Assembly (NCBI RefSeq): GCF_009469605.1
Contig: NZ_SSXU01000001.1
Location: forward strand, 372,001 to 436,000
Direction of reading: 5' to 3'
Length of the DNA: 64,000 nt
Source of the DNA: Zoogloea sp. 1C4
GTDB lineage: Bacteria > Pseudomonadota > Gammaproteobacteria > Burkholderiales > Rhodocyclaceae
The translations under genes were made by a program, and so were the position numbers. A model generated the notes under the pieces. It was not told the DNA's origin. It saw only the letters and a program-made list of their open reading frames with translations, and did no database searches. Numbering within the stretch: position 1 is the first letter of the stretch; each line of letters starts with the position of its first letter. This document shows, in pieces, positions 1 to 64,000 of the stretch.

Positions 1-1434
1 GGCATCTACAATAGCGTCGAATCGCGCTCGCCGTCCCATTACGCCGGCACCTACGGCGCGGCCCGCAGCCTGCCCGCGCTGCGCACCATCGAAGCCAGCC
101 CGCGCTACCAGACCTACCACGACCCGCTCACCCAGCTGCCCAACAACGAGCTCTTCCAGGATCGCCTCAACCTGGCGATCACCCAGGCCAAGCGGCGCAA
201 GGGGCTCATCGCGGTCATGTTCATCGACATGGACCGCTTCAAGCAGGTGAACGAAACCCACGGCCAGGGCGAAGGCGACGCCCTGCTGCGCTCGGTGGCC
301 CTGCGCCTCAAGCAGTGCCTGCGCCGGGGCGACACCCTTACCCGCCACCGCAGCGACGAGTTCGTGGTGCTGCTGCCCGACATCAACGACCAGGAAGACG
401 CCCGCGCCATCGCCGAGAAGGTGCTGCTCGCCTTCCGCAAGCCCTTCCCCTTGAGCGAGGGCGAGGTGCTCATCACCATCAGCATGGGCATCGCCCTGCA
501 CCCCGAAGACGGCGACACCGCCGAGGATCTGGTCCAGCACGCCAGCGTGGCGATGCACCAGGTCAAGGGTGACGGCCGCAACGCCTACAGTTTCTTTTCG
601 CCGGACATGCACGCCAGCTACCGCACGCGGGTGTCCCTCGAAAAGGAATTGCGCCAGGCCATCAGCCGCAACGAATTCGAGCTGCACTACCAGCCGCTGG
701 TCAGCCTCTCGCAGGATCGCATCACCGGCATGGAAGCCCTCGTGCGCTGGCGCCACCCGTCCCACGGCATCGTCGCGCCATCGCGCTTCATCCACTTTGC
801 CGAAGAAGCCGGGATCATCCACGACATCAGCCGCTGGGTGCTCGAGACCGGCTGTGCCCAGCTGGCCGTGTGGCGCCGCCAGTTCCCCGATCTGCGCCTC
901 ACCGCCAATCTCTCGTCGCGGGATTTCGACCAGTCCGACCTCTCCGACACCATCTCCCGCACCCTGTCGCGCAACGGCCTAGCCGCCGGCAGCCTGGAGC
1001 TCGAGATCGCCGAGAGCCTGCTCCTCGAGAACACCGAGCGCGTCGCCCCGCGCCTGCAAAACCTGCGCGAACTGGGCGTCGGCGTGTCGATCCACGATTT
1101 CGGCACCGGCTATTCGTCCCTCGTGAGCCTGCAGCGCTTCGGCGTCACTCGCCTGAAGATCGACCGCAGCTTCGTGCGGGACATGAACGGCCACGGCAAC
1201 CACCCCATCATCAGCGCCATCGCCGGCATCGCCCAGGGTTTCGACATCCGCCTGGCCGCCGAAGGCGTCGAGCGCGGCGAGCAGATGACCACCCTAGACG
1301 GCATGGGCTGCGACGAGATGCAGGGCTTCTACTTCTCCCGGCCGGTGGATGCAGAAGCCGCCACCCGCCTCCTGCGGGATTTCCGCCCCTCCCGCGTGAG
1401 CCACGGCAACACCGGGGCGCCGGCCGCATCCTGA
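1..1434 (+). CDS. GGDEF/EAL domain protein, degenerate, 5' truncated by window edge
   Basis: The frame is open from the first base, so the N-terminal sensory part lies outside the window. A GGDEF-like domain follows: the D-x-D-x-F-K metal/substrate stretch (IDMDRFKQVNE) is kept, but the signature reads RSDEF instead of GGDEF, so cyclase activity is unlikely. An EAL domain comes next: EALVRWRHP is present, as are the Asn of TANLSS, the Lys of LKIDRSF, the Glu of AAEGVE and QGFYFSRP. The usual DDFGTG loop is HDFGTG, so one metal-binding Asp is replaced by His. From family knowledge this is a c-di-GMP signalling protein. From these substitutions I infer a receptor or a weak phosphodiesterase. 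The next gene follows on the same strand after 73 bp. Confidence 0.88.
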   Translation, partial: GIYNSVESRSPSHYAGTYGAARSLPALRTIEASPRYQTYHDPLTQLPNNELFQDRLNLAITQAKRRKGLIAVMFIDMDRFKQVNETHGQGEGDALLRSVALRLKQCLRRGDTLTRHRSDEFVVLLPDINDQEDARAIAEKVLLAFRKPFPLSEGEVLITISMGIALHPEDGDTAEDLVQHASVAMHQVKGDGRNAYSFFSPDMHASYRTRVSLEKELRQAISRNEFELHYQPLVSLSQDRITGMEALVRWRHPSHGIVAPSRFIHFAEEAGIIHDISRWVLETGCAQLAVWRRQFPDLRLTANLSSRDFDQSDLSDTISRTLSRNGLAAGSLELEIAESLLLENTERVAPRLQNLRELGVGVSIHDFGTGYSSLVSLQRFGVTRLKIDRSFVRDMNGHGNHPIISAIAGIAQGFDIRLAAEGVERGEQMTTLDGMGCDEMQGFYFSRPVDAEAATRLLRDFRPSRVSHGNTGAPAAS

Positions 1435-1507
1435 ACGGCCAGCCACCTCAAACCGTCATGTTTCGCCGCTAGATTTGCCCCATCGTCGAACCCTCGAGGT
1501 CCTCGCC

Positions 1508-1726
1508 ATGGGAATCTACCGCCTCATCCTCGCCTCCCCCCGCCAGCCCGAAGCCCCCAGGCTGGTCGCCGAACACATCGACCCGTCGTGGCTCAAGCAG
1601 CGCGGCTACGAGATCGCCCGCACCCTGGGCGACGCCGCTGCGGTCTGGGCCGCCCGCCCGGGCAGCGACAGGCAGCTCGCCCTTCACTGCCGCACGGGGC
1701 ACGCGCTCGCCATCGTCAGCGCCTGA
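1508..1726 (+). CDS. Small protein of unknown function (72 aa)
   Basis: I chose the ATG preceded by a GAGG-type ribosome site 8 bases upstream. A TTG 33 bases earlier is in frame but lacks a site. The product begins MGIYRLILAS and has a hydrophilic, mildly basic middle, two closely spaced His residues flanking a Cys (LHCRTGH), and no signal peptide or membrane segment. No family was recognised. It sits just after the GGDEF/EAL gene and faces the SPOR gene. High coding-like composition and the ribosome site are the main support. Confidence 0.5.
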   Translation: MGIYRLILASPRQPEAPRLVAEHIDPSWLKQRGYEIARTLGDAAAVWAARPGSDRQLALHCRTGHALAIVSA

Positions 1727-1746
1727 AACCGGCGCCGTAAACGGCA

Positions 1747-1772
1747 AGCGGCGGACCACACGGCCCGCCGCT
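1747..1772. terminator. Hairpin between convergent genes
   Basis: An 8-bp perfect stem (AGCGGCGG at 1747-1754 with CCGCCGCT at 1765-1772) and a 10-base loop lie in the 66-bp gap between two genes that end towards each other. There is no clear T-run, so a bidirectional terminator role is inferred from position. Confidence 0.4.
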
Positions 1773-1792
1773 CGAGATTACGGAGGACAGGT

Positions 1793-2653
1793 TCAGCGCC
1801 GGAAGGGAATCAGCTCCCCGGCAGAAAAACCCTTGTCCTGCAGGCGGTTCTGGGCCGCGACGGCGTCACGCCGGTCGTTGAAAGGCCCCACCACCACCCG
1901 GGTTTCCAGCTGGGCCGGGATGCCCGCCGCCGACAACCGGGAACGCAGCGCCTCGGCCTGAGCCGCCGTCCCGAACACCCCCACCTGGACCGCGTAGCCG
2001 CCCTGGGCGTCGCTCGCGACAGGCGTCTTGACCACCGCAACAGGTGCGGGCACCGCCGCAGCCGGCGCGGGCGCAGCAACCGCGGCCGGCGCCGTTGCCG
2101 GTGTCGATGCGGGGGTCGCAGCCGAAGGGGCGGCAGAAGGCACGGCCACCCCACGGGGCTGCGTTGCCTGCGCCACGGGCGCAACCGCCGGGGCCACTGC
2201 GGCAGGCGCCGCGTCACGCTTGCGGGCCGGCTCGGCAGCTGGCGCAGCCACCACGCTCTGGGAACCCGGCCGCAGCACCGGACGGGTCTCCTCGACCGGC
2301 TTGCGGGTACGTTCGACGAGCCTGTCGCCCTTGTCACCGGTGGGCAGCGGCGGCGGCGTCGAACTGCCCTCGACGGGCGGCTGTGGTTCGGGTTCGGTCG
2401 GCGCCGCGGCGCGCACCACGTCGGGCGGGGCATCGCGGCCGGGCTCGGGCAGCGGCGTCACCTGGGCCGGCGCGATCGGCTTGGTGGGCACCACCGCCGC
2501 CTCGGGCTGAGGCGGCCGGGATAGGTGATCAAAAACCGCCAGGCCGCCCAGGAGGACGGCAATCAGCCCCCCTGCGACGCCCGCGCGTACCCACAGCTGC
2601 CGGCGGGGATCTTCGTCCTCGTCATCGTCCGGCACATCCGGTCTGTCCGTCAT
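1793..2653 (-). CDS. SPOR domain membrane protein
   Basis: 286 residues. An acidic cytoplasmic head (DDDEDED) is followed by one membrane segment near residues 24-42, a long Pro/Ala-rich periplasmic linker of about 150 residues, and a C-terminal SPOR domain from about residue 215 (GGYAVQVGVFGTAAQAEALR, later VVVGPFNDRRDA). SPOR domains bind denuded peptidoglycan glycans at the septum, so a cell-division or envelope role like FtsN/DedD is likely. The start overlaps the stop of the DUF2802 gene by 4 bases (ATGA), so the two are probably translated together. Confidence 0.82.
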   Translation of the reverse strand: MTDRPDVPDDDEDEDPRRQLWVRAGVAGGLIAVLLGGLAVFDHLSRPPQPEAAVVPTKPIAPAQVTPLPEPGRDAPPDVVRAAAPTEPEPQPPVEGSSTPPPLPTGDKGDRLVERTRKPVEETRPVLRPGSQSVVAAPAAEPARKRDAAPAAVAPAVAPVAQATQPRGVAVPSAAPSAATPASTPATAPAAVAAPAPAAAVPAPVAVVKTPVASDAQGGYAVQVGVFGTAAQAEALRSRLSAAGIPAQLETRVVVGPFNDRRDAVAAQNRLQDKGFSAGELIPFRR

Positions 2654-3171
2654 GCTCCCCCCTCGGCCCGCGCCAGCGCGCAGACCAGTTCGGCTTCTGC
2701 CACCGAGATTCCACAGTGCTCCGCAATCTGGCTTGCGGGAATGCCGCGCCCGGCCAGCAGCATGGCCTCGGAGTGCTGCGGCGACTCCGGCCGCACATAC
2801 TGGGCTTGCGGCTGGGCCTGGGCCCGATCATGGGCCAACTGCATTTCATTGAGATCAAGGCGCAGGGCCACCAGCTCGCTGCGCAGGAAATCCTGTTCGG
2901 TGCGCAGCTGGGCCACATCCCGACGCAGCTGCTGGATCTCGAGTTCGTTGAGGGTCTCCTGGGGCACTTCGAGCGGGTTGTGCGGCGCCATCGGGGCGGG
3001 CGCCGGCATGGCCGCAACGTCGGCCACCACCGTCTGGGGCGAGCGGCCGGGGGCTTCCGCGGTGCTGGCGGCCTTGCCCGGCAGGGCCAGACGGAACAGG
3101 ATGATCGCCAGATAGATGGAGAGCACGGCGACCAGCGCCCAGACACCCTCCCGCAGACCTACATCGATCAT
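2650..3171 (-). CDS. DUF2802 membrane-anchored coiled-coil protein
   Basis: 173 residues. One N-terminal membrane segment (about residues 8-28, WALVAVLSIYLAIILF) is followed by a Pro/Ala linker, a predicted coiled coil rich in Glu/Leu/Arg (about 65-110), and a C-terminal helix-turn-helix-like DUF2802 segment (GIPASQIAEHCGISVAEAEL). Family function is unknown; members are often found beside flagellar or division genes. It is first in a two-gene unit with the SPOR gene (ATGA overlap) and is divergent from the YdcF-like gene across 171 bp that must hold both promoters. Confidence 0.72.
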   Translation of the reverse strand: MIDVGLREGVWALVAVLSIYLAIILFRLALPGKAASTAEAPGRSPQTVVADVAAMPAPAPMAPHNPLEVPQETLNELEIQQLRRDVAQLRTEQDFLRSELVALRLDLNEMQLAHDRAQAQPQAQYVRPESPQHSEAMLLAGRGIPASQIAEHCGISVAEAELVCALARAEGGA

Positions 3172-3342
3172 CGGCCCGGCTCCCTGGCTGCGGCGCCGCA
3201 TTCTTTTGACTGAAACCTTTGGCTGACGATGATCGTTCCCCTGGAAACCGGCGCTTGTACGACATGAATTTGACGCTGCGATAATAGCCGCGTGCCTCTT
3301 CAGCCACAATGCGACTTCTTCGTCTGTGCGCGTCTTTTCATC

Positions 3343-4089
3343 ATGTTCTTCGTCAAAAAGCTGATCGCCCTGCTTCTGATGCCCCCGCTGGCCCCGCTGA
3401 TCCTGATCTGCGCCGGACTGCTGCTGCTCCGCTGGCGTCCGCGCGCAGGACGCGTGCTGGCCTGGAGCGGCCTCGCCCTGGCCCTGCTGGTGACGACGCC
3501 TCCGGTGGTGGACGCCCTCCTCGACGGCCTCGAAGAGATCCCGGTGCTTCAGCCGACGCAACTGGCCGACGCGGGGGCGATCGTGATTCTGGGCGGCGGC
3601 GCGCGCACCAACGCGCCGGAATTCGGCGGCCAGACGGTCAATCGGCTCACCCTCGAACGGGTGCGCTACGGCGCCCGCCTGGCCCGTCAGTCGGGCCTGC
3701 CGGTGCTGGTGAGCGGCGGCGCGCCAAGCGGCAGCCAGCCCGAAGCCGAGCTGATGAAGACCGCGCTGGAAGAGGATTTCCGGCTGCCCGTGAAGTGGGT
3801 GGAAGCCGCCTCGCTGGACACCCGCGACAATGCCCGGATGAGCGCCGCGCTGCTGCACACCGAGGGCGTGAAACGGGTGGTGCTGGTGACCCACGCCGCC
3901 CACATGCGCCGCTCGGTGGAAGCATTCGAGGCGGCCGGGCTGGCGGTGATCCCCGCGCCGACCGGCTTCTTCCGCCGCGGCCCGGCCGACGACACCCTGC
4001 CCCGCCTGCCCAACATGAACTCGACCTACGCCGGCACCTACGCCATCCACGAATGGCTGGGCCTGCTGGCCTACCGCCTCAACCGCTGA
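3343..4089 (+). CDS. YdcF/ElyC-like DUF218 membrane protein
   Basis: 248 residues from the ATG giving MFFVKKLIALLL; an in-frame upstream ATG would add 17 poorly hydrophobic residues. Two hydrophobic stretches fill residues 4-58. The DUF218 domain follows, with GAIVILGGGA, LVSGGAPSG, a DTRDNA motif and VVLVTHAAHMRRS, the standard set of this fold. E. coli ElyC (YcbC) and SanA in this family affect envelope integrity and lipid-carrier-dependent peptidoglycan synthesis, so an inner-membrane envelope role is inferred. A small Cys-rich gene follows after 26 bp. Confidence 0.82.
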   Translation: MFFVKKLIALLLMPPLAPLILICAGLLLLRWRPRAGRVLAWSGLALALLVTTPPVVDALLDGLEEIPVLQPTQLADAGAIVILGGGARTNAPEFGGQTVNRLTLERVRYGARLARQSGLPVLVSGGAPSGSQPEAELMKTALEEDFRLPVKWVEAASLDTRDNARMSAALLHTEGVKRVVLVTHAAHMRRSVEAFEAAGLAVIPAPTGFFRRGPADDTLPRLPNMNSTYAGTYAIHEWLGLLAYRLNR

Positions 4090-4115
4090 ACCCCACCCTT
4101 CACCCAGACCGCCCC

Positions 4116-4313
4116 ATGCCCGACGACACCCGCCCCAACGACGACGCCTGCCGGCAATGCCGCTTCTTCATGGCCGCCGAGAGCACCCTCGGCACCTGCC
4201 ATCGCTACCCACCGGCCTTCGCCGGCGCCCAGTCACCCCGCGAGGATCACCACTGGCGTTTTCCGATCGTCAGCGGGCTGGCCTGGTGCGGCGAATTCAG
4301 GCCACGGCACTGA
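4116..4313 (+). CDS. Small cysteine-rich protein (65 aa)
   Basis: 65 residues starting MPDDTRPNDD. Four Cys occur as CRQC near the N terminus, GTC in the middle and WCGEF near the end, with several His and aromatic residues between. This C-x2-C ... C ... C layout suggests a zinc or iron-sulfur site, but I do not recognise the family. It lies 26 bp after the YdcF-like gene on the same strand and converges with the crotonase gene only 6 bp away. Confidence 0.6.
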   Translation: MPDDTRPNDDACRQCRFFMAAESTLGTCHRYPPAFAGAQSPREDHHWRFPIVSGLAWCGEFRPRH

Positions 4314-4319
4314 GGCACC

Positions 4320-5117
4320 TCAGCGGCTGAAGCTGGCCTTGCGCTTGCCCAAGAAGGCGTTGATGCCCTCGTCGAAATCCGGCCGGGCCGAACAGCGGGC
4401 AAAGGCTTCGGCCTCCAGCAGCAGCTGGGTGTCGAGGCTCTGGTCGGGCGACTGGTTGAGCAGGCGCTTCATCTCGGCGTAGGTCTCCCGCGGGCCGTTC
4501 AGGATGCGGCCGACCAGGGTGGCCACCGCGTTGTCCAGTTCGGCCAGCGGCACGACCCGGTTCACCACGCCCAGGCGCTGGGCTTCGGTGGCGTCGAAGC
4601 GATCGGCCATCAGCAACAGCTCGAAGGCCTTGTGGCGCCCGACGATACGCGGCAGGAACCACGACACCCCGCCGTCGCCCGACAGGGCGATGCTGGCGTA
4701 GGCGGTGGTGAAATAGGCGTTGTCGGCCGCCACCACCATGTCGCAGCCCAGCGCCAGCGACAGGCCAAAGCCCGCGCAGGCGCCATGCACGCGGCCGATC
4801 ACCGGCACGCGCAGTTCGGCCAGGGCCTCGACGCTGCGGTTGATGTGCTGCTCGATGGTCGCCCGGAAGCTGGCGATCCGGCTCTCCGGCGACAGGTGCA
4901 GCTGGCCGGCAAAATCCTTGAGATCGCCCCCGGCCATGAAGTGGTCGCCGGCGCCCTGGATCACCACCACCCGCAGGTCGTCCCGATGGGCGAGCTGGGC
5001 GGTCACGTCGGACAGGGCGTGCATCATGTCGAAGGACAACGCATTGAGCGCCTTCGGCCGGTTGAGGGTCAGCGTCGCGACGCCGTCTGCCATGTCGAGC
5101 AGGATGGGAGAGGTCAT
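4320..5117 (-). CDS. Enoyl-CoA hydratase/isomerase (crotonase) family protein, isomerase-like active site
   Basis: 265 residues, starting at MTSPILLDMADG. Crotonase-fold landmarks are present: LTLNRPKALNALS near the N terminus, FMAGGDLKDF (first oxyanion-hole strand) and HGACAGFGLSLALGCDM (second). The two glutamates of true hydratases (in GGGxE and PE) are not there: the positions read GFGL and AYAS. Instead an Asp occurs in SGDGGVSWFLP, as in PaaG-type enoyl-CoA isomerases. I therefore favour isomerization or a related reaction over hydration. The acyl-CoA ligase gene lies 88 bp upstream on the same strand, suggesting shared use in acyl-CoA breakdown. Confidence 0.82.
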   Translation of the reverse strand: MTSPILLDMADGVATLTLNRPKALNALSFDMMHALSDVTAQLAHRDDLRVVVIQGAGDHFMAGGDLKDFAGQLHLSPESRIASFRATIEQHINRSVEALAELRVPVIGRVHGACAGFGLSLALGCDMVVAADNAYFTTAYASIALSGDGGVSWFLPRIVGRHKAFELLLMADRFDATEAQRLGVVNRVVPLAELDNAVATLVGRILNGPRETYAEMKRLLNQSPDQSLDTQLLLEAEAFARCSARPDFDEGINAFLGKRKASFSR

Positions 5118-5205
5118 GAAAGGCGGTTCCTGTGGTTCAAGATTCGGTAGGCGCCATTCTGCCCCCTGAGCCCGGACGACGAAAGCCGCCCAGGCCTGCA
5201 TCCGC

Positions 5206-6870
5206 TCAGCCGGCGGCGTAGCGCTCGCGCATCTGGCGCTTGTTGATCTTGCCGACGCTGGTCTTCTCGAGGCTGTCGGCAAAGCGCACCTGATCCGGCA
5301 AGGCGAAGCGGGAAATCCGCCCTGCGTCGGCAAAGGCGCGCAGGTGGGCGATGATGTCCTCCGCCGTCAGACCTTCGGCGCCGGCCTTGGGCACCACCAC
5401 CGGCAGCGGACGCTCGCCCCAGCGGGCGTCGGGCACACCCAGCACGGCCACCTCGGCCACCGCCGGGTGCTGGGAGATCAGGGTCTCGATCTCCAGCGAC
5501 GAGATCCACTCACCGCCCGACTTGATGACGTCCTTGATGCGGTCGGTGATCTGCAGCGAACCGCTCGGCGCGATGCGGCCGATGTCCTGGGTGTGCAGCC
5601 AACCGCCGCGCCACAGGTGGGCGGTGGCGTCGGCGTCCTTCAGGTAGCCCTGGGTGAGCCACGGGGCACGCACGACCACCTCGCCCTGGGCCTGGTCGTC
5701 GTGGGCCACGTCGTCCAGGTTGCCGTCGACGATGCGCAGGTTCACAAGCGGAATCGGCAGACCGGTACGGCAGCGGTTCGGCACGGTCTGCTCGGGCGGC
5801 AGGTCCAGGTCGGCGGGCTTGAGCTGGGCGAGGGTCAGGATCGGGCAGGTTTCGGACATGCCGTAGCCGGTAAACACGTCCATCCCCCGCGCCACCGCCT
5901 GGGTCGCGAGGCCCACGGTGAACGCCGAGCCGCCGATCACCATCTTCCAGCCGGTGAGGTTCATCTCCTTGGCGGCCGGCGCCAGCAGGAGCATCTGCAG
6001 GATGGTGGGCACGCAGTGGGAGAAGGTCACGCCTTCGGTGCGGCGCAGCTGCAGCAGCATGTCGGGCACGTAGCGGCCCGGGTAGACCTGCTTCACGCCC
6101 AGCATGGTTGCCACGTAAGGCAGGCCCCAGGCGTGGACGTGGAACATCGGGGTGATCGGCATGTACACGTCGCCCCGATGGAAACGCTGGCCCGACACCG
6201 CGCCGGCCAGCCCGCCGAGGGTGCCGAGGGTGTGGAGCACCAGCTGGCGATGGCTGAAGAACACGCCCTTCGGCAGGCCCGTGGTGCCGGTGGTGTAGAA
6301 GGTGGTGGCGCGGGTGTTCTCGTCGAAATCCGGAAACGCGTGCTGCGGATCGGCGGCCGCCAGCAGGGCTTCGTACTCGCCCACGGCGCCAACGGCGGCC
6401 GGGTCGCAGGGCTCGTCGGAGAGCAGCACGATGCGCTTGAGCTTGGGCAGGCGGTCGCGGATGCCGTCGAGGATGGGCAGGAATTCGGTGTTGATGAGCA
6501 GCGTCTCGGCGCCGCAGTGGTCGATGGTGTAGGCGATCTGCTCGGGCGACAGGCGCACGTTCACGGTCATCAGCACCGCGCCCAGCATCGGGATCGCGAA
6601 GTAGCTCTCGAGGTAGCGGTGAGAATCCCAGTCGGCCACCGCCACGGTGTCGCCAAAGCCCACGCCGAGCCGGCTGAGGGCGCTGCCCAGGCGGCCGATG
6701 CGGGCGCCGAGATCGCGATAGGTGTGGCGGCACACGTCGCGATAGACGATCTCCTGATCGGGCGCGTGGGCCAGCGGCGTGTGCAGGAGCTGCTTGATGA
6801 GCAGCGGGTAGGCGTAGGGCTGGTCGGCGGACGCGGCGGCGTCTCCGGCGGCGCGGATATCGGTTTGCAC
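5206..6870 (-). CDS. AMP-dependent acyl-CoA synthetase (fatty/aryl-acid CoA ligase)
   Basis: 554 residues, usual for medium/long-chain acyl-CoA ligases. It carries the phosphate-binding loop FYTTGTTGLPKGV (about residue 190), the GYGMSETCP adenylate motif (about 335), GWLHTQDIG, the hinge and A8 region DRIKDVIKSGGEWIS (about 440) and the catalytic Lys of SVGKINKRQ at the C terminus. It activates a carboxylic acid with ATP and CoA in the cytoplasm. Chain length cannot be told from sequence alone; its place among beta-oxidation genes suggests fatty acids. The crotonase-family gene follows downstream. Confidence 0.9.
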   Translation of the reverse strand: MQTDIRAAGDAAASADQPYAYPLLIKQLLHTPLAHAPDQEIVYRDVCRHTYRDLGARIGRLGSALSRLGVGFGDTVAVADWDSHRYLESYFAIPMLGAVLMTVNVRLSPEQIAYTIDHCGAETLLINTEFLPILDGIRDRLPKLKRIVLLSDEPCDPAAVGAVGEYEALLAAADPQHAFPDFDENTRATTFYTTGTTGLPKGVFFSHRQLVLHTLGTLGGLAGAVSGQRFHRGDVYMPITPMFHVHAWGLPYVATMLGVKQVYPGRYVPDMLLQLRRTEGVTFSHCVPTILQMLLLAPAAKEMNLTGWKMVIGGSAFTVGLATQAVARGMDVFTGYGMSETCPILTLAQLKPADLDLPPEQTVPNRCRTGLPIPLVNLRIVDGNLDDVAHDDQAQGEVVVRAPWLTQGYLKDADATAHLWRGGWLHTQDIGRIAPSGSLQITDRIKDVIKSGGEWISSLEIETLISQHPAVAEVAVLGVPDARWGERPLPVVVPKAGAEGLTAEDIIAHLRAFADAGRISRFALPDQVRFADSLEKTSVGKINKRQMRERYAAG

Positions 6871-6939
6871 GATTGTCTCCTCGGGCTGTTATGGTCTGAC
6901 GGAAGCGTCGGCAGCTTAGCCGGAGGGCGGGGTGAAATC

Positions 6940-6958
6940 GCCCCCCCGAAAGGGGGGC
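6940..6958 (-). terminator. GC-rich hairpin after the LuxR-type regulator gene
   Basis: A 7-bp perfect stem (GCCCCCC at 6940-6946 with GGGGGGC at 6952-6958) and a CGAAA loop lie 11 bases past the stop of the leftward regulator gene. Read leftward it is followed by GATTTC. It works as a plausible intrinsic terminator and resembles a common betaproteobacterial G/C repeat. Confidence 0.5.
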
Positions 6959-6968
6959 TGGCGGGGCG

Positions 6969-9617
6969 TCAGCCCGCCGGCGGACGCAGCAGGCCGGCCT
7001 GCCCGGCGCGCAGGATGGCCTCGGTCCGGCTGCGCGCGCCGAGCTTTGCGTAGATGTTGCTGAGGTGCCACTTCACCGTTTCGGGCGTCACCTGGGCGGC
7101 GCGGGCGATGGCCTTGTTGGACAGGCCCTGGGTGACGAGCTGCAGGATGTCCCGCTCCCGGGCCGACAGCCGTTCGGGGGGCTCGGCGCCGGTCCCGGAC
7201 CGGACCTCGGCCAGCAGCGCCTCGACCAGCGGGCCGGCATCGGCAAAGCTGCGCACCATCCCGGCCTGCTCGGCAAAGGGCAGCAACGCCGCCACCCCCG
7301 CCACCGCCCGGGGGCGCTGGCCGGCCAGCGCCAGGGCTTCGGCCAGCAGGATGCGCCGCTGCAGGGCCCGGTAGTGAAAGCCTGCGTCGGCAGAGGCCGT
7401 CACCAGCGCGTCGAGCGCCGTCACCGCGTCGGCAGCCCGCCCCTCCGCCAGGGCCAGCACGGTCAGTGCCTCGCGCCAGGCAAGCCAGGTTTCCATCAGG
7501 CTGCTCACCTGCCGGGGCGGCCGGGCCGGCATCAGCGGACGCAGCGCATCGACTCGCCGACGCAGCGCGTCAACGTCGCCACCCCGCCACAGGATGCGCG
7601 CCGCTTCGGCCAGCATCAGCGCCCGCATGCGCAGCCAGCGGCGGGCCTCGCCCAGCTGGTCGGCGGCGTCGAGCCGGGCCAGCGCGGCGGCCCGGTCGCC
7701 CCGCAGCAGGGCCAGCCGGGCCGCGCTCACCGCGTAGCGTGCACATGATCCCAGCGGGCAGGTCTCGGCCACCACTTCGACGCGGCCGCCCATCACGTCG
7801 GCCAGCGCCTGCAGGTCGCCCCGCTCGTAGAGGATCTCGGCCAGATAGCCGACGGGCAGCGCGGCCACCGCCGACTGAGGACCGGATTCGGCCACCGCCC
7901 GGGCCAGGGCTTCCCGCAGCAGCGCCGCCGCCTCGCCCAGCCGACCGGCAATGCCGTGGCCCAGCCCGGACATGCTGAGCCGATACACCATGCCGAAGAG
8001 CGGGCAGCCGCCCGCCTCGAAGGGCGCCGAGCGGGCCGCCAGCTCGGTCGCTTCGCCAAAGCGTGACGCCGTGTGCAGCCCGAACAGGATCACGCTGCGC
8101 GCCATCTGGGCGACCCACGAATCGGCCCGGGCGGCGGCGTCGAGCGCCTGCCGGCCGAAGGCCATCGCGGCCTCGCTCTCGTCGGACAGGCCCGCGATCA
8201 GGCCCTTCACCGCGGCCACCTCGCCCGGCTCGGCCTGGGCCGGCAGGCGTCCGCTGGCCACGTCGGCCTCGATGCCGCTCAGGGTGTCGCGGGCCTCGCC
8301 CAGTCGCAGCCCGAAGGCCAGCGCCCAGGCGTGGGCCAGCCGCAGGCGCAGGCTGCCGGCCAGTAGCGCCGGCGGCAGCAGGGCCAGCCAGCCGGTGACG
8401 GTGCGGATGTCGCCGGCCTGCACCAGCCCCATCGCGCAGGCCTCGGCCCAGGCGGCGGCGCGGGGCGCGTCACCGCCGGCCAGGGCGTAGCGCACCGCCT
8501 CCTGCCACAGGCCGGCGTCGGCGCACCAGCGGGCGGCGGCAAGCTGGATGTGGCGCAGGCGCGCCGGGTCGTCCCGGCCAAGGCGCGCCTTCAGGTAATC
8601 GGCAAACAACGCGTGGAAGCGGAACCAGCCGTCGTCCAGGCGCTTCACGAAGAGGTTCTGGCCGGCGAGCTCGTCCAGCAGGCGGCGGGCATCGGGCTGG
8701 CCGCTCACCGCGGCGCACAGGTCCGGGCAGAAGCGGTCGAGCGGGCCGGCGGCGAGGAGGAAATCCACCCGGGCCGGGTCGAGCCCGGCGAGCACGTTCT
8801 CGGCGAGATAAGCCCCCACGCCCTCCCCCGCCCGGCGGCGGATGCCGGCCATCAGCGCGTCGGCGTCGTCGGCGCCGCGCACCGACAAGGCGACGAGGTA
8901 CATGCCGGCGGCCCAGCCCTCGGTGGTGCGCCACACGGCGTCGGCCACGGCGGATTCGGCCAGTGGGCCGCCAAAGCCTTCGAAGTAGTGCCGCGCCTCG
9001 TCGGCGGCAAAGCGCAGCTCGGGCTCGCCGATGCTCGTCAGCTGCCCCCGCGCCGCCAGGGTGGCGAAGGGCAAGGCCGGCGCGCCACGCCCGGCGAGGA
9101 TCAGCCGGAAGGCCGGCGGCGCGTAGCGGACGAGGGTCTGCAGGGCGGCGAGGAGCGGCGGCGTGGTGAGCGCGTCGGCGTCGTCGAGGATCAGCGCCAC
9201 CGGCACCGGCGAGCGGGCCAGCCCGTTGATGAGGGCCGCCAGCACCGCGCGGGGCGAGGCCAGCGCATCCCGCGCGAGCAGCCGGGCAGCCTCGCGGGCC
9301 ACACCGTCTTCGCCCCCCAGGGCCGCAACGAGATAAGGGAAAAACAGTCCGGAATCGTCATCCTCCCGGTCGAGGCTGAGCCAGCCCACCAGCCAGCCCA
9401 GGCCTCCGAGGCGCTCGCGCAGCTGGGCGAGCAGGGTCGTCTTGCCGGCGCCGGGCGAGGCGCACACCCGCAGCACCGGCGGCTGACCGGGCGCGCAGAG
9501 GGCATCCACCAGGCGTGGACGAAGCAGCACGCCCGCCGACGGGGCCGGCGGGCGTAGCTTGGTCTGGATCAGCAGGGACGGGCGCGGGTCGGCCCGGTCT
9601 GCCGGAAGCGAGGTCAT
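6969..9617 (-). CDS. MalT-like LuxR family transcriptional regulator (STAND ATPase)
   Basis: 882 residues, the usual length of MalT-like regulators. Walker A (ASPGAGKTTLLAQL, residues 53-66) is followed by Walker B-like VALILDDADAL, a long helical TPR-like section rich in Ala/Leu, and a C-terminal LuxR helix-turn-helix (LSARERDILQLV ... GLSNKAIARAAQVTPETVKWHL). Such proteins bind ATP, oligomerise on an inducer and activate transcription. The inducer is unknown. It stands between the acyl-CoA ligase and the fadA gene on the same strand, with hairpins on both sides, so it is probably a separate unit controlling fatty-acid or related genes. Confidence 0.87.
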   Translation of the reverse strand: MTSLPADRADPRPSLLIQTKLRPPAPSAGVLLRPRLVDALCAPGQPPVLRVCASPGAGKTTLLAQLRERLGGLGWLVGWLSLDREDDDSGLFFPYLVAALGGEDGVAREAARLLARDALASPRAVLAALINGLARSPVPVALILDDADALTTPPLLAALQTLVRYAPPAFRLILAGRGAPALPFATLAARGQLTSIGEPELRFAADEARHYFEGFGGPLAESAVADAVWRTTEGWAAGMYLVALSVRGADDADALMAGIRRRAGEGVGAYLAENVLAGLDPARVDFLLAAGPLDRFCPDLCAAVSGQPDARRLLDELAGQNLFVKRLDDGWFRFHALFADYLKARLGRDDPARLRHIQLAAARWCADAGLWQEAVRYALAGGDAPRAAAWAEACAMGLVQAGDIRTVTGWLALLPPALLAGSLRLRLAHAWALAFGLRLGEARDTLSGIEADVASGRLPAQAEPGEVAAVKGLIAGLSDESEAAMAFGRQALDAAARADSWVAQMARSVILFGLHTASRFGEATELAARSAPFEAGGCPLFGMVYRLSMSGLGHGIAGRLGEAAALLREALARAVAESGPQSAVAALPVGYLAEILYERGDLQALADVMGGRVEVVAETCPLGSCARYAVSAARLALLRGDRAAALARLDAADQLGEARRWLRMRALMLAEAARILWRGGDVDALRRRVDALRPLMPARPPRQVSSLMETWLAWREALTVLALAEGRAADAVTALDALVTASADAGFHYRALQRRILLAEALALAGQRPRAVAGVAALLPFAEQAGMVRSFADAGPLVEALLAEVRSGTGAEPPERLSARERDILQLVTQGLSNKAIARAAQVTPETVKWHLSNIYAKLGARSRTEAILRAGQAGLLRPPAG

Positions 9618-9630
9618 CTGAAAACAGACG

Positions 9631-9656
9631 CCCCGGCCGCGATCCCACGGCCGGGG
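9631..9656 (-). terminator. Terminator of the fadB-fadA unit
   Basis: A 9-bp perfect stem (CCCCGGCCG at 9631-9639 with CGGCCGGGG at 9648-9656) and an 8-base loop lie 10 bases beyond the thiolase stop. Read leftward, the hairpin is followed by CGTCTGTTTTC, a modest T-run. Confidence 0.6.
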
Positions 9657-9666
9657 ACGAGGCGGG

Positions 9667-10860
9667 TCACACCTTCTCGAAGATGCCGGCGGCGCCCATG
9701 CCGGTGCCGATGCACATGGAGATCATGCCGTAGCGGGCCGAGGTGCGCTGGAAGGCGCTCATCAGCGTGGCAGCACGGATCACCCCGGTGGCGCCCAGCG
9801 GGTGGCCGAGGGCGATGGCGCCGCCCTGGGGGTTGATCCTGGACTGATCCATGTCGAGCTGCTTCATCACCGCCAGGGCCTGGGCCGCGAAGGCTTCGTT
9901 CAGCTCGATCCAGTCGAGATCGGATTGCTGGATGCCGGCCGCCTTGAGGGCGCGGGGGATCGCCTCGACCGGACCGATGCCCATGATCTCCGGCGGCACA
10001 CCGGCCACCGAGTAGCTGCAGAAGCGCGCGATGGGCTTGACGCCGTAACGCTTCACCGCAGCCTCGGACATCAGCAGCACCGCACCGGCGCCGTCGGACA
10101 TCTGGGAGCTGTTGCCGGCCGTCACCGAACCACGCGCCGCGAACACCGGCTTGAGCTTGCCGAGGCTCTCGACGGTGGCGTCGCCCCGCGGGCCTTCGTC
10201 GGTGTCGCAGATGCGCTCGGTGACGCGGACGGTGCCGCCCTCGCCCGGCACGTGGGTGCGCACGGTGTAGGGCGTGATCTCGTCACGGAAGGCACCGGCG
10301 GCGATGGCCGCGGCAGCGCGCTGGTTGGACTGAACCGCGAAGGCATCCTGGGCGGCACGGTCGATGCCCCACTGCTGGGCGACCTTCTCGGCGGTGAGAC
10401 CCATGCCGAAGGCGATGCCGAGGTTTTCGTCCTTGGCGAAGATGGCCGGGTTGAGGGAGATCTTGTTGCCCATGATCTGGGGCATCACGGTCATGCTCTC
10501 GGTACCGGCGGCGATCATCACGTCGGCTTCGCCCAGGCGGATGCGCGCGGCGGCGTCGGCCACGGCCTGCAGGCCGGACGAGCAGAAGCGGTTGATGGTG
10601 ATGCCCGGCACGGTGTTGGGCAGGCCGGCGAGCAGCACGCCGATGCGCGCCACGTTCATGCCCTGCTCGGCTTCCGGCATGGCGCAGCCGACCACCACAT
10701 CGCCGATCTCGGTGGCGTCGAGCCCCGGCACCTTGGCGACAACCGCCGACAGCACGTGGGCCAGCATGTCGTCCGGACGCACGTTGCGGAACATCCCGTT
10801 GCGCTTGGCCACCGGCGTGCGGGTGGCGGCAACGATGTAGGCTTCCTGGATCTGTTTCAT
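9667..10860 (-). CDS. fadA: Acetyl-CoA acyltransferase (3-ketoacyl-CoA thiolase)
   Basis: 397 residues, typical thiolase length, starting at [10 protein letters not shown]. The nucleophile Cys is in [10 protein letters not shown], the catalytic His in [14 protein letters not shown] and the second Cys in [11 protein letters not shown]. It cleaves 3-ketoacyl-CoA to acetyl-CoA and a shortened acyl-CoA in the last step of beta-oxidation. It follows the fadB-type gene by 141 bp on the same strand and ends at a hairpin, so it is the distal gene of a two-gene unit. A biosynthetic acetoacetyl-CoA thiolase role is the main alternative, but the partner argues for degradation. Confidence 0.92.
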
Positions 10861-11001
10861 CGAATTCTCCTTTGGGGCAGTGAGGCGCAGGGAGTAAGGA
10901 GCGGCGAGGCCGGCGCTACCTGACTGCGCTGACAATCGCCAGCGCACAGGGCACAAACAAGGCCTCCTAACTCCTTTCTCCTTACTCCTCACTGCAATCA
11001 A

Positions 11002-13383
11002 TCAATTGCGCAGCGGCTTGCCGGTTTCCAGCATGTGCACGATGCGCTGCTGGGTCTTTTCGGTCTTGAGCAGATCCACGAAGAGCGCGCGCTCCACGTC
11101 GAGAATCCATTGCTCCGACACCTTCGCGTTGGTCTCCACCTCGCCACCGCACAGGGCGGTGGCCGCCGCACGGGCGACGCGGTAGTCCCACTCGGAGATG
11201 AAGCCGCCCTCCTTCATGTTGATGAGCATCATCTCGCAGGTGGCGATGCCGTTACGGCCAGCCACCTGCACGGCGCGCTGGACGAGCGGCGGCTGGTAGC
11301 CGGATTCGGCGATCGCCCGGGCCCGGGCCAGGGCCACATGGAGCAGCTCGTTGGCGTTGAAGAGGATGTCGTCGGACTCCTTCGCGAAGCCCAGCTCCAC
11401 CGCCTGCAGGGCGCTCTTGGAGACGTTGGCCATGGCGATGGTCTGGAACATGTTCTGGATGAAGGGGAACACGTCGCCGCCCGCCGCCCGGCTGGCGAGG
11501 CCGGCCGCACGCAGCGCGAACTCCTTGCAGCCGCCGCCCGCCGGGATCAGGCCGACGCCGGCCTCGACGAGGCCCACGTAGCTCTCCAGCGCCATCACGC
11601 GATGGGTGGCGTGCATCACGAACTCACAGCCGCCGCCCAGCGCCATGCCCTGCACCGCCGCCACGGTGGGCACCGCGGAATGCTTGAGGGCCATCGAGGC
11701 CTGCTGGAACTTGGCGACCGTCTTTTCGAGACGGTCGAACTGGCCGGCCTTGCAGGCTTCGACGACCTGCGCCAGGTTGGCGCCCACCGCAAACGGCGCC
11801 TCGTGCCAGATCACCAGGCCGTCCAGATCGCGCTCGGCGCGGGCGATGGCTTCGAGTACACCGTCCAGCACCTCGTCGCCCACCGCGTGCATCTTTGACT
11901 TGAAGGAGATGATGCCGATGCGGGCGTCCTTGGCCGGGAGGTTCCACAGACGCACGCCGTCGTTCTCCCACAGGGTGACGCCGGCATCCGGCGCAGCCTC
12001 GCCCAGCACACGCTCGGGGAAGAGCTGGCGCTGATAGACGGGCAGGGTCGAACGGGGCTTGAGGGCGGCATCAAACGCGCTCCACGAACCGTCCGGCGCA
12101 TGCACGCCCTGGCGGCCGTCGAACACCCAGGCGGGCAGCGGCGCATTGGTCATCGCCGCACCGGATTCGATGTCGTTCTTGATGGCGTTGGCGATGGTCT
12201 GCCAGCCGGCAGCCTGCCAGGTCTCGAACGGGCCCTGCTGCCAGCCGAAGCCCCAGCGCATGGCGAAATCCACGTCGCGGGCGTTGTCGGCGATGGCGCC
12301 AAGCTGGCAGGCGCAGTAATGGAACACGTCGCGGAAGATCGCCCACAGGAACTGGGCCTGCGGGTGGCTGCTTGCGCGCAGCTGGGCGAACTTCTCGGCT
12401 GGGTTGCGGTTCTTGAGGATGGCGAGCACTTCCGGCGCAACCTCGCCGGCGCTGGGGCGATAGCCGCCGCTGGCCAGATCGAGCACGTTGATGACCTTGC
12501 CTTCCTTGCGGAAGATGCCGCCCTTGGTCTTCTGACCGAGGGCGCCCTTGGCAATCAGGCCGGCCAGCCATTCGGGCGACTTGAAGTAGGCGTGCCACGG
12601 GTCGTCGGCAAGGGTCGCGTCCATGGTGCCGATGACGTGGGCCAGCGTATCGAGGCCCACCACGTCGGCGGTACGGTAGGTGGCGCTCTTGGGACGGCCG
12701 ATGATCGGGCCGGTCAGCGCATCCACTTCGTCGAAGCCCAGGCCCATGCGCGCGGTGTGGTGCATCACCGCCAGGATCGAGAACACGCCCACGCGGTTGG
12801 CGACGAAGTTGGGGGTGTCCTTGGCGCGGACGATGCTCTTGCCCAGGCGGGTGGTCAGCCAGGCTTCGAGGGCATCGAGGGTGGCGGGGTCGGTGCTGCG
12901 GGTGGCGATCAGCTCGACCAGCGCCATGTAGCGCGGCGGGTTGAAGAAGTGGATGCCGCAGAAGCGGCTGCGGGCGGCTTCCGGCATGCCCTCGGCCAGC
13001 GCGTTGATCGACAGGCCCGAGGTGTTGGAGGCGAAGATCGCGTCCGGGCGGATGAACGGGGCAACCTTGGCGTAGAGGTCGAGCTTCCATTCCATCTTCT
13101 CGGCGATGGCCTCGATGATGAGGTCACAGTCGCGCAGCTTTTCCAGATCCGAACCGTAGTTGGCCACGTCGATGAACTGGGCCCGGTCGCGGGTGGCGAG
13201 GGGCGCCGGATCGAGCTTCTTGAGCCCGTCCACGGCCTTCTTGGCGATGGCGTTGGGGTCGCCTTCCTTCGGCAGGTCGAAAAGGATGACCGGCACGCTG
13301 GCGTTGGCGCAGTGGGCGGCAATCTGCGCCCCCATGACGCCGGCACCCAGCACGGCCACCTTGCGAATGATGAGTCTGCTCAC
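11002..13383 (-). CDS. fadB: 3-hydroxyacyl-CoA dehydrogenase/enoyl-CoA hydratase, FadN-type domain order
   Basis: 793 residues. The start is a GTG preceded by AAGGAGGAGCAA. The NAD-binding Rossmann motif comes first (VAVLGAGVMGAQIAAHCAN), then the dehydrogenase catalytic His (GIHFFNPPRYMALVELI). The hydratase domain is C-terminal, with both catalytic glutamates (GGGCEFVMHA and GLVEAGVGLIPAGGG). This order is the reverse of E. coli FadB and matches Bacillus FadN. It hydrates enoyl-CoA and oxidises the 3-hydroxy product. A palindromic operator lies 65-84 bp upstream, and fadA follows. Confidence 0.9.
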   Translation of the reverse strand: MSRLIIRKVAVLGAGVMGAQIAAHCANASVPVILFDLPKEGDPNAIAKKAVDGLKKLDPAPLATRDRAQFIDVANYGSDLEKLRDCDLIIEAIAEKMEWKLDLYAKVAPFIRPDAIFASNTSGLSINALAEGMPEAARSRFCGIHFFNPPRYMALVELIATRSTDPATLDALEAWLTTRLGKSIVRAKDTPNFVANRVGVFSILAVMHHTARMGLGFDEVDALTGPIIGRPKSATYRTADVVGLDTLAHVIGTMDATLADDPWHAYFKSPEWLAGLIAKGALGQKTKGGIFRKEGKVINVLDLASGGYRPSAGEVAPEVLAILKNRNPAEKFAQLRASSHPQAQFLWAIFRDVFHYCACQLGAIADNARDVDFAMRWGFGWQQGPFETWQAAGWQTIANAIKNDIESGAAMTNAPLPAWVFDGRQGVHAPDGSWSAFDAALKPRSTLPVYQRQLFPERVLGEAAPDAGVTLWENDGVRLWNLPAKDARIGIISFKSKMHAVGDEVLDGVLEAIARAERDLDGLVIWHEAPFAVGANLAQVVEACKAGQFDRLEKTVAKFQQASMALKHSAVPTVAAVQGMALGGGCEFVMHATHRVMALESYVGLVEAGVGLIPAGGGCKEFALRAAGLASRAAGGDVFPFIQNMFQTIAMANVSKSALQAVELGFAKESDDILFNANELLHVALARARAIAESGYQPPLVQRAVQVAGRNGIATCEMMLINMKEGGFISEWDYRVARAAATALCGGEVETNAKVSEQWILDVERALFVDLLKTEKTQQRIVHMLETGKPLRN

Positions 13384-13447
13384 TTGCTCCTCCTTCAGAT
13401 GCGGCCCATGGGTGAGCCGGCTTTATGGTTCAGGAATCCCGCGAATT

Positions 13448-13467
13448 ATTTGAACAACTGTTCAAAT
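13448..13467. promoter_or_regulatory. Palindromic operator upstream of fadB
   Basis: The sequence ATTTGAAC-AACT-GTTCAAAT has perfect 8-bp arms and a 4-base spacer. It lies between the TetR gene (stop at 13510) and the fadB start (13383), in an unusually AT-rich patch. TetR-family beta-oxidation repressors such as PsrA and FadP bind palindromes of this general shape, so it is the likely site of the adjacent TetR protein. Confidence 0.65.
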
Positions 13468-13509
13468 CTTAGCGCAATCATGAATTTAGATGCAACAGTC
13501 AGAAAAAAA

Positions 13510-14184
13510 TCAGATGCCGACGGCAGTCGGCAGCGAGCCTTCCGGGGCAAGAAAACCCGCCACCACAAAGGGTCGCAGGCGGGCCATGATGCCTTCAGGA
13601 TTACCGGCATCGGCGAGGGAATAGGTTTCGGTCATCCGCATCACATCCTTTCCGGCCATCGCGTAGGCGACGATGCCGACGAAGAAGTACATGCGCCACA
13701 CCACGTCGTCCTGGGAGAGGTGGGGCAGCGTGCGCATGAAGGCCTGGCGGTAGCGATCCACCGCCTCCCGGTATTCAGCCGGAAAGAAGGCCTCGGTGCC
13801 CGGGCCGGGCTCGTAGAAGGCGCGGCCGATCAGTTGCTTGAAGACCTCGCCCGAGATGCTGTCCTTGCGGGTGAGGCGCAGGGCCGACGACAGGAAGGCA
13901 TCCACCAGCACGTCGACAGCGATCGGCTTGCCGGCGGCGTCCAGCTCGAGCTTGTCGAGATAGCTCACCCGGCTGCCGCCGCGGCTACCCAGGGCCCGCT
14001 GGTACACCGCCTCCATCAGCCCCTGTTTGGTGCCGAAGTGGTAATTGACCAGCGCCACGGGCACCCCGGCGGCGCCGGTGATCATGCGGATCGAGGTGGC
14101 GGCGTAGCCGTTTTCCATGAACAGCCGCTCGGCGGCGTCGAGGATGCGGGTCTTGGCGTCTGGGGCGGATTCAATGCGCGGCAT
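13510..14184 (-). CDS. TetR family regulator of fatty-acid genes
   Basis: 224 residues. The N-terminal TetR helix-turn-helix spans about residues 10-58: RILDAAERLFMENGYAATS, then GVPVALVNYHFGTKQGLMEA. The C-terminal ligand domain is about 150 residues long and hydrophobic. It lies immediately upstream of the fadB-fadA unit on the same strand, with a palindrome between, and downstream of fadL. Its DNA-binding domain is close to that of the second TetR protein at 21832-22500, so they are paralogs. I infer a repressor relieved by an acyl-CoA, by analogy with PsrA/FadR-type TetR proteins. Confidence 0.85.
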   Translation of the reverse strand: MPRIESAPDAKTRILDAAERLFMENGYAATSIRMITGAAGVPVALVNYHFGTKQGLMEAVYQRALGSRGGSRVSYLDKLELDAAGKPIAVDVLVDAFLSSALRLTRKDSISGEVFKQLIGRAFYEPGPGTEAFFPAEYREAVDRYRQAFMRTLPHLSQDDVVWRMYFFVGIVAYAMAGKDVMRMTETYSLADAGNPEGIMARLRPFVVAGFLAPEGSLPTAVGI

Positions 14185-14202
14185 GAAGGGGCCAGATGAA
14201 GA

Positions 14203-14227
14203 CCGGCGCCGGAGATACCGGCGCCGG
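14203..14227 (-). terminator. Hairpin after fadL
   Basis: Two copies of the self-complementary CCGGCGCCGG (14203-14212 and 14218-14227) are separated by AGATA and can form a perfect 10-bp stem. It lies 15 bases beyond the fadL stop; reading leftward it is followed by TCTTCATCT. Likely terminator separating fadL from the TetR gene. Confidence 0.5.
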
Positions 14228-14241
14228 GTTGGTACGGCAGA

Positions 14242-15534
14242 TCAGAAGGCCATCGAGTACTGGGCGCCGAGAATCCACACGCGGGCGTCGTACACACCGG
14301 CCACGCGGCCACGACCGAGGGCGGCCTGGTCGTTGTCGATGTGGGATTCACCCACGCGCAGGTAGGCCGCACCCAGATCGACCAGCGAATCCTTCGCAAC
14401 CTTGATCTGGGCGCCGGTCGAAAGCCAGGTGCGGTTGCTGTCGGGCAGGGAGACGAGGCGATGCTGGTCGCTCTGCACCGGAGTCTGGTCGTAGGCCACG
14501 CCGAACTTCAGCTTGACCTGCTCGTTCAGGCGGTAGTTGGCGCCGAGGGCGAAGCGCCAGGTGTCGCGGAACTTGGTGTCGAGGGTCTGCACCGTCACGC
14601 CGTTGAGGGCCCCGGCGGTGCGCACGATGTCGACCTTCGGGATGCTGCTCCAGCCCGTCCAGGAGACATCGCCGAGCATCTCCCACTTCTCGTTGAGGTG
14701 CTGCGTCACGCTCAGGATGAAGGTTTCGGGCAGTTCGACGTCGGCCTTCGCCGCGCCGGTGGTGAGGGCCGCGCTGGCCCCGGCGGCCGGGCCGCTGACG
14801 GACAGGTCACCCTTCAGGTCGTGCTTGATCGACGAACGGTAGGACACGCCGACCTTGGTCGTCGGGCTGAGGGTGAACAGGGCGCCCACGTTCCAGCCCC
14901 AGGCATCGTTGTCGGCCGACAGAGTGGCGGAGGTTCCCGCGACGTTCAGGGGCGTGACGGGGCCCACAGCCGCCCGACGGATGTACTCCACCTTCATCTT
15001 CTGGTAGTTGAGGCCGCCACCCACCGAGATCTTGTCGTTGATCCGGTAAGCCAGGCTGGGATTGAGGTTCATCGTCTTGATGTCGAACTTGATCGCCTGC
15101 GCCGCCCCCACCCAGGGATCGTTGTACTCGGTGACCTGCCCGAACGGCGCGCCGATGCCGAGGCCGGCGTAGAGGTTCTTGGTCAGCGCCCACGACATGT
15201 AGGCGTTGGGGATGAAGGCCCAGCTGCCGGCATCGTTGCCCTCACCTGCCGAAGCGAACGCGCCAAGGCTCGACGACCCTCTGTCACTGAACTTGAAGGT
15301 CGGGCGCACGGCCGACATGCCGACCGAAATCTCGCGATCCTTCAGCTGGGTCATGCCGGCCGGGTTGAAGAAGATCGTGCTGGCGTTCTCGGCCACGGCC
15401 GCCGAGCCCGCATACGAATTGCCGATACCGCTGGCGTTCTGCTCGAGCAGCTGGAAGCCGGCGGCGGCTGCCTGGCCACTGGCAAGACCGGCGGCAACCA
15501 GGGGGATCAGGCGGGCGATGGTTTTCATCTTCAT
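14242..15534 (-). CDS. fadL: FadL/OmpP1/TodX family outer-membrane transporter
   Basis: 430 residues. A signal peptide (about residues 1-25, ending AAAAG) is followed by the FadL N-terminal hatch signature: FQLLEQNASGIGNSYAGSAA, then NASTIFFNPAGMTQL. The rest alternates as a beta-barrel and ends in Phe (QYSMAF), the usual outer-membrane sorting end. The family lets long-chain fatty acids or other hydrophobic compounds cross the outer membrane. Its location between two beta-oxidation units fits fatty acids; aromatic hydrocarbons are the alternative substrate class. Confidence 0.9.
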   Translation of the reverse strand: MKMKTIARLIPLVAAGLASGQAAAAGFQLLEQNASGIGNSYAGSAAVAENASTIFFNPAGMTQLKDREISVGMSAVRPTFKFSDRGSSSLGAFASAGEGNDAGSWAFIPNAYMSWALTKNLYAGLGIGAPFGQVTEYNDPWVGAAQAIKFDIKTMNLNPSLAYRINDKISVGGGLNYQKMKVEYIRRAAVGPVTPLNVAGTSATLSADNDAWGWNVGALFTLSPTTKVGVSYRSSIKHDLKGDLSVSGPAAGASAALTTGAAKADVELPETFILSVTQHLNEKWEMLGDVSWTGWSSIPKVDIVRTAGALNGVTVQTLDTKFRDTWRFALGANYRLNEQVKLKFGVAYDQTPVQSDQHRLVSLPDSNRTWLSTGAQIKVAKDSLVDLGAAYLRVGESHIDNDQAALGRGRVAGVYDARVWILGAQYSMAF

Positions 15535-15608
15535 GGTGTCTCCTCACGTGGGCGCTGTCGTTGTGTGCAAGCCTCGGGCTGCGCGACGTCCCGGGCGTTT
15601 CTGGTTGG

Positions 15609-15629
15609 GCGAATCCGCTGGGGATTCGC
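15609..15629 (-). terminator. Hairpin after the thioesterase gene
   Basis: An 8-bp perfect stem (GCGAATCC at 15609-15616 with GGATTCGC at 15622-15629) and a 5-base loop lie 25 bases past the thioesterase stop and 75 bases before fadL. There is no T-run. It could end the fadE operon or act as an attenuator ahead of fadL. Confidence 0.35.
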
Positions 15630-15653
15630 GGCAAGGGTGATGTCAGTGCTGGG

Positions 15654-16061
15654 TCAGACGTTCGTTTCAGGCGGAATTTCCCGCTTCTGGCCGTTCTTGT
15701 CCACTGCCACGTAGGTGAGCACGGCTTCGGTCACCTTCACGACAATGGGGTGCTCCGGGTTGCGCTCGGCGTACACCGCCACATCGACGGTGATCGAGCT
15801 TTTGCCCACCTTGATGACTTCAGCGTAGAAGCTGACGATGTCGCCCACCGACACCGGCTGCTTGAACAGGAAGGAATTGACCGCGATGGTGGCCACCCGG
15901 CCGCGGGCCCGCTTGATCGCAGGCACGGCGCCGGCGATATCCACCTGGGCCATGATCCAGCCGCCGAACACATCGCCCGACGGGTTGAGATCGGCCGGCA
16001 TCGGCATCACGCGCAGGACCGGCATCTGGTCTGGCGGAAGCTGGGTGGGTTGATTGCACAT
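15654..16061 (-). CDS. Acyl-CoA thioesterase, YciA-like hotdog fold
   Basis: 135 residues, a single hotdog domain. The family signature is clear: DLNPSGDVFGGWIMAQVD, with the Asp of QVDIAG as the expected catalytic residue, then VSFYAEVIKVGKSSITVDV. YciA-type enzymes hydrolyse a wide range of acyl-CoAs in the cytoplasm and may relieve CoA trapping. It is the last gene of the TetR-fadE-fadI-fadJ run, 21 bp after fadJ. Confidence 0.88.
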   Translation of the reverse strand: MCNQPTQLPPDQMPVLRVMPMPADLNPSGDVFGGWIMAQVDIAGAVPAIKRARGRVATIAVNSFLFKQPVSVGDIVSFYAEVIKVGKSSITVDVAVYAERNPEHPIVVKVTEAVLTYVAVDKNGQKREIPPETNV

Positions 16062-16082
16062 GGGGTGGCTCCTCGGATTGGT

Positions 16083-18014
16083 TCAGCCGGCCGTGCCGGC
16101 GCGGGACAGATTCATCGGCCCGCCGGTAAAAGGCGGAAAGCCGGTCCCGAATATAACGCCGGCGTCGGCCAGATCGGCATCCTCGACCACGCCTTTTTCA
16201 ACGCAGCGACGGGCCGCAGCCAGCAGCGGTGCAGCAATCCGCTCGGCGAGCCCGGCCGGCGGCGCGCTGGCGGTGCCCTTCTTCGCCCTGCCATCGACCC
16301 ACGCGTAAAAGCCCTGCCCGCTCTTCTTGCCGAGTTGGCCGGCGGCCACGCGATCGGCCAGCGCCTTAGGCAGCACCGCATTCGCGCCAGCCAGCGTCTT
16401 GCCCGCCGCCACCGCGATGTCGAGGCCGACGGTGTCCATCAGCTCCACCGGCCCCATCGGCATGCCGTAGGCCACCAGCGCGGCGTCGATGGTTTCGGGG
16501 GCGATGCCCTCGTCCACACAGCGCAGCGCCTCATACATGTAGGGCCCGAGCACTGCGTTGACCAGGAAGCCCGGCTCGTCCTGCACCGGCAGGGGCAGCT
16601 TGTCGAGCTTGCGCACGAAGGCCGCCGCCTTTCGGAAGGGTTCGTCGGCGGACACCGCGCTCTTCACCACCTCGACGAGCGGCAGCACCGCCACCGGGTT
16701 GAAGAAGTGGATGCCCACCAGCCGGCTCGGGTCGGCAAGCGCGGTGGCGATGTCGGCGATGCGCAGGCTCGATGTATTGGAGGCCAGCACCGCGTCGGGC
16801 CGGGCGCGCTTCTCGATGTCGGCAAACAGGGCGCGCTTCGCGTCGAGGTTCTCGAAGATCGCCTCGATGATGAGATCGGCCTGGGCCACGCCGGCGCCGG
16901 CCGGGTCGGGGATCAGCCGATCCAGCGCAAAGCGCGCCTCCCGCGACTTGCCGCGGAACTTGCGTTCGATGCGCTTGCCGGCGCGGGCAATGGCCGGGGC
17001 GATGCGTTCGACGGACTGGTCCTGCAAGGTCACGATCATGCCGCGGAGCGCGCATTCTGTGGCGATGTCGCCGCCCATCACGCCGGCGCCCACCACGTGG
17101 ACGCGCTTGGGCGAGAAATCCGAGCCCTTGCCAAAGCCCTTCATGCGCTCCTGCAAGAAGAAAACACGGATCAGGTTCTTGGCGGTGGGCGAGCGGAAGA
17201 TCGCCTCCAGCGACGAGGGCGAACTGGCCGGCACCGCCAGCGCGTTGCCACCGTGATTGGCCCAGATGTCGATGATGGCGTAGGGCGCAGGGTAGTGCTC
17301 CGGGCGCGCCTTGGTGGCCACCTGCTTGCGGGCCTTACCGGCCACAATGCCGGACAGCGGGCCGTTCATCAGCTTCTGCATGAAGGGCAGCCGGCGCGGC
17401 TCGCGGCCGGATAGCACCAGCATCCGCGCGGCGTTGTCCATCACCCGGGCGGGCACGGCCTCGTCGGCAAGGCCCAGGCGCTTCGCCTTGCGGGCATCCA
17501 CGCCCTTGCCGGTGAGCATCAGATCCAGCGCGGCAGCCGGGCCGATCAACTGCGGCAGGCGCAGCATGCCGCCCCAGGCCGGGTAGATGCCCAGCATCAC
17601 CTCGGGCAGCGCCATGCGGGTGCCGGGCTCGTCCACCGCGATGCGGTAACGGCAGGCCAGCGCCAGCTCGAAGCCGCCGCCCATGCAATGCCCGCGCACC
17701 AGCGCCAGCGTGGGGTAAGCCACGGCGGCGAGGCGGTTGAAGAGGTTCCAGCCCCGCTCCACCAGCACCCGCGCTGCAGCGGCGGAATCAATGGCGGTGA
17801 ATTCCTCGATGTTGGCCCCGGCGATGAAGCCCGCCGCCTTGCCCGAGCGGATCACCAGCGCGGTGGGCGGCTGGCGGTCGAGCTCGTCGAGGAGCAGCCC
17901 CAGCTCGGTCATCACCGCCGCGCCGAGGGTGTTGGTGGTCGAGTCGGCCACGTCGAGGGTCGCCCAGGCGATGCCGTCGGCGTCCCGTTCCAGTTTCCAG
18001 TGCGTCAGATTCAT
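16083..18014 (-). CDS. fadJ: Enoyl-CoA hydratase/3-hydroxyacyl-CoA dehydrogenase, FadJ-like
   Basis: 643 residues, shorter than the roughly 715 of E. coli FadB/FadJ. The hydratase domain is N-terminal with both catalytic glutamates (GGGFELALAC and LPEVMLGIYPAWGG). The Rossmann motif of the dehydrogenase (VHVVGAGVMGGDIATE) follows near residue 315, with the catalytic His in GIHFFNPVAVLPLVEVV. The start ATG overlaps the fadI stop by one base (TGATG), so translation is coupled and the two likely form the FadIJ complex. This is the second hydratase/dehydrogenase in the window and has the opposite domain order to the one at 11002-13383. Confidence 0.9.
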   Translation of the reverse strand: MNLTHWKLERDADGIAWATLDVADSTTNTLGAAVMTELGLLLDELDRQPPTALVIRSGKAAGFIAGANIEEFTAIDSAAAARVLVERGWNLFNRLAAVAYPTLALVRGHCMGGGFELALACRYRIAVDEPGTRMALPEVMLGIYPAWGGMLRLPQLIGPAAALDLMLTGKGVDARKAKRLGLADEAVPARVMDNAARMLVLSGREPRRLPFMQKLMNGPLSGIVAGKARKQVATKARPEHYPAPYAIIDIWANHGGNALAVPASSPSSLEAIFRSPTAKNLIRVFFLQERMKGFGKGSDFSPKRVHVVGAGVMGGDIATECALRGMIVTLQDQSVERIAPAIARAGKRIERKFRGKSREARFALDRLIPDPAGAGVAQADLIIEAIFENLDAKRALFADIEKRARPDAVLASNTSSLRIADIATALADPSRLVGIHFFNPVAVLPLVEVVKSAVSADEPFRKAAAFVRKLDKLPLPVQDEPGFLVNAVLGPYMYEALRCVDEGIAPETIDAALVAYGMPMGPVELMDTVGLDIAVAAGKTLAGANAVLPKALADRVAAGQLGKKSGQGFYAWVDGRAKKGTASAPPAGLAERIAAPLLAAARRCVEKGVVEDADLADAGVIFGTGFPPFTGGPMNLSRAGTAG

Positions 18015-19294
18015 CACAGGGCCTCCACCAGCATTGCGCCACCCAGACCACCGCCGATGCAGATGCTGGCGATCCCCCGCTTGCCGCCGGTGCGCCGCAG
18101 TGCGTGGAGCAGATGCAGCACGATGCGCGCCCCGCTCGCCCCCACCGGATGGCCCAGCGCCACGGCACCACCATCCACGTTGAGCTTCGCCGGGTCGATG
18201 GCGCCCAGCGCGCCGGGGAGGCCCAGGCGCGTGCGACAGTAGTCGTCGTTCTGCCATGCTCGCAGGCAGGCGATCACCTGGGCGGCGAAGGCTTCGTTGA
18301 TCTCCCACAGGTCGATGTCGTCACGCTCGAGGCCGTTGCGCAGCAGGATCGGCGAGGCAGCATGCACCGGGCCGAGGCCCATGCGCTCGGGCTCCAGCCC
18401 GGCCCATTCGGTGTCGACGATGCGGCCGATGGGTTCGAGCCCGTGACGCTGCACGGCGTCTTCGGAGGCGAGGATCAACCACGCCGCGCCGTCGGTGATC
18501 TGCGAGCTGTTGGCGGGCGTGACCCGGCCGTACTTCTTGTCGAAGAAGGGCTTGAGCTTGGCGAGGCCGGCCATCGACGCGTCCCGGCGCAGGCCGTCGT
18601 CGGCGCCGTACACCGTGCCGTCCTTGTCGATGAGCGGCACGATCTCGCCAAAATGCCCGGCGTCCTGGGCGGCGGCCACGCGGCGGTGGCTCTCGACCGC
18701 AAAGGCGTCCATGTCGTCGCGGGTGATGCCGAACTCGAAGGCCAGGTTCTCGGCGGTCTGGCCCATCAGCTGGCCAACGATGGGGTCGGTGAGGCCCTTC
18801 ATGATGCCGATCACCGGCGCCAGATAGCCCAGCTTGAAACGCCGGATCATCGCCAGCTTCTCGCCCAGGCTGCGGGCGCCCATCCAACCGGCGAACCAGC
18901 GCACCATCGGGTCGGAATACAGCAGCGGCGCCCGCGAGAGCGCATCCACGCCGCCCGCCAGCACCAGCTGCGAGCGCCCCCGCTCGATGTTGGCGATCGC
19001 CGAATCGATGGCCTGCATGCCCGACGCGCAGTTGCGCATCACCGTCCAGCCCGGTACTTCGATGCCGCAGCCCATGCGCAGGGCCACCACGCGGCCGATA
19101 TTCACCTCGTCGGGCGACGGCGCGGCGCAGCCGAGGATCACCTCGTCCAGCTGGTCCGGCGCAAAGCGCTGGCGGGCGAGCAGCGCGCTGCCGGCGGCCG
19201 TGGCCAGATCCGACGCCGCAAACGGCCCCGGCGCGTTGCGGGCCTTCAGGAATGGGGTGCGCGCCCCGTCGATGATGTAGATCGGCTGGTTCAT
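18014..19294 (-). CDS. fadI: Acetyl-CoA acyltransferase, FadI-like thiolase
   Basis: 426 residues, longer than FadA and close to the E. coli FadI length. The nucleophile Cys is in MRNCASGMQAID, the catalytic His in GGAVALGHPVGASG and the second Cys in SICIGGGLGGAM. It performs thiolytic cleavage of 3-ketoacyl-CoA. It is 8 bp after fadE and overlaps fadJ by one base, so it sits in the middle of a tight operon. The paired FadJ-like subunit supports the FadI assignment over acetoacetyl-CoA synthesis. Confidence 0.9.
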   Translation of the reverse strand: MNQPIYIIDGARTPFLKARNAPGPFAASDLATAAGSALLARQRFAPDQLDEVILGCAAPSPDEVNIGRVVALRMGCGIEVPGWTVMRNCASGMQAIDSAIANIERGRSQLVLAGGVDALSRAPLLYSDPMVRWFAGWMGARSLGEKLAMIRRFKLGYLAPVIGIMKGLTDPIVGQLMGQTAENLAFEFGITRDDMDAFAVESHRRVAAAQDAGHFGEIVPLIDKDGTVYGADDGLRRDASMAGLAKLKPFFDKKYGRVTPANSSQITDGAAWLILASEDAVQRHGLEPIGRIVDTEWAGLEPERMGLGPVHAASPILLRNGLERDDIDLWEINEAFAAQVIACLRAWQNDDYCRTRLGLPGALGAIDPAKLNVDGGAVALGHPVGASGARIVLHLLHALRRTGGKRGIASICIGGGLGGAMLVEAL

Positions 19295-19302
19295 GGCGGA
19301 GC

Positions 19303-21780
19303 TCAGGCGGCCTGCTTCTGCGGTTCGGTCAGGTCGGCGAGCGCGTCGCGCAGGCCGAAGTCGTAGGGGAAGTCATCCACCCGGATCACCTTGTCGCGCA
19401 GCTCGCCGCGACGGTGGATCAGGCGATGTTCCTCGCCGCTGATGATGCCGGCGGTGAAGGCCGCGTCGTACAGCGCATCGACGCCGCCATTCACCAGCAG
19501 GCCGGGCTTGAACTCGCCGCGCTTGATCGCCTGGCGCACCTTGGCCTCGATGGGCTCGGCAGCGAGGGTCGCCAGCAGCGCGGCCTCCAGCGCACCGACG
19601 GGCTCTTCCAGATCAGTGGGCAGATGCACGTCGGAGGTGAGCCGGTCGCGGGTTGCGGAGGGGTTGATGAGCAGGGTCGCCACTTCATGGCCCAGTTTGT
19701 CGGACGGCACCACGTAGGGCCGGCCGAGGGGGAAGACCACCACCCGCCGCAGCAGCAGCGCGAAGAAGCGGTTGGGGAAGTTGGCGATCACACCTTCGAA
19801 GGCGTTCTGGATCTTGAACATGCAGTCCCAGATCGCCCAGTGGAGCAGCGGCAGATCGGCGCTCTGGCGGCCTTCGTCCTCGAAGCGCTTGAGGGTGGCG
19901 GATGCCAGGTACATCAGCGAGAGGATGTCGCCCAGCCGCGCCGAGAGCTTTTCCTTGCGCTTGAGCGCGCCTCCGAGGGTGCCCATCGAGATGTCGGCGA
20001 TGAAGGCGAAGGCGGCCGAGAAGCGGGTGAGCTGCTGGTAGTAACGGCGCACCTCCGGCGCGATGCCGTCCGGCACCGACACGAAGTGCGAGCCTGTCAT
20101 GCCCATCACCAGCGCCCGGCCGGCGTTGTTGATGGTGTAGCCGATGTGGCCCCAGAAGGCGTCGTCGAAGGCGGCCAGATCGCCGCTGCGGGCGGCGTCC
20201 ATTTCCTTCAGCACATAGGGGTGGCAGCGGATCGCTCCCTGGCCGAAGAGGATCAGGCTGCGAGTGAGGATGTTGGCGCCTTCCACCGTGATGCCCACCG
20301 GCACCTGCTGGTAGGCGCGGCCGAGGAAGTTCTGCGGGCCCAGGCAGATGCCCTTGCCGCCAATCACGTCCATGCCGTCATTCACCGATTGCCGTGCGCG
20401 CTCGGTCACGTGGTACTTGACGATGGCCGACACGACGGACGGCTTCTCGCCCAGGTCGATGGCGCCGGCGGTCATCACCCGCGCGGCGTCGCACAGGTAG
20501 GCGTTGGCGCCGATGCGGGTGAGCGCTTCCTCGACGCCCTCGAACTTGCCCACCGCCGTCTTGAACTGGTAGCGCACGCGGGCATAGGCGCCCACCGCGC
20601 GGGCGGTCATCTTGAGCATGCCGGTGTTGGAACCGGGCAGCGAGATCGAACGCCCGGCCGCCAGGCACTCCATCAGCATCCGCCAGCCCTGACCCGCCAT
20701 CTTGGGGCCGCCGATGATGAACTCCAGGGGCATGAACACGTCCTTGCCGCGGATCGGGCCGTTCATCCACACCGCGTTGAGCGGGAAGTGACGCCGGCCG
20801 ATATCCACGCCCGGGTGGTCGTGGGGCACCAGCGCGCAGGTGATGCCGAGGTCTTCCACGTCGCCCAGCAGGTGCATCGGGTCGTACAGGCGGAAAGCCA
20901 GCCCGAACACCGTGCACACCGGCGCCAGGGTGATGTAGCGCTTGTCGAAGCTCACGCGCATCCCCAGCACCTCGCGGCCCTGGTAGATGTCGCGGCAGAT
21001 CACGCCCGAATCCGGGATCGACGCCGCATCCGAACCCGCCCACGGGCTGGTGAGCGCAAAGGCCGGGATGTCCTGCCCGCTGGCAAGGCGCGGCAGGTAG
21101 TGGCGCTTCTGCTCCGGCGTGCCGTAGTGCAGCAGCAACTCGGCCGGGCCGAGGGAGTTGGGCACCATCACGGTGACGGCCGGCGCCGAGGAGCGGGTGG
21201 ACAGCTTGGTCACCACCTGGGAGTGGGCGTACGCCGAGAAGCCCTTGCCGCCGAACTCCTTGGGAATGATCATCCCGAGGAAGCCCTTCTCCTTGATGTA
21301 ACGCCAGACTTCGGCCGGCATGTCCTGCTGCTGGGTGCATTCCCAGTCTTTGGTGAGGCGGCACAGCTCATCGGTTTCCACGTCGAGAAAGCGCTGCTCC
21401 TCGGGCGTCAGCGTGGGCTTGGGGAAGGCCAGCAGGCGGTTCCAGTCCGGCTTGCCGGCAAACAGCTCGCCTTCCCACCACACCGTGCCGGCCTCCAGCG
21501 CGTCCTTCTCGGTCTGCGACATCGAAGGCAGCGCCTTGCGGAACGGCTTGAAGATCTGCGCCGTCACCAAACCGCGCCGCACGGCGGGCAGCAGGAAGAC
21601 CGCCCCGATCACTGCCACCGCGGCCACCACGCCGGTAGTCAGCGCCACCGGCCACGCGGCCAGCCAGCCGAGCGCCGCAATCCACGCCAGCCCCACCCCA
21701 TACCAAGCAAAAAAAGGCGCTCGCCCGTAGGCGAGCGCGACCACCAGGGGAGGGAGGGAAACCAGAAACCAGTAAGCCAT
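19303..21780 (-). CDS. fadE: Acyl-CoA dehydrogenase, FadE type, membrane-anchored
   Basis: 825 residues, close to E. coli FadE (about 815). Two hydrophobic stretches fill residues 3-68 and anchor it to the inner membrane. The FAD-dependent dehydrogenase core follows (FALTSPWAGSDAASIPD, then GGPKMAGQGWRMLMECLAAG, and GITVEGANILTRSLILFGQG). The C-terminal 300 residues are the FadE-specific extension. It makes trans-2-enoyl-CoA, the first step of beta-oxidation, passing electrons to the respiratory chain. It is preceded by the TetR gene 51 bp away on the same strand. Confidence 0.93.
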   Translation of the reverse strand: MAYWFLVSLPPLVVALAYGRAPFFAWYGVGLAWIAALGWLAAWPVALTTGVVAAVAVIGAVFLLPAVRRGLVTAQIFKPFRKALPSMSQTEKDALEAGTVWWEGELFAGKPDWNRLLAFPKPTLTPEEQRFLDVETDELCRLTKDWECTQQQDMPAEVWRYIKEKGFLGMIIPKEFGGKGFSAYAHSQVVTKLSTRSSAPAVTVMVPNSLGPAELLLHYGTPEQKRHYLPRLASGQDIPAFALTSPWAGSDAASIPDSGVICRDIYQGREVLGMRVSFDKRYITLAPVCTVFGLAFRLYDPMHLLGDVEDLGITCALVPHDHPGVDIGRRHFPLNAVWMNGPIRGKDVFMPLEFIIGGPKMAGQGWRMLMECLAAGRSISLPGSNTGMLKMTARAVGAYARVRYQFKTAVGKFEGVEEALTRIGANAYLCDAARVMTAGAIDLGEKPSVVSAIVKYHVTERARQSVNDGMDVIGGKGICLGPQNFLGRAYQQVPVGITVEGANILTRSLILFGQGAIRCHPYVLKEMDAARSGDLAAFDDAFWGHIGYTINNAGRALVMGMTGSHFVSVPDGIAPEVRRYYQQLTRFSAAFAFIADISMGTLGGALKRKEKLSARLGDILSLMYLASATLKRFEDEGRQSADLPLLHWAIWDCMFKIQNAFEGVIANFPNRFFALLLRRVVVFPLGRPYVVPSDKLGHEVATLLINPSATRDRLTSDVHLPTDLEEPVGALEAALLATLAAEPIEAKVRQAIKRGEFKPGLLVNGGVDALYDAAFTAGIISGEEHRLIHRRGELRDKVIRVDDFPYDFGLRDALADLTEPQKQAA

Positions 21781-21831
21781 GAGATGTCTCCTCGCGTGCG
21801 GTGCCGTCGTTCTCGGCCCGCATCCGTTTCT

Positions 21832-22500
21832 TTATGGATTCGAACCAAAATCCGCCAGCGGCGCGCGCAGGCCGCCCAGCAGAAAACTCATCAACCGCGG
21901 CGCCAGGCGCGACGGGTGTTCATCATCGAATTTGCCGGTGACAAGTTGCAGCGCGTCGGTGCCGGCGATGGCGTAGGACATGGCGCCCATCATGAAGTGG
22001 AAGCGCCACAGGATCTCCTTGAGCTCCACCTCGGGCAGCGCCCGGTACAGCGCAGAGAGAAAGCGCTCGACGCACTCGGCGTACTCCTCGGCCAGAAACT
22101 TGCGCACGAACTCGTTGGGCTCGGTGTAGGTGCGGCCGAGCAGGCACATGAAGGTGTGCCCGCCGCCATCCACATCGGCCGCCATCCGCAGCGCGGTGCC
22201 GAAGAAGGCATCGACGATGCGGCTCGGCTTGAGCGGCGCCCCGCCCGCCTCGGCCTCCATCTGATCCAGCACCGCCACACGGGCGTTGTTGAGATCGGTC
22301 AGCCGCCGGCGGAAGACCTCCTGGATCAGCAGCTCCTTGGTGCCGAAGTGGTAATTCACCGCCGCCAGATTGACCCCGGCGCTGCCGGTGATCATGCGCA
22401 TCGACGTACCGTCGAAGCCATGCTCCATGAACAGCACCTCGGCCGCATCGAGAATGCGGCTGCGGGTATCGGGCAAAGTCTTGGCGGAATCGTCGCGCAT
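21832..22500 (-). CDS. TetR family regulator of the fadE-fadI-fadJ operon
   Basis: 222 residues from the ATG giving MRDDSAKTLPD; an in-frame start 39 bases upstream falls inside the inverted repeat and is less likely. The TetR helix-turn-helix is at about residues 12-60 (RILDAAEVLFMEHGFDGTS, then NLAAVNYHFGTKELLIQEV). It is a paralog of the regulator at 13510-14184. It is the first gene of a leftward operon whose other members are fadE, fadI, fadJ and a thioesterase, so it probably autoregulates through the inverted repeat at its start. The inducer is inferred to be an acyl-CoA. Confidence 0.85.
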   Translation of the reverse strand: MRDDSAKTLPDTRSRILDAAEVLFMEHGFDGTSMRMITGSAGVNLAAVNYHFGTKELLIQEVFRRRLTDLNNARVAVLDQMEAEAGGAPLKPSRIVDAFFGTALRMAADVDGGGHTFMCLLGRTYTEPNEFVRKFLAEEYAECVERFLSALYRALPEVELKEILWRFHFMMGAMSYAIAGTDALQLVTGKFDDEHPSRLAPRLMSFLLGGLRAPLADFGSNP

Positions 22501-22534
22501 GGGCGTGGCCTCGAAAGATGGCTGACGGAGCAAA

Positions 22535-22570
22535 ATCAAACAGACGTTTTAATCATACGTTTAGTTTGAT
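22535..22570. promoter_or_regulatory. Inverted repeat at the head of the TetR-fadE operon
   Basis: Perfect 7-bp arms (ATCAAAC at 22535-22541, GTTTGAT at 22564-22570) bracket an AT-rich core that carries AAACGT twice on the minus strand. It lies 35 bases upstream of the TetR start, in the lowest-GC patch of this region. Likely operator of the adjacent repressor. Confidence 0.55.
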
Positions 22571-23171
22571 CAAAGTCAACGGGTTTGCGCATCACCGGAG
22601 GCGGCATTGGTGGAGACTGATAAATGAAACCTGAGGTGGCCGCAGCGAATCCGCCACATGCATCCCAACACCCGCACGCTCCGACTGGCACCCGGCTGCA
22701 GCTCACTTCACGGGCGTGTTCCCCGTGGCGACGAGGCGGGCCAGCCCTGGACGAACCCTCCACCCGGAGTTGCGTTGGGAGGGCCGGGTTCGACCGGCGT
22801 TTCACCTTGGCCTGAACCCGATTCTGTTGAGCGTCGCAGTAGGTGCGCTCGGCGGCGGGCGCAAGAAGGTATCTGTCGCCCCCTGCCGGCAGCGGGGACC
22901 AGACCTGACTCAAGCCGGTGTTCGCCGCGTCAAGCAGCGCGTAGGCTGGTCGATGGCTTTCTGGCGCGCAAAGGCCGTGGTGGAGAGTTTCATCCAGTTG
23001 CTCGCGCGCGAGCGGATCAGGCGCCGGCGCCGCTTGCCCGGAAACGCAGTCACAACGTCCCGCACCCGCCGGTCGAAGATGAGCGGCGGGGTCTTTTTGA
23101 GGAATGGGGCCGTCAACGCAACCCGCGGCGATTCGGATAGACATCGCCGCGGCGTGATGATCGGGATCAGT
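22571..23171. other. 600-bp stretch without a supported gene
   Basis: This gap lies between the head of the TetR-fadE operon and the stop of the catalase gene. Several overlapping frames are open on both strands but none has a ribosome site, a domain or a plausible product. It marks the boundary between the fatty-acid block and the accessory stress block. I see no tRNA, inverted terminal repeats or transposase remnant that I can name. Confidence 0.4.
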
Positions 23172-25517
23172 TCAGATCCGCGGAGGGTCCGTCTCGCGTG
23201 CGGGGTGCCGGTGCTTGCCTGCGGCGGCGATGAAGGCAGTCGTGCCCTTGTCGATCGCCTCGACGCTGGACAGCAGAACGCCGGGATCAGGACCGCCCGA
23301 GGGCAGCTGGGTTGAGATGCCCGCTTCGTCGAGGATGGCCTTTGAGGCGCCGATGGCCAGGATGGTCTTGCCGTGGCGATACTGGTTGGTCACGAACTCC
23401 AGCGTCTGCCCGTATCCGGCCAGCAGCCCTACCCCGTCGCTTCCGTCGGGCAGGACGAGCGAGTCGAACAGTACCGGCGGTGAGTTCTCCAGCGTACCGG
23501 TCGCCTCCACCGACTCGCCGTCGGCGGTTCTAACCGGACCAAGGCGCGGGGCGACAATGCACGTGACGGCGCCGGCTGCGGTCAGCGCAGCCTGAACGGC
23601 GACGATGGAAGCACCGTGCACGCCATCGGCGGCCAGGATCGCCACCTTGCGGGTGCGGATACCGCCGTCGCCGGGCAGGGCCGTCAGGGACAAGGCCGGC
23701 GACATGACGACTTCGGGTGCGGTGGATTTCGCCAGCGCCAGCGGCATCGCCTCGGGCACGTTCATGCCAAGTCCTGCCGCGATTTTCGCGGCCATGTCGG
23801 CGGACACGTTCACCAGCGAGGCCAGCATGCGTTCCCGGATCGCCGGCACGGTGAGCTTGCTCAGTTCGAAGCGGAAGGCGCCGACGATGTGCGCCTTTTC
23901 GACCTCGGTCTGACTTTCATAGAAAAGGGTGGCCTGAGTGTAGTGGTCGGCAAACTTCTCCGGCTTGCCGCGCAGTTTGTCGCCGGCAAGCGGCTCCGGG
24001 AAAGACACGAACCCTGCCGCACCGGCCTGAAACGGACAGCCGCCGCCGAGCGAGTTGGGCTCATAGGCAACGCGGCCTCTGGGGATGGCCTGACGGTGCA
24101 AGCCATCGCGCTGGTTGTTGTGGACCGGCGCCAGCGGCGCGTTGATCGGGATCTCGTGGAAGTTTGCCCCACCCAGCCGGGTGATCTGGGTGTCGACATA
24201 GGAGTGGATGCGGCCCGCCAGCAGCGGATCGTTGCTGAAGTCGATGCCCGGCACCACGTGCGCGGTACAGAAGGCGACCTGCTCGGTTTCGGCAAAGAAG
24301 TTGTCGGGGTTGCGGTTGAGCACCATGCGGCCGACCGGCGTTACCGGCACCAGCTCTTCGGGGATCAGCTTGGTGGCGTCAAGCACGTCGAAGCTGAAGG
24401 CTTCGGCCTCATCTTCGGTGAAGATCTGCAGGCCGAGCTCCCATTCCGGGTACTCGCCGGCCTCGATGGCGTCCCACAGGTCGCGGCGATGGAAGTCGGA
24501 ATCGGCGCCGGCGATCTTGACCGCCTCGTCCCAGACCAGCGAATGGGTGCCCAGCTTGGGCGTCCAGTGGAACTTGACGAAGTGCGACTCGCCCGCCGCA
24601 TTGACCAGCCGGAAGGTGTGCACGCCAAAACCCTGCATCATCCGATAGCTGCGCGGAATGCCACGGTCGGACATCACCCACATCAGCGTGTGGGTGGTTT
24701 CCGGCATCAGCGAGGCAAAATCCCAGAAGGTGTCGTGGGCCGACGCCGCCTGCGGCAAGCCGTTGTGCGGTTCGGGTTTGACGGCGTGGATCAGGTCCGG
24801 GAACTTCATTGCATCCTGGATGAAGAAGACCGGGATGTTGTTGCCCACCAGATCCCAGTTGCCCTCGTCGGTGTAGAACTTGACCGCGAAGCCACGCACA
24901 TCACGCGCCGTATCCACCGAGCCCCGTTCGCCGGCGACGGTGGAAAAGCGCACGAAGACCGGCGTGATCTTGCCCGCCTCCTGGAAGGGGGCCGCACGGG
25001 TGAGGTCGGTCAGCGGCCGGTAGGCCTCGAAGTAGCCGTGGGCGGCCGATCCGCGCGCATGAACGATGCGCTCCGGAATGCGCTCGTGGTCGAAGTGGGT
25101 GATCTTCTCGCGCAGGATGAAGTCTTCCAGCAGGCTCGGCCCGCGCAGGCCGGCTTTCAGCGAATTCTGGTTGTCACCGACGGCGACGCCCTGATTGGTG
25201 GTCAGCACCTCTCCGGCGGAGTCGACGCGCGCCCGGTCGAGCGAGGCTGTGCTGCCGCTGGTCTTGGCCGAGAGATTGGCTTCGCTGAGGGTGCTGGCCG
25301 ATGCCAGGGCGGACGTCGGCGCCAGCGTCTGCCCGGCCGGTGGCGCGATCGCGTTGTCCCGCCCGAACTCCTTGCTCTTGCTGGCGTTGTACGGCATCGA
25401 CGCGACGAGGGCCTCGACCGCGGAGGCTTGTTCCGCCAACGCGTCGGCGGCACCGGGGTCGCGTGCCGGGAGCGGCTGCGTAAGGGCAGCCACCGATTTG
25501 GGATCAGTCTTTTTCAT
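23172..25517 (-). CDS. katE: Large-subunit catalase, HPII type
   Basis: 781 residues, the long-subunit (HPII) class. A low-complexity 120-residue N-terminal extension precedes the core. The active-site His is at about residue 153 ([15 protein letters not shown]) and the Asn near 226 ([12 protein letters not shown]). The haem-ligand region reads [15 protein letters not shown], with Tyr as axial ligand. The C-terminal 180 residues form the flavodoxin/GATase-like domain typical of the class ([16 protein letters not shown]). It converts hydrogen peroxide to water and oxygen. It is the first landmark of a stress-type accessory block and is followed leftward by the 600-bp gap. Confidence 0.95.
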
Positions 25518-25570
25518 GGGTTTGCGCCGAGTGGTTGAGGGTCGTCATCGACCGGGTGAGGTTTGGGCGT

Positions 25571-26311
25571 TCAGGTCGGGCCGCCGTAGGGGCGCCAAGG
25601 GCCGGCATGCTGGCCGAGTCGGTCGGCGACGATGTTCAGCACCTCCCGGTTCCAGCCCATGCCCATGTGGCTGCCGTCGACCTCGATGTCCTCGACCAGC
25701 CTGGAGCCCTCGTCGTGGCGGCAGGTTTCCCATGCGACCACGCCATCGGATCGGCTGTAGATGGACGTCGTGCGGATGGGTGGCGGCATGCGCAGGCGTT
25801 CGATCCACAGCGGATCGATGCTGGCGGCACCGCCGCCGAGAAGGCTGGATATCCAGCTCGCGCTGATGTCGTCTGCGCTGCCATTGAACGGCGTGGCGAT
25901 CGTGATCACCTGCCGCAGCTTTGGGGCGAGCAGCTTGCCAAGCTCCCGTGCGTACAGGCCGCCAAGGCTCCAGCCGATGAGCGTCGCCGGTTTATCGTGT
26001 TTCTCGAGTTGCCGGGAAACCTCATCCGCCAGCGCTTCGAGCCAGGCACCGGCCTCGCCCCGCGGCCCGGTGTTGAACCCCTGCCCCCAGTCGAACGCCT
26101 CGTAGCCGAGGTCCTGGCAGTGGGCTCGCAGGATCGACACCGACGTGCCGTCGGCCCCGAGGCCCGGGAAGATCACCACGGGATGCCCGTCGCCGGGCAG
26201 CGCCTTGGGGGGCGCTGTGAACTGGAGAAAGGTCAACTCCATGGCTGCGCGGAACGGTTCCAGCAAGGTCAGCGAGGGGTTCAGGGCGGTGGCTGCGTTA
26301 TTTCTTCTCAT
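25571..26311 (-). CDS. Alpha/beta hydrolase (esterase/lipase-like)
   Basis: 246 residues from MRRNNAATALN. The oxyanion and nucleophile region is clear: VVIFPGLGADGTS, then LIGWSLGGLYAREL with the Ser of G-W-S-L-G. An Asp lies in SRSDGVV and the catalytic His in DGSHMGMGWN, completing the triad. There is no signal peptide, so it is cytoplasmic. The substrate is unknown. It ends 53 bp before the catalase start on the same strand, and a 70-residue protein gene lies upstream. Confidence 0.82.
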   Translation of the reverse strand: MRRNNAATALNPSLTLLEPFRAAMELTFLQFTAPPKALPGDGHPVVIFPGLGADGTSVSILRAHCQDLGYEAFDWGQGFNTGPRGEAGAWLEALADEVSRQLEKHDKPATLIGWSLGGLYARELGKLLAPKLRQVITIATPFNGSADDISASWISSLLGGGAASIDPLWIERLRMPPPIRTTSIYSRSDGVVAWETCRHDEGSRLVEDIEVDGSHMGMGWNREVLNIVADRLGQHAGPWRPYGGPT

Positions 26312-26485
26312 GGTCTTCCTGTCGTGGATGCGACGAGACGCCGCCGTATGAAACCCCCTGCGCAGACCGGCCGTTACGCGGTGTGCCAGGGAAACCTGCC
26401 GAGTCACTGTCATTCCACGTCAGGCGTTTCGTGCTGCGTGGCGATTTCGGATCGCCGGGCCGCCGGGTTGTGGCGCAGGCCGGTT

Positions 26486-26698
26486 TCAACTGCGTCGTTT
26501 CGGTTTGGCCTTGGGCGCTGCAGGCGCGGTCGTGCCGAGCAGGGTCTTCAGGTTGTCGTCGGTGGCCTTGGTCACCGCAGCATTGATCTGGCGCTTGGCC
26601 TGGGCGGCCGCCTGGCCGCGCATCGTGCTGGCCATCCGGTTTGCCGCGCTCAGCCAGATGCTCATGAACGGATTCTTTTTAAGCCAGGGATTGGACAT
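26486..26698 (-). CDS. Small basic protein of unknown function (70 aa)
   Basis: 70 residues starting MSNPWLKKNPFMSIWLSAAN and ending in a Lys/Arg/Pro tail (PKAKPKRRS). The middle is an amphipathic helix rich in Ala. The basic Ala/Lys/Pro tail resembles phasin-like or nucleic-acid-binding proteins, but no family can be named. It lies 12 bp downstream of the hemerythrin-like gene, so the two are probably cotranscribed. Confidence 0.6.
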   Translation of the reverse strand: MSNPWLKKNPFMSIWLSAANRMASTMRGQAAAQAKRQINAAVTKATDDNLKTLLGTTAPAAPKAKPKRRS

Positions 26699-26710
26699 GG
26701 TCGTATCCCT

Positions 26711-27214
26711 TCAGGCGCGGGCGGCGAGAAGCTCGGTCTTGCGCGCGGCCATCTGCACACCCAGCTCAGCCAGATCCAGTGACGTGGCCTTGGCCTTGGG
26801 GAACATCTCGTTCTGCTCTTCCTTGACGTGGTGCTTGACGTATTCGGACAGCACCTTGACCTTGGCCGCATAGAGCTCGCCGTCAGGCTCAACCCCTTCG
26901 ATCTGGGCGATCAGGTCCTTGAGGCTGGCATGCTCGACCGTGGCCTCCGGCACCAGGAGCTTGTCCTTGAGTGCCGCCTTGACCGCCGGGTAGAAGATCT
27001 CCTCCTCGATCTGCGCGTGGACGCTCAATTCGGTGCAGATCTCGGCGACGAGCGCCTTCCTCTTCTTGCTGGAATCCGCTTTTTCGTACTCTTCAAACAG
27101 TCCACTCACCGTTCCGTGGTCCGCCTTGAGCAAGGCGATCGCGTCCTGCGCAGCAGCGGCGGGCTTCGGTGTGGCGGGGGTTTTGGTAGTGAGGGTCTTG
27201 GTGCTGGCTGTCAT
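26711..27214 (-). CDS. Hemerythrin HHE cation-binding domain protein
   Basis: 167 residues. A Thr/Pro/Ala-rich head of about 24 residues precedes the domain. Metal ligands of the HHE fold are visible: LKADHGTVSGLFEEY, SVHAQIEEEIFYPAV, TVEHASLKDL and KHHVKEEQNEMFPKA. The pattern of His and Glu fits a di-iron four-helix bundle that binds oxygen or senses redox or nitric oxide stress. It is in a leftward run with a 70-residue protein and a catalase, so a stress role is inferred. Confidence 0.88.
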   Translation of the reverse strand: MTASTKTLTTKTPATPKPAAAAQDAIALLKADHGTVSGLFEEYEKADSSKKRKALVAEICTELSVHAQIEEEIFYPAVKAALKDKLLVPEATVEHASLKDLIAQIEGVEPDGELYAAKVKVLSEYVKHHVKEEQNEMFPKAKATSLDLAELGVQMAARKTELLAARA

Positions 27215-27253
27215 GGCAGTTCCTTGGTTATCTGGTGGGGATGGGGTGTGCAA

Positions 27254-27328
27254 TCAATGCACGAACAACGCGATCAAAATGATGATCGGAATGGGTATGC
27301 CCAGAAACAGCAGCACGAGTGAACGCAT
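27254..27328 (-). CDS. 24-residue single-pass membrane peptide
   Basis: The peptide begins MRSLVLLFLGIPIPIIILIA and ends LFVH, almost wholly hydrophobic with two prolines in the middle. A near-perfect ribosome site AAGGAGG lies 7 bases before the ATG, which strongly supports real translation. It sits between the hemerythrin-like gene (39 bp) and the frameshifted membrane-protein gene (38 bp), on the same strand. It resembles short hydrophobic peptides seen near stress genes in proteobacteria. Function unknown. Confidence 0.7.
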   Translation of the reverse strand: MRSLVLLFLGIPIPIIILIALFVH

Positions 27329-27366
27329 GGTCGGGCCTCCTTAGGTCGGCGATCTGGAAGGAATGC

Positions 27367-28325
27367 TCAGGCATCGCGCTGCCGGCCACCGTAAGTGGCG
27401 GCCAGGCTGGCGACGAAGGCGCCACTGAGCAATGAGACGAAAGTCCACAGCGCCGCGTAGGCCGACGCCTTGCGCGCCTTGTCGGCGCTGGATCTGGCGG
27501 CAACTTCCGCGTCGTTCAGCCGGGCCTGAGCGCGCGCGTAGATGTCGGTGACACGTTTCTCGGCGTCGTGTTGCGACATGCCGGTGCGTTTAGCAACCAG
27601 CTGACCGACGTACTGGATGTCCTCGGGCGGCAGGGGTTCGGAGCGGCTGACGTTCGTGAAGATGCGCCCCACCTCGGCGGCCTCATTGGCCATCGTGGCC
27701 ATCGTGCGCTCGGACGTCTGGGCAGACTCGACGCCTGCGCTCCGGCGAAACAGGGAATCGACGAAGTAGGCCATCGGCCCGCGCTCCATCGACGACATCG
27801 GGCCCGCTGCCACGATGCCGCCCGCCGCCACGGTGGCGGAACTGGCAACCCCTTCGACAACCGCAGCGCCGGCCTGGACACCGCCACTCAGGACGGACCC
27901 GATCGCCGAAGTCAGCAGCGCCGCGGTGGCCAGGGAGGCCACGGCCCAGGCCAGAAAGCCGTGGGCGGTGTCACGAAAGTAGACCTCGTCGGGGTCGGTA
28001 TCCATCCATTTCGTTCGCAGCCGGCCGGCGAGGTAGCCCCCATCGCAGACGAAAGCAGCTGCGTGAGCGTGAGCCACACGATGGTCGACACGCCAAAGCT
28101 CGCTGCGCTGACGCCTTCACGGGCCCACGGCGATACCGAAGACAAGCCCAGTCCGACGCCGAGGATCAGCAGGATCAGGGACAGGGACGCGCCGGCGGCA
28201 GCGCCGGCAGCGATGGCCCCCCACGAGACGGCGCAGGTCGACGAACGCGGGCTGTCGGCGTAGGCGTCGGACAGACCGTCTGAATACTCCAGTGGATCAA
28301 CAGGTGCGGTTCGCGTGGTTGCCAT
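27367..28325 (-). pseudogene. Multi-pass membrane protein broken by a one-base frameshift
   Basis: The N-terminal part starts at 28325 (MATTRTAPVDPLEYSDGLSD) and carries SWGAIAAGAAAGASLSLILL and GLGLSSVSPWAREGVSA. It runs in one frame to about 28040. The rest (GYLAGRLRTKWMD, FRDTAHGFLAWAVASL, then a C-terminal membrane segment) continues in another frame to the stop at 27367. Joining them needs one extra G in a run of five (C5 on the + strand, 28037-28041), giving MGGYLAGRLR. Intact relatives are about 310-residue membrane proteins of unknown function. A sequencing error, a recent mutation or slippage at the homopolymer are all possible. Confidence 0.7.
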
Positions 28326-28649
28326 GGCAGTCCTTCGGGTGGTTGCAGGTTTCGAGGAGTCATGCCCGATAACATCGGCCAGATGCTGCACGGTAGTGTT
28401 CCGGCGCCAGCGGGTCTGTTGGACAACACACATACCGGCGGCTGTCGCCGTGACCGGCACCAGGCTTTGGGCATTGAGACGGCGCCTGCTCGCGCTCTTC
28501 CGCTGCCGATATGTCGGCTTGCGTACATATGCCGGCACTTTTGAGGTTCAGACTGGGTTCGTCCTGCCGGCGGCCTGCTGCACCCGGGCACTCGGGAGAG
28601 GACCAAAACCGAACATCGACAGTCGTCGAACGAAGGGAAGGTTTCCCCC
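28326..28649. other. Divergent intergenic region, 324 bp
   Basis: It separates the leftward frameshifted membrane-protein gene from the rightward cardiolipin synthase gene and so should hold both promoters. It contains a short imperfect dyad (GATATGT ... ACATATG, about 28508-28532). Open frames here have no ribosome site or domain. I see no RNA gene. Confidence 0.4.
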
Positions 28650-29912
28650 ATGCTGGTACTTGGAATCGCCCTCGCGTCGGCGCTGTTCGCGGTCATCGTG
28701 GTGCTGAACTTCGCCACGGGCGAGAAGAAGATTGAACACAGCGTCGAGCGCCTGTATTCGGCCGCCGATCCGGCCTTTGGGCGCGCGATGGGGGTGCTGC
28801 TCGGGCCGGCCATCCTGCATGACAACCGTTTCGAAGCCCTGCTGAATGGCGACCGGATCTTTCCGGCCATGCTCACGGCCATTCGAGATGCGACGAAGAC
28901 CATCACCTTCGAGAGCTACATCTACTGGTCGGACGCCATCGGCAAGGCGTTCGCCGAGGCGCTCGCCGAGCGGGCACGTGCCGGCGTCAAGGTGCATGTG
29001 CTGCTCGACTGGGTGGGCAGCAACAAGATGGACCCGACGCATCTCGCGGTCATGGAGGCGGCCGGTGTCGAGGTGCGCAAGTTCCACAAGCCCGACTGGT
29101 ACTCGCTGGCGCGCATGAACAACCGTACGCACCGCAAGGTGCTGGTTGTGGACGGCAAGGTGGGCTTTACCGGCGGTGTCGGCATCGCCGGGCTGTGGAC
29201 GGGCAATGCCCAGGATCCGCAGCACTGGCGCGACACCCACTTCAGGGCCGAGGGGCCGGTGGTGGCGCAGATGCAGGCCGTATTTCTCGACAACTGGATC
29301 AAGGCCACCGGTGCCGTCCTGCACGGCGACGACTACTTCCCGGCGCTGCGGGAAGCCGGCGACGAGGCCGCCCAGATGTTCAGCAGCTCGCCCTCCGGCG
29401 GTAGCGACAGCATGCATCTGATGTACCTGCTGGCGATCAGCGCGGCGCATCACTCGATCCACCTGTCGAGCGCCTATTTCGTCCCCGACGCCCTCAGCAA
29501 GCGGGCGCTCGTCGATGCACTCGAACGCGGAGTCAAGGTGACCATCATCGTGCCGGGCAAGCACAGCGACGCAGCCATCGTCCGCCGTGCCTCGCGGGCC
29601 CGCTGGGGCGCCCTGCTGGCAGCCGGCGCCGAGATTCACGAGTACCAGCCGACGATGTATCACTGCAAGGTGCTGATCGTCGATGGCCTGATGGTGTCGG
29701 TCGGCTCGACCAATTTCGACACCCGCTCGTTTCGCCTCAATGACGAAGCCAATCTGAACATCTACGCAGCCGATTTCGCGCGCCGACAGATCGAAGTGTT
29801 CAACGCCGACCTGTCGCAATCACGGCAGATCAGCCTGCGCGCGTGGCAACGGCGGCCGCTTGCCGAGAAGTTCCTGGAACACGCAGCGTCGCTCGTCGGC
29901 GCACAACTTTAG
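28650..29912 (+). CDS. Cardiolipin synthase-like phospholipase D family protein
   Basis: 420 residues. An N-terminal membrane segment (about residues 2-23) precedes two HKD active sites: NRTHRKVLVVDGKVGFTGG near residue 161 and YHCKVLIVDGLMVSVGSTNF near 336, each with H-x-K-x4-D. The membrane anchor and length fit ClsA/ClsB-type cardiolipin synthases rather than nucleases. It joins two phosphatidylglycerols, or a related donor pair, at the inner membrane. GGGAAGG precedes the ATG by 8 bases. It heads a three-gene rightward run with the next two membrane-protein genes. Confidence 0.88.
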   Translation: MLVLGIALASALFAVIVVLNFATGEKKIEHSVERLYSAADPAFGRAMGVLLGPAILHDNRFEALLNGDRIFPAMLTAIRDATKTITFESYIYWSDAIGKAFAEALAERARAGVKVHVLLDWVGSNKMDPTHLAVMEAAGVEVRKFHKPDWYSLARMNNRTHRKVLVVDGKVGFTGGVGIAGLWTGNAQDPQHWRDTHFRAEGPVVAQMQAVFLDNWIKATGAVLHGDDYFPALREAGDEAAQMFSSSPSGGSDSMHLMYLLAISAAHHSIHLSSAYFVPDALSKRALVDALERGVKVTIIVPGKHSDAAIVRRASRARWGALLAAGAEIHEYQPTMYHCKVLIVDGLMVSVGSTNFDTRSFRLNDEANLNIYAADFARRQIEVFNADLSQSRQISLRAWQRRPLAEKFLEHAASLVGAQL

Positions 29913-29926
29913 ACAAGGGCCCGCTC

Positions 29927-30637
29927 ATGCCTTCCACCGCCGCCGCATCCGTTTCGTCCTTGCTCGCTTCAGTGCACGCCGTGGCCAGGCGCTTCCTCAC
30001 GCTGGTGACGGTGGAGGGCAGGCAAGCCGGCCTGAGGCTGTTGTCCATGCTGGGGCTGGCCCTGCTGGCCGCCGGTCTGGCGATCACCGGCTGGCTTGGT
30101 CTGCTGGCCGGCCTCATCGTCGCCCTCGTGCAGAACGACATCGTCCGCCTGGGGCCTGCGCTGGGGCTCGCGGCCCTGCTCAGTATTTCCGGCGCCGGCG
30201 GAATCGTGCTGCTATTGATGCGGGGCAGCCCGAAGCCGCTTTTCGCGGCGACGCAGCGTCAGCTCGGGCTGTGGAGCGAGCCGAAAATCGAGGCGGGCGA
30301 CGCCCCTCCCCCGCGCCCTCCGTACGAACGGGATGTCGAGGAAGGCAGGATGGTCGCCCATGCCGAATACCAGGCGTTGCGAAAGCGCTTGCGCCGCCGT
30401 CTCGACTCACCGCTCATCATCGGCGGCGGTGTGCTCGCCGGAATCGCCGTCGGGTATCTCGCGGGTGGCCGGGGCCGCACCAGGGGCCGGCATCAGCCCG
30501 GACGCCCCCACAACTGGATGCAAGTCCTCGGCGTGCTGCGCGTGCTGACGCCCCTGTGGCTGGCGCGTCGGTCCGCGTCCCGAGCGCTGGCGGATGGCGG
30601 GGAAACCGCCGCCGCGGGTGAGCGCCATGGATCTTAG
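29927..30637 (+). CDS. Membrane protein, phage-holin-family-like (DUF1469 type)
   Basis: 236 residues from MPSTAAASVSSLLASVHAVA. A short soluble head is followed by two membrane segments (about residues 35-60 and 70-95). A linker rich in Pro/Arg and a third short hydrophobic stretch (LIIGGGVLAGIAVGYLAGG) follow, then a basic tail. The two-helix hairpin after a coiled head is like the phage holin superfamily III/YqjE group, often found with YqjD-like and YihY-like membrane proteins. It lies 14 bp after the cardiolipin synthase gene and overlaps the YihY gene by 11 bp. Function unknown. Confidence 0.65.
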   Translation: MPSTAAASVSSLLASVHAVARRFLTLVTVEGRQAGLRLLSMLGLALLAAGLAITGWLGLLAGLIVALVQNDIVRLGPALGLAALLSISGAGGIVLLLMRGSPKPLFAATQRQLGLWSEPKIEAGDAPPPRPPYERDVEEGRMVAHAEYQALRKRLRRRLDSPLIIGGGVLAGIAVGYLAGGRGRTRGRHQPGRPHNWMQVLGVLRVLTPLWLARRSASRALADGGETAAAGERHGS

Positions 30638-31526
30638 TCAGATCAGGCGTCTGATCGACAGCTCGGTTAACGCCTGGCTGGACGATTTTGCACCCAGCAT
30701 GGGCGCCGCCCTCGCCTACTACACGCTGTTCTCGCTTGCGCCGCTGCTCATCATCGTCATCGCCATTGCCGGCCTCGTCTTTGGCCAGGATGCTGCCCGC
30801 GGTGAGATCGTTGCGCAGATACAAGGCCTGATCGGACGCGACGGCGCGATCGCCGTGCAAGGGCTGCTGAAAAGCACCAGCGAGCCCGCCCAGGGATTCG
30901 TTGCCATCGTGCTCAGCACCATCATGCTGATCGTCGGCGCGACGACCGTGTTCGCGGAATTGCAGAGTGACCTCGACCGCATCTGGCGCGTCCCCGTCCC
31001 GGCACGAAAGATGGGCATCCTCGTCTTGCTGCACACCCGCCTGCTTTCCTTTGGCCTGGTGCTCGGGCTCGGATTCCTGCTTCTGGTCTCGCTGGTGATC
31101 GGTGCCGCGATCGCCGCCGTCGGCAAATGGTGGGACGGCTACTTCGCCGGCTGGGAGGCCGTTTTCCAGGCGATTGATTTCTGCATCTCCTTCGCCATTT
31201 CGACCGCGCTCTTCGCGATGATCTACAAGCTCATGCCGCGAGCCCGGATCGCCTGGCAGGACGTCTGGATCGGCGCGGCCGTGACGGCGCTCCTGTTCGA
31301 GATCGGCAAGTTGCTGATCGGCCTGTATCTGGGCAAGACCAACGTCGCGTCGGGTTTCGGGGCGGCCGGCTCGCTGGTCGTGCTGCTGGTTTGGGTCTAT
31401 TTCGCGGCGCAGATCTTTCTGCTGGGGGCCGAATTCACCTGGGCCTACGCCCACGAACGCGGTTCGCAGGCAGAGCAATCCGCACACGGCGGCGCGGTAG
31501 TCGCTGAGTCAAGTCTGCCGGATTGA
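30627..31526 (+). CDS. YihY/BrkB family inner-membrane protein
   Basis: 299 residues from MDLSQIRRLIDSSVNAWLDD. Signature features of the family are present: MGAALAYYTLFSLAPLLIIV near residue 25 and a later YKLMPRARIAWQDVWIGA, with six hydrophobic segments. The family (once misnamed ribonuclease BN) is thought to act in transport or membrane organisation. The overlap of 11 bp with the preceding gene shows an operon with the cardiolipin synthase. The stop lies at the left edge of the rearranged zone that precedes the restriction-modification locus. Confidence 0.88.
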   Translation: MDLSQIRRLIDSSVNAWLDDFAPSMGAALAYYTLFSLAPLLIIVIAIAGLVFGQDAARGEIVAQIQGLIGRDGAIAVQGLLKSTSEPAQGFVAIVLSTIMLIVGATTVFAELQSDLDRIWRVPVPARKMGILVLLHTRLLSFGLVLGLGFLLLVSLVIGAAIAAVGKWWDGYFAGWEAVFQAIDFCISFAISTALFAMIYKLMPRARIAWQDVWIGAAVTALLFEIGKLLIGLYLGKTNVASGFGAAGSLVVLLVWVYFAAQIFLLGAEFTWAYAHERGSQAEQSAHGGAVVAESSLPD

Positions 31527-31685
31527 TCGCCGACGGCGGCCCGCGGCGGCGCTGACAGTCGAGCGTGACCTGATCGCCCTCCCCTCAATAGTCTGACCAT
31601 CCTTTCGTCGGCTCCATCCGCAAATGGTCCGTTGGCGCCTGCGCCTCAGAAAGGCTGGGAGCCCTTCCAACCACGATGCAGACCT

Positions 31686-31975
31686 GTGCTCATTGGACTG
31701 ATCAACAACATTGCCGTCCTGGTCGCCCTGGTTGCGCGGGGGCTGATCAGAGAATGCCAAGGTTCGGGAGCGCACCAGAGGCACTGCCAAACCTCCTTTA
31801 CGTCTTCGCGCAGACCGACAACTCCATCACCCGCAAATACGGCAGAACGGGCCTCGGCCGCGCCATCTCGAAGAAGATCGCCCCGCTGATGGGCGGCGAC
31901 GCCGGCGCCCAGTCCGTCCCGATCCTGGCCATGACCGCCAACGCCTCTGCCGAAGACAAGCCACGCTGCTTCGCT
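31686..31975 (+). pseudogene. Relic of a hybrid sensor kinase/response regulator
   Basis: Three pieces of a sensor kinase remain with the middle missing. At 31686-31748 one frame reads VLIGLINNIAVLVALVARGL, like the first membrane helix of 5TM/7TM-type kinases. At 31793-31910 another frame gives AQTDNSITRKYG and GTGLGRAISKKIAPLMGG, the ATP-lid and G2 box of a histidine kinase. This runs straight into [19 protein letters not shown], the end of a receiver domain. A functional protein is not possible. The relic ends exactly where the left direct repeat starts (31973). Confidence 0.65.
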
Positions 31976-32092
31976 GGCTTCAGCCCGGCCGGCGCAGTGG
32001 GTCGAGGAGCGCCCGCAGGTTGTTGTGATCCAGCTCGTGCATCAGCGCGAGCAGCTGGCCCAGCTGCCCGGCGGGAAAGCCCTCCCGGGCGA
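31973..32092. repeat. Left 120-bp direct repeat flanking the restriction-modification locus
   Basis: It matches 40208-40327 with 9 differences in 120 aligned positions, same orientation. It contains the stop codon and last 37 codons of the DUF3820 gene (minus strand). The differences are mostly silent or conservative in that frame. Confidence 0.92.
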
Positions 32093-32150
32093 GCTGCGCT
32101 TCGGCGATGTACGGCACGAAGAAGCCATCGCCGCCGGCAAAGCGGTGCGC
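31980..32150 (-). pseudogene. Shrunken duplicate of the DUF3820/helicase pair
   Basis: Three segments of the region near 40.2-41.3 kb are joined in one minus-strand frame. 31980-32092 equals the DUF3820 3' end. 32089-32134 matches helicase bases 40842-40887 (GDGFFVP region, 4 differences in 46). 32128-32150 is identical to 41253-41275 (HRFAGGD region). The joints fall in 7-base overlaps (CGGGCGA and TCGCCGC), the mark of microhomology deletions of about 518 and 372 bp. The intact originals lie at 40215-42424. Confidence 0.85.
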
Positions 32151-32228
32151 GACGCCTGCGCCCTTCGAGGGCCGGGGAAGTACAATCCCGGCGCCGCGCT
32201 TCATGCCCCCCGCTCATCGACAACGCCA

Positions 32229-34070
32229 ATGAATCACCAAGCCCTCTCCTCTTTCATCTGGTCGGTCGCCGATCTGCTGCGTGGCGACTACAAACAGTCC
32301 GAATACGGCAAGGTCGTGCTGCCCTTCACCGTCCTGCGGCGCCTCGACTGCGTGCTGGCTGCCACCAAGCCCGCCGTGCTCGCCGAGCTGGAAGCCAAGA
32401 CCAAGGCCGGCCTCAACCCCGACCCCTTCCTGCTCCGCGCGGCCGGTCAGCGCTACTTCTACAACACCTCGCCGCTCGATCTTTCCACCCTGCTCGGCGA
32501 CCAGGACCACATCCGCCAGAACCTCTACGCCTACATCCAGGGCTTCTCGCCTGCGGCCCGCGACATCTTCGAGCGCTTCGACTTCTTCACCCAGGTTGAA
32601 CGCCTCGCCAAGGCCGGGCTGCTCTACCTCGTCACCGAGAAGTTCGCCAACATCGATCTGCACCCCGACGTGGTGGACAACGCCCGGATGGGCCTCGTCT
32701 TCGAAGAGCTGATCCGCAAGTTCGCCGAAATCTCCAACGAGACGGCCGGGGAGCATTTCACCCCGCGAGAGGTCATTCGCCTGATGGTGAACCTGATCTT
32801 CATCGAGGACGACGACGTGCTCACCGCCGGCAACGCCGTGGTGCGCGCCCTCTACGACCCCACCGCCGGCACCGGCGGCATGCTCTCGGTGGCCGGCGAA
32901 TACCTGCACGAGCACAACCCCGCCGCCCGCCTCAACCTGTTCGGGCAGGAGCTCAACGACGAGTCCTACGCCATCTGCAAGGCCGACATGCTCATCAAGG
33001 GGCAGGACGTGCACAACATCGTGGCGGGCAACACCCTGTCGGACGACGGCCACGCCAACACCAAGTTCGACTACATGCTCTCCAACCCGCCCTTCGGCGT
33101 GGAGTGGAAGAAGGTCGAATCGGTCGTGCGCAAGGAAGCCGCCGAAAAAGGCTTCGACGGCCGTTTCGGCCCCGGCCTACCAAGGGTCTCGGACGGCTCG
33201 ATGCTGTTCCTGCTCCACCTCATCAGCAAGATGCGCCCGGCGGTGGATGGCGGCGCCCGCATCGGCATCGTCCTCAACGGCTCACCGCTCTTCACCGGCG
33301 GCGCCGGCAGCGGCGAATCCGAGATCCGCCGCTACGTGCTCGAGAACGATCTGGTCGAAGCCATCATCGGCCTGCCCACCGACATGTTCTACAACACCGG
33401 GATCAGCACCTACATCTGGGTGCTCTCCAACAAGAAGCCCGACGAGCGCAAGGGCTGGGTGCAACTCATCGACGCCAGCAGCTTCTGGCAGAAGATGAGG
33501 AAGAGCCTCGGCAGCAAGCGCAAGGAGCTCTCCGAGCAGCACATCGCCGACATCACCCGGCTGTTCGGCGAGTTCGTCGAGGCTGAACAGGCCATCGTGC
33601 TCGACGCAACGGGCAAGGAAGTCGCCCGCCAGATCCTGCTCTTCGGCGACGCCGAGCCGGCAGCCCCCAAAGGCGGCAAGGTGAAGCGCGTGCCCATCTC
33701 CCGCGTCTTCAAGAACGAGGAGTTCGGCTACACCACGATCACCGTCGAGCGCCCGCTGCGCGACGACGCGGGCAACATCGTGCTCGGCGAGCGCGGCAAG
33801 CAGAAGGGCAAGCCCCAGCCCGACAGCAGCCTGCGCGACACCGAGAACGTGCCGCTCACCGAGGACATCGATGCCTACTTCCAGCGTGAAGTCCTGCCCC
33901 ACGCGCCGGATGCCTGGATCGACCACGAGAAATCCAAGGTCGGCTACGAGATCCCGTTCAACCGCCACTTCTACGTCTTCGAGGCGCCGCGCAGCCTGCA
34001 CGAGATCGACGAGGAGCTGAAGGGCGTCACCGCCCGGATCATGGCGATGCTGGAAGGGCTGGCGGAATGA
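32229..34070 (+). CDS. hsdM: Type I restriction-modification system methyltransferase subunit
   Basis: 613 residues from [20 protein letters not shown]. The HsdM N-terminal helical domain precedes the N6-adenine methylase domain, with the SAM-binding [10 protein letters not shown] at residue 210 and the catalytic NPPF at residue 286. With HsdS it methylates adenine in both strands of the recognition site, and it is needed with HsdR for cleavage. A -10-like TACAAT lies near 32181, between the relic and the start. The last four bases (ATGA) overlap the hsdS start. Confidence 0.95.
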
Positions 34071-35407
34071 GCTTGCCGAGGTATGGGGAGTACAAGGACA
34101 GCGGGGTTGAGTGGCTGGGAGAGGTGCCGGCGCATTGGGAGGTAAAGCGATTACGCACGGTTGCCGAGCTGAATCCATCCAAGTCAGAAATTGCCGACAT
34201 CACGCGCAGTACCGATGTGTCGTTCCTGCCGATGGAAGCCATAGGCGACGACGGAACTCTGAATCTTGAGCGTATCCGTCCCCTTGCTGAAGTGGAAACG
34301 GGCTATACGTATTTCCGAGATGGTGATGTAACTATCGCCAAGATCACACCCTGCTTTGAAAATGGCAAGGGCGCGTTGATGAGTGGCCTGTCTAGCGGCA
34401 TTGGGTTTGGTACAACAGAGCTGATTGTGGCGCGGCCCAAAACAAACCACGTCACTGGCGAGTATCTGAACTGGCTATTCAATTCCAGGCAGTTTCGCAA
34501 TCATGGTGAGGCCAGCATGTACGGTGCCGGCGGACAAAAGCGTGTCCCGGACGATTTCGTCAGAAACTTCGTCAGCGCCTTCCCGCCGCTCCCCGAACAA
34601 ACCTCCATCGCCACCTTCCTCGACCGCGAGACCGGGAAAATCGACGCGCTGATTGGCGAGCAGGAGAAGCTCCTGCGGCTGCTCGCCGAAAAGCGCCAGG
34701 CCACCATTTCCCATGCCGTCACCAAGGGCCTAAACCCGGATGCGCCGATGAAGGATTCGGGGGTGGAATGGTTGGGGCAGGTGCCAGCGCATTGGGGATT
34801 GACTCGCCTAAAATATGCCGCGGACCTCATCGTGGATTGTCCGCACGAGACGCCAATTTACGACGATGACGGCGATTACAAAGTTGTTCGAACAGCGGAC
34901 GTCACAGAAGGCAAGCTCGACTCCAGTGCAATGTATTCCGTCACCGAGGCTGAATACGTGAATCGAATTCGGAGGCAAGCTCTTGCCAAAGATGACATTG
35001 TCTATGGCCGCGAAGGCGAGCGGTGGGGCTTTGCCGCACTCATTCCCGAAACTGACAAGTATTGCCTTGGGCAAAGAATGATGCAGTTTCGTACGGCTTC
35101 TGCGACGTGCCCGCATTACCTCATGTGGCAACTGAATTCGGTGAGTACTTACCGGCAGGGACAGCTCGATACTGTCGGTGCAACTTCCCCTCACGTCAAT
35201 GTTGGAACAATAAGAAACTATGTTCTTGCGGAGCCACCGCTAGAAGAGCAGCGGCAAATCTCCAAATTCCTCACCGCCGAAACCGCCCGCCTCGACGCCC
35301 TCACCGCCGAGGCAACCCGCGCCATCACCCTCCTCAAGGAGCGCCGCACCGCCCTGATTTCGGCCGCCGTCACCGGCAAGATCGACGTTCGACACGAAGC
35401 CGCGTAA
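34067..35407 (+). CDS. hsdS: Type I restriction-modification specificity subunit
   Basis: 446 residues with the two-repeat plan of Hsd[16 protein letters not shown] (about residues 10-24) begins the first target-recognition domain and [15 protein letters not shown] (about 229-243) the second. Each half ends in a conserved helix ([20 protein letters not shown] and [20 protein letters not shown]). The recognition domains are visibly AT-richer than the surrounding DNA (34.1-34.5 and 34.8-35.2 kb), as expected for exchangeable specificity segments. The target sequence cannot be predicted from this alone. Confidence 0.94.
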
Positions 35408-35421
35408 GCCATCGCGCGCCC

Positions 35422-35763
35422 ATGTCTCTGACTCTCCATCTGGCTCCTGTCTTCGACTTGCCAGTCATTGAATCCACCTTCCATGCGCCGAAATGCCGCC
35501 CGGACTCCTGGCTGTATGTCGCAACCCCGACGGGTTCATCGCTCGCGGCCCTGAGTCCGTCCGACAGGCGCTACGTCGGGTCGCAGACGGCCCTCGGCAC
35601 GGAAGCCTTGCACCGACTGGCGCCGCTGCTGGAACAGCCGACCCAGCACGTGGGCTACGGGTTCGAGCAGATCGTGCTCCAGGAGGACGGCAAGTCATGG
35701 CGCTGGAACACGGCGCAGGTCGAAGGGCGAGCACGGGCGTTATTTCAGATGCCTGGGCTTTGA
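35422..35763 (+). CDS. Unknown protein between hsdS and the HTH gene (113 aa)
   Basis: 113 residues starting MSLTLHLAPVFDLPVIESTF. It is mixed alpha/beta in character, with no signal peptide or membrane segment, one Cys, and an acidic/aromatic C-terminal part (EQIVLQEDGKSWRW). No family was recognised. It starts 14 bp after the hsdS stop, so it is probably part of the hsd transcript, and ends 110 bp before the next gene, where an internal promoter region begins. The C-terminal segment looks globular rather than spurious. Confidence 0.55.
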   Translation: MSLTLHLAPVFDLPVIESTFHAPKCRPDSWLYVATPTGSSLAALSPSDRRYVGSQTALGTEALHRLAPLLEQPTQHVGYGFEQIVLQEDGKSWRWNTAQVEGRARALFQMPGL

Positions 35764-35837
35764 TCTGGCGTTGCACAGGCGCCGCGCGATTGGTTGCGTG
35801 GCCAGTTTCAGCTTGCCAATCGCATCAAGATCGGCAA

Positions 35838-35865
35838 GTATTCGTAATTCGCGAATTGCGAATAC
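35838..35865. promoter_or_regulatory. 28-bp palindrome upstream of the HTH gene
   Basis: The left half GTATTCG-T-AATTCG and right half CGAATT-G-CGAATAC are reverse complements except at one symmetric pair (35845/35858). It is centred on TCGCGA and ends 8 bases before the HTH start codon. A -35-like TTGCCA is at 35813-35818, so the palindrome covers the expected -10/start region. It is AT-rich against a GC-rich background. Likely operator for the adjacent HTH protein. Confidence 0.75.
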
Positions 35866-35873
35866 GGCGAACG

Positions 35874-36422
35874 ATGGAGCTCAAACCTCAAGACCTGCTG
35901 GTGCTGCTGAAGGCGGCTGCGAACCCGTCACAGCGCTGGACCTATGCCGCGCTGGGGAAAGCCCTGGCCATGAGCGCGTCGGAGACCCACGCTAGCGTAA
36001 AGCGCGCCGTGGCCTCCGGCCTGGCGGTCGCGCCGGCACGCGGCGAGTGGTCGCCGGTCAGGCCGAACCTGCTGGAGTTCATGCTGCACGGGGTGCGTTA
36101 CGTCTGGCCGGCCGCTCAGGGGCCGGTCAAACGCGGGGTACCGACGTCTATCGGCACGGAACCGCTCGCCGGCCGGTTGACGGTGGCCCAGGAGGATGCG
36201 CCCGTCTGGGCCCATCCGACCGGCTCCGCGAAGGGCCCCACGCTCTCGCCGCTCTACAAGACCGCCCCTCAGGCCGCTCTCGCCGACCCTGCGCTGCATC
36301 GCCTGCTGGCCCTGCTGGACGCATTGCGGACCGGGCGTGCGCGCGAGCGAGCCCTGGCAGCCCAGTTGATGGAAGCCGAGCTCAATCAGCTCGGCCCGGG
36401 GAGTGGCGATGCGATCCAATGA
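35874..36422 (+). CDS. Winged-helix/HTH regulator, candidate antitoxin
   Basis: 182 residues from MELKPQDLLVLLKAAANPSQ. The first 65 residues look like a winged helix: helix 1 LLVLLKAA, then WTYAALGKALAMSASETHAS and VKRAVASGLAV as recognition region, then a wing. A linker and a helical C-terminal part (PALHRLLALLDALRTGRARE) follow. A 28-bp palindrome lies directly upstream and a nucleotidyltransferase gene overlaps its 3' end by 14 bases. This layout is that of an AbiEi/AbiEii-like pair, where the HTH protein represses the operon and counters the toxin; the sequence itself is not a clear AbiEi homolog. Function is inferred. Confidence 0.7.
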   Translation: MELKPQDLLVLLKAAANPSQRWTYAALGKALAMSASETHASVKRAVASGLAVAPARGEWSPVRPNLLEFMLHGVRYVWPAAQGPVKRGVPTSIGTEPLAGRLTVAQEDAPVWAHPTGSAKGPTLSPLYKTAPQAALADPALHRLLALLDALRTGRARERALAAQLMEAELNQLGPGSGDAIQ

Positions 36423-37092
36423 CCCGAACTTGACCCACCTTCGCCAAGTCGCCGAGGCGCTGGGCGACTTGCGGGAACAGGTGGTATTCATCGGCGGCGC
36501 CGTAGCCGGCCTGCTGGTGACGGACCCGCTGGCCGACAGCGTCCGTGCCACCCGCGACGTGGATGCGGTGGTAAGTGCAAACCGGGCCTTGTTACATCGA
36601 ATCGAGGCATTGGTTGCCACGCGTGGGTTTGCGCGCGACGTCAGCAGCGACGTGATTTGTCGCTGGGTGCACAAGGCATCGGGTGTGCTCTTCGACCTGA
36701 TGCCGGTGCAGCCGGATGTGCTGGGCTTCTCGAACCGTTGGTATCCCTATGCAGTCGAAACGGCCGTGCCCGTGGACCTGGGCAATGGCGTGACGATTCG
36801 GCTGGTGAGCGCCGTGGCGTTTGTCGCAACCAAGCTGGAGGCCTTTGCCGGCCGCGGTGGCGGCGACTTCCTGAGCAGCCATGACCTTGAGGATGTGCTC
36901 AACATCGTAGATGGGCGCGAGGCGCTTGCCGCTGAGTTGGCCGCCGCGCCTGCCGACGTCCGGCAGGCCGTCGCTGCGGCATTTGGTCCTTTGCTAGCAA
37001 GCCCGGACTTCGTGAACGTGCTGCCGGGCCTGTTGGCCGAGCCGGAGCGCGTCGGCGTTGTCCTGGGGCGACTGAAAGCCATGAGCCCATGA
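36409..37092 (+). CDS. Nucleotidyltransferase-like protein, candidate AbiEii-type toxin
   Basis: 227 residues. The ATG at 36409 is preceded by GGGGAG; an in-frame GTG 6 bases earlier is an alternative. The nucleotidyltransferase motif is clear: VVFIGGAVAGLLV (Gly-Gly at residues 29-30), then TRDVDAVV with the two metal-binding Asp at 50 and 52. Downstream, TKLEAFAGRGGGDFL and SHDLEDVLNIVDG follow the K ... R ... D-x2-D pattern of AbiEii/MNT families. It overlaps the HTH gene by 14 bases and hsdR by 4 (ATGA), so it is locked into the hsd operon. A role as abortive-infection toxin is inferred from fold and pairing. Confidence 0.75.
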   Translation: MRSNDPNLTHLRQVAEALGDLREQVVFIGGAVAGLLVTDPLADSVRATRDVDAVVSANRALLHRIEALVATRGFARDVSSDVICRWVHKASGVLFDLMPVQPDVLGFSNRWYPYAVETAVPVDLGNGVTIRLVSAVAFVATKLEAFAGRGGGDFLSSHDLEDVLNIVDGREALAAELAAAPADVRQAVAAAFGPLLASPDFVNVLPGLLAEPERVGVVLGRLKAMSP

Positions 37093-40000
37093 ACCTGCAC
37101 CAGGAAATCCACTTCGAATCCGCCATCTGCGATCACCTGGCCCGCCACGGCTGGCTGTACGCCGAGGGCGACGCCGCCCACTACGACCGCCCAAACGCCC
37201 TCTTCCTGCCCGATCTGCTGGCCTGGGTGGAGGCGACCCAGCCCGAGAACTGGCAGGCGCTGGCCAAGACCCACGGTGCGGCGCTGCCGAAGGTGCTGGC
37301 CGAGCGGGTGCGCAAGTGCCTCAACGAGCACGGCACGCTGGAGGTGCTGCGGCGCGGGGTGGAGCTGGTGGGGCTGAAGAAGCCGCTCTCGCTGGTGCAG
37401 TTCAGGCCGGCGCTGGGCCTCAACCCGGCGATCCAGCAGGCCTACGCGGCCAACCGGCTGCGGGTGGTGCGGCAAGTGCATCACGCGCTCAACAACCCGA
37501 AGGACGCGGTGGATCTGGTGCTGTTTGTGAACGGCATCGCGGTGGCCACCGCCGAGCTGAAATCGGACTTCACCCAGAGCGTGGGCGATGCGGTAGACCA
37601 GTACCGCTTCGACCGTGACCCGGCCCCCAGGGGCGGGCTGGCGGAGCCGCTGCTGGCCTTCCCCGGCGGGGCGCTGGTGCATTTTGCGGTGAGCCAGTCG
37701 GAGGTGATGATGAGCACCCGACTGGCCGGCACGGCGACGCGCTTTCTGCCCTTCAACCGGGGCAACGCCGGCGGCGCCGGCAACCCGCCCAACCCCTTCG
37801 GCTTTGCCACGCATTACCTGTGGCAGGACGTGTGGCAGCGGGACAGCTGGCTGGAGATCCTCGGCCGCTACCTGATCGGCAAGCGCAACGACAAGAAGCA
37901 GCTCACGAGCGTCATCTTTCCCCGCTTTCACCAGCTGGACGCAACCCGCAGGCTGGTGGGCGACGTGCTGGAGCATGGAGCTGGCGATCGCTACCTGATC
38001 CAGCATTCCGCCGGCTCGGGCAAGACCAACTCGATCGCGTGGACCGCCCACTTTCTGGCCGACCTGCACGACGCCGCGCATCGCAAGGTGTTCGACAGCG
38101 TGCTGGTGGTGTCCGACCGCAACGTGCTGGATGCCCAGTTGCAGGAGGCGATCTTCGACTTCCAGCGCACTACCGGCGTGGTGGCGACCATCACCGACGA
38201 GCACGGCAGCAAGAGCGCCCAGCTCTCCCAGGCGCTGAAGGACGGCAAGAAGATCATCGTGTGCACGATCCAGACCTTCCCCTTCGCCCTGAAGGCGGTG
38301 CAGGAGCTCGCCGCCACCGAGGGCAAGCGCTTCGCGGTGATCGCCGACGAGGCCCACAGCTCCCAGACCGGCGAGGCAGCGGCCAGGCTCAAGCAGGTGC
38401 TGTCGGCCGACGAGCTGGCCGAGCTTCAGGACGGCGGCGAGATCGACACCGAGGCGCTGCTGGCCGCCCAGATGTCCGCCAAGGCAGCCCAGGACAAGGG
38501 CCTCACCTACATCGCCTTCACCGCTACGCCCAAGCCGAAGACGCTGGAGCTCTTCGGCCGCAAGGACGCCGACGGCCTGCCGCAGCCTTTCCATGTGTAT
38601 TCGATGCGCCAGGCGATCGAGGAAGGCTTCATCCTCGACGTGCTGAAGAACTACACCACCTACAAGCTCGCCTTCAGGCTCGCCAACAACGGCAAGGAGT
38701 ACGACGAGACAGAGGTGGAGAAATCCGAGGCGTTGAAGGGCATCATGCAGTGGGTGCGCCTGCACCCCTACAACATCAGCCAGAAGGTGCAGGTGGTGGT
38801 GGAGCACTTCCGCGAGAACGTGCAGCCGCTCCTGGCCGGCAAGGCCAAGGCGATGATCGTGGTCGCCAGCCGCAAGGAGGCGGTGCGCTGGCAGAGGGCC
38901 ATCACTGCCTACATCCTCAAACGCAACTATCAGCTTGGCGTGCTGGTGGCGTTCTCGGGCGAGATCGACGACCCGGAGAGCTACCCCGAACCGGTCGCCG
39001 AAACCACCAAAGCGCTGAACCCCGGGCTCAAGGGACGCGACATCCGCGAAGCCTTCGCCGACCCGAACCATCACCTGCTGCTGGTGGCCAACAAGTTCCA
39101 GACCGGCTTCGACCAGCCGCTGCTGTGCGGCATGTACGTGGACAAGCGGCTGGGCGGCATCCAGGCGGTGCAGACGCTGTCGCGCCTCAACCGCGCCCAC
39201 CCGGGCAAGGACACCACCTACATCCTCGATTTTGTGAACGACGCCGAGGACGTGCTGACCGCCTTCAAGACCTACTACGAAACCGCCCGGCTGGAGGCCA
39301 ATACCGACCCGCACCTGGTCTTCGACCTGCGCGCCAAGCTCGACGGCGCCGGCTTTTACGACAGCTTCGAGGTGGACCGGGTGGCCCACATTGAGACCGA
39401 CCCGAAAGGCACCCAGGCCCAGCTGAGCGCCGCCCTCGCCCCGGTGGCCGACCGCCTGCTGAAACGCTACAAGGCCCTGCAGGCCCAGCGGGCCGCCGCC
39501 GAAGCCAGCCACGACAAGGACGCCGCCCAAGCCGCCCGGGACGCGATGGATGTGCTGGTGCTGTTCAAGGGCGACATGGGCGCCTTCTGCCGGCTGTACG
39601 CCTTTCTGTCGCAGATCTTCGACTACGGCAACACGGATATCGAGAAGCGCTTTCTCTTCTACAAGCGGCTGATTCCCCTCCTCGACTTCGGCCGCGAGCG
39701 GGACACGGTGGACCTCTCGAAAGTGGTGCTGACCCACCACACCCTGAAGAACAAGGGCCAGCAGACACTGAACCTCAAGGCCGGCGAGGCGCCCCGGCTG
39801 GCACCGATGACCGACACCGGCAGCGGCGCGGTGCAGGAAAAGGAAAAAGGCCTGCTGGAGGAGATCATCCAGAAGGTGAACGGGCTCTTCGAGGGCGAGC
39901 TGTCGGACGACGACCAGCTGGTCTACGTGAACGGCGTGCTCAAAGGCAAGCTGCTGGAAAACGAAACCCTCGTCCGGCAGGCCGCCAACAACAGCAAGGA

Positions 40001-40199
40001 GCAGTTTGCCAACTCCCCCGACCTCGCCAGCGCCCTGATGAGCGCCATCATGGATGCGCTGGAAGCCCACAACACGATGAGCGCCCAGGCGCTCGGATCG
40101 GAGCGGGTGCGGGAAGGGCTGAAGGAAACCCTGCTGGGGCCAGCCCAGCTGTACGAGGCGCTGCGGACACGGGCGCAAGGGATGCGGCCGCCCGCCTGA
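37089..40199 (+). CDS. hsdR: Type I restriction-modification endonuclease/translocase subunit
   Basis: 1036 residues, full length for HsdR. The N-terminal nuclease has the D ... E-x-K core (VDLVLFVNGIAVATAELKSD, about residues 142-161). Walker A (HSAGSGKTNS, about 305-314), DEAH (VIADEAHSSQTG, about 416) and FTATPKPKT (about 477) mark the SF2 translocase motor, followed by a helical C-terminal domain. It pumps DNA and cuts at a distance when sites are unmethylated. The start overlaps the nucleotidyltransferase stop (ATGA). It ends 15 bp from the convergent DUF3820 gene and 8 bp from the right direct repeat. Confidence 0.95.
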   Translation: MNLHQEIHFESAICDHLARHGWLYAEGDAAHYDRPNALFLPDLLAWVEATQPENWQALAKTHGAALPKVLAERVRKCLNEHGTLEVLRRGVELVGLKKPLSLVQFRPALGLNPAIQQAYAANRLRVVRQVHHALNNPKDAVDLVLFVNGIAVATAELKSDFTQSVGDAVDQYRFDRDPAPRGGLAEPLLAFPGGALVHFAVSQSEVMMSTRLAGTATRFLPFNRGNAGGAGNPPNPFGFATHYLWQDVWQRDSWLEILGRYLIGKRNDKKQLTSVIFPRFHQLDATRRLVGDVLEHGAGDRYLIQHSAGSGKTNSIAWTAHFLADLHDAAHRKVFDSVLVVSDRNVLDAQLQEAIFDFQRTTGVVATITDEHGSKSAQLSQALKDGKKIIVCTIQTFPFALKAVQELAATEGKRFAVIADEAHSSQTGEAAARLKQVLSADELAELQDGGEIDTEALLAAQMSAKAAQDKGLTYIAFTATPKPKTLELFGRKDADGLPQPFHVYSMRQAIEEGFILDVLKNYTTYKLAFRLANNGKEYDETEVEKSEALKGIMQWVRLHPYNISQKVQVVVEHFRENVQPLLAGKAKAMIVVASRKEAVRWQRAITAYILKRNYQLGVLVAFSGEIDDPESYPEPVAETTKALNPGLKGRDIREAFADPNHHLLLVANKFQTGFDQPLLCGMYVDKRLGGIQAVQTLSRLNRAHPGKDTTYILDFVNDAEDVLTAFKTYYETARLEANTDPHLVFDLRAKLDGAGFYDSFEVDRVAHIETDPKGTQAQLSAALAPVADRLLKRYKALQAQRAAAEASHDKDAAQAARDAMDVLVLFKGDMGAFCRLYAFLSQIFDYGNTDIEKRFLFYKRLIPLLDFGRERDTVDLSKVVLTHHTLKNKGQQTLNLKAGEAPRLAPMTDTGSGAVQEKEKGLLEEIIQKVNGLFEGELSDDDQLVYVNGVLKGKLLENETLVRQAANNSKEQFANSPDLASALMSAIMDALEAHNTMSAQALGSERVREGLKETLLGPAQLYEALRTRAQGMRPPA

Positions 40200-40207
40200 C
40201 CGCCGGG

Positions 40208-40327
40208 GCTGGCTTCAGCCCGGCCGCCGCAGCGGGTCGAGGAGCGCCCGCAGGTTGTTGTGATCGAGCTCGTGCATCAGCGCGAGTAGCTGACCCAGCT
40301 GCCCGGACGGGAAACCCTCCCGGGCGA
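40208..40327. repeat. Right 120-bp direct repeat flanking the restriction-modification locus
   Basis: It is the partner of 31973-32092 (9 differences in 120). This copy lies inside the intact DUF3820 gene, covering its stop codon and last 37 codons, and begins 8 bp after the hsdR stop. Confidence 0.92.
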
Positions 40328-40430
40328 ACCACGCCAGGTAATGCCCGGGCAGGTCGGCCAGCAGGCGGCCCTTGAACTTGCCGTAGGGCATGCTGCGGGT
40401 AACCAGCAGTTCGAGGAGTTCCGGGTTCAT
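40215..40430 (-). CDS. DUF3820 family small protein
   Basis: 71 residues. The family core is recognisable: [40 protein letters not shown] and [14 protein letters not shown]. Members are about 70 residues and of unknown biochemical role. The gene starts 14 bp after the helicase stop on the same strand, so the two are cotranscribed. A partial copy of its 3' end lies at 31980-32092. The hsdR gene converges on it with only 15 bp between stops. Confidence 0.85.
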   Translation of the reverse strand: MNPELLELLVTRSMPYGKFKGRLLADLPGHYLAWFAREGFPSGQLGQLLALMHELDHNNLRALLDPLRRPG

Positions 40431-40444
40431 CGCGCTGTCTCTGC

Positions 40445-42424
40445 TCAGTGGCGCACCGGCCAGTACCAGCTCGGCACGCCCTTGCGGCCGCCGCCCACGC
40501 CCTGCCGGTAGCGGCTGCGCAGGTGCCCATCCACCACCGAGATCCACGGCGCGAGGCAGGCGTCGGCCATCTCCTGGTCGATGAAGCGCTCGGACAGGCG
40601 GTAGGCAAACCAGCGGTAGGCGGCGATCAGGCGCACGGTCGTCTCGGCCTCTTCGAGCGACGCGCGCTGGGGCACGCGGGGCAGGAAATCCAGCTCGATG
40701 GCCTTGCCCTTGTTGGCGGTGTAGGCCCAGTCGCGCCACACGCCGTCGATGGTCTCGTTCTGGGACGCCATCGGCGCCATCGAGAAGACGTGCTTCTCGT
40801 GGAGCGTCAGGTTCTTCATCCGGTCCAGCTGGGCGGCGCGGGCGAGCTGCTCTTCGGGGATGTGCGGCACGAAGAAGCCGTCGCCGCAATCGGCGTGGAG
40901 CTGAAACAGCGACAGGAGCGCCTCCAGCCGGGTGTCGCCGGCCATCTCGGCGATCTGCTCGAGATAGGCGCTGCCAGCGGTGATCTGGAAGCCGCGGGCT
41001 TCCAGCGGCGGCTGGGGGGCCTTCATCAGCGCGGCGACGACCTTGTGTTCGGCCGGGGTGAGACCGGCCACCACGCCCGCCTCCTCCTGATGGCCAAAGC
41101 GCCCGGCGCGCCCGCCAATCTGCTGGAGCAGCGACGGCGAAAGGGTGTCGCGGGTGGTGCCGTCGTATTTCTGGATGGCGGTGAACACCACCCGCTCGAT
41201 GGGCAGGTTGAGGCCCATCCCGATGGCGTCGGTGGCCACCAGGATGTCGGCGTCGCCGCCGGCAAAGCGGTGCGCCTCGCGCTCGCGCACCTCGGGCGAC
41301 AGCGCGCCGTAGATGCACGCCACCGACTTGCCCAGGGCCAGAAAGTCATCCCGCAGGTTGAGGGCGTCGCGCCGCGAGAAGACGATGAAGGCGTCCCCTG
41401 GCCGGGCCCGCCGCAGCGCGCCGGCCGGGTTGTGGGCCAGCGCCTCGCCCACCACCAGGGGGTGCTTGCGCTGCTTGCGGCGGATTTCCAGGGGCAGGCC
41501 CAGGCGCTCGGCCAGCGCCACCACCGCCGGCTCGGCCGACAGCGCGCCCACCAGCCACACCTCGGCGGCGTTGGCGCCGACCACCGCCTGGGTCCACGCC
41601 CAGCCCCGGTCCGGGTCGCTGAGCATCTGAATCTCGTCGATCACCGCCACCTCCAGCTCGGCGGAGGGGTCGAGCATCTCGATGGTCGAGGCGGTCACCC
41701 GGCTGCCCTCGACCATCCGGCGCTCCTCGCCGGTGATGAGCGACGCGCTCACCCCGAATTCCTCATTGAGCCGCGTGAAGGCCTCCAGCGCCAACAGGCG
41801 TAGCGGGCCGAGATACACGCCGGCGCTGGCGGTGGCGAGGCGCTCGAAGGCGTCGTGGGTCTTGCCTGAGTTGGTCGGCCCCAGCACGGCGATCAGCTTG
41901 CGCGGGCGGCGCCGGGCGGCGAAGGTGTCCGGGTAGTCCGACAGGCGCACCGAGCGCCCGATCTGCCCGGCGAGATCTCGGTGGCGGCGCCGGGCGCGGA
42001 GGTCGGAGAGGGTCTGGGCGAGCGTCTTTGGCAGCGTGGAAAAATCCAGCCGGCCCGCCGACCAGTCATCCTTCAGGCCGCGCAGGTTGGGCGCCAGCCC
42101 TTCGGTGGCGCAGGCTTCCAGAAAGCCGCCGATCTCGGCGACGGCGGCATTGAGGGCAGCCTCCAGGTGCGCGCCCTGGGCGGCCAGCATGGCCTGCTCC
42201 AGCGTCTGGCGCCCGGCAAGCGGGCGCCGCCGCCAATGGCCAGCCTGGCCCAGGCAGCTCTCGGGCAAATAGCCCACCAGCCGGAATTCCTCCCCCCCGG
42301 CGCGCACCCGGCGGCTGGCGGCGAGCCACACGCGGTTGCTGCTGGTGGTGACGATGAAGCGCAAGTCCATCGCGGGGGCGGGTTGGGGGAGTTCGGTGTT
42401 CGTCATCATCAGTCGAAAAAACAC
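40445..42424 (-). CDS. Suv3-like DExH-box RNA/DNA helicase
   Basis: 659 residues from a GTG with a TGAGG site upstream; ATG codons 15 and 18 bases in are alternatives without a site. Walker A is GPTNSGKTHDAFERL (about residue 185) and motif II is DEIQM, the Suv3-type DExH variant. Motif VI is QQIGGRAGRFG, and the C-terminal third carries the region that is partly duplicated at 32089-32150 (GDGFFVPHIPEEQLAR). Mitochondrial Suv3 unwinds RNA for decay; the bacterial relatives are uncharacterised. DUF3820 follows after 14 bp. Confidence 0.85.
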   Translation of the reverse strand: MFFRLMMTNTELPQPAPAMDLRFIVTTSSNRVWLAASRRVRAGGEEFRLVGYLPESCLGQAGHWRRRPLAGRQTLEQAMLAAQGAHLEAALNAAVAEIGGFLEACATEGLAPNLRGLKDDWSAGRLDFSTLPKTLAQTLSDLRARRRHRDLAGQIGRSVRLSDYPDTFAARRRPRKLIAVLGPTNSGKTHDAFERLATASAGVYLGPLRLLALEAFTRLNEEFGVSASLITGEERRMVEGSRVTASTIEMLDPSAELEVAVIDEIQMLSDPDRGWAWTQAVVGANAAEVWLVGALSAEPAVVALAERLGLPLEIRRKQRKHPLVVGEALAHNPAGALRRARPGDAFIVFSRRDALNLRDDFLALGKSVACIYGALSPEVREREAHRFAGGDADILVATDAIGMGLNLPIERVVFTAIQKYDGTTRDTLSPSLLQQIGGRAGRFGHQEEAGVVAGLTPAEHKVVAALMKAPQPPLEARGFQITAGSAYLEQIAEMAGDTRLEALLSLFQLHADCGDGFFVPHIPEEQLARAAQLDRMKNLTLHEKHVFSMAPMASQNETIDGVWRDWAYTANKGKAIELDFLPRVPQRASLEEAETTVRLIAAYRWFAYRLSERFIDQEMADACLAPWISVVDGHLRSRYRQGVGGGRKGVPSWYWPVRH

Positions 42425-42479
42425 GGGGCCGGCCTCAGCGGACCAGCCCGGAAAAGTCGTACGAAAAAGCAGCGGACGA

Positions 42480-43058
42480 TCAGCCGATCAACGGCACGTC
42501 CGGCAGGTTGCGCAGCACGGCGGCCACGTCGGGCTCGGTTTCCAGCACCTGCACCACGCAGGGCAGCGGCTCGGCCCAGATCTCGGGCAGATCCCGCTCG
42601 GCCGGCTCGCGGATCGCAAAGGCCAGGCGCTCCACGGGCGGCTCAAACTGCGCATCCACCCCGGGCTTGTTGCCGCGGGCGTCGATGCGGTACCAGCCGA
42701 TGCCATCCAGCCACACGGCATTGAGCCCGTGCAGGCAGTAGGGCGCGCCGGTGTCACCCACCGACAGGCGCTGGTAGCACAGCCCGGTGGGCACGCCATT
42801 GGCCCGGAGCAGCGCGGCCAGCAGGTGGCTCTTGGCGTAGCAGTAGCCAGTGCGGTGGCGCAGCGCGTCGGACGCCTTGCAGGTGACCGGGTTCTGCATG
42901 AAATCGGCACTGTGGCGGATCTCGTCGCGGACGAACTCGAAGCAGCGGCGCACCACCTCGCGCGTCGACGTGGCGCCCTCGGCAAGCCGGCGCGCCTGGG
43001 CGGCGACGTCCGGGTGGTCGAAATCGATGTAGGTGCTGGCGGCGAGATAGGGCTGCAT
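42480..43058 (-). CDS. Transglutaminase-like cysteine protease-fold protein
   Basis: 192 residues, about the length of stand-alone transglutaminase-like domains. The catalytic triad is present in order: Cys73 in HRTGYCYAKSH, His110 in PYCLHGLNAVW and Asp126 in WYRIDARGN. There is no signal peptide. Bacterial members act as peptidases, amidases or ligases; the substrate here is unknown. It sits alone between the helicase gene and the divergent pepD gene, 144 bp away. Confidence 0.87.
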   Translation of the reverse strand: MQPYLAASTYIDFDHPDVAAQARRLAEGATSTREVVRRCFEFVRDEIRHSADFMQNPVTCKASDALRHRTGYCYAKSHLLAALLRANGVPTGLCYQRLSVGDTGAPYCLHGLNAVWLDGIGWYRIDARGNKPGVDAQFEPPVERLAFAIREPAERDLPEIWAEPLPCVVQVLETEPDVAAVLRNLPDVPLIG

Positions 43059-43201
43059 GATGCTGTCCGGGCAAGATGTCGGAGCGCGAGCTTACGTGGG
43101 CCACGCGCCGCTGTCGAACGCCACGCTGCCTCTTGACGCACCGCCGCATCCCTCCGATGCTTGGCGCTTCCGTTTCACGCATCCAACTCCATTCCGCCGC
43201 C

Positions 43202-44668
43202 ATGTCTGCCTTGCCCGCCGTCTTTGCCGATCTCCAGCCCGCCGCCGTGTGGCGCCACTTTGCCACCCTGTGCGCCATCCCCCGCCCCTCCAAGGCCGAG
43301 GATGCCCTGCGCGACCACCTCCACGCCTGGGCCGTCGCCAGGGGGCTCGAAGCGCACGTGGACGGCGCCGGCAACCTGATCGTCCGCAAACCCGCCAGCC
43401 CCGGCCACGAGGCCGCCCCCGGCGTGGTGCTGCAGGCCCATCTCGACATGGTCTGCCAGAAAAACGCCGACACCGACCACGACTTCACCCGCGACCCGAT
43501 CCGCCCGGTGCTGAAGGACGGCTGGCTGGTGGCTGAGGGCACCACGCTGGGCGCCGACAATGGCATCGGCGTGGCGCTGATCCTGGCGGTGCTGGATGAC
43601 AGCCGCCTCGTCCACGGCCCCCTCGAAGCCCTGCTGACGGTGGATGAAGAAGCCGGCATGGGCGGCGCCCAGGGGCTGGAACCCGGCGTGCTGCAGGGCC
43701 GGCTGATGCTCAACATCGATACCGAGGACTGGGGCGAGTTCTACCTGGGCTGCGCCGGCGGGCTGGACGTGAACGTCGCCCGCCCCGGCACGCCCGACGC
43801 CCTGCCCGCCGGCCATGAAGCCTGGCAGATCGCCCTGACCGGCCTGCGCGGCGGGCACTCGGGCGTCAACATCCACGAAGAGCGCGGCAACGCCATCAAG
43901 CTGCTGGTGCGGGTGCTGCGGGATCTGGAAAGCCAGTTTCCGCTGCGCCTCGCCAGCCTTGAGGGCGGCACCGCCCGCAACGCCTTGCCCCGGGAGGCCC
44001 GCGCCACCGTCGCGCTGCCGGCCGGCCGCGGCGATGCGCTGGGCGAGGCCCTGGCCCGCTGGCAAACCACCCTGCGCCAGGAGCTCGCGGGCGTCGATGC
44101 CGGCGTCAGCCTCGCCCACGCCCCCGCCAGCGCCGACGCGGTGCTCACCCCGGCCGAGCAGTCGGTGTGGCTCGCCAGCCTGCACGCCGCGCCCCACGGG
44201 GTGCGCCGGCAGAGCCTGGCGGTGCCGGGCGTGGTGGAGACCTCCAACAACCTGGGCATGGCGAGCGTCGGGCCTGATGGCGGCAGCTGCAACTTCATGG
44301 TCCGCTCGCTGATCGACAGCGGCAGCGACGCGCTTGCCGACGAGATCGTCAGCCTGTTTGCGCTCTCGGGCACCGCCGCCAGCAAATCCGGCCACTATCC
44401 GGGCTGGGCGCCCAATCCGGCGTCGCCGCTGCTGGCCCGCTGCCAGCGGGTCTATGCGCGGGATTTCGGCGGCGAGTCAGTGGTGAAGGTGGTCCATGCC
44501 GGGCTGGAGTGCGGGATCATCGGCGCCAAGTATCCGGGCATGGACACGGTCTCCTTCGGCCCGACCATCCGCGGCGCCCACGCCCCGGGCGAGCGGGTCG
44601 AGATCGAGGCAGTAGGCAAGGTGTGGCAGCTGCTCACCGCCATCCTGGCCGACATCGCCCAGGTTTGA
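43202..44668 (+). CDS. pepD: Aminoacyl-histidine dipeptidase (beta-Ala-His dipeptidase, peptidase D)
   Basis: 488 residues, typical for PepD (M20 family). Metal-binding motifs are visible: VVLQAHLDMVCQ near residue 80 (His and Asp), TTLGADNGIGVA and LLTVDEEAGMGGA with the Glu pair. The C-terminal HAGLECGII supplies a later ligand region. It cleaves Xaa-His dipeptides such as carnosine in the cytoplasm with zinc. I started at MSALPAVFADLQPAAVW, matching the usual N terminus of the family; an earlier in-frame start adds 42 unlike residues. The next gene follows after 7 bp. Confidence 0.93.
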   Translation: MSALPAVFADLQPAAVWRHFATLCAIPRPSKAEDALRDHLHAWAVARGLEAHVDGAGNLIVRKPASPGHEAAPGVVLQAHLDMVCQKNADTDHDFTRDPIRPVLKDGWLVAEGTTLGADNGIGVALILAVLDDSRLVHGPLEALLTVDEEAGMGGAQGLEPGVLQGRLMLNIDTEDWGEFYLGCAGGLDVNVARPGTPDALPAGHEAWQIALTGLRGGHSGVNIHEERGNAIKLLVRVLRDLESQFPLRLASLEGGTARNALPREARATVALPAGRGDALGEALARWQTTLRQELAGVDAGVSLAHAPASADAVLTPAEQSVWLASLHAAPHGVRRQSLAVPGVVETSNNLGMASVGPDGGSCNFMVRSLIDSGSDALADEIVSLFALSGTAASKSGHYPGWAPNPASPLLARCQRVYARDFGGESVVKVVHAGLECGIIGAKYPGMDTVSFGPTIRGAHAPGERVEIEAVGKVWQLLTAILADIAQV

Positions 44669-44675
44669 GCCCATC

Positions 44676-45845
44676 ATGATCCGCCGCCTGGCCCTGCTCT
44701 GCGCCCTCCTCGTCGCCCCCGCCGCCCACGCGGCAAAAGGCGATGCTTATGTGACGAAAGGCGAATGTGCCGGCCTGCCCGCCGTGTCGCTGAAGGTAGC
44801 CAAGGGTTTCTGCGTGGGGCTGGCGGCCACGAAGCTGGGCTTTCCCCGAGGGGTACTGCCGCTGGCTGACGGCCGGGTGCTGGTGGCAGATCTGGGCCGC
44901 TGGGATGCGGGCGCCGGGCGGCTGCTGATGCTCACGCCCCGCCCGGGTGGCTTCGATGTTAAGCCGATCCTCACCAAGCTGGATTGCCCCCACGGGCTGC
45001 AGACGGGCCCCGACGGCGCGGTGTACATCGGCGAGGCAAGCCGCATCTCCCGGGTCCGCCTCGATCGTTCGCCGCCGGTGCTGGAGCCGGTGGTCATCAA
45101 CCTGCCCGCCACCGGGCGCCACCCGCTCACGCAGTTCGTGTTCGGCCCGGATGGCGCGATCTACGTGAACATCGGCAGCACCTCCGACCACTGTGAGGAC
45201 GGCCCTCCCGGCAAGCCCTGCCCCGAGGCCGAACGCCCCGACGCCGGCTCGGCCATCTGGCGCTACAAGCTTGAAAACGGTCGCTGGACGGTAAAACTAT
45301 TCGCCCGCGGCCTGCGCAATTCGATGGCCCTCGCCTTCGGGCCGGACGGCACGCTGTGGCAGGGCGAAAACAGCCGCGACGTGCTGCCGGGCAATATCGT
45401 TTCCGACACCCGACCGGCGGACGAGCTCAACCGTGTGCGCGCTGGCCAACATTACGGCTGGCCCTACTGCACCGGGCTCGACACCTTCGACCCGGCCTTC
45501 GGCAGCGGCGACTGCAGCCGCTACGCAAAACCCGAGCGCCTGCTGCCGGCCCACTCGGCGCCGCTGGGGATGACGTTCTACGACGGCCCCGGCGCCCCCG
45601 CGGCATGGCGCGGCAGCCTGGTGGTCGCGCTCCACGGCTACCGCAAGCTGGGCCACCGGATCGTCGCCTGGCGCTTCGACAAATCCGGCCAGCCCGCCCG
45701 CAACTTCGAGGTGCTGGTGGATGGCTGGCAGGCCAACGCCAGCCATCCCATGGGCGCCCCCACCGACATCAAGGCCGACAGCCGCGGCCGGCTGTGGGTG
45801 ACCGAAGACCGCAATGGCACCCTGCTGATGGTGAGCCCTAACTGA
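44676..45845 (+). CDS. Secreted PQQ-dependent sugar/sorbosone dehydrogenase-type propeller protein
   Basis: 389 residues. A signal peptide (residues 1-19, ending AAHA) precedes a beta-propeller of the glucose/sorbosone dehydrogenase family: FPRGVLPLADGRVLVADLG, DCPHGLQTGPDGAVYIGEA, NSMALAFGPDGTLWQGENSR and YGWPYCTGL. The family oxidises sugars or aldoses with PQQ in the periplasm, but many members have lost PQQ binding, and I cannot confirm cofactor residues. It follows pepD by 7 bp and converges on the aldehyde dehydrogenase. Confidence 0.82.
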   Translation: MIRRLALLCALLVAPAAHAAKGDAYVTKGECAGLPAVSLKVAKGFCVGLAATKLGFPRGVLPLADGRVLVADLGRWDAGAGRLLMLTPRPGGFDVKPILTKLDCPHGLQTGPDGAVYIGEASRISRVRLDRSPPVLEPVVINLPATGRHPLTQFVFGPDGAIYVNIGSTSDHCEDGPPGKPCPEAERPDAGSAIWRYKLENGRWTVKLFARGLRNSMALAFGPDGTLWQGENSRDVLPGNIVSDTRPADELNRVRAGQHYGWPYCTGLDTFDPAFGSGDCSRYAKPERLLPAHSAPLGMTFYDGPGAPAAWRGSLVVALHGYRKLGHRIVAWRFDKSGQPARNFEVLVDGWQANASHPMGAPTDIKADSRGRLWVTEDRNGTLLMVSPN

Positions 45846-45855
45846 AACCCGGCGC

Positions 45856-47358
45856 TTACAGCATCATCACCACCGACTTGGATTCGGTGTACATGTCGAG
45901 CACCGCCCGGCCCATCTCGCGGCCGATGCCGGACTGCTTGTAGCCGCCGAAGGGCATCGCGTTGTCGAGGATGTTGTGGCAGTTGACCCACACGGTGCCG
46001 GCCTTGATCTTGGGGATCAGCCGGTGCACCCGCGAAAGGTCGTTCGACCAGATGCTGGCGGCGAGGCCGTAGGGCGTGTCGTTGGCGCGGCGGGCCACCT
46101 CGTCGAGATCCTCATAGGGCATGGCCACCACCACCGGGCCGAAGATCTCCTCGCGCACCACGCGCATGTCGTCGCGGGCATCCACCAGCACCGTGGGCTT
46201 CACGAAGTAGCCCGCGCCCGCACCCGCCGAACCGCCGGCCGCCGCCCGGGCGCCCTCGCCCAGCCCGCTCTCGATGTAGCCCATCACCCGCTGGCGCTGG
46301 ATGTTGGAAACCAGCGGCCCGATCTGGGTGGAGGGGTCGATGCCGGGGCCGATCTTCATGGCGTCGGCAATGCCGGCGAGCTGCTCCACCACGGCGTCGA
46401 AGCGGCTGCGATGGACGAACAGGCGCGAGCCGGCGGTGCACACCTGGCCCTGATTGAAGAAGATCGCCTGCGCCGCGCCGGCCGCGGCCTGGGCCGGATC
46501 GGCGTCGTCGAGGACGATCACCGGGCTCTTGCCGCCCAGTTCCAGCGACACCCGGGTCATGTTGTCGAGAGCCGCCTTGCCCACCAGTTTGCCCACCTCC
46601 GTCGAGCCGGTGAAGGCCACCTTCTCGATGCCCTTGTGGCTGGCCAGCGCCGCACCGGCGGTGTGGCCGAGGCCGGTGACCACGTTGAGCACGCCCGCCG
46701 GGTAGCCAGCCTCCAGCACCAGCTCGGCGAGGCGCAGGGCCGACAGGGGTGTTTCCTCGGCGGGCTTGAGCACCATCGTGCAGCCGGCCGCCAGCGCCGG
46801 GCCAAGCTTCCAGGCGGCCATCAGCAGCGGGAAGTTCCACGGGATGATCGCGCCAACCACGCCCACCGGCTCGCGGCGGGTGAAGCCGAAGAACTCCCGA
46901 TCACGCACCAGCGGCACCGACACGTCCATGGTCGAGCCTTCGATCTTGGTGGCCCAGCCGGCCATGTAGCGCAGGAAATCCACCGACAGGGCCACGTCCA
47001 CGTGGCGCGCCATCGTCACCGGCTTGCCGTTGTCGATGGCTTCGAGCTCGGCCAGCTCCTGGGCGTGGGCCTCGACCAGATCGGCCAGGCGCACCAGCAG
47101 GCGTTCGCGATCCACCGGGCGCATCCGCGACCATTCGCCGGCCTCGAAGGCATGGCGGGCGGCGGCCACGGCCCGGTCGATGTCAGCCGCGTCGCCGGCG
47201 GGCACGCGGCAGAAGGCCTCGCCGCTCGCCGGGTCGATCACCGGCAGGGTCTCGCCGCTGGCGGCCTCCTGCCATTCGGCGCCGATCAGCATGCGGCGGG
47301 GTCGGGCGAGGAAGGCGGCGGTGCCGGCTGCGAGCTCGATTCCGTGGAAGTTATTCAT
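45856..47358 (-). CDS. NAD-dependent aldehyde dehydrogenase, phenylacetaldehyde-dehydrogenase-like
   Basis: 500 residues from MNNFHGIELAAG. The active-site Glu is about residue 273 (SLELGGKSP), the nucleophile Cys about 307 (NQGQVCTAGS), and PWNFPLLMAAWKLGPALAAG and FTGSTEVGK bind cofactor. It resembles FeaB/StyD-type phenylacetaldehyde dehydrogenases. It is the last gene of the run that begins with the aromatic amine dehydrogenase, so it likely oxidises the aldehyde made from phenylethylamine or tyramine. A hairpin in the 124-bp gap upstream may allow separate control. Confidence 0.88.
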   Translation of the reverse strand: MNNFHGIELAAGTAAFLARPRRMLIGAEWQEAASGETLPVIDPASGEAFCRVPAGDAADIDRAVAAARHAFEAGEWSRMRPVDRERLLVRLADLVEAHAQELAELEAIDNGKPVTMARHVDVALSVDFLRYMAGWATKIEGSTMDVSVPLVRDREFFGFTRREPVGVVGAIIPWNFPLLMAAWKLGPALAAGCTMVLKPAEETPLSALRLAELVLEAGYPAGVLNVVTGLGHTAGAALASHKGIEKVAFTGSTEVGKLVGKAALDNMTRVSLELGGKSPVIVLDDADPAQAAAGAAQAIFFNQGQVCTAGSRLFVHRSRFDAVVEQLAGIADAMKIGPGIDPSTQIGPLVSNIQRQRVMGYIESGLGEGARAAAGGSAGAGAGYFVKPTVLVDARDDMRVVREEIFGPVVVAMPYEDLDEVARRANDTPYGLAASIWSNDLSRVHRLIPKIKAGTVWVNCHNILDNAMPFGGYKQSGIGREMGRAVLDMYTESKSVVMML

Positions 47359-47427
47359 GGGCTTGTCTCCTTCGTTGGTTTTTGTGGGCGAAACGGGGCC
47401 TGCCGGGCCGGCGCCCGACATGGGAAG

Positions 47428-47449
47428 CGGCAATCGCGGCGGATTGCCG
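47428..47449 (-). terminator. Hairpin between the TerB-like and aldehyde dehydrogenase genes
   Basis: CGGCAATC (47428-47435) and GATTGCCG (47442-47449) form a perfect 8-bp stem with a 6-base loop, in the largest gap (124 bp) of the aau run. No T-run. It may be an attenuator or terminator ahead of the dehydrogenase. Confidence 0.35.
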
Positions 47450-47482
47450 GGGGTTGGGATGGGGTTTCCTTGGGGTGGTCGA

Positions 47483-47962
47483 TCAGGCGTCGCCGGGCTC
47501 GCCGCGCAGCACGCCGGAGCGGGCGCTGGCGGCGGCGCGGGCCAGGGCCACGGCGTCCTCGTCCAGCTCGAGCTGGCGGGCGAGGCGGCTCATCAGCCGG
47601 CCTTCGAGCTTTTCCAGGCCGTCGGCGTAAGCCACCTCCCACAGCATGGTGAGGATCTCCTGGCGCTCTTCGGGGCCGAAGCCGACGCGCACCGCCTCGG
47701 CAAACTCCCAGTCGTCGAGCGCCTCGGCGTAGCGCACCTCGGCCACCGCGATGAGTTCGTCGACGCGCTCCCGGGGCAGGTGGAAGTGCTCCATCAGCAG
47801 GCGCTTGACGGCCTGATGTTCGGCCTCGGAGGCCACGCGATCCACGTACATGGTTTCCAGCAGCAGGGCCGCCACGGCGATCAAGCGGCGCTCGAAGGGG
47901 CCGCGCTCGACGGCCTCCGCCAGCAGTTCGCCGCGCAAAAGGCCGATCAGTCTTTCCAGCAT
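47483..47962 (-). CDS. TerB-like protein (COG4103-type)
   Basis: 159 residues from MLERLIGLLRGELLAEAVER. Helical and acidic, with the TerB pattern of paired helices: LLLETMYVDRVASEAEHQAV, then ILTMLWEVAYADGLEKLEG, where the acidic residues follow D-G/R-x2-S/L. The TerB fold binds metal in tellurite-resistance proteins; the stand-alone members are of unknown role. There is no membrane segment. It lies 16 bp after the YCF48-like gene, an unusual partner for an amine-oxidation operon. Confidence 0.75.
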   Translation of the reverse strand: MLERLIGLLRGELLAEAVERGPFERRLIAVAALLLETMYVDRVASEAEHQAVKRLLMEHFHLPRERVDELIAVAEVRYAEALDDWEFAEAVRVGFGPEERQEILTMLWEVAYADGLEKLEGRLMSRLARQLELDEDAVALARAAASARSGVLRGEPGDA

Positions 47963-47978
47963 GGTTGGGTCTCCGAAG

Positions 47979-48941
47979 TCATTGGCCTGCGGTTTCGCGC
48001 AGGAGCCCGTTCTGGCCGAGCAGCACCACGGCCTTGCCGGCGGTGGCGACGGCGGCGAGGTTCTGGCGGTCGTCGCGGATGTGGGTGACGAGCTTGCCGT
48101 CGCGGGACGTGACCACCGCCCCACCGGTGCCCACCAGCAGCAGGCTGCCGTCGTCCCGCTCGACACCGCCGGTGAGGGCCTGGGTGGTGCCGGTGTCCAG
48201 CACCTGCCAGTGGCTGCCGCCGTCGGCGCTTTCCAGTACCCGGCCGCTCATGCCCAGCAGCAGCAGGTGGCCGTCACGTCGGGCGAGCCCGCCCCACAGG
48301 GATCCGGTGACGCCGGTGTTGAGGCGCTCCCAGTGCCCGCCCCCGTCGCGGGAGCGGAAGGCCGAACCGCTCTCGCCGGCGGCGATCAGCGCGCCATCCG
48401 GCGCGGCGAAGAGGTGGTTCAGGTGCGGATCGGCGTCGCGCCCCTCGCCCACCTTCATCGGCTGCCAGCTGCGGCCGCCGTCGGCGGTGGCTAGCGCCGT
48501 GCCGTAGGCGCCCACAACGTAGCCGTGGGTGGCGTCGGTGAAATGCACGCCCAGCAGCACCGGCTTGCCGTCCACCACCTGCTGGAGCGTCCAGTTGTCG
48601 CCGCCGTCGGTGGTGGCGAGGATCACCCCGCCGTGGCCCACCGCCCAGCCGTTCTTCGGGTCGGCAAAGCTCACCGCGGTGAGCAGGCCGCTCACCGGCA
48701 CGCTGGCGGCCTGCTGCCAGGTCTCGCCGGCGTCGCTGGATCGCACCACGGTGCCAAAGTCGCCCACCGCCACCAGCGAGGCGCCGGCGCGGGCGACGGC
48801 CACCAGCCCGGCCCGGCTGGCGAGGCGGGCCTTCATGGCCGGGGTTTCGCCGGCCGGGCGGCTCTCGGCGGCGGTCACCAGCACCGCGCCGGCGGCAAGG
48901 CTGGCGGCCAGCAGCAGGGTCATCGTTGTCTTGAGTTTCAT
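47979..48941 (-). CDS. Secreted YCF48-like beta-propeller protein
   Basis: 320 residues from MKLKTTMTLLLAASLAAGAV. A signal peptide of about 24 residues precedes five or six repeats with the BNR/YCF48 pattern (SSDAGETW, TTDGGDNW, TADGGRSW, SRDGGGHW, SADGGSHW). YCF48 is a photosystem II assembly factor; in heterotrophs this family travels with RND transporters and DUF1302/DUF1329 genes. A periplasmic adaptor or scaffold role is inferred. It starts 11 bp after the RND gene. Confidence 0.85.
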   Translation of the reverse strand: MKLKTTMTLLLAASLAAGAVLVTAAESRPAGETPAMKARLASRAGLVAVARAGASLVAVGDFGTVVRSSDAGETWQQAASVPVSGLLTAVSFADPKNGWAVGHGGVILATTDGGDNWTLQQVVDGKPVLLGVHFTDATHGYVVGAYGTALATADGGRSWQPMKVGEGRDADPHLNHLFAAPDGALIAAGESGSAFRSRDGGGHWERLNTGVTGSLWGGLARRDGHLLLLGMSGRVLESADGGSHWQVLDTGTTQALTGGVERDDGSLLLVGTGGAVVTSRDGKLVTHIRDDRQNLAAVATAGKAVVLLGQNGLLRETAGQ

Positions 48942-48952
48942 GGGCGTCTCCG

Positions 48953-51316
48953 TCAGTGCATCATCAGCGGCGCCCGGACCGGCCCGCGACGGGGGATCAG
49001 GACGTCGATCATCACGGCCAGGGCGGGCAGCAGGGTGATGGCCATGATCATGTTCACCATGAACATGAAGGTCAGCAGCATCCCCATGTCGGCCTGGAAC
49101 TTGAGCGCCGAGAACGACCAGGTGGCCACGCCCACCGACAGGGTGACGGCGGTGAACACCGTCGCCACGCCCACCTCGCGCAGGGCCTGCTTGAAGGCAG
49201 TGACGATGTCCTCGCCGTGGGAGAGGTGCATCTGCAGGCGGTTGTAGATGTAGAAGGCGTAATCCACGCCGATGCCCACCGCCAGCACCATCACCGGCAG
49301 GGTTGCCACGGTGAGGCCGATGGAAAGCTCCTTCATGAACCAGTAGCCCAGGAAGGTGGCCAGAGTGAGCGGCACGCAGCAGGCGATCATCGCCCGCCAG
49401 TCGCGATACACCAGGAACACCAGCACCAGGATGGTGGCGTACACATAGAGCATCATCGGCAGCTCGGAGTGTTCGACCACCTCGTTGGTGGCGGCCTGCA
49501 CGCCGGCGTTGCCGCTGGCGAGGCGCACCGTGACCCCGGCAAAGGGGTTGGCGTCGCGGTACTGCTTCACCGCGGCCACCACTTCCTTGATGGTGCTGGC
49601 CTTGTGGTCGGCAAGGTAGAGATTCACCGGCAGCAGCGTGCAGTCGGCGTTGTAGAGGCGCAGGCCTTCCGGCACCTGGCGCACGGCTTCGCCGAGGGTG
49701 AGTTCCTCTTGCGGCAGCGAGGCCCACTTGGGGTTGCCCTCATTCACCCCGGACGCCGCCAGCTTGGTGAGCGTGGGCAGCGACTGGGCCGACAGCACGC
49801 CGGGCACGTTGGTGAGATACCAGGTCAGCCGATCCACATAGGCCATCACCTCGTGCTGGTAGCAGCCGTCCTTGGGCGTCTCGACCACCACCGTCAGCAT
49901 GTCGAGGCCGAGCCCGAAGCGGCTCACCACGGCTTCCACATCCTGGTTGTAGCGGGAGTCGTTGTGGAGTTCCGGCGCGCCGGGCAGCACGTGCCCCACG
50001 TGGCGGCCCTGGCTCTGCCACACCGCCACCACCAGCAAGCCGAGGCACACCACGGTACCGATGAAGGCGTTGCGCGGGCTGGCGATATGTACGCCGAGGG
50101 CCGCCATCAGCCGGTTGCGCATGCCCTCCACCTTGCTCGCCCGGGCCACGAAGCGGCCGTCGAAGCTGAAAAAGCTGGCCAGCACCGGCAGCATGATGAG
50201 GTTGGTGACGATCTTGTAGGCCACGCCCACCGACGCCGTGATGGCCAGCTCGCGGATCATCGGGATGGGCACCAGCACCAGGGTGGCAAAGCCCACGAAG
50301 GCGGTGATGAGCGCCAGCGTGCCCGGCACCAGCAGGCCGGTGAAGCTGCGGGTGGCGGCGGTGAAACCGTCGGCCCCGTTGATGACCTCCTTGGCGATGT
50401 AATTGACCTGCTGGATGCCGTGGGAGACGCCGATGGCGAACACCAGGAAGGGCACCAGCACCGCCAGCGGATCGAGCCCGAAGCCGAGCAGCGTGATGGT
50501 GCCGAACTGCCACACCACCGACACCAGCGAGCTCGCCAGCGGCAGGAAGGTGAGCACCCACGAGCGGGTGTACCAGTACACCGCGCCGGCAGTCAGCAAA
50601 AAGGCCAGGGCGAAGAACTCGACCACGCTGGTGGCACCTTCCGAGATGTCGCCCATCTGCTTGGCGAAGCCGATGATGCGGATGTTGGTGTCGGCGTCGG
50701 CAAACTTGTCTCGCACCTCGGCCTCGAGCTTGCGGCTGAAATCGAAGTAGTCGAGGCGCTTGCCGGTGGCCGGGTCGGGGTCGGCCAGTTCGGCGACGAC
50801 CATCGCGCCGGAGCCGTCGTTGGCCACCAGGCTGCCCATGAAGCCGCCGATGATGGTGCGCTCGCGGATGCCGGCGATGTTGTCCGAGGTGAGGGATTTC
50901 ACCGTCACGTCGCCGCCGATCACGTCCTCGGCCTTCATGCCCTCCTCGGTGATCTGCACCGCGCGGGTGTTGGGCGTCCACAGGGAGGTGACGGTGCGCC
51001 GATCCACGCCGGGCATGAAGAACAGCGCCTGGGTGACGTCGTAGAGTTTGGTGAGGGCCTTCTCGTTCCAGATGTCGCCCTTCTTCGATTCGACCACCAC
51101 GATGATGCGGTTGGCGCCGAAGAGGACATCCCGGTACTGGTTGAAGGTCTGGATGTATTCGTGGTCCTGCGGCAGCTGCTTGTCGAAGCCGGCCGACATC
51201 CTGAGCTGTGCGGCAAACACCCCCATCAGGGCGGTGAAGGCCAGCAGCACGCTCAGGGTCAGCAGCCGGTGTCCGAAGAAGAAGCGCTGCAGGCCGATGA
51301 CCAGTTTCTCGATCAT
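48953..51316 (-). CDS. RND/MMPL superfamily transporter
   Basis: 787 residues. Two halves each have one membrane helix, a large periplasmic loop and a five-helix bundle. The second half contains GLTVATLPVMVLAVGIGVDY, the sterol-sensing-type G-x-D motif, and the first has the matching LVPFLVFAIGVSHGIQQVNY. This is the HAE3/MMPL class, which exports or shuttles lipids and hydrophobic molecules (compare HpnN), not the AcrB class of about 1040 residues. There is no membrane fusion protein gene beside it; DUF1302, DUF1329 and YCF48-like genes are the neighbours. Confidence 0.9.
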   Translation of the reverse strand: MIEKLVIGLQRFFFGHRLLTLSVLLAFTALMGVFAAQLRMSAGFDKQLPQDHEYIQTFNQYRDVLFGANRIIVVVESKKGDIWNEKALTKLYDVTQALFFMPGVDRRTVTSLWTPNTRAVQITEEGMKAEDVIGGDVTVKSLTSDNIAGIRERTIIGGFMGSLVANDGSGAMVVAELADPDPATGKRLDYFDFSRKLEAEVRDKFADADTNIRIIGFAKQMGDISEGATSVVEFFALAFLLTAGAVYWYTRSWVLTFLPLASSLVSVVWQFGTITLLGFGLDPLAVLVPFLVFAIGVSHGIQQVNYIAKEVINGADGFTAATRSFTGLLVPGTLALITAFVGFATLVLVPIPMIRELAITASVGVAYKIVTNLIMLPVLASFFSFDGRFVARASKVEGMRNRLMAALGVHIASPRNAFIGTVVCLGLLVVAVWQSQGRHVGHVLPGAPELHNDSRYNQDVEAVVSRFGLGLDMLTVVVETPKDGCYQHEVMAYVDRLTWYLTNVPGVLSAQSLPTLTKLAASGVNEGNPKWASLPQEELTLGEAVRQVPEGLRLYNADCTLLPVNLYLADHKASTIKEVVAAVKQYRDANPFAGVTVRLASGNAGVQAATNEVVEHSELPMMLYVYATILVLVFLVYRDWRAMIACCVPLTLATFLGYWFMKELSIGLTVATLPVMVLAVGIGVDYAFYIYNRLQMHLSHGEDIVTAFKQALREVGVATVFTAVTLSVGVATWSFSALKFQADMGMLLTFMFMVNMIMAITLLPALAVMIDVLIPRRGPVRAPLMMH

Positions 51317-51375
51317 GCTGGGGTTTCCTGTCTGGGCCGGAGCGCGGTGCGTGGCCGCGCCCCTGGCCTTGCGGG

Positions 51376-53154
51376 TCAGAACGAGTAGGAGACGCTGGCG
51401 GCCAGGAAATCCCGGTCGCGCATCAGGTTGTTGGCACCGCCGCCCGAGAAATTCACGTACTGCAGGGCGCCTTTCCAGCGGTCCCGATAGTTGGCGAACA
51501 GCGACAGGGTGGCGGCCTTGCGCCCTTCCACGAAGGGGATGGCGTTGGGGCTGGTGCCCTTCACGTCATGGGCGAAGTCGAGCTGGGGCGTGAGGGTGAT
51601 GCCGCTGCCCATCACGTTGGGGTAGTTGAAGCCGATCTCGGCCACGTAGCCCCAGGAGGTGCGATCCGGCAGCGCGTAGTTGGGCAGGAAGTACGGCGTG
51701 TAGCCCGAGCGGTCGAGATCCGGGTAGTGGGCGACGGCGGCTTCGGAGAGGATGAAGCCGTCGGTGGCGCCCAGCGCGGTGGCCAGCCCGCCCAGCGGAT
51801 CGTTGCGGGAGAAGGTGTAGAAGGCGGTGACGTGGTACTGCCACTTCTTCTCTTCCACGTAGCCCGGGTGGCGGCCCACGTCATACACGCTGTTCTTGTT
51901 GAAGGCGCCGCCGAACACCTGACCGAAGGGCACCGTCGGGTCGACGCCGACGCTGTCCCGCGGACGGAACGACAACTCCATGCCCACCGCCACATCGCCC
52001 ACCTTGGTGTTGCCAGAGATGGCGAACAGGTCCTTTTCCTGGCCGTAGGCGAGGAAGTAGCCGGTCACCGCGCCGGCATTGGTGCCGGTGAAGCCCAGGA
52101 AGGGCAGCTTGTCGTGGTAGCGCTGGTAGGTGAAGGCGAACTCGGTGTCGATCTCCTCGGCGTTGTAGCGCAGATTCACCCCGAACTGCCCGCCCCAGCC
52201 GGGCTTCTGCTGGCCCAGGTAAGGCAGCGCGGTGCCGTTGTTGATCATCTGCCGGTCGGTCAAGCCGGAGCGGTCGCCGCAGGGCGTGGGCAGGCTGAAG
52301 TCGTTGCAGATCGAGGTGGGCATGTAGGCCACCCGGTTGCCCTTGCCGATCACGTCGGCGGTGGAGAAGAAGGTGCCGGCCGGGTCGAACTTGAAGCTGT
52401 TCCAGGCAAACTGGTAGTAGGCCTCCAGCCCGAGCTTGTCAGTGATGCCGCCGGACCACGACACCATCGGCGCCGGCACGAAGATCTCCTTGAGCTGGGT
52501 GCCGGGCACGTGGAACTTCTGCAGGTCGAGGGCGTTGATCTGGTTCACCCCGCCGAGGATGAAGATGTCCTCGCCCCACGAGATCACCTGATTGCCCAGC
52601 TTGATCTTGCCCCGCTGGTCGCCGTAGCGCACTTCCTTGGCGATCCACGCGTCGAGCAGCGTGGCCTTGGCGGTGACCGACGATTCGGTGAGCTCGGTAC
52701 GGCGGGTCTGGTCGGAGCGGAAGTCGTGGAACCAATACACCCGGCCGAGGGCGCTCCAGCCTTCCGGCGCCTTGAGCGACAGGTCGTGGGTGCCCTTGAG
52801 CACCGCCGACACGATGTCGCCCTTCTTGTAGTTGAGGTTGCCGTCATCGAAGTTGGTGAAGTTGAAGTCGGCGTTGGCGTAGCCGTTGGCCCCCTGGCGG
52901 GCCTGGAGCTCGTTATTGGTGCCGTTGTTGCAGCCGCCGCTGTCGTTGCCGATGGTGCGGCAGTCGGTGCCCGACATGCGCCGGGTCATGCCGAAGGACA
53001 CCACCGAATCAAAGCTGCCCGACAGCCCGTCCTCGCTGCCGAAACGCACCGCCTGGGAGGGGGCGGACCAGCCGGCCACGGCCGCTGCCACCGCGAGAGT
53101 CGCCGGCGCCAGGCGAAGCCCGGCCCGGCGATGCGAGATCGCCTGAATGTGCAT
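51376..53154 (-). CDS. DUF1302 outer-membrane beta-barrel protein
   Basis: 592 residues from MHIQAISHRRAGLRLAPATL. A signal peptide ends near residue 36 (SQA). The DUF1302 start FGSEDGLSGSFDSVVSFGMT follows, then many amphipathic strands and a C-terminal Phe (SVSYSF), as in outer-membrane porins. The family is regularly paired with DUF1329 and RND genes in proteobacteria that use hydrophobic or aromatic substrates. I infer a pore or export barrel. It is 30 bp after DUF1329 and 59 bp before the RND gene. Confidence 0.87.
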   Translation of the reverse strand: MHIQAISHRRAGLRLAPATLAVAAAVAGWSAPSQAVRFGSEDGLSGSFDSVVSFGMTRRMSGTDCRTIGNDSGGCNNGTNNELQARQGANGYANADFNFTNFDDGNLNYKKGDIVSAVLKGTHDLSLKAPEGWSALGRVYWFHDFRSDQTRRTELTESSVTAKATLLDAWIAKEVRYGDQRGKIKLGNQVISWGEDIFILGGVNQINALDLQKFHVPGTQLKEIFVPAPMVSWSGGITDKLGLEAYYQFAWNSFKFDPAGTFFSTADVIGKGNRVAYMPTSICNDFSLPTPCGDRSGLTDRQMINNGTALPYLGQQKPGWGGQFGVNLRYNAEEIDTEFAFTYQRYHDKLPFLGFTGTNAGAVTGYFLAYGQEKDLFAISGNTKVGDVAVGMELSFRPRDSVGVDPTVPFGQVFGGAFNKNSVYDVGRHPGYVEEKKWQYHVTAFYTFSRNDPLGGLATALGATDGFILSEAAVAHYPDLDRSGYTPYFLPNYALPDRTSWGYVAEIGFNYPNVMGSGITLTPQLDFAHDVKGTSPNAIPFVEGRKAATLSLFANYRDRWKGALQYVNFSGGGANNLMRDRDFLAASVSYSF

Positions 53155-53184
53155 GATGGGAATCTCCTGAGTGAGGGGCGCAGA

Positions 53185-54573
53185 TCAGCGTTCGCCGCGG
53201 CGACGCAGTTCGTCCTGGCTGAAGGTGGCGGCGTTGACCCGGCCTTCCTTGCCGGCGGTGAGGTCGAGCACCTCGCCTTCGGCGGTCCAGTTGTCGGTCA
53301 CGTAGCGACGGGCCACGAGGTCGTACATCTGGTATTCGTAGGACATGCAGGCGCCCACTTCAGGCGCGGCCCACAGGCTGCCTTCCTGCACGCGCCACAG
53401 GTTGCCCTTGGCGTCGTACATATCCACGTGGAGCAGCGCCCACGAATCCTCATCCACGAAGAACACCCGCTTGGCAAAGCTGTGCCGCTTGTCGCCCTTC
53501 ACCGTGGCCTCGACCACCCACACGCGGTGGGTCTCGTAGCGCATGAAGTCGCGCTTGACGTACTCGGGCCCGAGCATGTCCTTGAACTTGTTCTTCTTGT
53601 CGATGAGCTTGTAGGAGTTGTACGGGACGATCATCTCCTTCTTGCCCACCAGCTTGAAGTCGTAGCGGTCGGGCGCGCCGGTGAACATGTTGATCTGGTC
53701 GACGAAGTACAGGTTGTCGAAGCCGGCGATCGGGTTGTCGTAGGCGAAGGTGGGCGAACGGCGCACGCGGCGCTGGCCGGGGAAGTAGATCCAGGCGTCC
53801 TGGGGCTTGTCGAGGTAGGCGTGGATCAGGTAGCCCTCACCCGCACGGGACGGTGGCGAGAGCACGTCGTAGAGCAGCTTCGAGTCGATGCCTTCCACGT
53901 CCTTGAGGGTGGTGGTCTTGGGATCGTTGAACGGGTAAAGCTCAAAGGACCACTGGCGGGTCTCGACGATGGAGCCGTCCTTGTCGGGCATCAGCGCGGC
54001 GATCTGGGCGCGGCGGCCGAGGCCGGTGTAGCGGGTCTTGTAGTTCCACAGCACCTCGACGCCGCTCTTGGGGATCGGGAAGGGCACGCCGGCGCCGTAG
54101 GCCTGCTCGAGCCGCCAGCCGTCGTCGCCGATCCTGGCGTAGGTGGCGTTCTTCTTCGTGCGCTCGGCCACGATGTCCGGCGCCGGGCAGCTGCGGTGGC
54201 TGGGGTATACGTCCAGCTTGTAGCCCTTGTAGGCCTTGATGAGGGCGGCCTGGCCCGGGGGCACCTTGTCGGCGTACTTGTCGAGGTTGGACGCGTCCAC
54301 CGAGTACAGCGGCTTGTCGTCCTTGTAGGGGTCGAGGCGGCCGGGCTTCCAGCCGGCGGGCGCCTTGGTCATGCCGCCGTCCCAGGCGGGCACGGCGCCG
54401 TCCTTGCTGGCGGCCTTCTCGGCGCCGACGGGGGTGAGATCCTTGCCCAGGCGGGCGGCGTCCTGCTCGGAGACCGCCGCCGTGGCAGTGGCGGAAAGCG
54501 TGGCGGAAAAGGCCAGCGCGAGGGCGGCGCCCACGATGCGCGGCCTGAAGGGGGTGGGGGCGTGTGTGTGCAT
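53185..54573 (-). CDS. DUF1329 periplasmic protein (LolA/LolB-like fold)
   Basis: 462 residues from MHTHAPTPFRPRIVGAALAL; signal peptide to about residue 33 (ATAA). The DUF1329 opening VSEQDAARLGKDLTPVGAEK is present, and later YFPGQRRVRRSP and DRYDFKLVGKKEMIVPYNSY. Structural relatives are the lipid-carrying LolA/LolB folds, so it may carry a hydrophobic molecule across the periplasm. Its neighbours (two cytochromes upstream, the DUF1302 barrel downstream, then RND) suggest a transport unit. The start codon was chosen for the signal peptide. Confidence 0.85.
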   Translation of the reverse strand: MHTHAPTPFRPRIVGAALALAFSATLSATATAAVSEQDAARLGKDLTPVGAEKAASKDGAVPAWDGGMTKAPAGWKPGRLDPYKDDKPLYSVDASNLDKYADKVPPGQAALIKAYKGYKLDVYPSHRSCPAPDIVAERTKKNATYARIGDDGWRLEQAYGAGVPFPIPKSGVEVLWNYKTRYTGLGRRAQIAALMPDKDGSIVETRQWSFELYPFNDPKTTTLKDVEGIDSKLLYDVLSPPSRAGEGYLIHAYLDKPQDAWIYFPGQRRVRRSPTFAYDNPIAGFDNLYFVDQINMFTGAPDRYDFKLVGKKEMIVPYNSYKLIDKKNKFKDMLGPEYVKRDFMRYETHRVWVVEATVKGDKRHSFAKRVFFVDEDSWALLHVDMYDAKGNLWRVQEGSLWAAPEVGACMSYEYQMYDLVARRYVTDNWTAEGEVLDLTAGKEGRVNAATFSQDELRRRGER

Positions 54574-54608
54574 GATGATGACTCCCTGTCGAAGGTTTGA
54601 ATCGATGG

Positions 54609-55055
54609 CTAGCGGATCGTGATGCCCTGCCCGGCGAGCCGGGTGACGATGGCCGCCCGCTCTCCGGCCACGTTGTCCAGCGGGGCGCTGCGCAAGGCGG
54701 TGACCTCCACCTCGGTGTAGGGGACGAAATCCGCCGGCAGGGTGGGCGCCGAGAAGCTGCGCACCATCCAGTTGAGGAGCCGGGTGACCTCCCGGTTGGA
54801 GAGGGCGGAATTCGAGGTGCCTGGCACCTTCACGAGAAAGGCCCGGCCCTCGGGCAGCTTGAGGAAGTGGCCGAGCTGGCCGCGCATATCGGGCACGCCG
54901 GAATCCGGCGCGCCGTGGCCGTCGGCCTGGTGGCAGCCGGCGCAGTGCAGGATGTACTGCATCCGTGCCGTGTGGTCGGCGTCGGCCACGGCCGGCCCGG
55001 CGGCCAGCCCACCGCCCGTGAGGGCGACAGCCAAGGCGAGCCGGGCGGCCTTCAT
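54609..55055 (-). CDS. Periplasmic c-type cytochrome (second of a pair)
   Basis: 148 residues. Signal peptide to about residue 24 (AVADA). A single haem site CAGCH (in ILHCAGCHQADGHG) lies close to the N terminus, and candidate axial Met residues occur in VPDMRG and NWMVRS. It starts with ATGA overlap on the preceding cytochrome gene, so the two are translationally coupled. In this setting it is a likely electron acceptor of the amine dehydrogenase. It is too small and single-haem to be a MauG-type maturation enzyme. Confidence 0.85.
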   Translation of the reverse strand: MKAARLALAVALTGGGLAAGPAVADADHTARMQYILHCAGCHQADGHGAPDSGVPDMRGQLGHFLKLPEGRAFLVKVPGTSNSALSNREVTRLLNWMVRSFSAPTLPADFVPYTEVEVTALRSAPLDNVAGERAAIVTRLAGQGITIR

Positions 55056-55528
55056 GACCCGCTCCCTTTGCCAACCGTGCCGCCCGCACCCGCAGCCCCG
55101 TCGCGCAGCTTGCGCACCTGATGGGGCGCGAGCTGCTCGGCCCGGGCCTCGGCCAGGTCGGCCGCGGTGTAGGGCTGGTGGGTGTCGGGCAGCGTGCCGG
55201 CGTTGAAGCTGCCGACCACGTGGTTGAGCACCGCCGCCAGATCGGCGTCCGGCAGCTGGGCGAAGGACGGCATGGAGCCGGTGTAGCGCGTGCCCTGCAC
55301 GGTGATCGGGCCGACCATGCCGTGGGTGACCACCCGGGGCAGGTAGCCGCGGCCGGCCACCTGCAAGCGTTCGCCCAGGGTGCCGGCCAGCGGCGGGGCG
55401 ATCCCCGGCAGGCCGGTGCCGCCCGGCTGGTGGCACATCACGCAGTGGGTGGCGAAGACCGCGGCGCCGTCGGTGGCCGCCGCGGGCAAGGCCGCTGCAC
55501 AAAGAAGGCTGGCGAGCAGGGTACGCAT
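55052..55528 (-). CDS. Periplasmic c-type cytochrome (first of a pair)
   Basis: 158 residues from MRTLLASLLCAAALPAAATD; signal peptide of about 18 residues. One haem site CVMCH (in ATHCVMCHQPGG) and a candidate Met ligand in GSMPSFAQL give a class I cytochrome c. It lies 14 bp after the small subunit gene of the amine dehydrogenase and overlaps the next cytochrome by 4 bp. I infer the immediate electron carrier in place of azurin/amicyanin, for which no gene is visible here. Confidence 0.87.
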   Translation of the reverse strand: MRTLLASLLCAAALPAAATDGAAVFATHCVMCHQPGGTGLPGIAPPLAGTLGERLQVAGRGYLPRVVTHGMVGPITVQGTRYTGSMPSFAQLPDADLAAVLNHVVGSFNAGTLPDTHQPYTAADLAEARAEQLAPHQVRKLRDGAAGAGGTVGKGSGS

Positions 55529-55542
55529 GGCGGGCCTCACCC

Positions 55543-56070
55543 TCAGCCTTCGGCCACGCCGACCACCGCCGCGAGCGTGCAGTGGAACATCGTCGAGTCG
55601 TTGGACATGCACCAGTTGATGTCGTTATGCACGCCCATCCGGTAGGCCGGCCGTTCCCGCTCGTTGGTGTTGCACAGGCAGCGTCCGCAGGCGGTCTTGC
55701 CGCAGCAGTCGTTGTAGCTGATGAGGTAGTCCTTGCCGTCGTCCGGGTTGCGGCAGGTGCCGATCCAGGCGACCTTGGAGGCCTCGGTGCCCGGCGGGCA
55801 GGTGGCGGCGGTGCCGCCGCAGCACGAGCACAGGTAGCCGTCCTGGGCGCAGTAGCGCCAGTATTCGCAGTCCTGGTCGCCGGGCTTGGCGTTGGCGGCC
55901 TTGCGGGCGGCGCCGGCGGCGGCCTGGGCGGTGCGGTCGAAGGGCAGCACCGGCAGCACGAAGGCGGTGCCGACCATCAGCTTGCCGATGCGGATCAGCG
56001 CGCCGCGGCGGGAGCTCTGCTGGGCTACCTTGCGGGTCTTCCGCTCGAACAGGTCATCGAGCCATTTCAT
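55543..56070 (-). CDS. aauA: Aromatic amine dehydrogenase, TTQ-bearing small subunit
   Basis: 175 residues. A twin-arginine signal (QQSSRRGALIRIGKLMVG) leads to a Cys-rich mature part with 14 Cys. The two Trp that form tryptophan tryptophylquinone are Trp102 (SKVAWIGTC) and Trp153 (NDINWCMSN). They are 51 residues apart, as in methylamine dehydrogenase (57 and 108). The catalytic base is Asp121 in YLISYNDCCG. With the large subunit it deaminates primary amines in the periplasm. Methylamine dehydrogenase is the alternative, but the cytochrome partners and the phenylacetaldehyde-type dehydrogenase favour an aromatic substrate. Confidence 0.92.
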   Translation of the reverse strand: MKWLDDLFERKTRKVAQQSSRRGALIRIGKLMVGTAFVLPVLPFDRTAQAAAGAARKAANAKPGDQDCEYWRYCAQDGYLCSCCGGTAATCPPGTEASKVAWIGTCRNPDDGKDYLISYNDCCGKTACGRCLCNTNERERPAYRMGVHNDINWCMSNDSTMFHCTLAAVVGVAEG

Positions 56071-56098
56071 GGTTGTCTCTCCTTGGGGTTGGGAGCGG

Positions 56099-56695
56099 TC
56101 AGGCGTGCTGGTGGTCGATGAAGTCCTGCACCGAGGCGACGCCCATCTCCTTGGCGGTGAAGAGGCTCTCGAGCTGCTCGCGGGAGTTCACCAGGCCCTT
56201 GGCCACCACCCGGCCGTGCTCGTTGAGGAGCACCGCGTAGGGCAGCTTGGCCACCCGGTAGGCGATGCCGGGCTCGCTGGACAGCACGTAGGGGAATTCC
56301 TTCAGGTCGGCTTTCTCGTAGAAGGCCAGGTGCTCGGGCTGCTCGCCGTCGGAGGTGAGCACCACGCGCAGCCAGTCCTGTTCGGTGCGATTGACCGAGC
56401 GGAGGATGGGCAGCAGCTTCTTGCACACCGGGCAGGTGGGCGACAGGAAGAACAGCAGCGTGCTCTTGTCGGCCGGGCGGCCGATGGTGACGCGGGTGTT
56501 GCCCACCAGCGCCGGCAGGTCGAACACCGGTGAGGCCTCGCCGACCTTGGGGCCGGTGTCCATCATCAGCGCGCCCATCGGGGCCACGCGCTCGTACAGC
56601 ACGCCAATCTGGCGGGCCAGGGCAAACAGTCCGACGAGGGCGGCCAGGACGGCGATCCACAGCAGGACGTTCGAAATCATCAGGGCTTCGGTCAT
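56099..56695 (-). CDS. aauD: MauD-like thioredoxin-fold maturation protein
   Basis: 198 residues. An N-terminal membrane anchor (about residues 8-27) precedes a thioredoxin fold with the redox pair Cys88/Cys91 in FLSPTCPVCKKLLP. In the mau/aau systems MauD and MauE are needed to form the disulfides of the small subunit. It starts 2 bp after the aauE stop and lies 28 bp upstream of aauA, the canonical B-E-D-A order. Confidence 0.9.
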   Translation of the reverse strand: MTEALMISNVLLWIAVLAALVGLFALARQIGVLYERVAPMGALMMDTGPKVGEASPVFDLPALVGNTRVTIGRPADKSTLLFFLSPTCPVCKKLLPILRSVNRTEQDWLRVVLTSDGEQPEHLAFYEKADLKEFPYVLSSEPGIAYRVAKLPYAVLLNEHGRVVAKGLVNSREQLESLFTAKEMGVASVQDFIDHQHA

Positions 56696-56697
56696 GA

Positions 56698-57324
56698 TCA
56701 GTTCCTCTCAAGAAAACGCAGGGCCGCCCCAAGTTTTCTTGCCCCCCTCGGGGGGCGGGCCGGGCTGGGCCCGGCCTTGGGGGCGCTAAGTTGAATCAGG
56801 CGGGGGTGGTTGGCCATCAGCTGGTTGGCAGTGGCGTAGAGGCCGAACAGGGCGAGGGTGCCGCCGGCGACGGTGAGGTAGTCGATCCACATCAGGTCGC
56901 GGCTGCCGCCGTCCTGTCCGCCGAGCACGGCGAGGATCATCAGCAGGGTGTTGCGGGCGGGGAGCGCCCAGCTGAGGGTGGTGTGCCCCCCTGCTCCGCC
57001 GCAGCCGCAGTCGATGTCGGTGTGGCCGCGCAGCAAGTTGGCGACGACGCCGGCGGTGGCAAGGCCGAGCACCGCCACCGACAGCACCAGCCCGACGCTG
57101 CGGGTGGCGTCCAGCAGCAGGGCGACGCCGGCCACCGCCTCCAGCACCGGGAAGGCCCGGGCGAAGAGCGGCACCAGGGCCTCGGGCAGCAGCCGGTACA
57201 GGTCGACCGATGCCTCGAAGACCGCCAGGTCACGCAGCTTCTGCCACGCCCCGGTGAGCAGCACCACCGCGATCGCCGCCCCGCAGGCGCGGGCCAGCAC
57301 GGGGTCAAGAGCCAGGGCGTCCAT
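56698..57324 (-). CDS. aauE: MauE-like membrane protein for small-subunit maturation
   Basis: 208 residues with four membrane segments. A Cys pair in TDIDCGCGGAG fits the DoxX/MauE redox role with MauD. The start overlaps the aauB stop by one base (TGATG). The last 22 or so residues, after RLIQLSAPK, are Pro/Arg/Ala-rich and are encoded by a repeat made of two perfect hairpins (56741-56776), so the true family end is probably near residue 187. This is an insertion of a repeat into the 3' end that kept the frame open. Confidence 0.9.
   Translation of the reverse strand: MDALALDPVLARACGAAIAVVLLTGAWQKLRDLAVFEASVDLYRLLPEALVPLFARAFPVLEAVAGVALLLDATRSVGLVLSVAVLGLATAGVVANLLRGHTDIDCGCGGAGGHTTLSWALPARNTLLMILAVLGGQDGGSRDLMWIDYLTVAGGTLALFGLYATANQLMANHPRLIQLSAPKAGPSPARPPRGARKLGAALRFLERN
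56741..56776. repeat. Double-hairpin G/C repeat inside the aauE 3' end
   Basis: GCCCCCC-TC-GGGGGGC (56741-56756) is followed directly by GGCCGGGC-TGG-GCCCGGCC (56758-56776), two perfect stems. This pattern resembles intergenic repeats common in betaproteobacteria. Here it is translated as the tail of aauE. A related G/C hairpin occurs at 6940-6958. Confidence 0.65.
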
Positions 57325-58466
57325 CAGTGCAGCTCCATCTGGGTGGGCGTCTCGCCGATGCCTTCCATGCGCTTGGCGAGGGCGAGCTTGCCCTTGGCAT
57401 CGAACACCGCGATGGCGGCCTTCACGCCGTCGTAGGCAAACAGGCGGGCACCGTCGCCCTGGCTCACGGCCAGCGCGATGGCGTTGTTGCCGGGGGTGCG
57501 GGCGACGCGCTTCTTGCTGGCCAGATCGACGGTCCAGATCTCCTTGGCCGGCGTCTTGTGACTGCCCTCGAAGCCCTTGTCGTGCATCCCCACGAACAGC
57601 CGGCCGCTGGCGTTGTGCTGGGCGATCAGCTGGTAGCCGCCGGGGCGCCAGCCCTGCTTGCGGTCGGCGGCGGAGAGGATCGACCAGGGGGCGTCGAAGC
57701 TCGCCACCTCGCCGCCCACGTGGGCGGTGTAGACATCGCCCAGGAAGGACACGAAGCGGTAGGTGTCGCCGTCCTGCTCGCCGTGGATGAAGATCGGGTC
57801 CTTGTCGGCGTCGAAGAACTTCGCGCTGCGCTTCTGGCTGGCGACCTGGCCGGCGGCGTCGAGGCTGACGGTGAGCAGCGTGCCGTCGCCGCAGACGGTG
57901 GAGAAGCGCCCGCCGGTGGTGGCCGCCGGCAGGATGCTCCAGCAGCCGGGCGTCGCCACCTCGGCCACCATCTGGCGCTCCTTCAGGTCGATCACCCCCA
58001 CCGAGGTGGCCGGGGTGGCGAACTGCACGAACAGCCAGCGCCCGTCGCTAGAGGGCCGGATCGTGCCCTTGTAGTTGAGCGACTGGGCATGGCGCGGCGG
58101 GATGGCGATCTCGCCGGTCTTGGCGAGGGTCTGGGCGTCATGCACGTCCACCACGTCGGTACGGGTGCCGTGGTTAAGGCGCGTGTAGTAGGTGGTCGCA
58201 ACGAAGATTTCCTTGCGATCAGCCGACAGGATGGCCTGGCCGGCGTAGCCCGTGGCGATCACCCCTTCGTAGCGCAACGAGGTGCCATCCACCACGTGCA
58301 GGCGTCCATCCACGATGTGGCCAATGGAAACGTCCGACAGATAGATGCGATACGGATTGGCCGGCGGCAACTTGCCGGTGGTTATCGCTTCCGGAGCCAG
58401 TTCGGCGCTGGCGCCGGCACACAGGCCCAGCAACAGCAAGCTCCCCGCTAACGATTTTCGAAGCAC
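57324..58466 (-). CDS. aauB: Aromatic amine dehydrogenase large subunit
   Basis: 380 residues. The start is GTG with AAGGAGG 5 bases upstream; a longer open frame upstream lacks such a site. A signal peptide of about 22 residues (ending SAE) precedes a seven-bladed propeller typical of MADH/AADH heavy chains: PYRIYLSDVSIGHIVDGRLH, then CWSILPAATTGGRF and GEQDGDTYRFVSFLG. The large subunit scaffolds the TTQ small subunit as an a2b2 enzyme in the periplasm. It is the first gene of the leftward run, 354 bp from the divergent AraC gene. Confidence 0.92.
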   Translation of the reverse strand: MLRKSLAGSLLLLGLCAGASAELAPEAITTGKLPPANPYRIYLSDVSIGHIVDGRLHVVDGTSLRYEGVIATGYAGQAILSADRKEIFVATTYYTRLNHGTRTDVVDVHDAQTLAKTGEIAIPPRHAQSLNYKGTIRPSSDGRWLFVQFATPATSVGVIDLKERQMVAEVATPGCWSILPAATTGGRFSTVCGDGTLLTVSLDAAGQVASQKRSAKFFDADKDPIFIHGEQDGDTYRFVSFLGDVYTAHVGGEVASFDAPWSILSAADRKQGWRPGGYQLIAQHNASGRLFVGMHDKGFEGSHKTPAKEIWTVDLASKKRVARTPGNNAIALAVSQGDGARLFAYDGVKAAIAVFDAKGKLALAKRMEGIGETPTQMELH

Positions 58467-58612
58467 GTTTTCCTCCTTCTTGCTGCGGTGCCCGAACCGT
58501 CGTCTCTCTCTGTCGGGGGCACCTGTCAGTCGTCCCGCCCGGGCAATCCCGGGGCGGGTTTCCCGCGTTCCGGACATGGCGTTCCGGGCTGCGGTTGGAG
58601 GCATAGTGGGGG

Positions 58613-58679
58613 CTACCCAAAAAGGGCGCTATCCAATATCGGCAATTCCAATCTGGTGCAAGTGTCTGTCCAAAAAGGG
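58613..58679. promoter_or_regulatory. Two direct repeats between aauB and the AraC gene
   Basis: CTACCCAAAAAGGG (58613-58626) and CTGTCCAAAAAGGG (58666-58679) share the pattern CT-NN-CCAAAAAGGG. They are 53 bp apart, about five helical turns, in the 354-bp divergent region, and form paired same-face sites suited to AraC-family binding. Candidate control sites for aauB and the AraC gene. Confidence 0.55.
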
Positions 58680-58820
58680 GATTTTTGTGTGCACTGCACC
58701 ATCGTTGTGCGCCGCACAACAAGAGTTACAAGACCCTTGCGGATTTGGGGCAATTGGTATTACTTTGATTTTAAGAGTCGTAAGACCGCCCCAAACCACA
58801 CCAAAACAGAGAGCACAGCC

Positions 58821-59828
58821 ATGGACTTGCACCCCAGGAGAAGCGGCACCGAACCCGGCCCGTTCAGCGCATTTGCCACCACCCAAACCGAAGACGCCCA
58901 CGAGCACGCATGCAGCCTGCAACAGTGGATCCAGGCCTACGAACAGCTCTCGCCAGGCCGCTTCAACGGCGAGATCGAAGAGGCCTGGTTCGGCAATGTG
59001 CAGGTATTCCGTGAGCGTACGAACCAGATGGTTCACGAGGCCGGATCTTCCTGGAAAGGCTCGCGGACATTCGGGATTCCACTGAACCTCGAAGGCCAGG
59101 GCTGGTACTGCGGCGAGTCCTTCGACCGGGACACGATGCTCACCTTGCATGGCGGCGAGGAGCTTGATTTCCGCACCCCGCGGCAGCTCGACGTGGTGGC
59201 CATCACCACCCACAAGGAAGTCTTCAACAATTACGCCCTGCGCACCAAAGGCCGCGACATCGAAGCCGAACTCGGCAAGCGGCGGATCATCCCCAGCAGC
59301 GCCGAGAAGATGCAGGAGCTCAGCGCCCTGCTCCTCACCGTGCTCGACACCGCCCGCAACACCCCGCACATTCTTGGGCACGCCGCCATGCGCAAGGCGA
59401 TGGAGCACGCCATCTTCGACAGCCTGCTAGCCGTAATCGGCAACGGCGTCGATGCACTCCGTCCGCCATCCACCAGCCAGGCCCGCCGCCAGATCGTCGA
59501 TCGCGCCCGGGAATACATGCGCCACCACGTGAACGAGCCCATCACCGTGGCCGACCTGTGCGCCGAACTCAACGTCTCCCGCCGCACCCTGCAATACAGC
59601 TTCCAGGACGTGCTCGACGTGAATCCGGTGAGCTTCCTGCGGGCCATGCGCCTCAACGGCGTGCGCCGCGCCCTGCGTAACGGGGACGGCCGCGAATCAG
59701 TCACCGACGTGGCGCTGCAGTGGGGCTTCCTGCACCTCTCCCACTTCGCCGCCGACTACAAGGCGATGTTCGGCGAGCTCCCTTCCGAAACCCTCCGGCG
59801 CCGGCTGGGCGTGCCGGATGCAAGCTGA
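58821..59828 (+). CDS. AraC family transcriptional regulator, EutR-like
   Basis: 335 residues from MDLHPRRSGTEPGP. The N-terminal 200 residues are the EutR/FeaR-like sensing domain, with VFRERTNQMVHEAGSSWKGS and a central SRTFGIPLN. The C-terminal AraC DNA-binding domain has both helix-turn-helix units: TVADLCAELNVSRRTLQYSF and VTDVALQWGFLHLSHFAADY. It is divergent from the aauB operon, so it likely activates it in response to an amine or aldehyde, as FeaR does for tyramine oxidase in E. coli. Inducer inferred. It ends at a strong bidirectional terminator. Confidence 0.88.
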   Translation: MDLHPRRSGTEPGPFSAFATTQTEDAHEHACSLQQWIQAYEQLSPGRFNGEIEEAWFGNVQVFRERTNQMVHEAGSSWKGSRTFGIPLNLEGQGWYCGESFDRDTMLTLHGGEELDFRTPRQLDVVAITTHKEVFNNYALRTKGRDIEAELGKRRIIPSSAEKMQELSALLLTVLDTARNTPHILGHAAMRKAMEHAIFDSLLAVIGNGVDALRPPSTSQARRQIVDRAREYMRHHVNEPITVADLCAELNVSRRTLQYSFQDVLDVNPVSFLRAMRLNGVRRALRNGDGRESVTDVALQWGFLHLSHFAADYKAMFGELPSETLRRRLGVPDAS

Positions 59829-59885
59829 ACGACAGACTTCTGACCGACATCGGCAACGCGCCCTGCCCCATCCGGCGCAAAAAAA

Positions 59886-59912
59886 AGAAAGCCCTCGATT
59901 TGAGGGCTTTCT
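59886..59912. terminator. Bidirectional rho-independent terminator
   Basis: An 11-bp stem (59886-59896 with 59902-59912) built on AAAGCCCTC and GAGGGCTTT, with loop GATTT, flanked by an A-run on the left and T-rich bases on the right. It lies between the convergent AraC and sigma-54 activator genes and should stop both. Confidence 0.88.
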
Positions 59913-59951
59913 GCTTTGGTGCAAAGGCTAGCCGGCAGTCGCCGGGCGGGG

Positions 59952-61982
59952 TCAGAACCGGCCGAGCTTGCGATACAGGGTGTTGCGGCTGATCCCCAGC
60001 CGGCGGGCGGCGGCGGAGATGTTGCCGTTTTCGGCTTCGAGGGTGCGCTGGATCATGTCGCGCTCGATCTCCTCCAGGCGGCCGAAGGCGGCGGCGCTGG
60101 TGGGCACGGCCTCGGCACAGGCCATGGTCTCGGCGACGCGGGCGGTGACGGGTTCGGGCGTGGCCGGGCTGGACGAAGCCAGGGCGCCGATTTCCTCGAA
60201 CACGTCGTCGGGCAGGTGCCAGGTCTCGATCACGTCCTCGTCGTCGTCGAGGAGCGCGATGCCCACCTTGATGACGTTGCCGAGCTGGCGGATGTTGCCC
60301 GGCCAGCGGTAATTCAGGAAGGCATCCATCACCCTGCTGGAGACAGTGACCGGGCGGTCGGGGCCGGCCTCTTCGCGGAGCAGCTTGTCGATCAGGCTGC
60401 CGATGTCGCTGCGCTCGCGCAGCGACGGCAGGTTGATGCACAGGCCGTTGAGGCGGTAGTACAAGTCTTCGCGGAAGCCGCCGCGGGCCACTTCTTCCTT
60501 CAGCCGGCGGTGGGTGGCGCAGACCAGGGTGATGTCCACCGGAATGCTCTTGTTGGTGCCGAGCGGGGTCACGCAGCGTTCCTGGAGGACGCGCAGCAGG
60601 CGGGCCTGGAGCGACAGGGGCATGTCGCCGATTTCATCGAGGAAGAGCGTGCCGCCGTGGGCCTGCTGGATCTTGCCGACCGCGCCTTCCTTGCGGGCGC
60701 CGGTGAAGGCGCCGCCGGAGTAGCCGAAGAGCTCGGATTCGATCAGGGTTTCGGGGATCGCCGCGCAGTTGAGCGCCACGAAGGGGCCCTGGCCGCGGGG
60801 GCCGCTGTTGTGGAAGGCCTTGGCGAACATCTCCTTGCCGGCGCCGGATTCGCCCTGGATCAGGATCGGGATGTCGCGGCCGAGTACGCGGGTGGCCTTG
60901 TCGATGGCGGCCTGCAGGCGCTCGTCGCCGGTGGACAGGGACTTGAGGGTCAGGCCGGGACGGGCGGTCGGGCGGACGTTCTCGACCTTGGGCGCCTTGC
61001 CCACGCGCTCGCCACGGGCATCCAGCAGCACCGGGCCGGAGGTGGCCAAGGCGGTGAGGTTGCCGCGCAACCGGCCATAGAAGCGCTCGCCGTTGCGGCC
61101 GTTGATGGCGATCAGCGACGACGGGTCACGCCGGGCGCGGTCGACCAGGGTGCCCAGGGGAACGTCGAACAGCATGGTGTAGTGGCGGCGGGGCAGATCT
61201 TCGCGGCGCATGCCGAGGAGGTCGAGGGCAGCCTGATCGGCGCCCAGCAGATCGCCATCCGGGCCGATGGCCAGCAGGGCCTCGCAGAGGCTGCCCACGT
61301 GGTCCGGGCGGGAGTGGAAGCTGAGCAGGCCCTGGTGGGCGAACTCGGCTTCGAAGATACGTTTCTCGATGATGCGGGACGACATTTTTACGAGACCCAG
61401 CGAGTGGCGTTGATAAGCCCGGTAGTCGCTGGAGATGTCCAGCGCCCCGATCAGACGCCCCTGCGCGTCCAGGATGGGCGCGGCACTACAGGTTAGAAAG
61501 GCGTTGCTCTCGAAGAAATGTTCGGAGCCGAAGACATTAACGGCATTGCGCTCGGCAAGTGCAGTCCCGACTGCGTTTGTTCCGCGATCGAATTCGTTCC
61601 AGCTGGCGCCGGGGCGCAGGGCGACCTGTTCGGCGCGGCTGAGGAAGTCCGGATCGCCGTAGCTCTGGATCAGCATGCCCTGGGCGTCGGCCAGGATCAC
61701 CATGCTGTGGGAGTTGCGGATCTGCTCGAAGAGATGCTCCAGCACCGGCTGGGCGTGGGACAGCAGGGTGCGGTTGCGTTCGCGGGCTTCGGTCACGGCG
61801 CGCATGTCCGGATCGCGGGTGCCCTTGAAGGCCGGATCGAGCCCCGCCTGCCGGCAGCGCTCCCAGGAGCGCAACACGTTCCGGTCGAGCAAGGCTTCCG
61901 GCACCTCGCCCCGATCGAAATACAGGGAACGCGCCTCCTGAAGGCTCATCGAACGAGCCTCGGTATTGAAAGGTACCTGCAT
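59952..61982 (-). CDS. Sigma-54-dependent activator, AcoR type
   Basis: 676 residues. The ATG at 61982 is preceded by GGAGGAGA and is preferred over a longer frame. An N-terminal GAF-like sensor (about 45-190) and a PAS-like segment (about 215-310) lead to the AAA+ core: Walker A GESGAGKEMFA, then GGAFTGARKEG (the GAFTGA loop for sigma-54) and GGTLFLDEIGDMP. A Fis-type helix-turn-helix closes the protein (NGNISAAARRLGISRNTLYR). It is divergent from pedF, which has a perfect -24/-12 promoter, so it is the likely activator of that operon. AcoR relatives respond to small alcohols or acetoin. Confidence 0.92.
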   Translation of the reverse strand: MQVPFNTEARSMSLQEARSLYFDRGEVPEALLDRNVLRSWERCRQAGLDPAFKGTRDPDMRAVTEARERNRTLLSHAQPVLEHLFEQIRNSHSMVILADAQGMLIQSYGDPDFLSRAEQVALRPGASWNEFDRGTNAVGTALAERNAVNVFGSEHFFESNAFLTCSAAPILDAQGRLIGALDISSDYRAYQRHSLGLVKMSSRIIEKRIFEAEFAHQGLLSFHSRPDHVGSLCEALLAIGPDGDLLGADQAALDLLGMRREDLPRRHYTMLFDVPLGTLVDRARRDPSSLIAINGRNGERFYGRLRGNLTALATSGPVLLDARGERVGKAPKVENVRPTARPGLTLKSLSTGDERLQAAIDKATRVLGRDIPILIQGESGAGKEMFAKAFHNSGPRGQGPFVALNCAAIPETLIESELFGYSGGAFTGARKEGAVGKIQQAHGGTLFLDEIGDMPLSLQARLLRVLQERCVTPLGTNKSIPVDITLVCATHRRLKEEVARGGFREDLYYRLNGLCINLPSLRERSDIGSLIDKLLREEAGPDRPVTVSSRVMDAFLNYRWPGNIRQLGNVIKVGIALLDDDEDVIETWHLPDDVFEEIGALASSSPATPEPVTARVAETMACAEAVPTSAAAFGRLEEIERDMIQRTLEAENGNISAAARRLGISRNTLYRKLGRF

Positions 61983-62015
61983 GTGTTCGTCTCCTCCGCT
62001 ATAACGGATTGTGTT

Positions 62016-62031
62016 CCGGGTTTTAACCCGG
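62016..62031. promoter_or_regulatory. 16-bp palindrome, candidate upstream activator site
   Basis: CCGGGTT-TT-AACCCGG has perfect 7-bp arms. It is 34 bases from the activator start codon and about 190 bp upstream of the sigma-54 promoter, within the usual range for activator sites. It may serve both autoregulation and pedF activation. Confidence 0.5.
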
Positions 62032-62204
62032 TTTATGGTGAGTGCTCCAGAATGTAGCAGCCGAATCATATTTCAGCAATGTGACTGCTCCACGGCGGAT
62101 ACCTATGAGCAAACTCCGTTCCAGTTTATTCACCCATAAGAAAAACTAAGAAACCCGCCTCCAGCGCCGGAAAGCCGAGACACCCCCGCAGAAGCCGTGA
62201 CAAG

Positions 62205-62220
62205 TGGCACGCCCCTTGCT
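62205..62220 (+). promoter_or_regulatory. Sigma-54 (-24/-12) promoter of pedF
   Basis: The sequence TGGCACGCCCCTTGCT matches the consensus TGGCAC-N5-TTGCW exactly, with GG at 62206-62207 and GC at 62218-62219. Transcription should start near 62231, so in-frame ATGs at 62223 and 62226 cannot be used, and the GTG at 62304 is the start. Confidence 0.88.
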
Positions 62221-62303
62221 GAATGATGCCCACCACGGCGATGCCTGTTGCGCCCCGCGCCCCATCGCTCGACGCATTCCAATCCAGACCAAAGGTGACC
62301 CAG

Positions 62304-62738
62304 GTGACTGCTCGCAACTTCTTCTCCCGCCCTCTCCGTGCTCTCTCCACCGCCGTCCTGGCCCTGGCGGCCGGTGCCGTCATTGCCCACGGCGACGTGA
62401 CGCCCCAGGCGGTGGACACCTCCTCCCTCAAGCAGGTTGGCAAGGAGTGGCTCACCAAGAACCCGTATCTGGGCAACAAGGAAGCGATCCGCATCGGCGA
62501 CTCGGCCTTCAACCAGAACTGTGCCCGCTGCCACGGCCTGGGCGCCGTGTCCGGCGGCATCGCGCCGGATCTGCGTTACCTGCCGGCCGGCCAGGAAGGT
62601 GATGAGATCTTCCTGCAGCGCATCCGCCACGGCGCGACCCGCGACGGCCGCGTGTACATGCCCCCGTTCGAAGGCATCCTGTCCCAGGAAGCCATGTGGA
62701 CCATCCGCGCCTGGCTGGAGACCGTCCGTGAAGACTGA
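62304..62738 (+). CDS. pedF: PedF-like cytochrome c of alcohol oxidation
   Basis: 144 residues from a GTG; AAAGGTGA lies about 9 bases upstream, and the promoter position excludes earlier starts. A signal peptide (ARNFFSRPLRALSTAVLALA, cleaved near IAHG) precedes one haem site NCARCHG, and a Met ligand candidate in VYMPPFEGIL. PedF-type cytochromes c550 accept electrons from PQQ alcohol dehydrogenases such as PedE/ExaA. It overlaps the next gene by 11 bp. The dehydrogenase itself must lie to the right of the window or elsewhere. Confidence 0.85.
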   Translation: MTARNFFSRPLRALSTAVLALAAGAVIAHGDVTPQAVDTSSLKQVGKEWLTKNPYLGNKEAIRIGDSAFNQNCARCHGLGAVSGGIAPDLRYLPAGQEGDEIFLQRIRHGATRDGRVYMPPFEGILSQEAMWTIRAWLETVRED

Positions 62739-63573
62739 TCGCCGTCGATTCCTGCTTGCCGCTGGGGCCGCCGCCCTGGCCGCCAGCCTGCAGGCCCAGG
62801 CCGACGGTCTGGCCGAGATCCGCCAGCGCGGCAGCCTTCGGGTTGCCGTTTACAACGGCTTCGTGCCCTGGTCCGACAAGGGCAACGGGATCGACGTGGA
62901 GCTTGCCCAGGCGCTGGGCAAGCAGCTCGGCATCGCCACCCAGGTGGTCGGCTACAACGCCGACGAGGACATGGACGACGACCTGCGGAACATGGTCTGG
63001 AAGGGCCATTACCTGGGCCAGCAGCCGTCGGACGTGATGATGCACGTGCCGGTGGATTCCTACCTCCAGGGCAAGAACGAGAAGGTCAAGATCTTCGGGC
63101 CCTACCACCTGGAAACCATTGCGGTTGCCCGCATCCAGCGCATCGGCTCGATCCGCGGCTCGGCCGCGACCGCGCTGGAAGTCTTCACCCGCGAGAAGAT
63201 CGGCGTCGAAGGCCGCTCGCTGGCCGATGCCTTCCTGCTGGGCGTGCTCAACGGCCGCCTGCGCGAGAATGTGGTGCATTTCAACAGCGTGGCTGCCGCC
63301 GTCGAGAAGCTGAAGGCCGGCGACCTGGCCGCCGTGATGGGCCCCCGCTCGGAGATCGAGCAGGCGCTGGGCAAGGACAACCGCTTCACCCTCGAAGTGG
63401 TTCAGATGCCGGAACTCAAGATCAACAGCTGGCCCATCGGCATGGCCGTCAAGGCCGAGGAGACAGCCCTGGCCGACACCGTTGGCGAGGCGCTGCGCGT
63501 GCTGCAGAAGAATGGTACCGTCGCGTCCATCTTCGCCCGTCACGGCATCACCTATGTCCAGCCCACGCTCTGA
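62728..63573 (+). CDS. Quinoprotein dehydrogenase-associated periplasmic binding protein
   Basis: 281 residues from a GTG overlapping pedF by 11 bp. A twin-arginine signal (VKTDRRRFLLAAGAAALAAS) precedes a bacterial extracellular solute-binding fold of family 3: LAEIRQRGSLRVAVYNGFVP and GIDVELAQALGKQLG, typical of ABC-type binding proteins. Members next to PQQ alcohol dehydrogenase genes lack an obvious permease and may bind cofactor or metal. The next gene begins 4 bp after its stop. Confidence 0.85.
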   Translation: MKTDRRRFLLAAGAAALAASLQAQADGLAEIRQRGSLRVAVYNGFVPWSDKGNGIDVELAQALGKQLGIATQVVGYNADEDMDDDLRNMVWKGHYLGQQPSDVMMHVPVDSYLQGKNEKVKIFGPYHLETIAVARIQRIGSIRGSAATALEVFTREKIGVEGRSLADAFLLGVLNGRLRENVVHFNSVAAAVEKLKAGDLAAVMGPRSEIEQALGKDNRFTLEVVQMPELKINSWPIGMAVKAEETALADTVGEALRVLQKNGTVASIFARHGITYVQPTL

Positions 63574-63577
63574 TTCG

Positions 63578-64000
63578 ATGATCCGCACTCTGCTGGCCGG
63601 CTGCGCCCTGCTTCCCGCAGCGGCGCTCGCCGCGCCCTTCGCCTACGTCCCCAACGAAAAATCCGGCACGGTGTCGGTGATCGATACCGCCACCGACACC
63701 GTCGTGCGCACCCTGCCCGGCGGCGCCCGCCCCCGCGGCATCGCCAGCGACGGCAAGCGCCTGTTCATCAGCGAGGCGCCGTCGGATGGCCTGGTGATCG
63801 TCGATATCAGCGCCGAGGAACCCACCCGGCACATCCGCCTGGGTGAATCGCCCGAAGGCGTCAGCGTCTCCGCCGACCGCAAGCGGGTGGCGGTGGCGGT
63901 GGAAGAATCCAACAGCGTGGTGGTGCTCGATGCCGCCACCGGGCGCAAGCTCGCCGACATCCGCGTGCGCGGCAAGAACCCGGAACACGCGGTGTTCAGC
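63578..64000 (+). CDS. YVTN-type beta-propeller protein, 3' truncated by window edge
   Basis: At least 141 residues from MIRTLLAGCALLPAAALAAP, a clear signal peptide; an in-frame ATG 24 bases earlier overlaps the preceding stop and is less likely. Repeats follow the YVTN pattern: SGTVSVIDTATDTVV, then GLVIVDISAEEP and VVLDAATGRKLADI. Such propellers accompany PQQ-dependent catabolism genes and are secreted. The gene continues beyond the window. Confidence 0.85.
   Translation, partial: MIRTLLAGCALLPAAALAAPFAYVPNEKSGTVSVIDTATDTVVRTLPGGARPRGIASDGKRLFISEAPSDGLVIVDISAEEPTRHIRLGESPEGVSVSADRKRVAVAVEESNSVVVLDAATGRKLADIRVRGKNPEHAVFS

Follow-up and report, generated by a model that had tools for sequence, protein, structure and literature searches.

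In Zoogloea sp. 1C4, genes for a putative trans-envelope route are embedded in an operon for an aromatic amine dehydrogenase (AADH), and the view that this route works as a partner of the dehydrogenase is well supported by comparative sequence analysis. Four envelope families make up the route, namely DUF1329, DUF1302, an MMPL-type RND transporter and a YCF48-like propeller (hereafter the cassette). The cassette is linked to aau genes in relatives beyond chance, was exchanged between aau loci, and belongs to a lineage that also adjoins non-homologous amine oxidases.

Organization of the operon

The window, i.e., the whole 64,000-nucleotide stretch analyzed here, contains on its minus strand (58466 to 45856) twelve co-directional genes separated by gaps of -4 to 124 nt, as judged from ORFs and Pfam/NCBIfam scans. 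All of the genes named in the initial annotation, which proposed a one-strand operon with mostly small gaps, were recovered. In the order of the operon, followed by two neighbors, they are:

57324..58466, minus: aauB, AADH large subunit, 380 aa, signal-like N-terminus (PF06433, 1.3e-42; AADH structures, 5e-91)
56698..57324, minus: aauE, MauE-like membrane protein (named by position; co-linear in relatives)
56099..56695, minus: aauD, MauD, thioredoxin-like (TIGR02661, above cut-off)
55543..56070, minus: aauA, AADH small subunit (PF02975, 1e-52; 2agl_D, 9.4e-55)
55052..55528, minus: cytochrome c, one CxxCH (PF13442/PF00034)
54609..55055, minus: second small cytochrome c-like protein, one CxxCH (motif)
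53185..54573, minus: DUF1329, LolA-fold periplasmic carrier-like, AmeB-like (PF07044, 3.7e-134)
51376..53154, minus: DUF1302, outer-membrane beta-barrel, AmeA-like (PF06980, 2.5e-139)
48953..51316, minus: MMPL/HAE3-like RND transporter, AmeD-like (PF03176)
47979..48941, minus: YCF48/BNR propeller, signal-like N-terminus, AmeC-like (PF14870, 8.1e-23)
47483..47962, minus: TerB-domain protein, without signal or TM-like stretch (PF05099, 4.6e-26)
45856..47358, minus: aldehyde dehydrogenase, without signal-like stretch (StyD best model)
58821..59828, plus: AraC-family regulator, divergent from the operon (EutR best model, 206 bits; cut-off 319)
59952..62069, minus: sigma-54 activator, neighbor (ORF list and family scan)

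The aauE product has no NCBIfam match, and the second cytochrome has no Pfam match at 1e-3. Gaps in the enzyme part are -1 nt (aauB-aauE), 2 nt (aauE-aauD), 28 nt (aauD-aauA), 14 nt (aauA-first cytochrome) and -4 nt (between the cytochromes), and those in the cassette part are 35 nt (second cytochrome-DUF1329), 30 nt (DUF1329-DUF1302), 59 nt (DUF1302-MMPL), 11 nt (MMPL-YCF48), 16 nt (YCF48-TerB) and 124 nt (TerB-aldehyde dehydrogenase). The most likely start positions are 58466 (GTG) for aauB, 54573 for DUF1329 and 47358 for the aldehyde dehydrogenase. The terminator scan placed none of its 6 sites in the operon gaps, and this total is no excess over shuffles (mean 6.6); the twelve genes are presumably transcribed as a single unit. 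The divergent AraC-family gene, similarly placed in many relatives, is likely to regulate the operon, and the sigma-54 activator is probably part of the divergent plus-strand operon. A sigma-70 promoter scan returned 0 sites, and the sigma-54 scan gave one perfect match outside the aauB-AraC interval and no site with up to two mismatches within it.

The amine dehydrogenase and its companions

In a structure-sequence search, the heavy chain matched the nearest solved AADH at E 5e-91 versus 1e-31 for the best MADH, and the light chain at 9e-55 versus 3e-47; because both chains fit AADH better, the sequences identify the enzyme as AADH, not MADH. Neither subunit reached the NCBIfam equivalog cut-offs for MADH. 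AauA residues W102, W153, D121 and T165, which we take to be the TTQ and catalytic residues, are invariant in 9 aligned rows. The best model for the aldehyde dehydrogenase is the phenylacetaldehyde dehydrogenase StyD (758 bits, under its 850 cut-off), and PaaA/PaaC-family genes, for the downstream acid, are found in the same genome.

Components of the cassette

The DUF1329 model (pLDDT 81.5) has LolA3 9tp6, 4z48 and 3bk5 as best folds, with TM scores of 0.41-0.43 by query length and 0.73-0.77 by target length. The DUF1302 model (pLDDT 74) matches the barrels of OprB, OpdK and a BenF-like porin with TM scores of only 0.33-0.41 by query length, a weak and broad match in which general porins score nearly as high as specific channels. 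In the MMPL protein, H299 is conserved in 98 of 98 rows and D685 in 95 of 98; its best NCBIfam match is TIGR00921 (HAE3; 1.5e-49, 168.8 bits, under the 351.9 cut-off). Pfam and NCBIfam scans found in the operon neither a membrane-fusion protein nor a TolC-type channel, the parts expected of an HAE1 tripartite pump. All four AmeABCD-type families are adjacent on one strand here, while the TerB-domain gene is confined to part of the cassette lineage.

Linkage to aau loci

As the initial annotation had suggested, the association of aauBEDA with the cassette was surveyed in relatives. We used 80 named loci, the nearest AauA relatives of the query (the best 80 of at least 578, not evenly drawn), with ORFs called by a simple script. 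DUF1329, DUF1302 and MMPL genes lie within 10 kb at 45 of these 80, either downstream or divergently upstream; 11 have wide flanks without a cassette, and 24 are partial or end early. The cassette-free loci among these best 80 of at least 578 include four of Cupriavidus. The cassette is dispensable for aau, since several aau loci do without it.

Among 399 evenly drawn genomes of the order, DUF1329 is found within 3 kb of a strong TTQ light chain in 6 of the 22 genomes with such a chain. Seven genomes combine such a chain with full-length DUF1329, and they carry at least 17 full-length DUF1329 genes (no more than 4 candidates were scored per genome), 6 of them within 3 kb of AauA. The hand-computed chance expectation (6 kb per ~4.5 Mb per gene) is ~0.02, against 6 observed, and the linkage is therefore beyond chance even though the six genomes are not all independent, since two of them (G111 and G363) are of one genus. 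The order sample overlaps the 80 named loci, G111, G363 and G058 being suggested as common to both. Full-length DUF1329 genes away from aau occupied 56 places in the order search, 42 of which were covered by 40 stretches. Because only some first-look candidates were scored per genome (2, 4, 5 or 11, depending on the search), counts from the genome searches are lower bounds. In the genome of the window itself, the DUF1329 of the operon is the single match. A random position of the cassette relative to aau, which the initial annotation named as the contrary outcome, is not what these data show; the linkage is recurrent.

Cassette lineage and exchange

The cassette lineage has its own customary gene order and forms a separate MMPL lineage (SH-aLRT 100). 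All trees come from quick searches in which long branches were flagged. Seven overlapping loci (L193 to L198 and L211) are absent from the first MMPL tree; the last MMPL tree is likewise without them, without further outliers and duplicates, and has only four rows of the main set of the other lineage. On the AauB tree (47 rows, without L051, L211, L118, L119, L122, L112 and L116), holding together the loci with clade I cassettes was rejected (AU p 6e-8), and rejection persisted (AU p 5e-4, 40 rows) after further removal of L064, L044 and L048, unstable between MMPL trees, and of L052, L133, L212 and L049, with long branches. These AU tests indicate that the cassette was exchanged between aau loci. 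At one locus (L074), a cassette of the other lineage adjoins aau, and of two 63%-identical cassettes in the class sample, L200 adjoins aau, whereas no amine enzyme is seen beside L199.

Other amine oxidases beside the cassette

Relatives of the cassette adjoin non-homologous amine oxidases of two kinds. One is quinohemoprotein amine dehydrogenase (QHNDH), which turns up at three separate positions of the cassette tree, and the other is copper amine oxidase. The cofactors of these are presumably CTQ and TPQ, respectively. In a first family (MMPL-centred sample), 6 of 11 cassettes adjoin AADH, 4 adjoin QHNDH and 1 ends at a contig edge, and the AADH or QHNDH is the sole match for that enzyme in each genome. 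In a second family, in which several stretches are short (e.g., L228, L244, L248 and L250), 4 of 28 cassettes have QHNDH or copper amine oxidase as a neighbor; the other 24 adjoin none of the three enzymes, and no cassette adjoins AADH. Starting from the enzyme instead, QHNDH is present in 6 of 64 genomes of one family and adjoins a cassette in 4 of these; of the other two, one (L255) has no cassette in 20 kb and one has QHNDH on a 3 kb contig. The genome of L221 (G1152) has a cassette, and neither AADH nor QHNDH was found in it.

Aldehyde dehydrogenase genes occur in the fetched ~20 kb at 23 of the 50 cassettes from this lineage versus 3 of 31 of the other (Fisher p 6e-4). The aldehyde dehydrogenase belonged to the original finding. 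The 31 other-lineage loci exclude L183, L190 to L192, L208 and the second cassette of L074, which is the one next to aau. Amine markers were seen at 25 of 50 versus 0 of 31 loci, a count that does not serve as a test, the markers having been listed after the first group had been viewed. AADH, QHNDH or copper amine oxidase adjoins 14 of 39 versus 0 of 31 loci, a partly post hoc comparison in that the latter two enzymes had been noticed in two of the 39, L168 and L174. The Pfam tallies cover 105 of the 142 and 104 of the 128 flanking ORFs listed, the remainder being mostly the fifth ORF of a locus plus some long ones; at L240 and L252 the fifth was used in place of a long fourth, and one of the two copper amine oxidases enters the tally in this way. 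L186, a candidate neighbor of a PQQ-dehydrogenase, was dismissed after visual inspection of its complete sequence.

Known systems

The aau cluster of Alcaligenes faecalis has the order aauBEDA in common with Zoogloea, and the solved structures closest to the Zoogloea chains are those of AADH. To our knowledge, other genes follow downstream in that cluster and no such cassette is present. SphA, considered as a precedent for DUF1302 and a hydrophobic amine, was rejected, as it is a COG4313 channel.

AmeABCD of Castellaniella defragrans, a protective, monoterpene-induced cassette of a catabolic island, confers terpene tolerance and, in de-energised cells, reduces the accumulation of Nile Red (PMC6394551). 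It shares with the Zoogloea cassette the DUF1302 barrel, the LolA-like DUF1329, COG4447/YCF48 and an RND protein, which is HAE3 in AmeABCD and HAE3-like in Zoogloea, but its order is DUF1302-DUF1329-COG4447-RND instead of DUF1329-DUF1302-RND-YCF48, and its partners are terpene enzymes rather than an amine dehydrogenase (PMC6394551). Cassettes in the Ame order group with the other MMPL lineage, at mostly 38-47% identity, in a tree that does not include AmeD itself. Betaproteobacterial COG4447-COG1033-PF07044-DUF1302 operons for aromatic catabolism, regulated by AphR/AphS/AphT, have the same four families in phenol-type regulons, and the term "amine dehydrogenase" is absent from the main text (PMC6449761). 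In Pseudomonas putida, PP_0765/PP_0766/PP_2018/PP_2019 are a proposed transport system whose loss impairs growth on Tween 20; it likewise comprises DUF1302, DUF1329, a periplasmic protein and an efflux transporter, but the locus numbers suggest two separate places and the substrate is a detergent ester (PMC10866462). A DUF1329 gene is required for growth on phenanthrene, as cited in PMC13101534. The initial annotation knew of no description of the combination; the four envelope families are described (PMC6394551, PMC6449761, PMC10866462), while a link to amine dehydrogenase was not found in the literature searched. As far as the searches reach, the partnership is new and the four-gene set is known.

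Proposed role of the cassette

The initial annotation envisaged a trans-envelope route for a hydrophobic amine, aldehyde or cofactor. Linkage, cassette exchange and enzyme swaps favor the partnership, and a cofactor is an unlikely cargo because the same lineage also adjoins enzymes with other cofactors. Since its relatives repeatedly adjoin quite different amine-oxidising enzymes, the cassette probably handles a hydrophobic amine or its aldehyde.

Our preferred reading, with a probability of roughly 0.4, is that a proton-driven route clears hydrophobic aldehyde, amine or amine-aldehyde adducts from the envelope, a protective and non-catalytic role. AADH would oxidise aryl-alkylamines in the periplasm, with the two cytochromes as electron acceptors, and the hydrophobic, reactive aldehyde would arise at the inner membrane, while the StyD-like enzyme that would consume it, without a signal sequence, should reside in the cytoplasm. 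The MMPL and YCF48 proteins at the inner membrane, DUF1329 as a soluble LolA-like carrier and DUF1302 as an outer-membrane barrel would then remove aldehyde, hydrophobic amine or adducts from the periplasm and the outer leaflet of the inner membrane, protecting the cell while amine oxidation runs fast, outside the catalytic pathway. Cargo, direction, proton coupling and complex formation are what we infer here. Phenylacetaldehyde is expected to cross membranes without help, which counts against clearing, as do the 11 cassette-free AauA loci among the best 80 of at least 578, the 24 of 28 second-family cassettes, L199 and L074. The AmeABCD deletion offers a precedent for export and tolerance (PMC6394551). 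A wider claim is that the lineage is a dedicated envelope partner of quinoprotein amine oxidation, in which the enzyme was repeatedly swapped and such a cassette kept, exporting periplasmic aldehydes or amine-aldehyde products; we consider this unlikely.

Uptake of hydrophobic amines, with DUF1302 as a specific channel, DUF1329 as a carrier to the enzyme and MMPL recovering the inner-membrane fraction, is possible, though doubtful. The DUF1302 model resembles the substrate channels OpdK and BenF-like porin, but with the weak, broad match to which general porins come close. Two cassettes of the lineage adjoin a ceramidase, an enzyme that releases the hydrophobic amine sphingosine; phenylethylamine and tyramine, however, are small soluble cations expected to pass porins. 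Growth defects upon loss of the Tween 20 genes or, as cited, of a DUF1329 gene also fit uptake and weigh against clearing (PMC10866462, PMC13101534), whereas characterised RND proteins export, as the lowered Nile Red accumulation by AmeABCD illustrates (PMC6394551).

It seems improbable that the cassette is a general solvent- or envelope-stress system, one that would remodel or clear membrane lipids and be inserted wherever a catabolic operon requires it. The four-gene set is suggested to cope with toxic aromatics and solvent stress (PMC6449761), and other-lineage cassettes adjoin thiolases, AMP-binding enzymes and XylR-type activators. The surroundings of the present lineage differ, however, with more aldehyde dehydrogenase and amine-oxidation genes, and the AADH/QHNDH swaps beside the cassette argue for a common cargo. 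Co-localisation without common function, in an often-transferred catabolic island, would agree with the many AADH loci that have no cassette, but separate, repeated pairings with different enzyme families and gene orders make it very improbable. That the cassette matures the TTQ enzyme or supplies its cofactor is scarcely credible: no mauG-like gene was seen within the operon and the single CCP/MauG-family match in the genome is on another contig, but QHNDH and copper amine oxidase adjoin the same lineage and many AADH loci have no cassette.

Implications

Many biodegrading bacteria carry DUF1302-DUF1329-YCF48-HAE3 cassettes. The repeated occurrence of one lineage next to periplasmic amine oxidases that are unrelated to each other narrows its likely cargo to amines or the corresponding aldehydes and makes the lineage a small, testable system, which would also bear on how cells handle reactive aldehydes formed outside the cytoplasm.

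Operon organization

On the minus strand of the window (58466 to 45856), the genes aauB, aauE, aauD and aauA come first, then two genes for small cytochromes with one heme each, and then genes for DUF1329 and DUF1302 proteins, for an MMPL transporter, for a YCF48 propeller and for a TerB protein; an aldehyde dehydrogenase gene is the last. The initial annotation described these genes as co-directional with mostly small gaps, and this is borne out: the intergenic distances are -4 to 59 nt, with 124 nt ahead of the aldehyde dehydrogenase, and a scan found no terminator-like site in any gap of the operon. By comparison with solved structures, the encoded enzyme is assigned as an aromatic amine dehydrogenase (AADH); the nearest named AauA among the matches listed, at 99% identity, is from Zoogloea sp. 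MAG.512. An AraC-family regulator gene lies upstream in divergent orientation, and its closest model is EutR, with a score under the EutR cut-off. The best model for the aldehyde dehydrogenase is that of phenylacetaldehyde dehydrogenase StyD, with a score below the cut-off, and inspection of the protein sequence found no signal-like stretch. PaaA/PaaC-family genes are expected where phenylacetate is used, and the genome has two. Outside the operon, an exact sigma-54 -24/-12 consensus is found at 62205-62220 (+), between a sigma-54 activator gene (59952-62069, minus strand) and a plus-strand operon that includes a periplasmic binding protein, which looks quinoprotein-associated by eye.

Linkage of the cassette to aau genes

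The association of aau genes with the DUF1329-DUF1302-MMPL-YCF48 cassette proved to be recurrent. Among the best 80 of at least 578 AauA relatives, DUF1329, DUF1302 and MMPL all lie within 10 kb of AauA in 45 loci, four of which (L051, L080, L086, and L109) have the cassette solely upstream and divergent. Six of the 80 have a partial set, and five of these six lie close to a contig end; the cassette is missing from 11 despite at least 8 kb visible on either side, and from 18 in which at least one side is short. Named holders within these 80 include Zoogloea, Cognatazoarcus, Parazoarcus, Dechloromonas, Derxia, Pseudoduganella, and Variovorax. No cassette is present at four Cupriavidus aau loci (L078, L093, L101, and L104), and on a C. 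pinatubonensis plasmid aau genes and a cassette are separated by about 5 kb. In an evenly drawn sample of 399 genomes of the order, counted from hit lists, a strong TTQ light chain is found in 22 and a full-length DUF1329 in 43; seven have both (Fisher p 0.005), less than 3 kb apart in six of the seven. The cassette is present in 0/9 MADH-like loci of this sample (L125, L127 to L129, L131, L145, L147, L150, and L152), a grouping made by identity in which L125 and L152 were judged on short stretches. A phylum sample (398 genomes) gave 11 further strong-match genomes, overlapping at most with the order sample, and one fetched genome besides the window's has the cassette (G540, locus L133). At L133, from another family of the class, MMPL is 78% identical to that of the window while the aau cluster is merely 38-51% identical (AauB, AauA).

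Two further observations concern AADH loci themselves. L099 and L102, about 60% identical to the query, are on MAG contigs titled Klebsiella pneumoniae, whose bins may be mislabelled. L114 (G058, 8705), the same gene as L013, encodes a TTQ-type light chain without several usual cysteines, beside a large subunit of 38% identity; its genome additionally has a normal, cassette-linked AADH.

Cassette lineages and exchange between loci

The MMPL tree has 104 rows, of which 67, including 53 of the 54 aau-linked ones, are set off by a branch with SH-aLRT 100. In this first, amine-linked lineage the order DUF1329-DUF1302-MMPL-YCF48 is usual (exceptions: L189, L235, L236, L244, L247, and L248), and the other lineage mostly has the Ame order, DUF1302-DUF1329-COG4447-RND. 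Within the first lineage, aau-linked cassettes divide into two main groups. The AauB tree does not allow the loci that carry group I cassettes to be kept together (AU p 6e-8, 47 rows; 5e-4 in a stricter set of 40 rows, from which long-branch rows and three rows placed differently between MMPL trees were removed), and L043 and L050 are AauB sisters yet hold cassettes from different groups. Thus, as judged from these trees, cassettes have passed between aau loci. At L074 the aau cluster lies between two cassettes: the upstream, divergent one belongs to the other lineage and the downstream one to the amine-linked lineage. The MMPL row of L051 has an extremely long branch (2.76) and an odd composition, and its reading frame may be broken.

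Other amine-oxidizing enzymes beside the cassette

Furthermore, AADH is not the sole partner. At L168, an AraC gene, the cassette, TerB and a StyD-like dehydrogenase accompany a quinohemoprotein amine dehydrogenase (QHNDH; PF09098, PF14930, and PF09100), whose relative at L220 scores above the TIGR03908 cut-off; L174, likewise a first-lineage locus without aau, has a copper amine oxidase. An MMPL search of 64 genomes of a first family gave 11 cassettes (E up to 1e-225), six adjoining AADH and four QHNDH, with the eleventh truncated at a contig end. Genome-wide searches found AADH or QHNDH once, never both, in the genomes of these ten, and neither in that of the eleventh. In a second family (195 genomes, 28 cassettes), QHNDH and copper amine oxidase are each beside two cassettes and AADH beside none. 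QHNDH occurs at three separate places of the cassette tree, one within an AADH group (L240, SH-aLRT 100). In the other lineage, tblastn (E up to 1e-20) found AADH, QHNDH or copper amine oxidase in 0/31 loci, a set that excludes the aau-adjoining second cassette of L074. A sample of the class (369 genomes) has two cassettes of 63% identity: L200 adjoins aau, and the locus of L199 has no amine enzyme.

Pfam tallies of flanking genes, with markers not chosen beforehand, also differ between the second-family cassettes, which belong to the first lineage, and the other lineage. Aldehyde dehydrogenase is commonest in the former (11/104 proteins), followed by helix-turn-helix regulators and amino-acid permeases, with two each of copper amine oxidase, glutamine synthetase, class III aminotransferase, peptidase C26, and ceramidase; in the latter, thiolases (6/105), followed by AMP-binding enzymes and LysR regulators (five each), are commonest, and aldehyde dehydrogenase has three. 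At single first-lineage loci the cassette adjoins gamma-glutamyl amine genes (L235 and L246), a gene for a flavin amine oxidase (L227), genes resembling trimethylamine dehydrogenase (L186 and L239), or genes for ethanolamine ammonia-lyase (L189) and a PQQ dehydrogenase (L184), and many loci, for example L178, L216, L236, and L245, show no such neighbours. Neutral ceramidase genes adjoin the cassettes at L229 and L232, where a sphingosine-like amine is suggested as cargo.

Possible function and relation to known cassettes

DUF1329 has a predicted LolA-like fold, and DUF1302 is predicted to be an outer-membrane barrel, with low TM-scores. In MMPL, H299 is kept in 98/98 rows and D685 in 95/98, both at the ends of hydrophobic stretches, and they possibly make a proton path. 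These folds and residues fit a system in which MMPL would be the inner-membrane pump, DUF1329 the periplasmic carrier, and DUF1302 the barrel in the outer membrane. Amine oxidation would yield an aldehyde in the periplasm while the aldehyde dehydrogenase would be inside the cell, so that clearance of the aldehyde or of a hydrophobic amine is favoured as the putative role over uptake, the main rival.

The initial annotation knew of no description of this combination. For the four envelope genes one exists: the AmeABCD cassette of Castellaniella consists of DUF1302 (AmeA), DUF1329 (AmeB), COG4447 (AmeC), and an HAE3 RND protein (AmeD), and its deletion reduces terpene tolerance (PMC6394551). In the same paper, the deletion slightly increases Nile Red accumulation in CCCP-treated cells after limonene co-culture, not in acetate-grown cells. 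Aromatic regulons contain the four families too (PMC6449761); related P. putida genes that are needed on Tween 20 were proposed to encode a transport system (PMC10866462); in a benzene culture, one cluster's DUF1329, YCF48, and MMPL proteins are highly expressed, and a DUF1329 deletion cited there impairs growth on phenanthrene (PMC13101534). For the link to an amine dehydrogenase the statement stands, as none was found in the available parts of the open-licence papers searched. The window's cassette matches AmeABCD in its four families but differs in its partner: it is a variant of the AmeABCD kind, from an amine-linked lineage with an exchanged partner enzyme, and the partnership is real, recurrent, and assembled from known parts.
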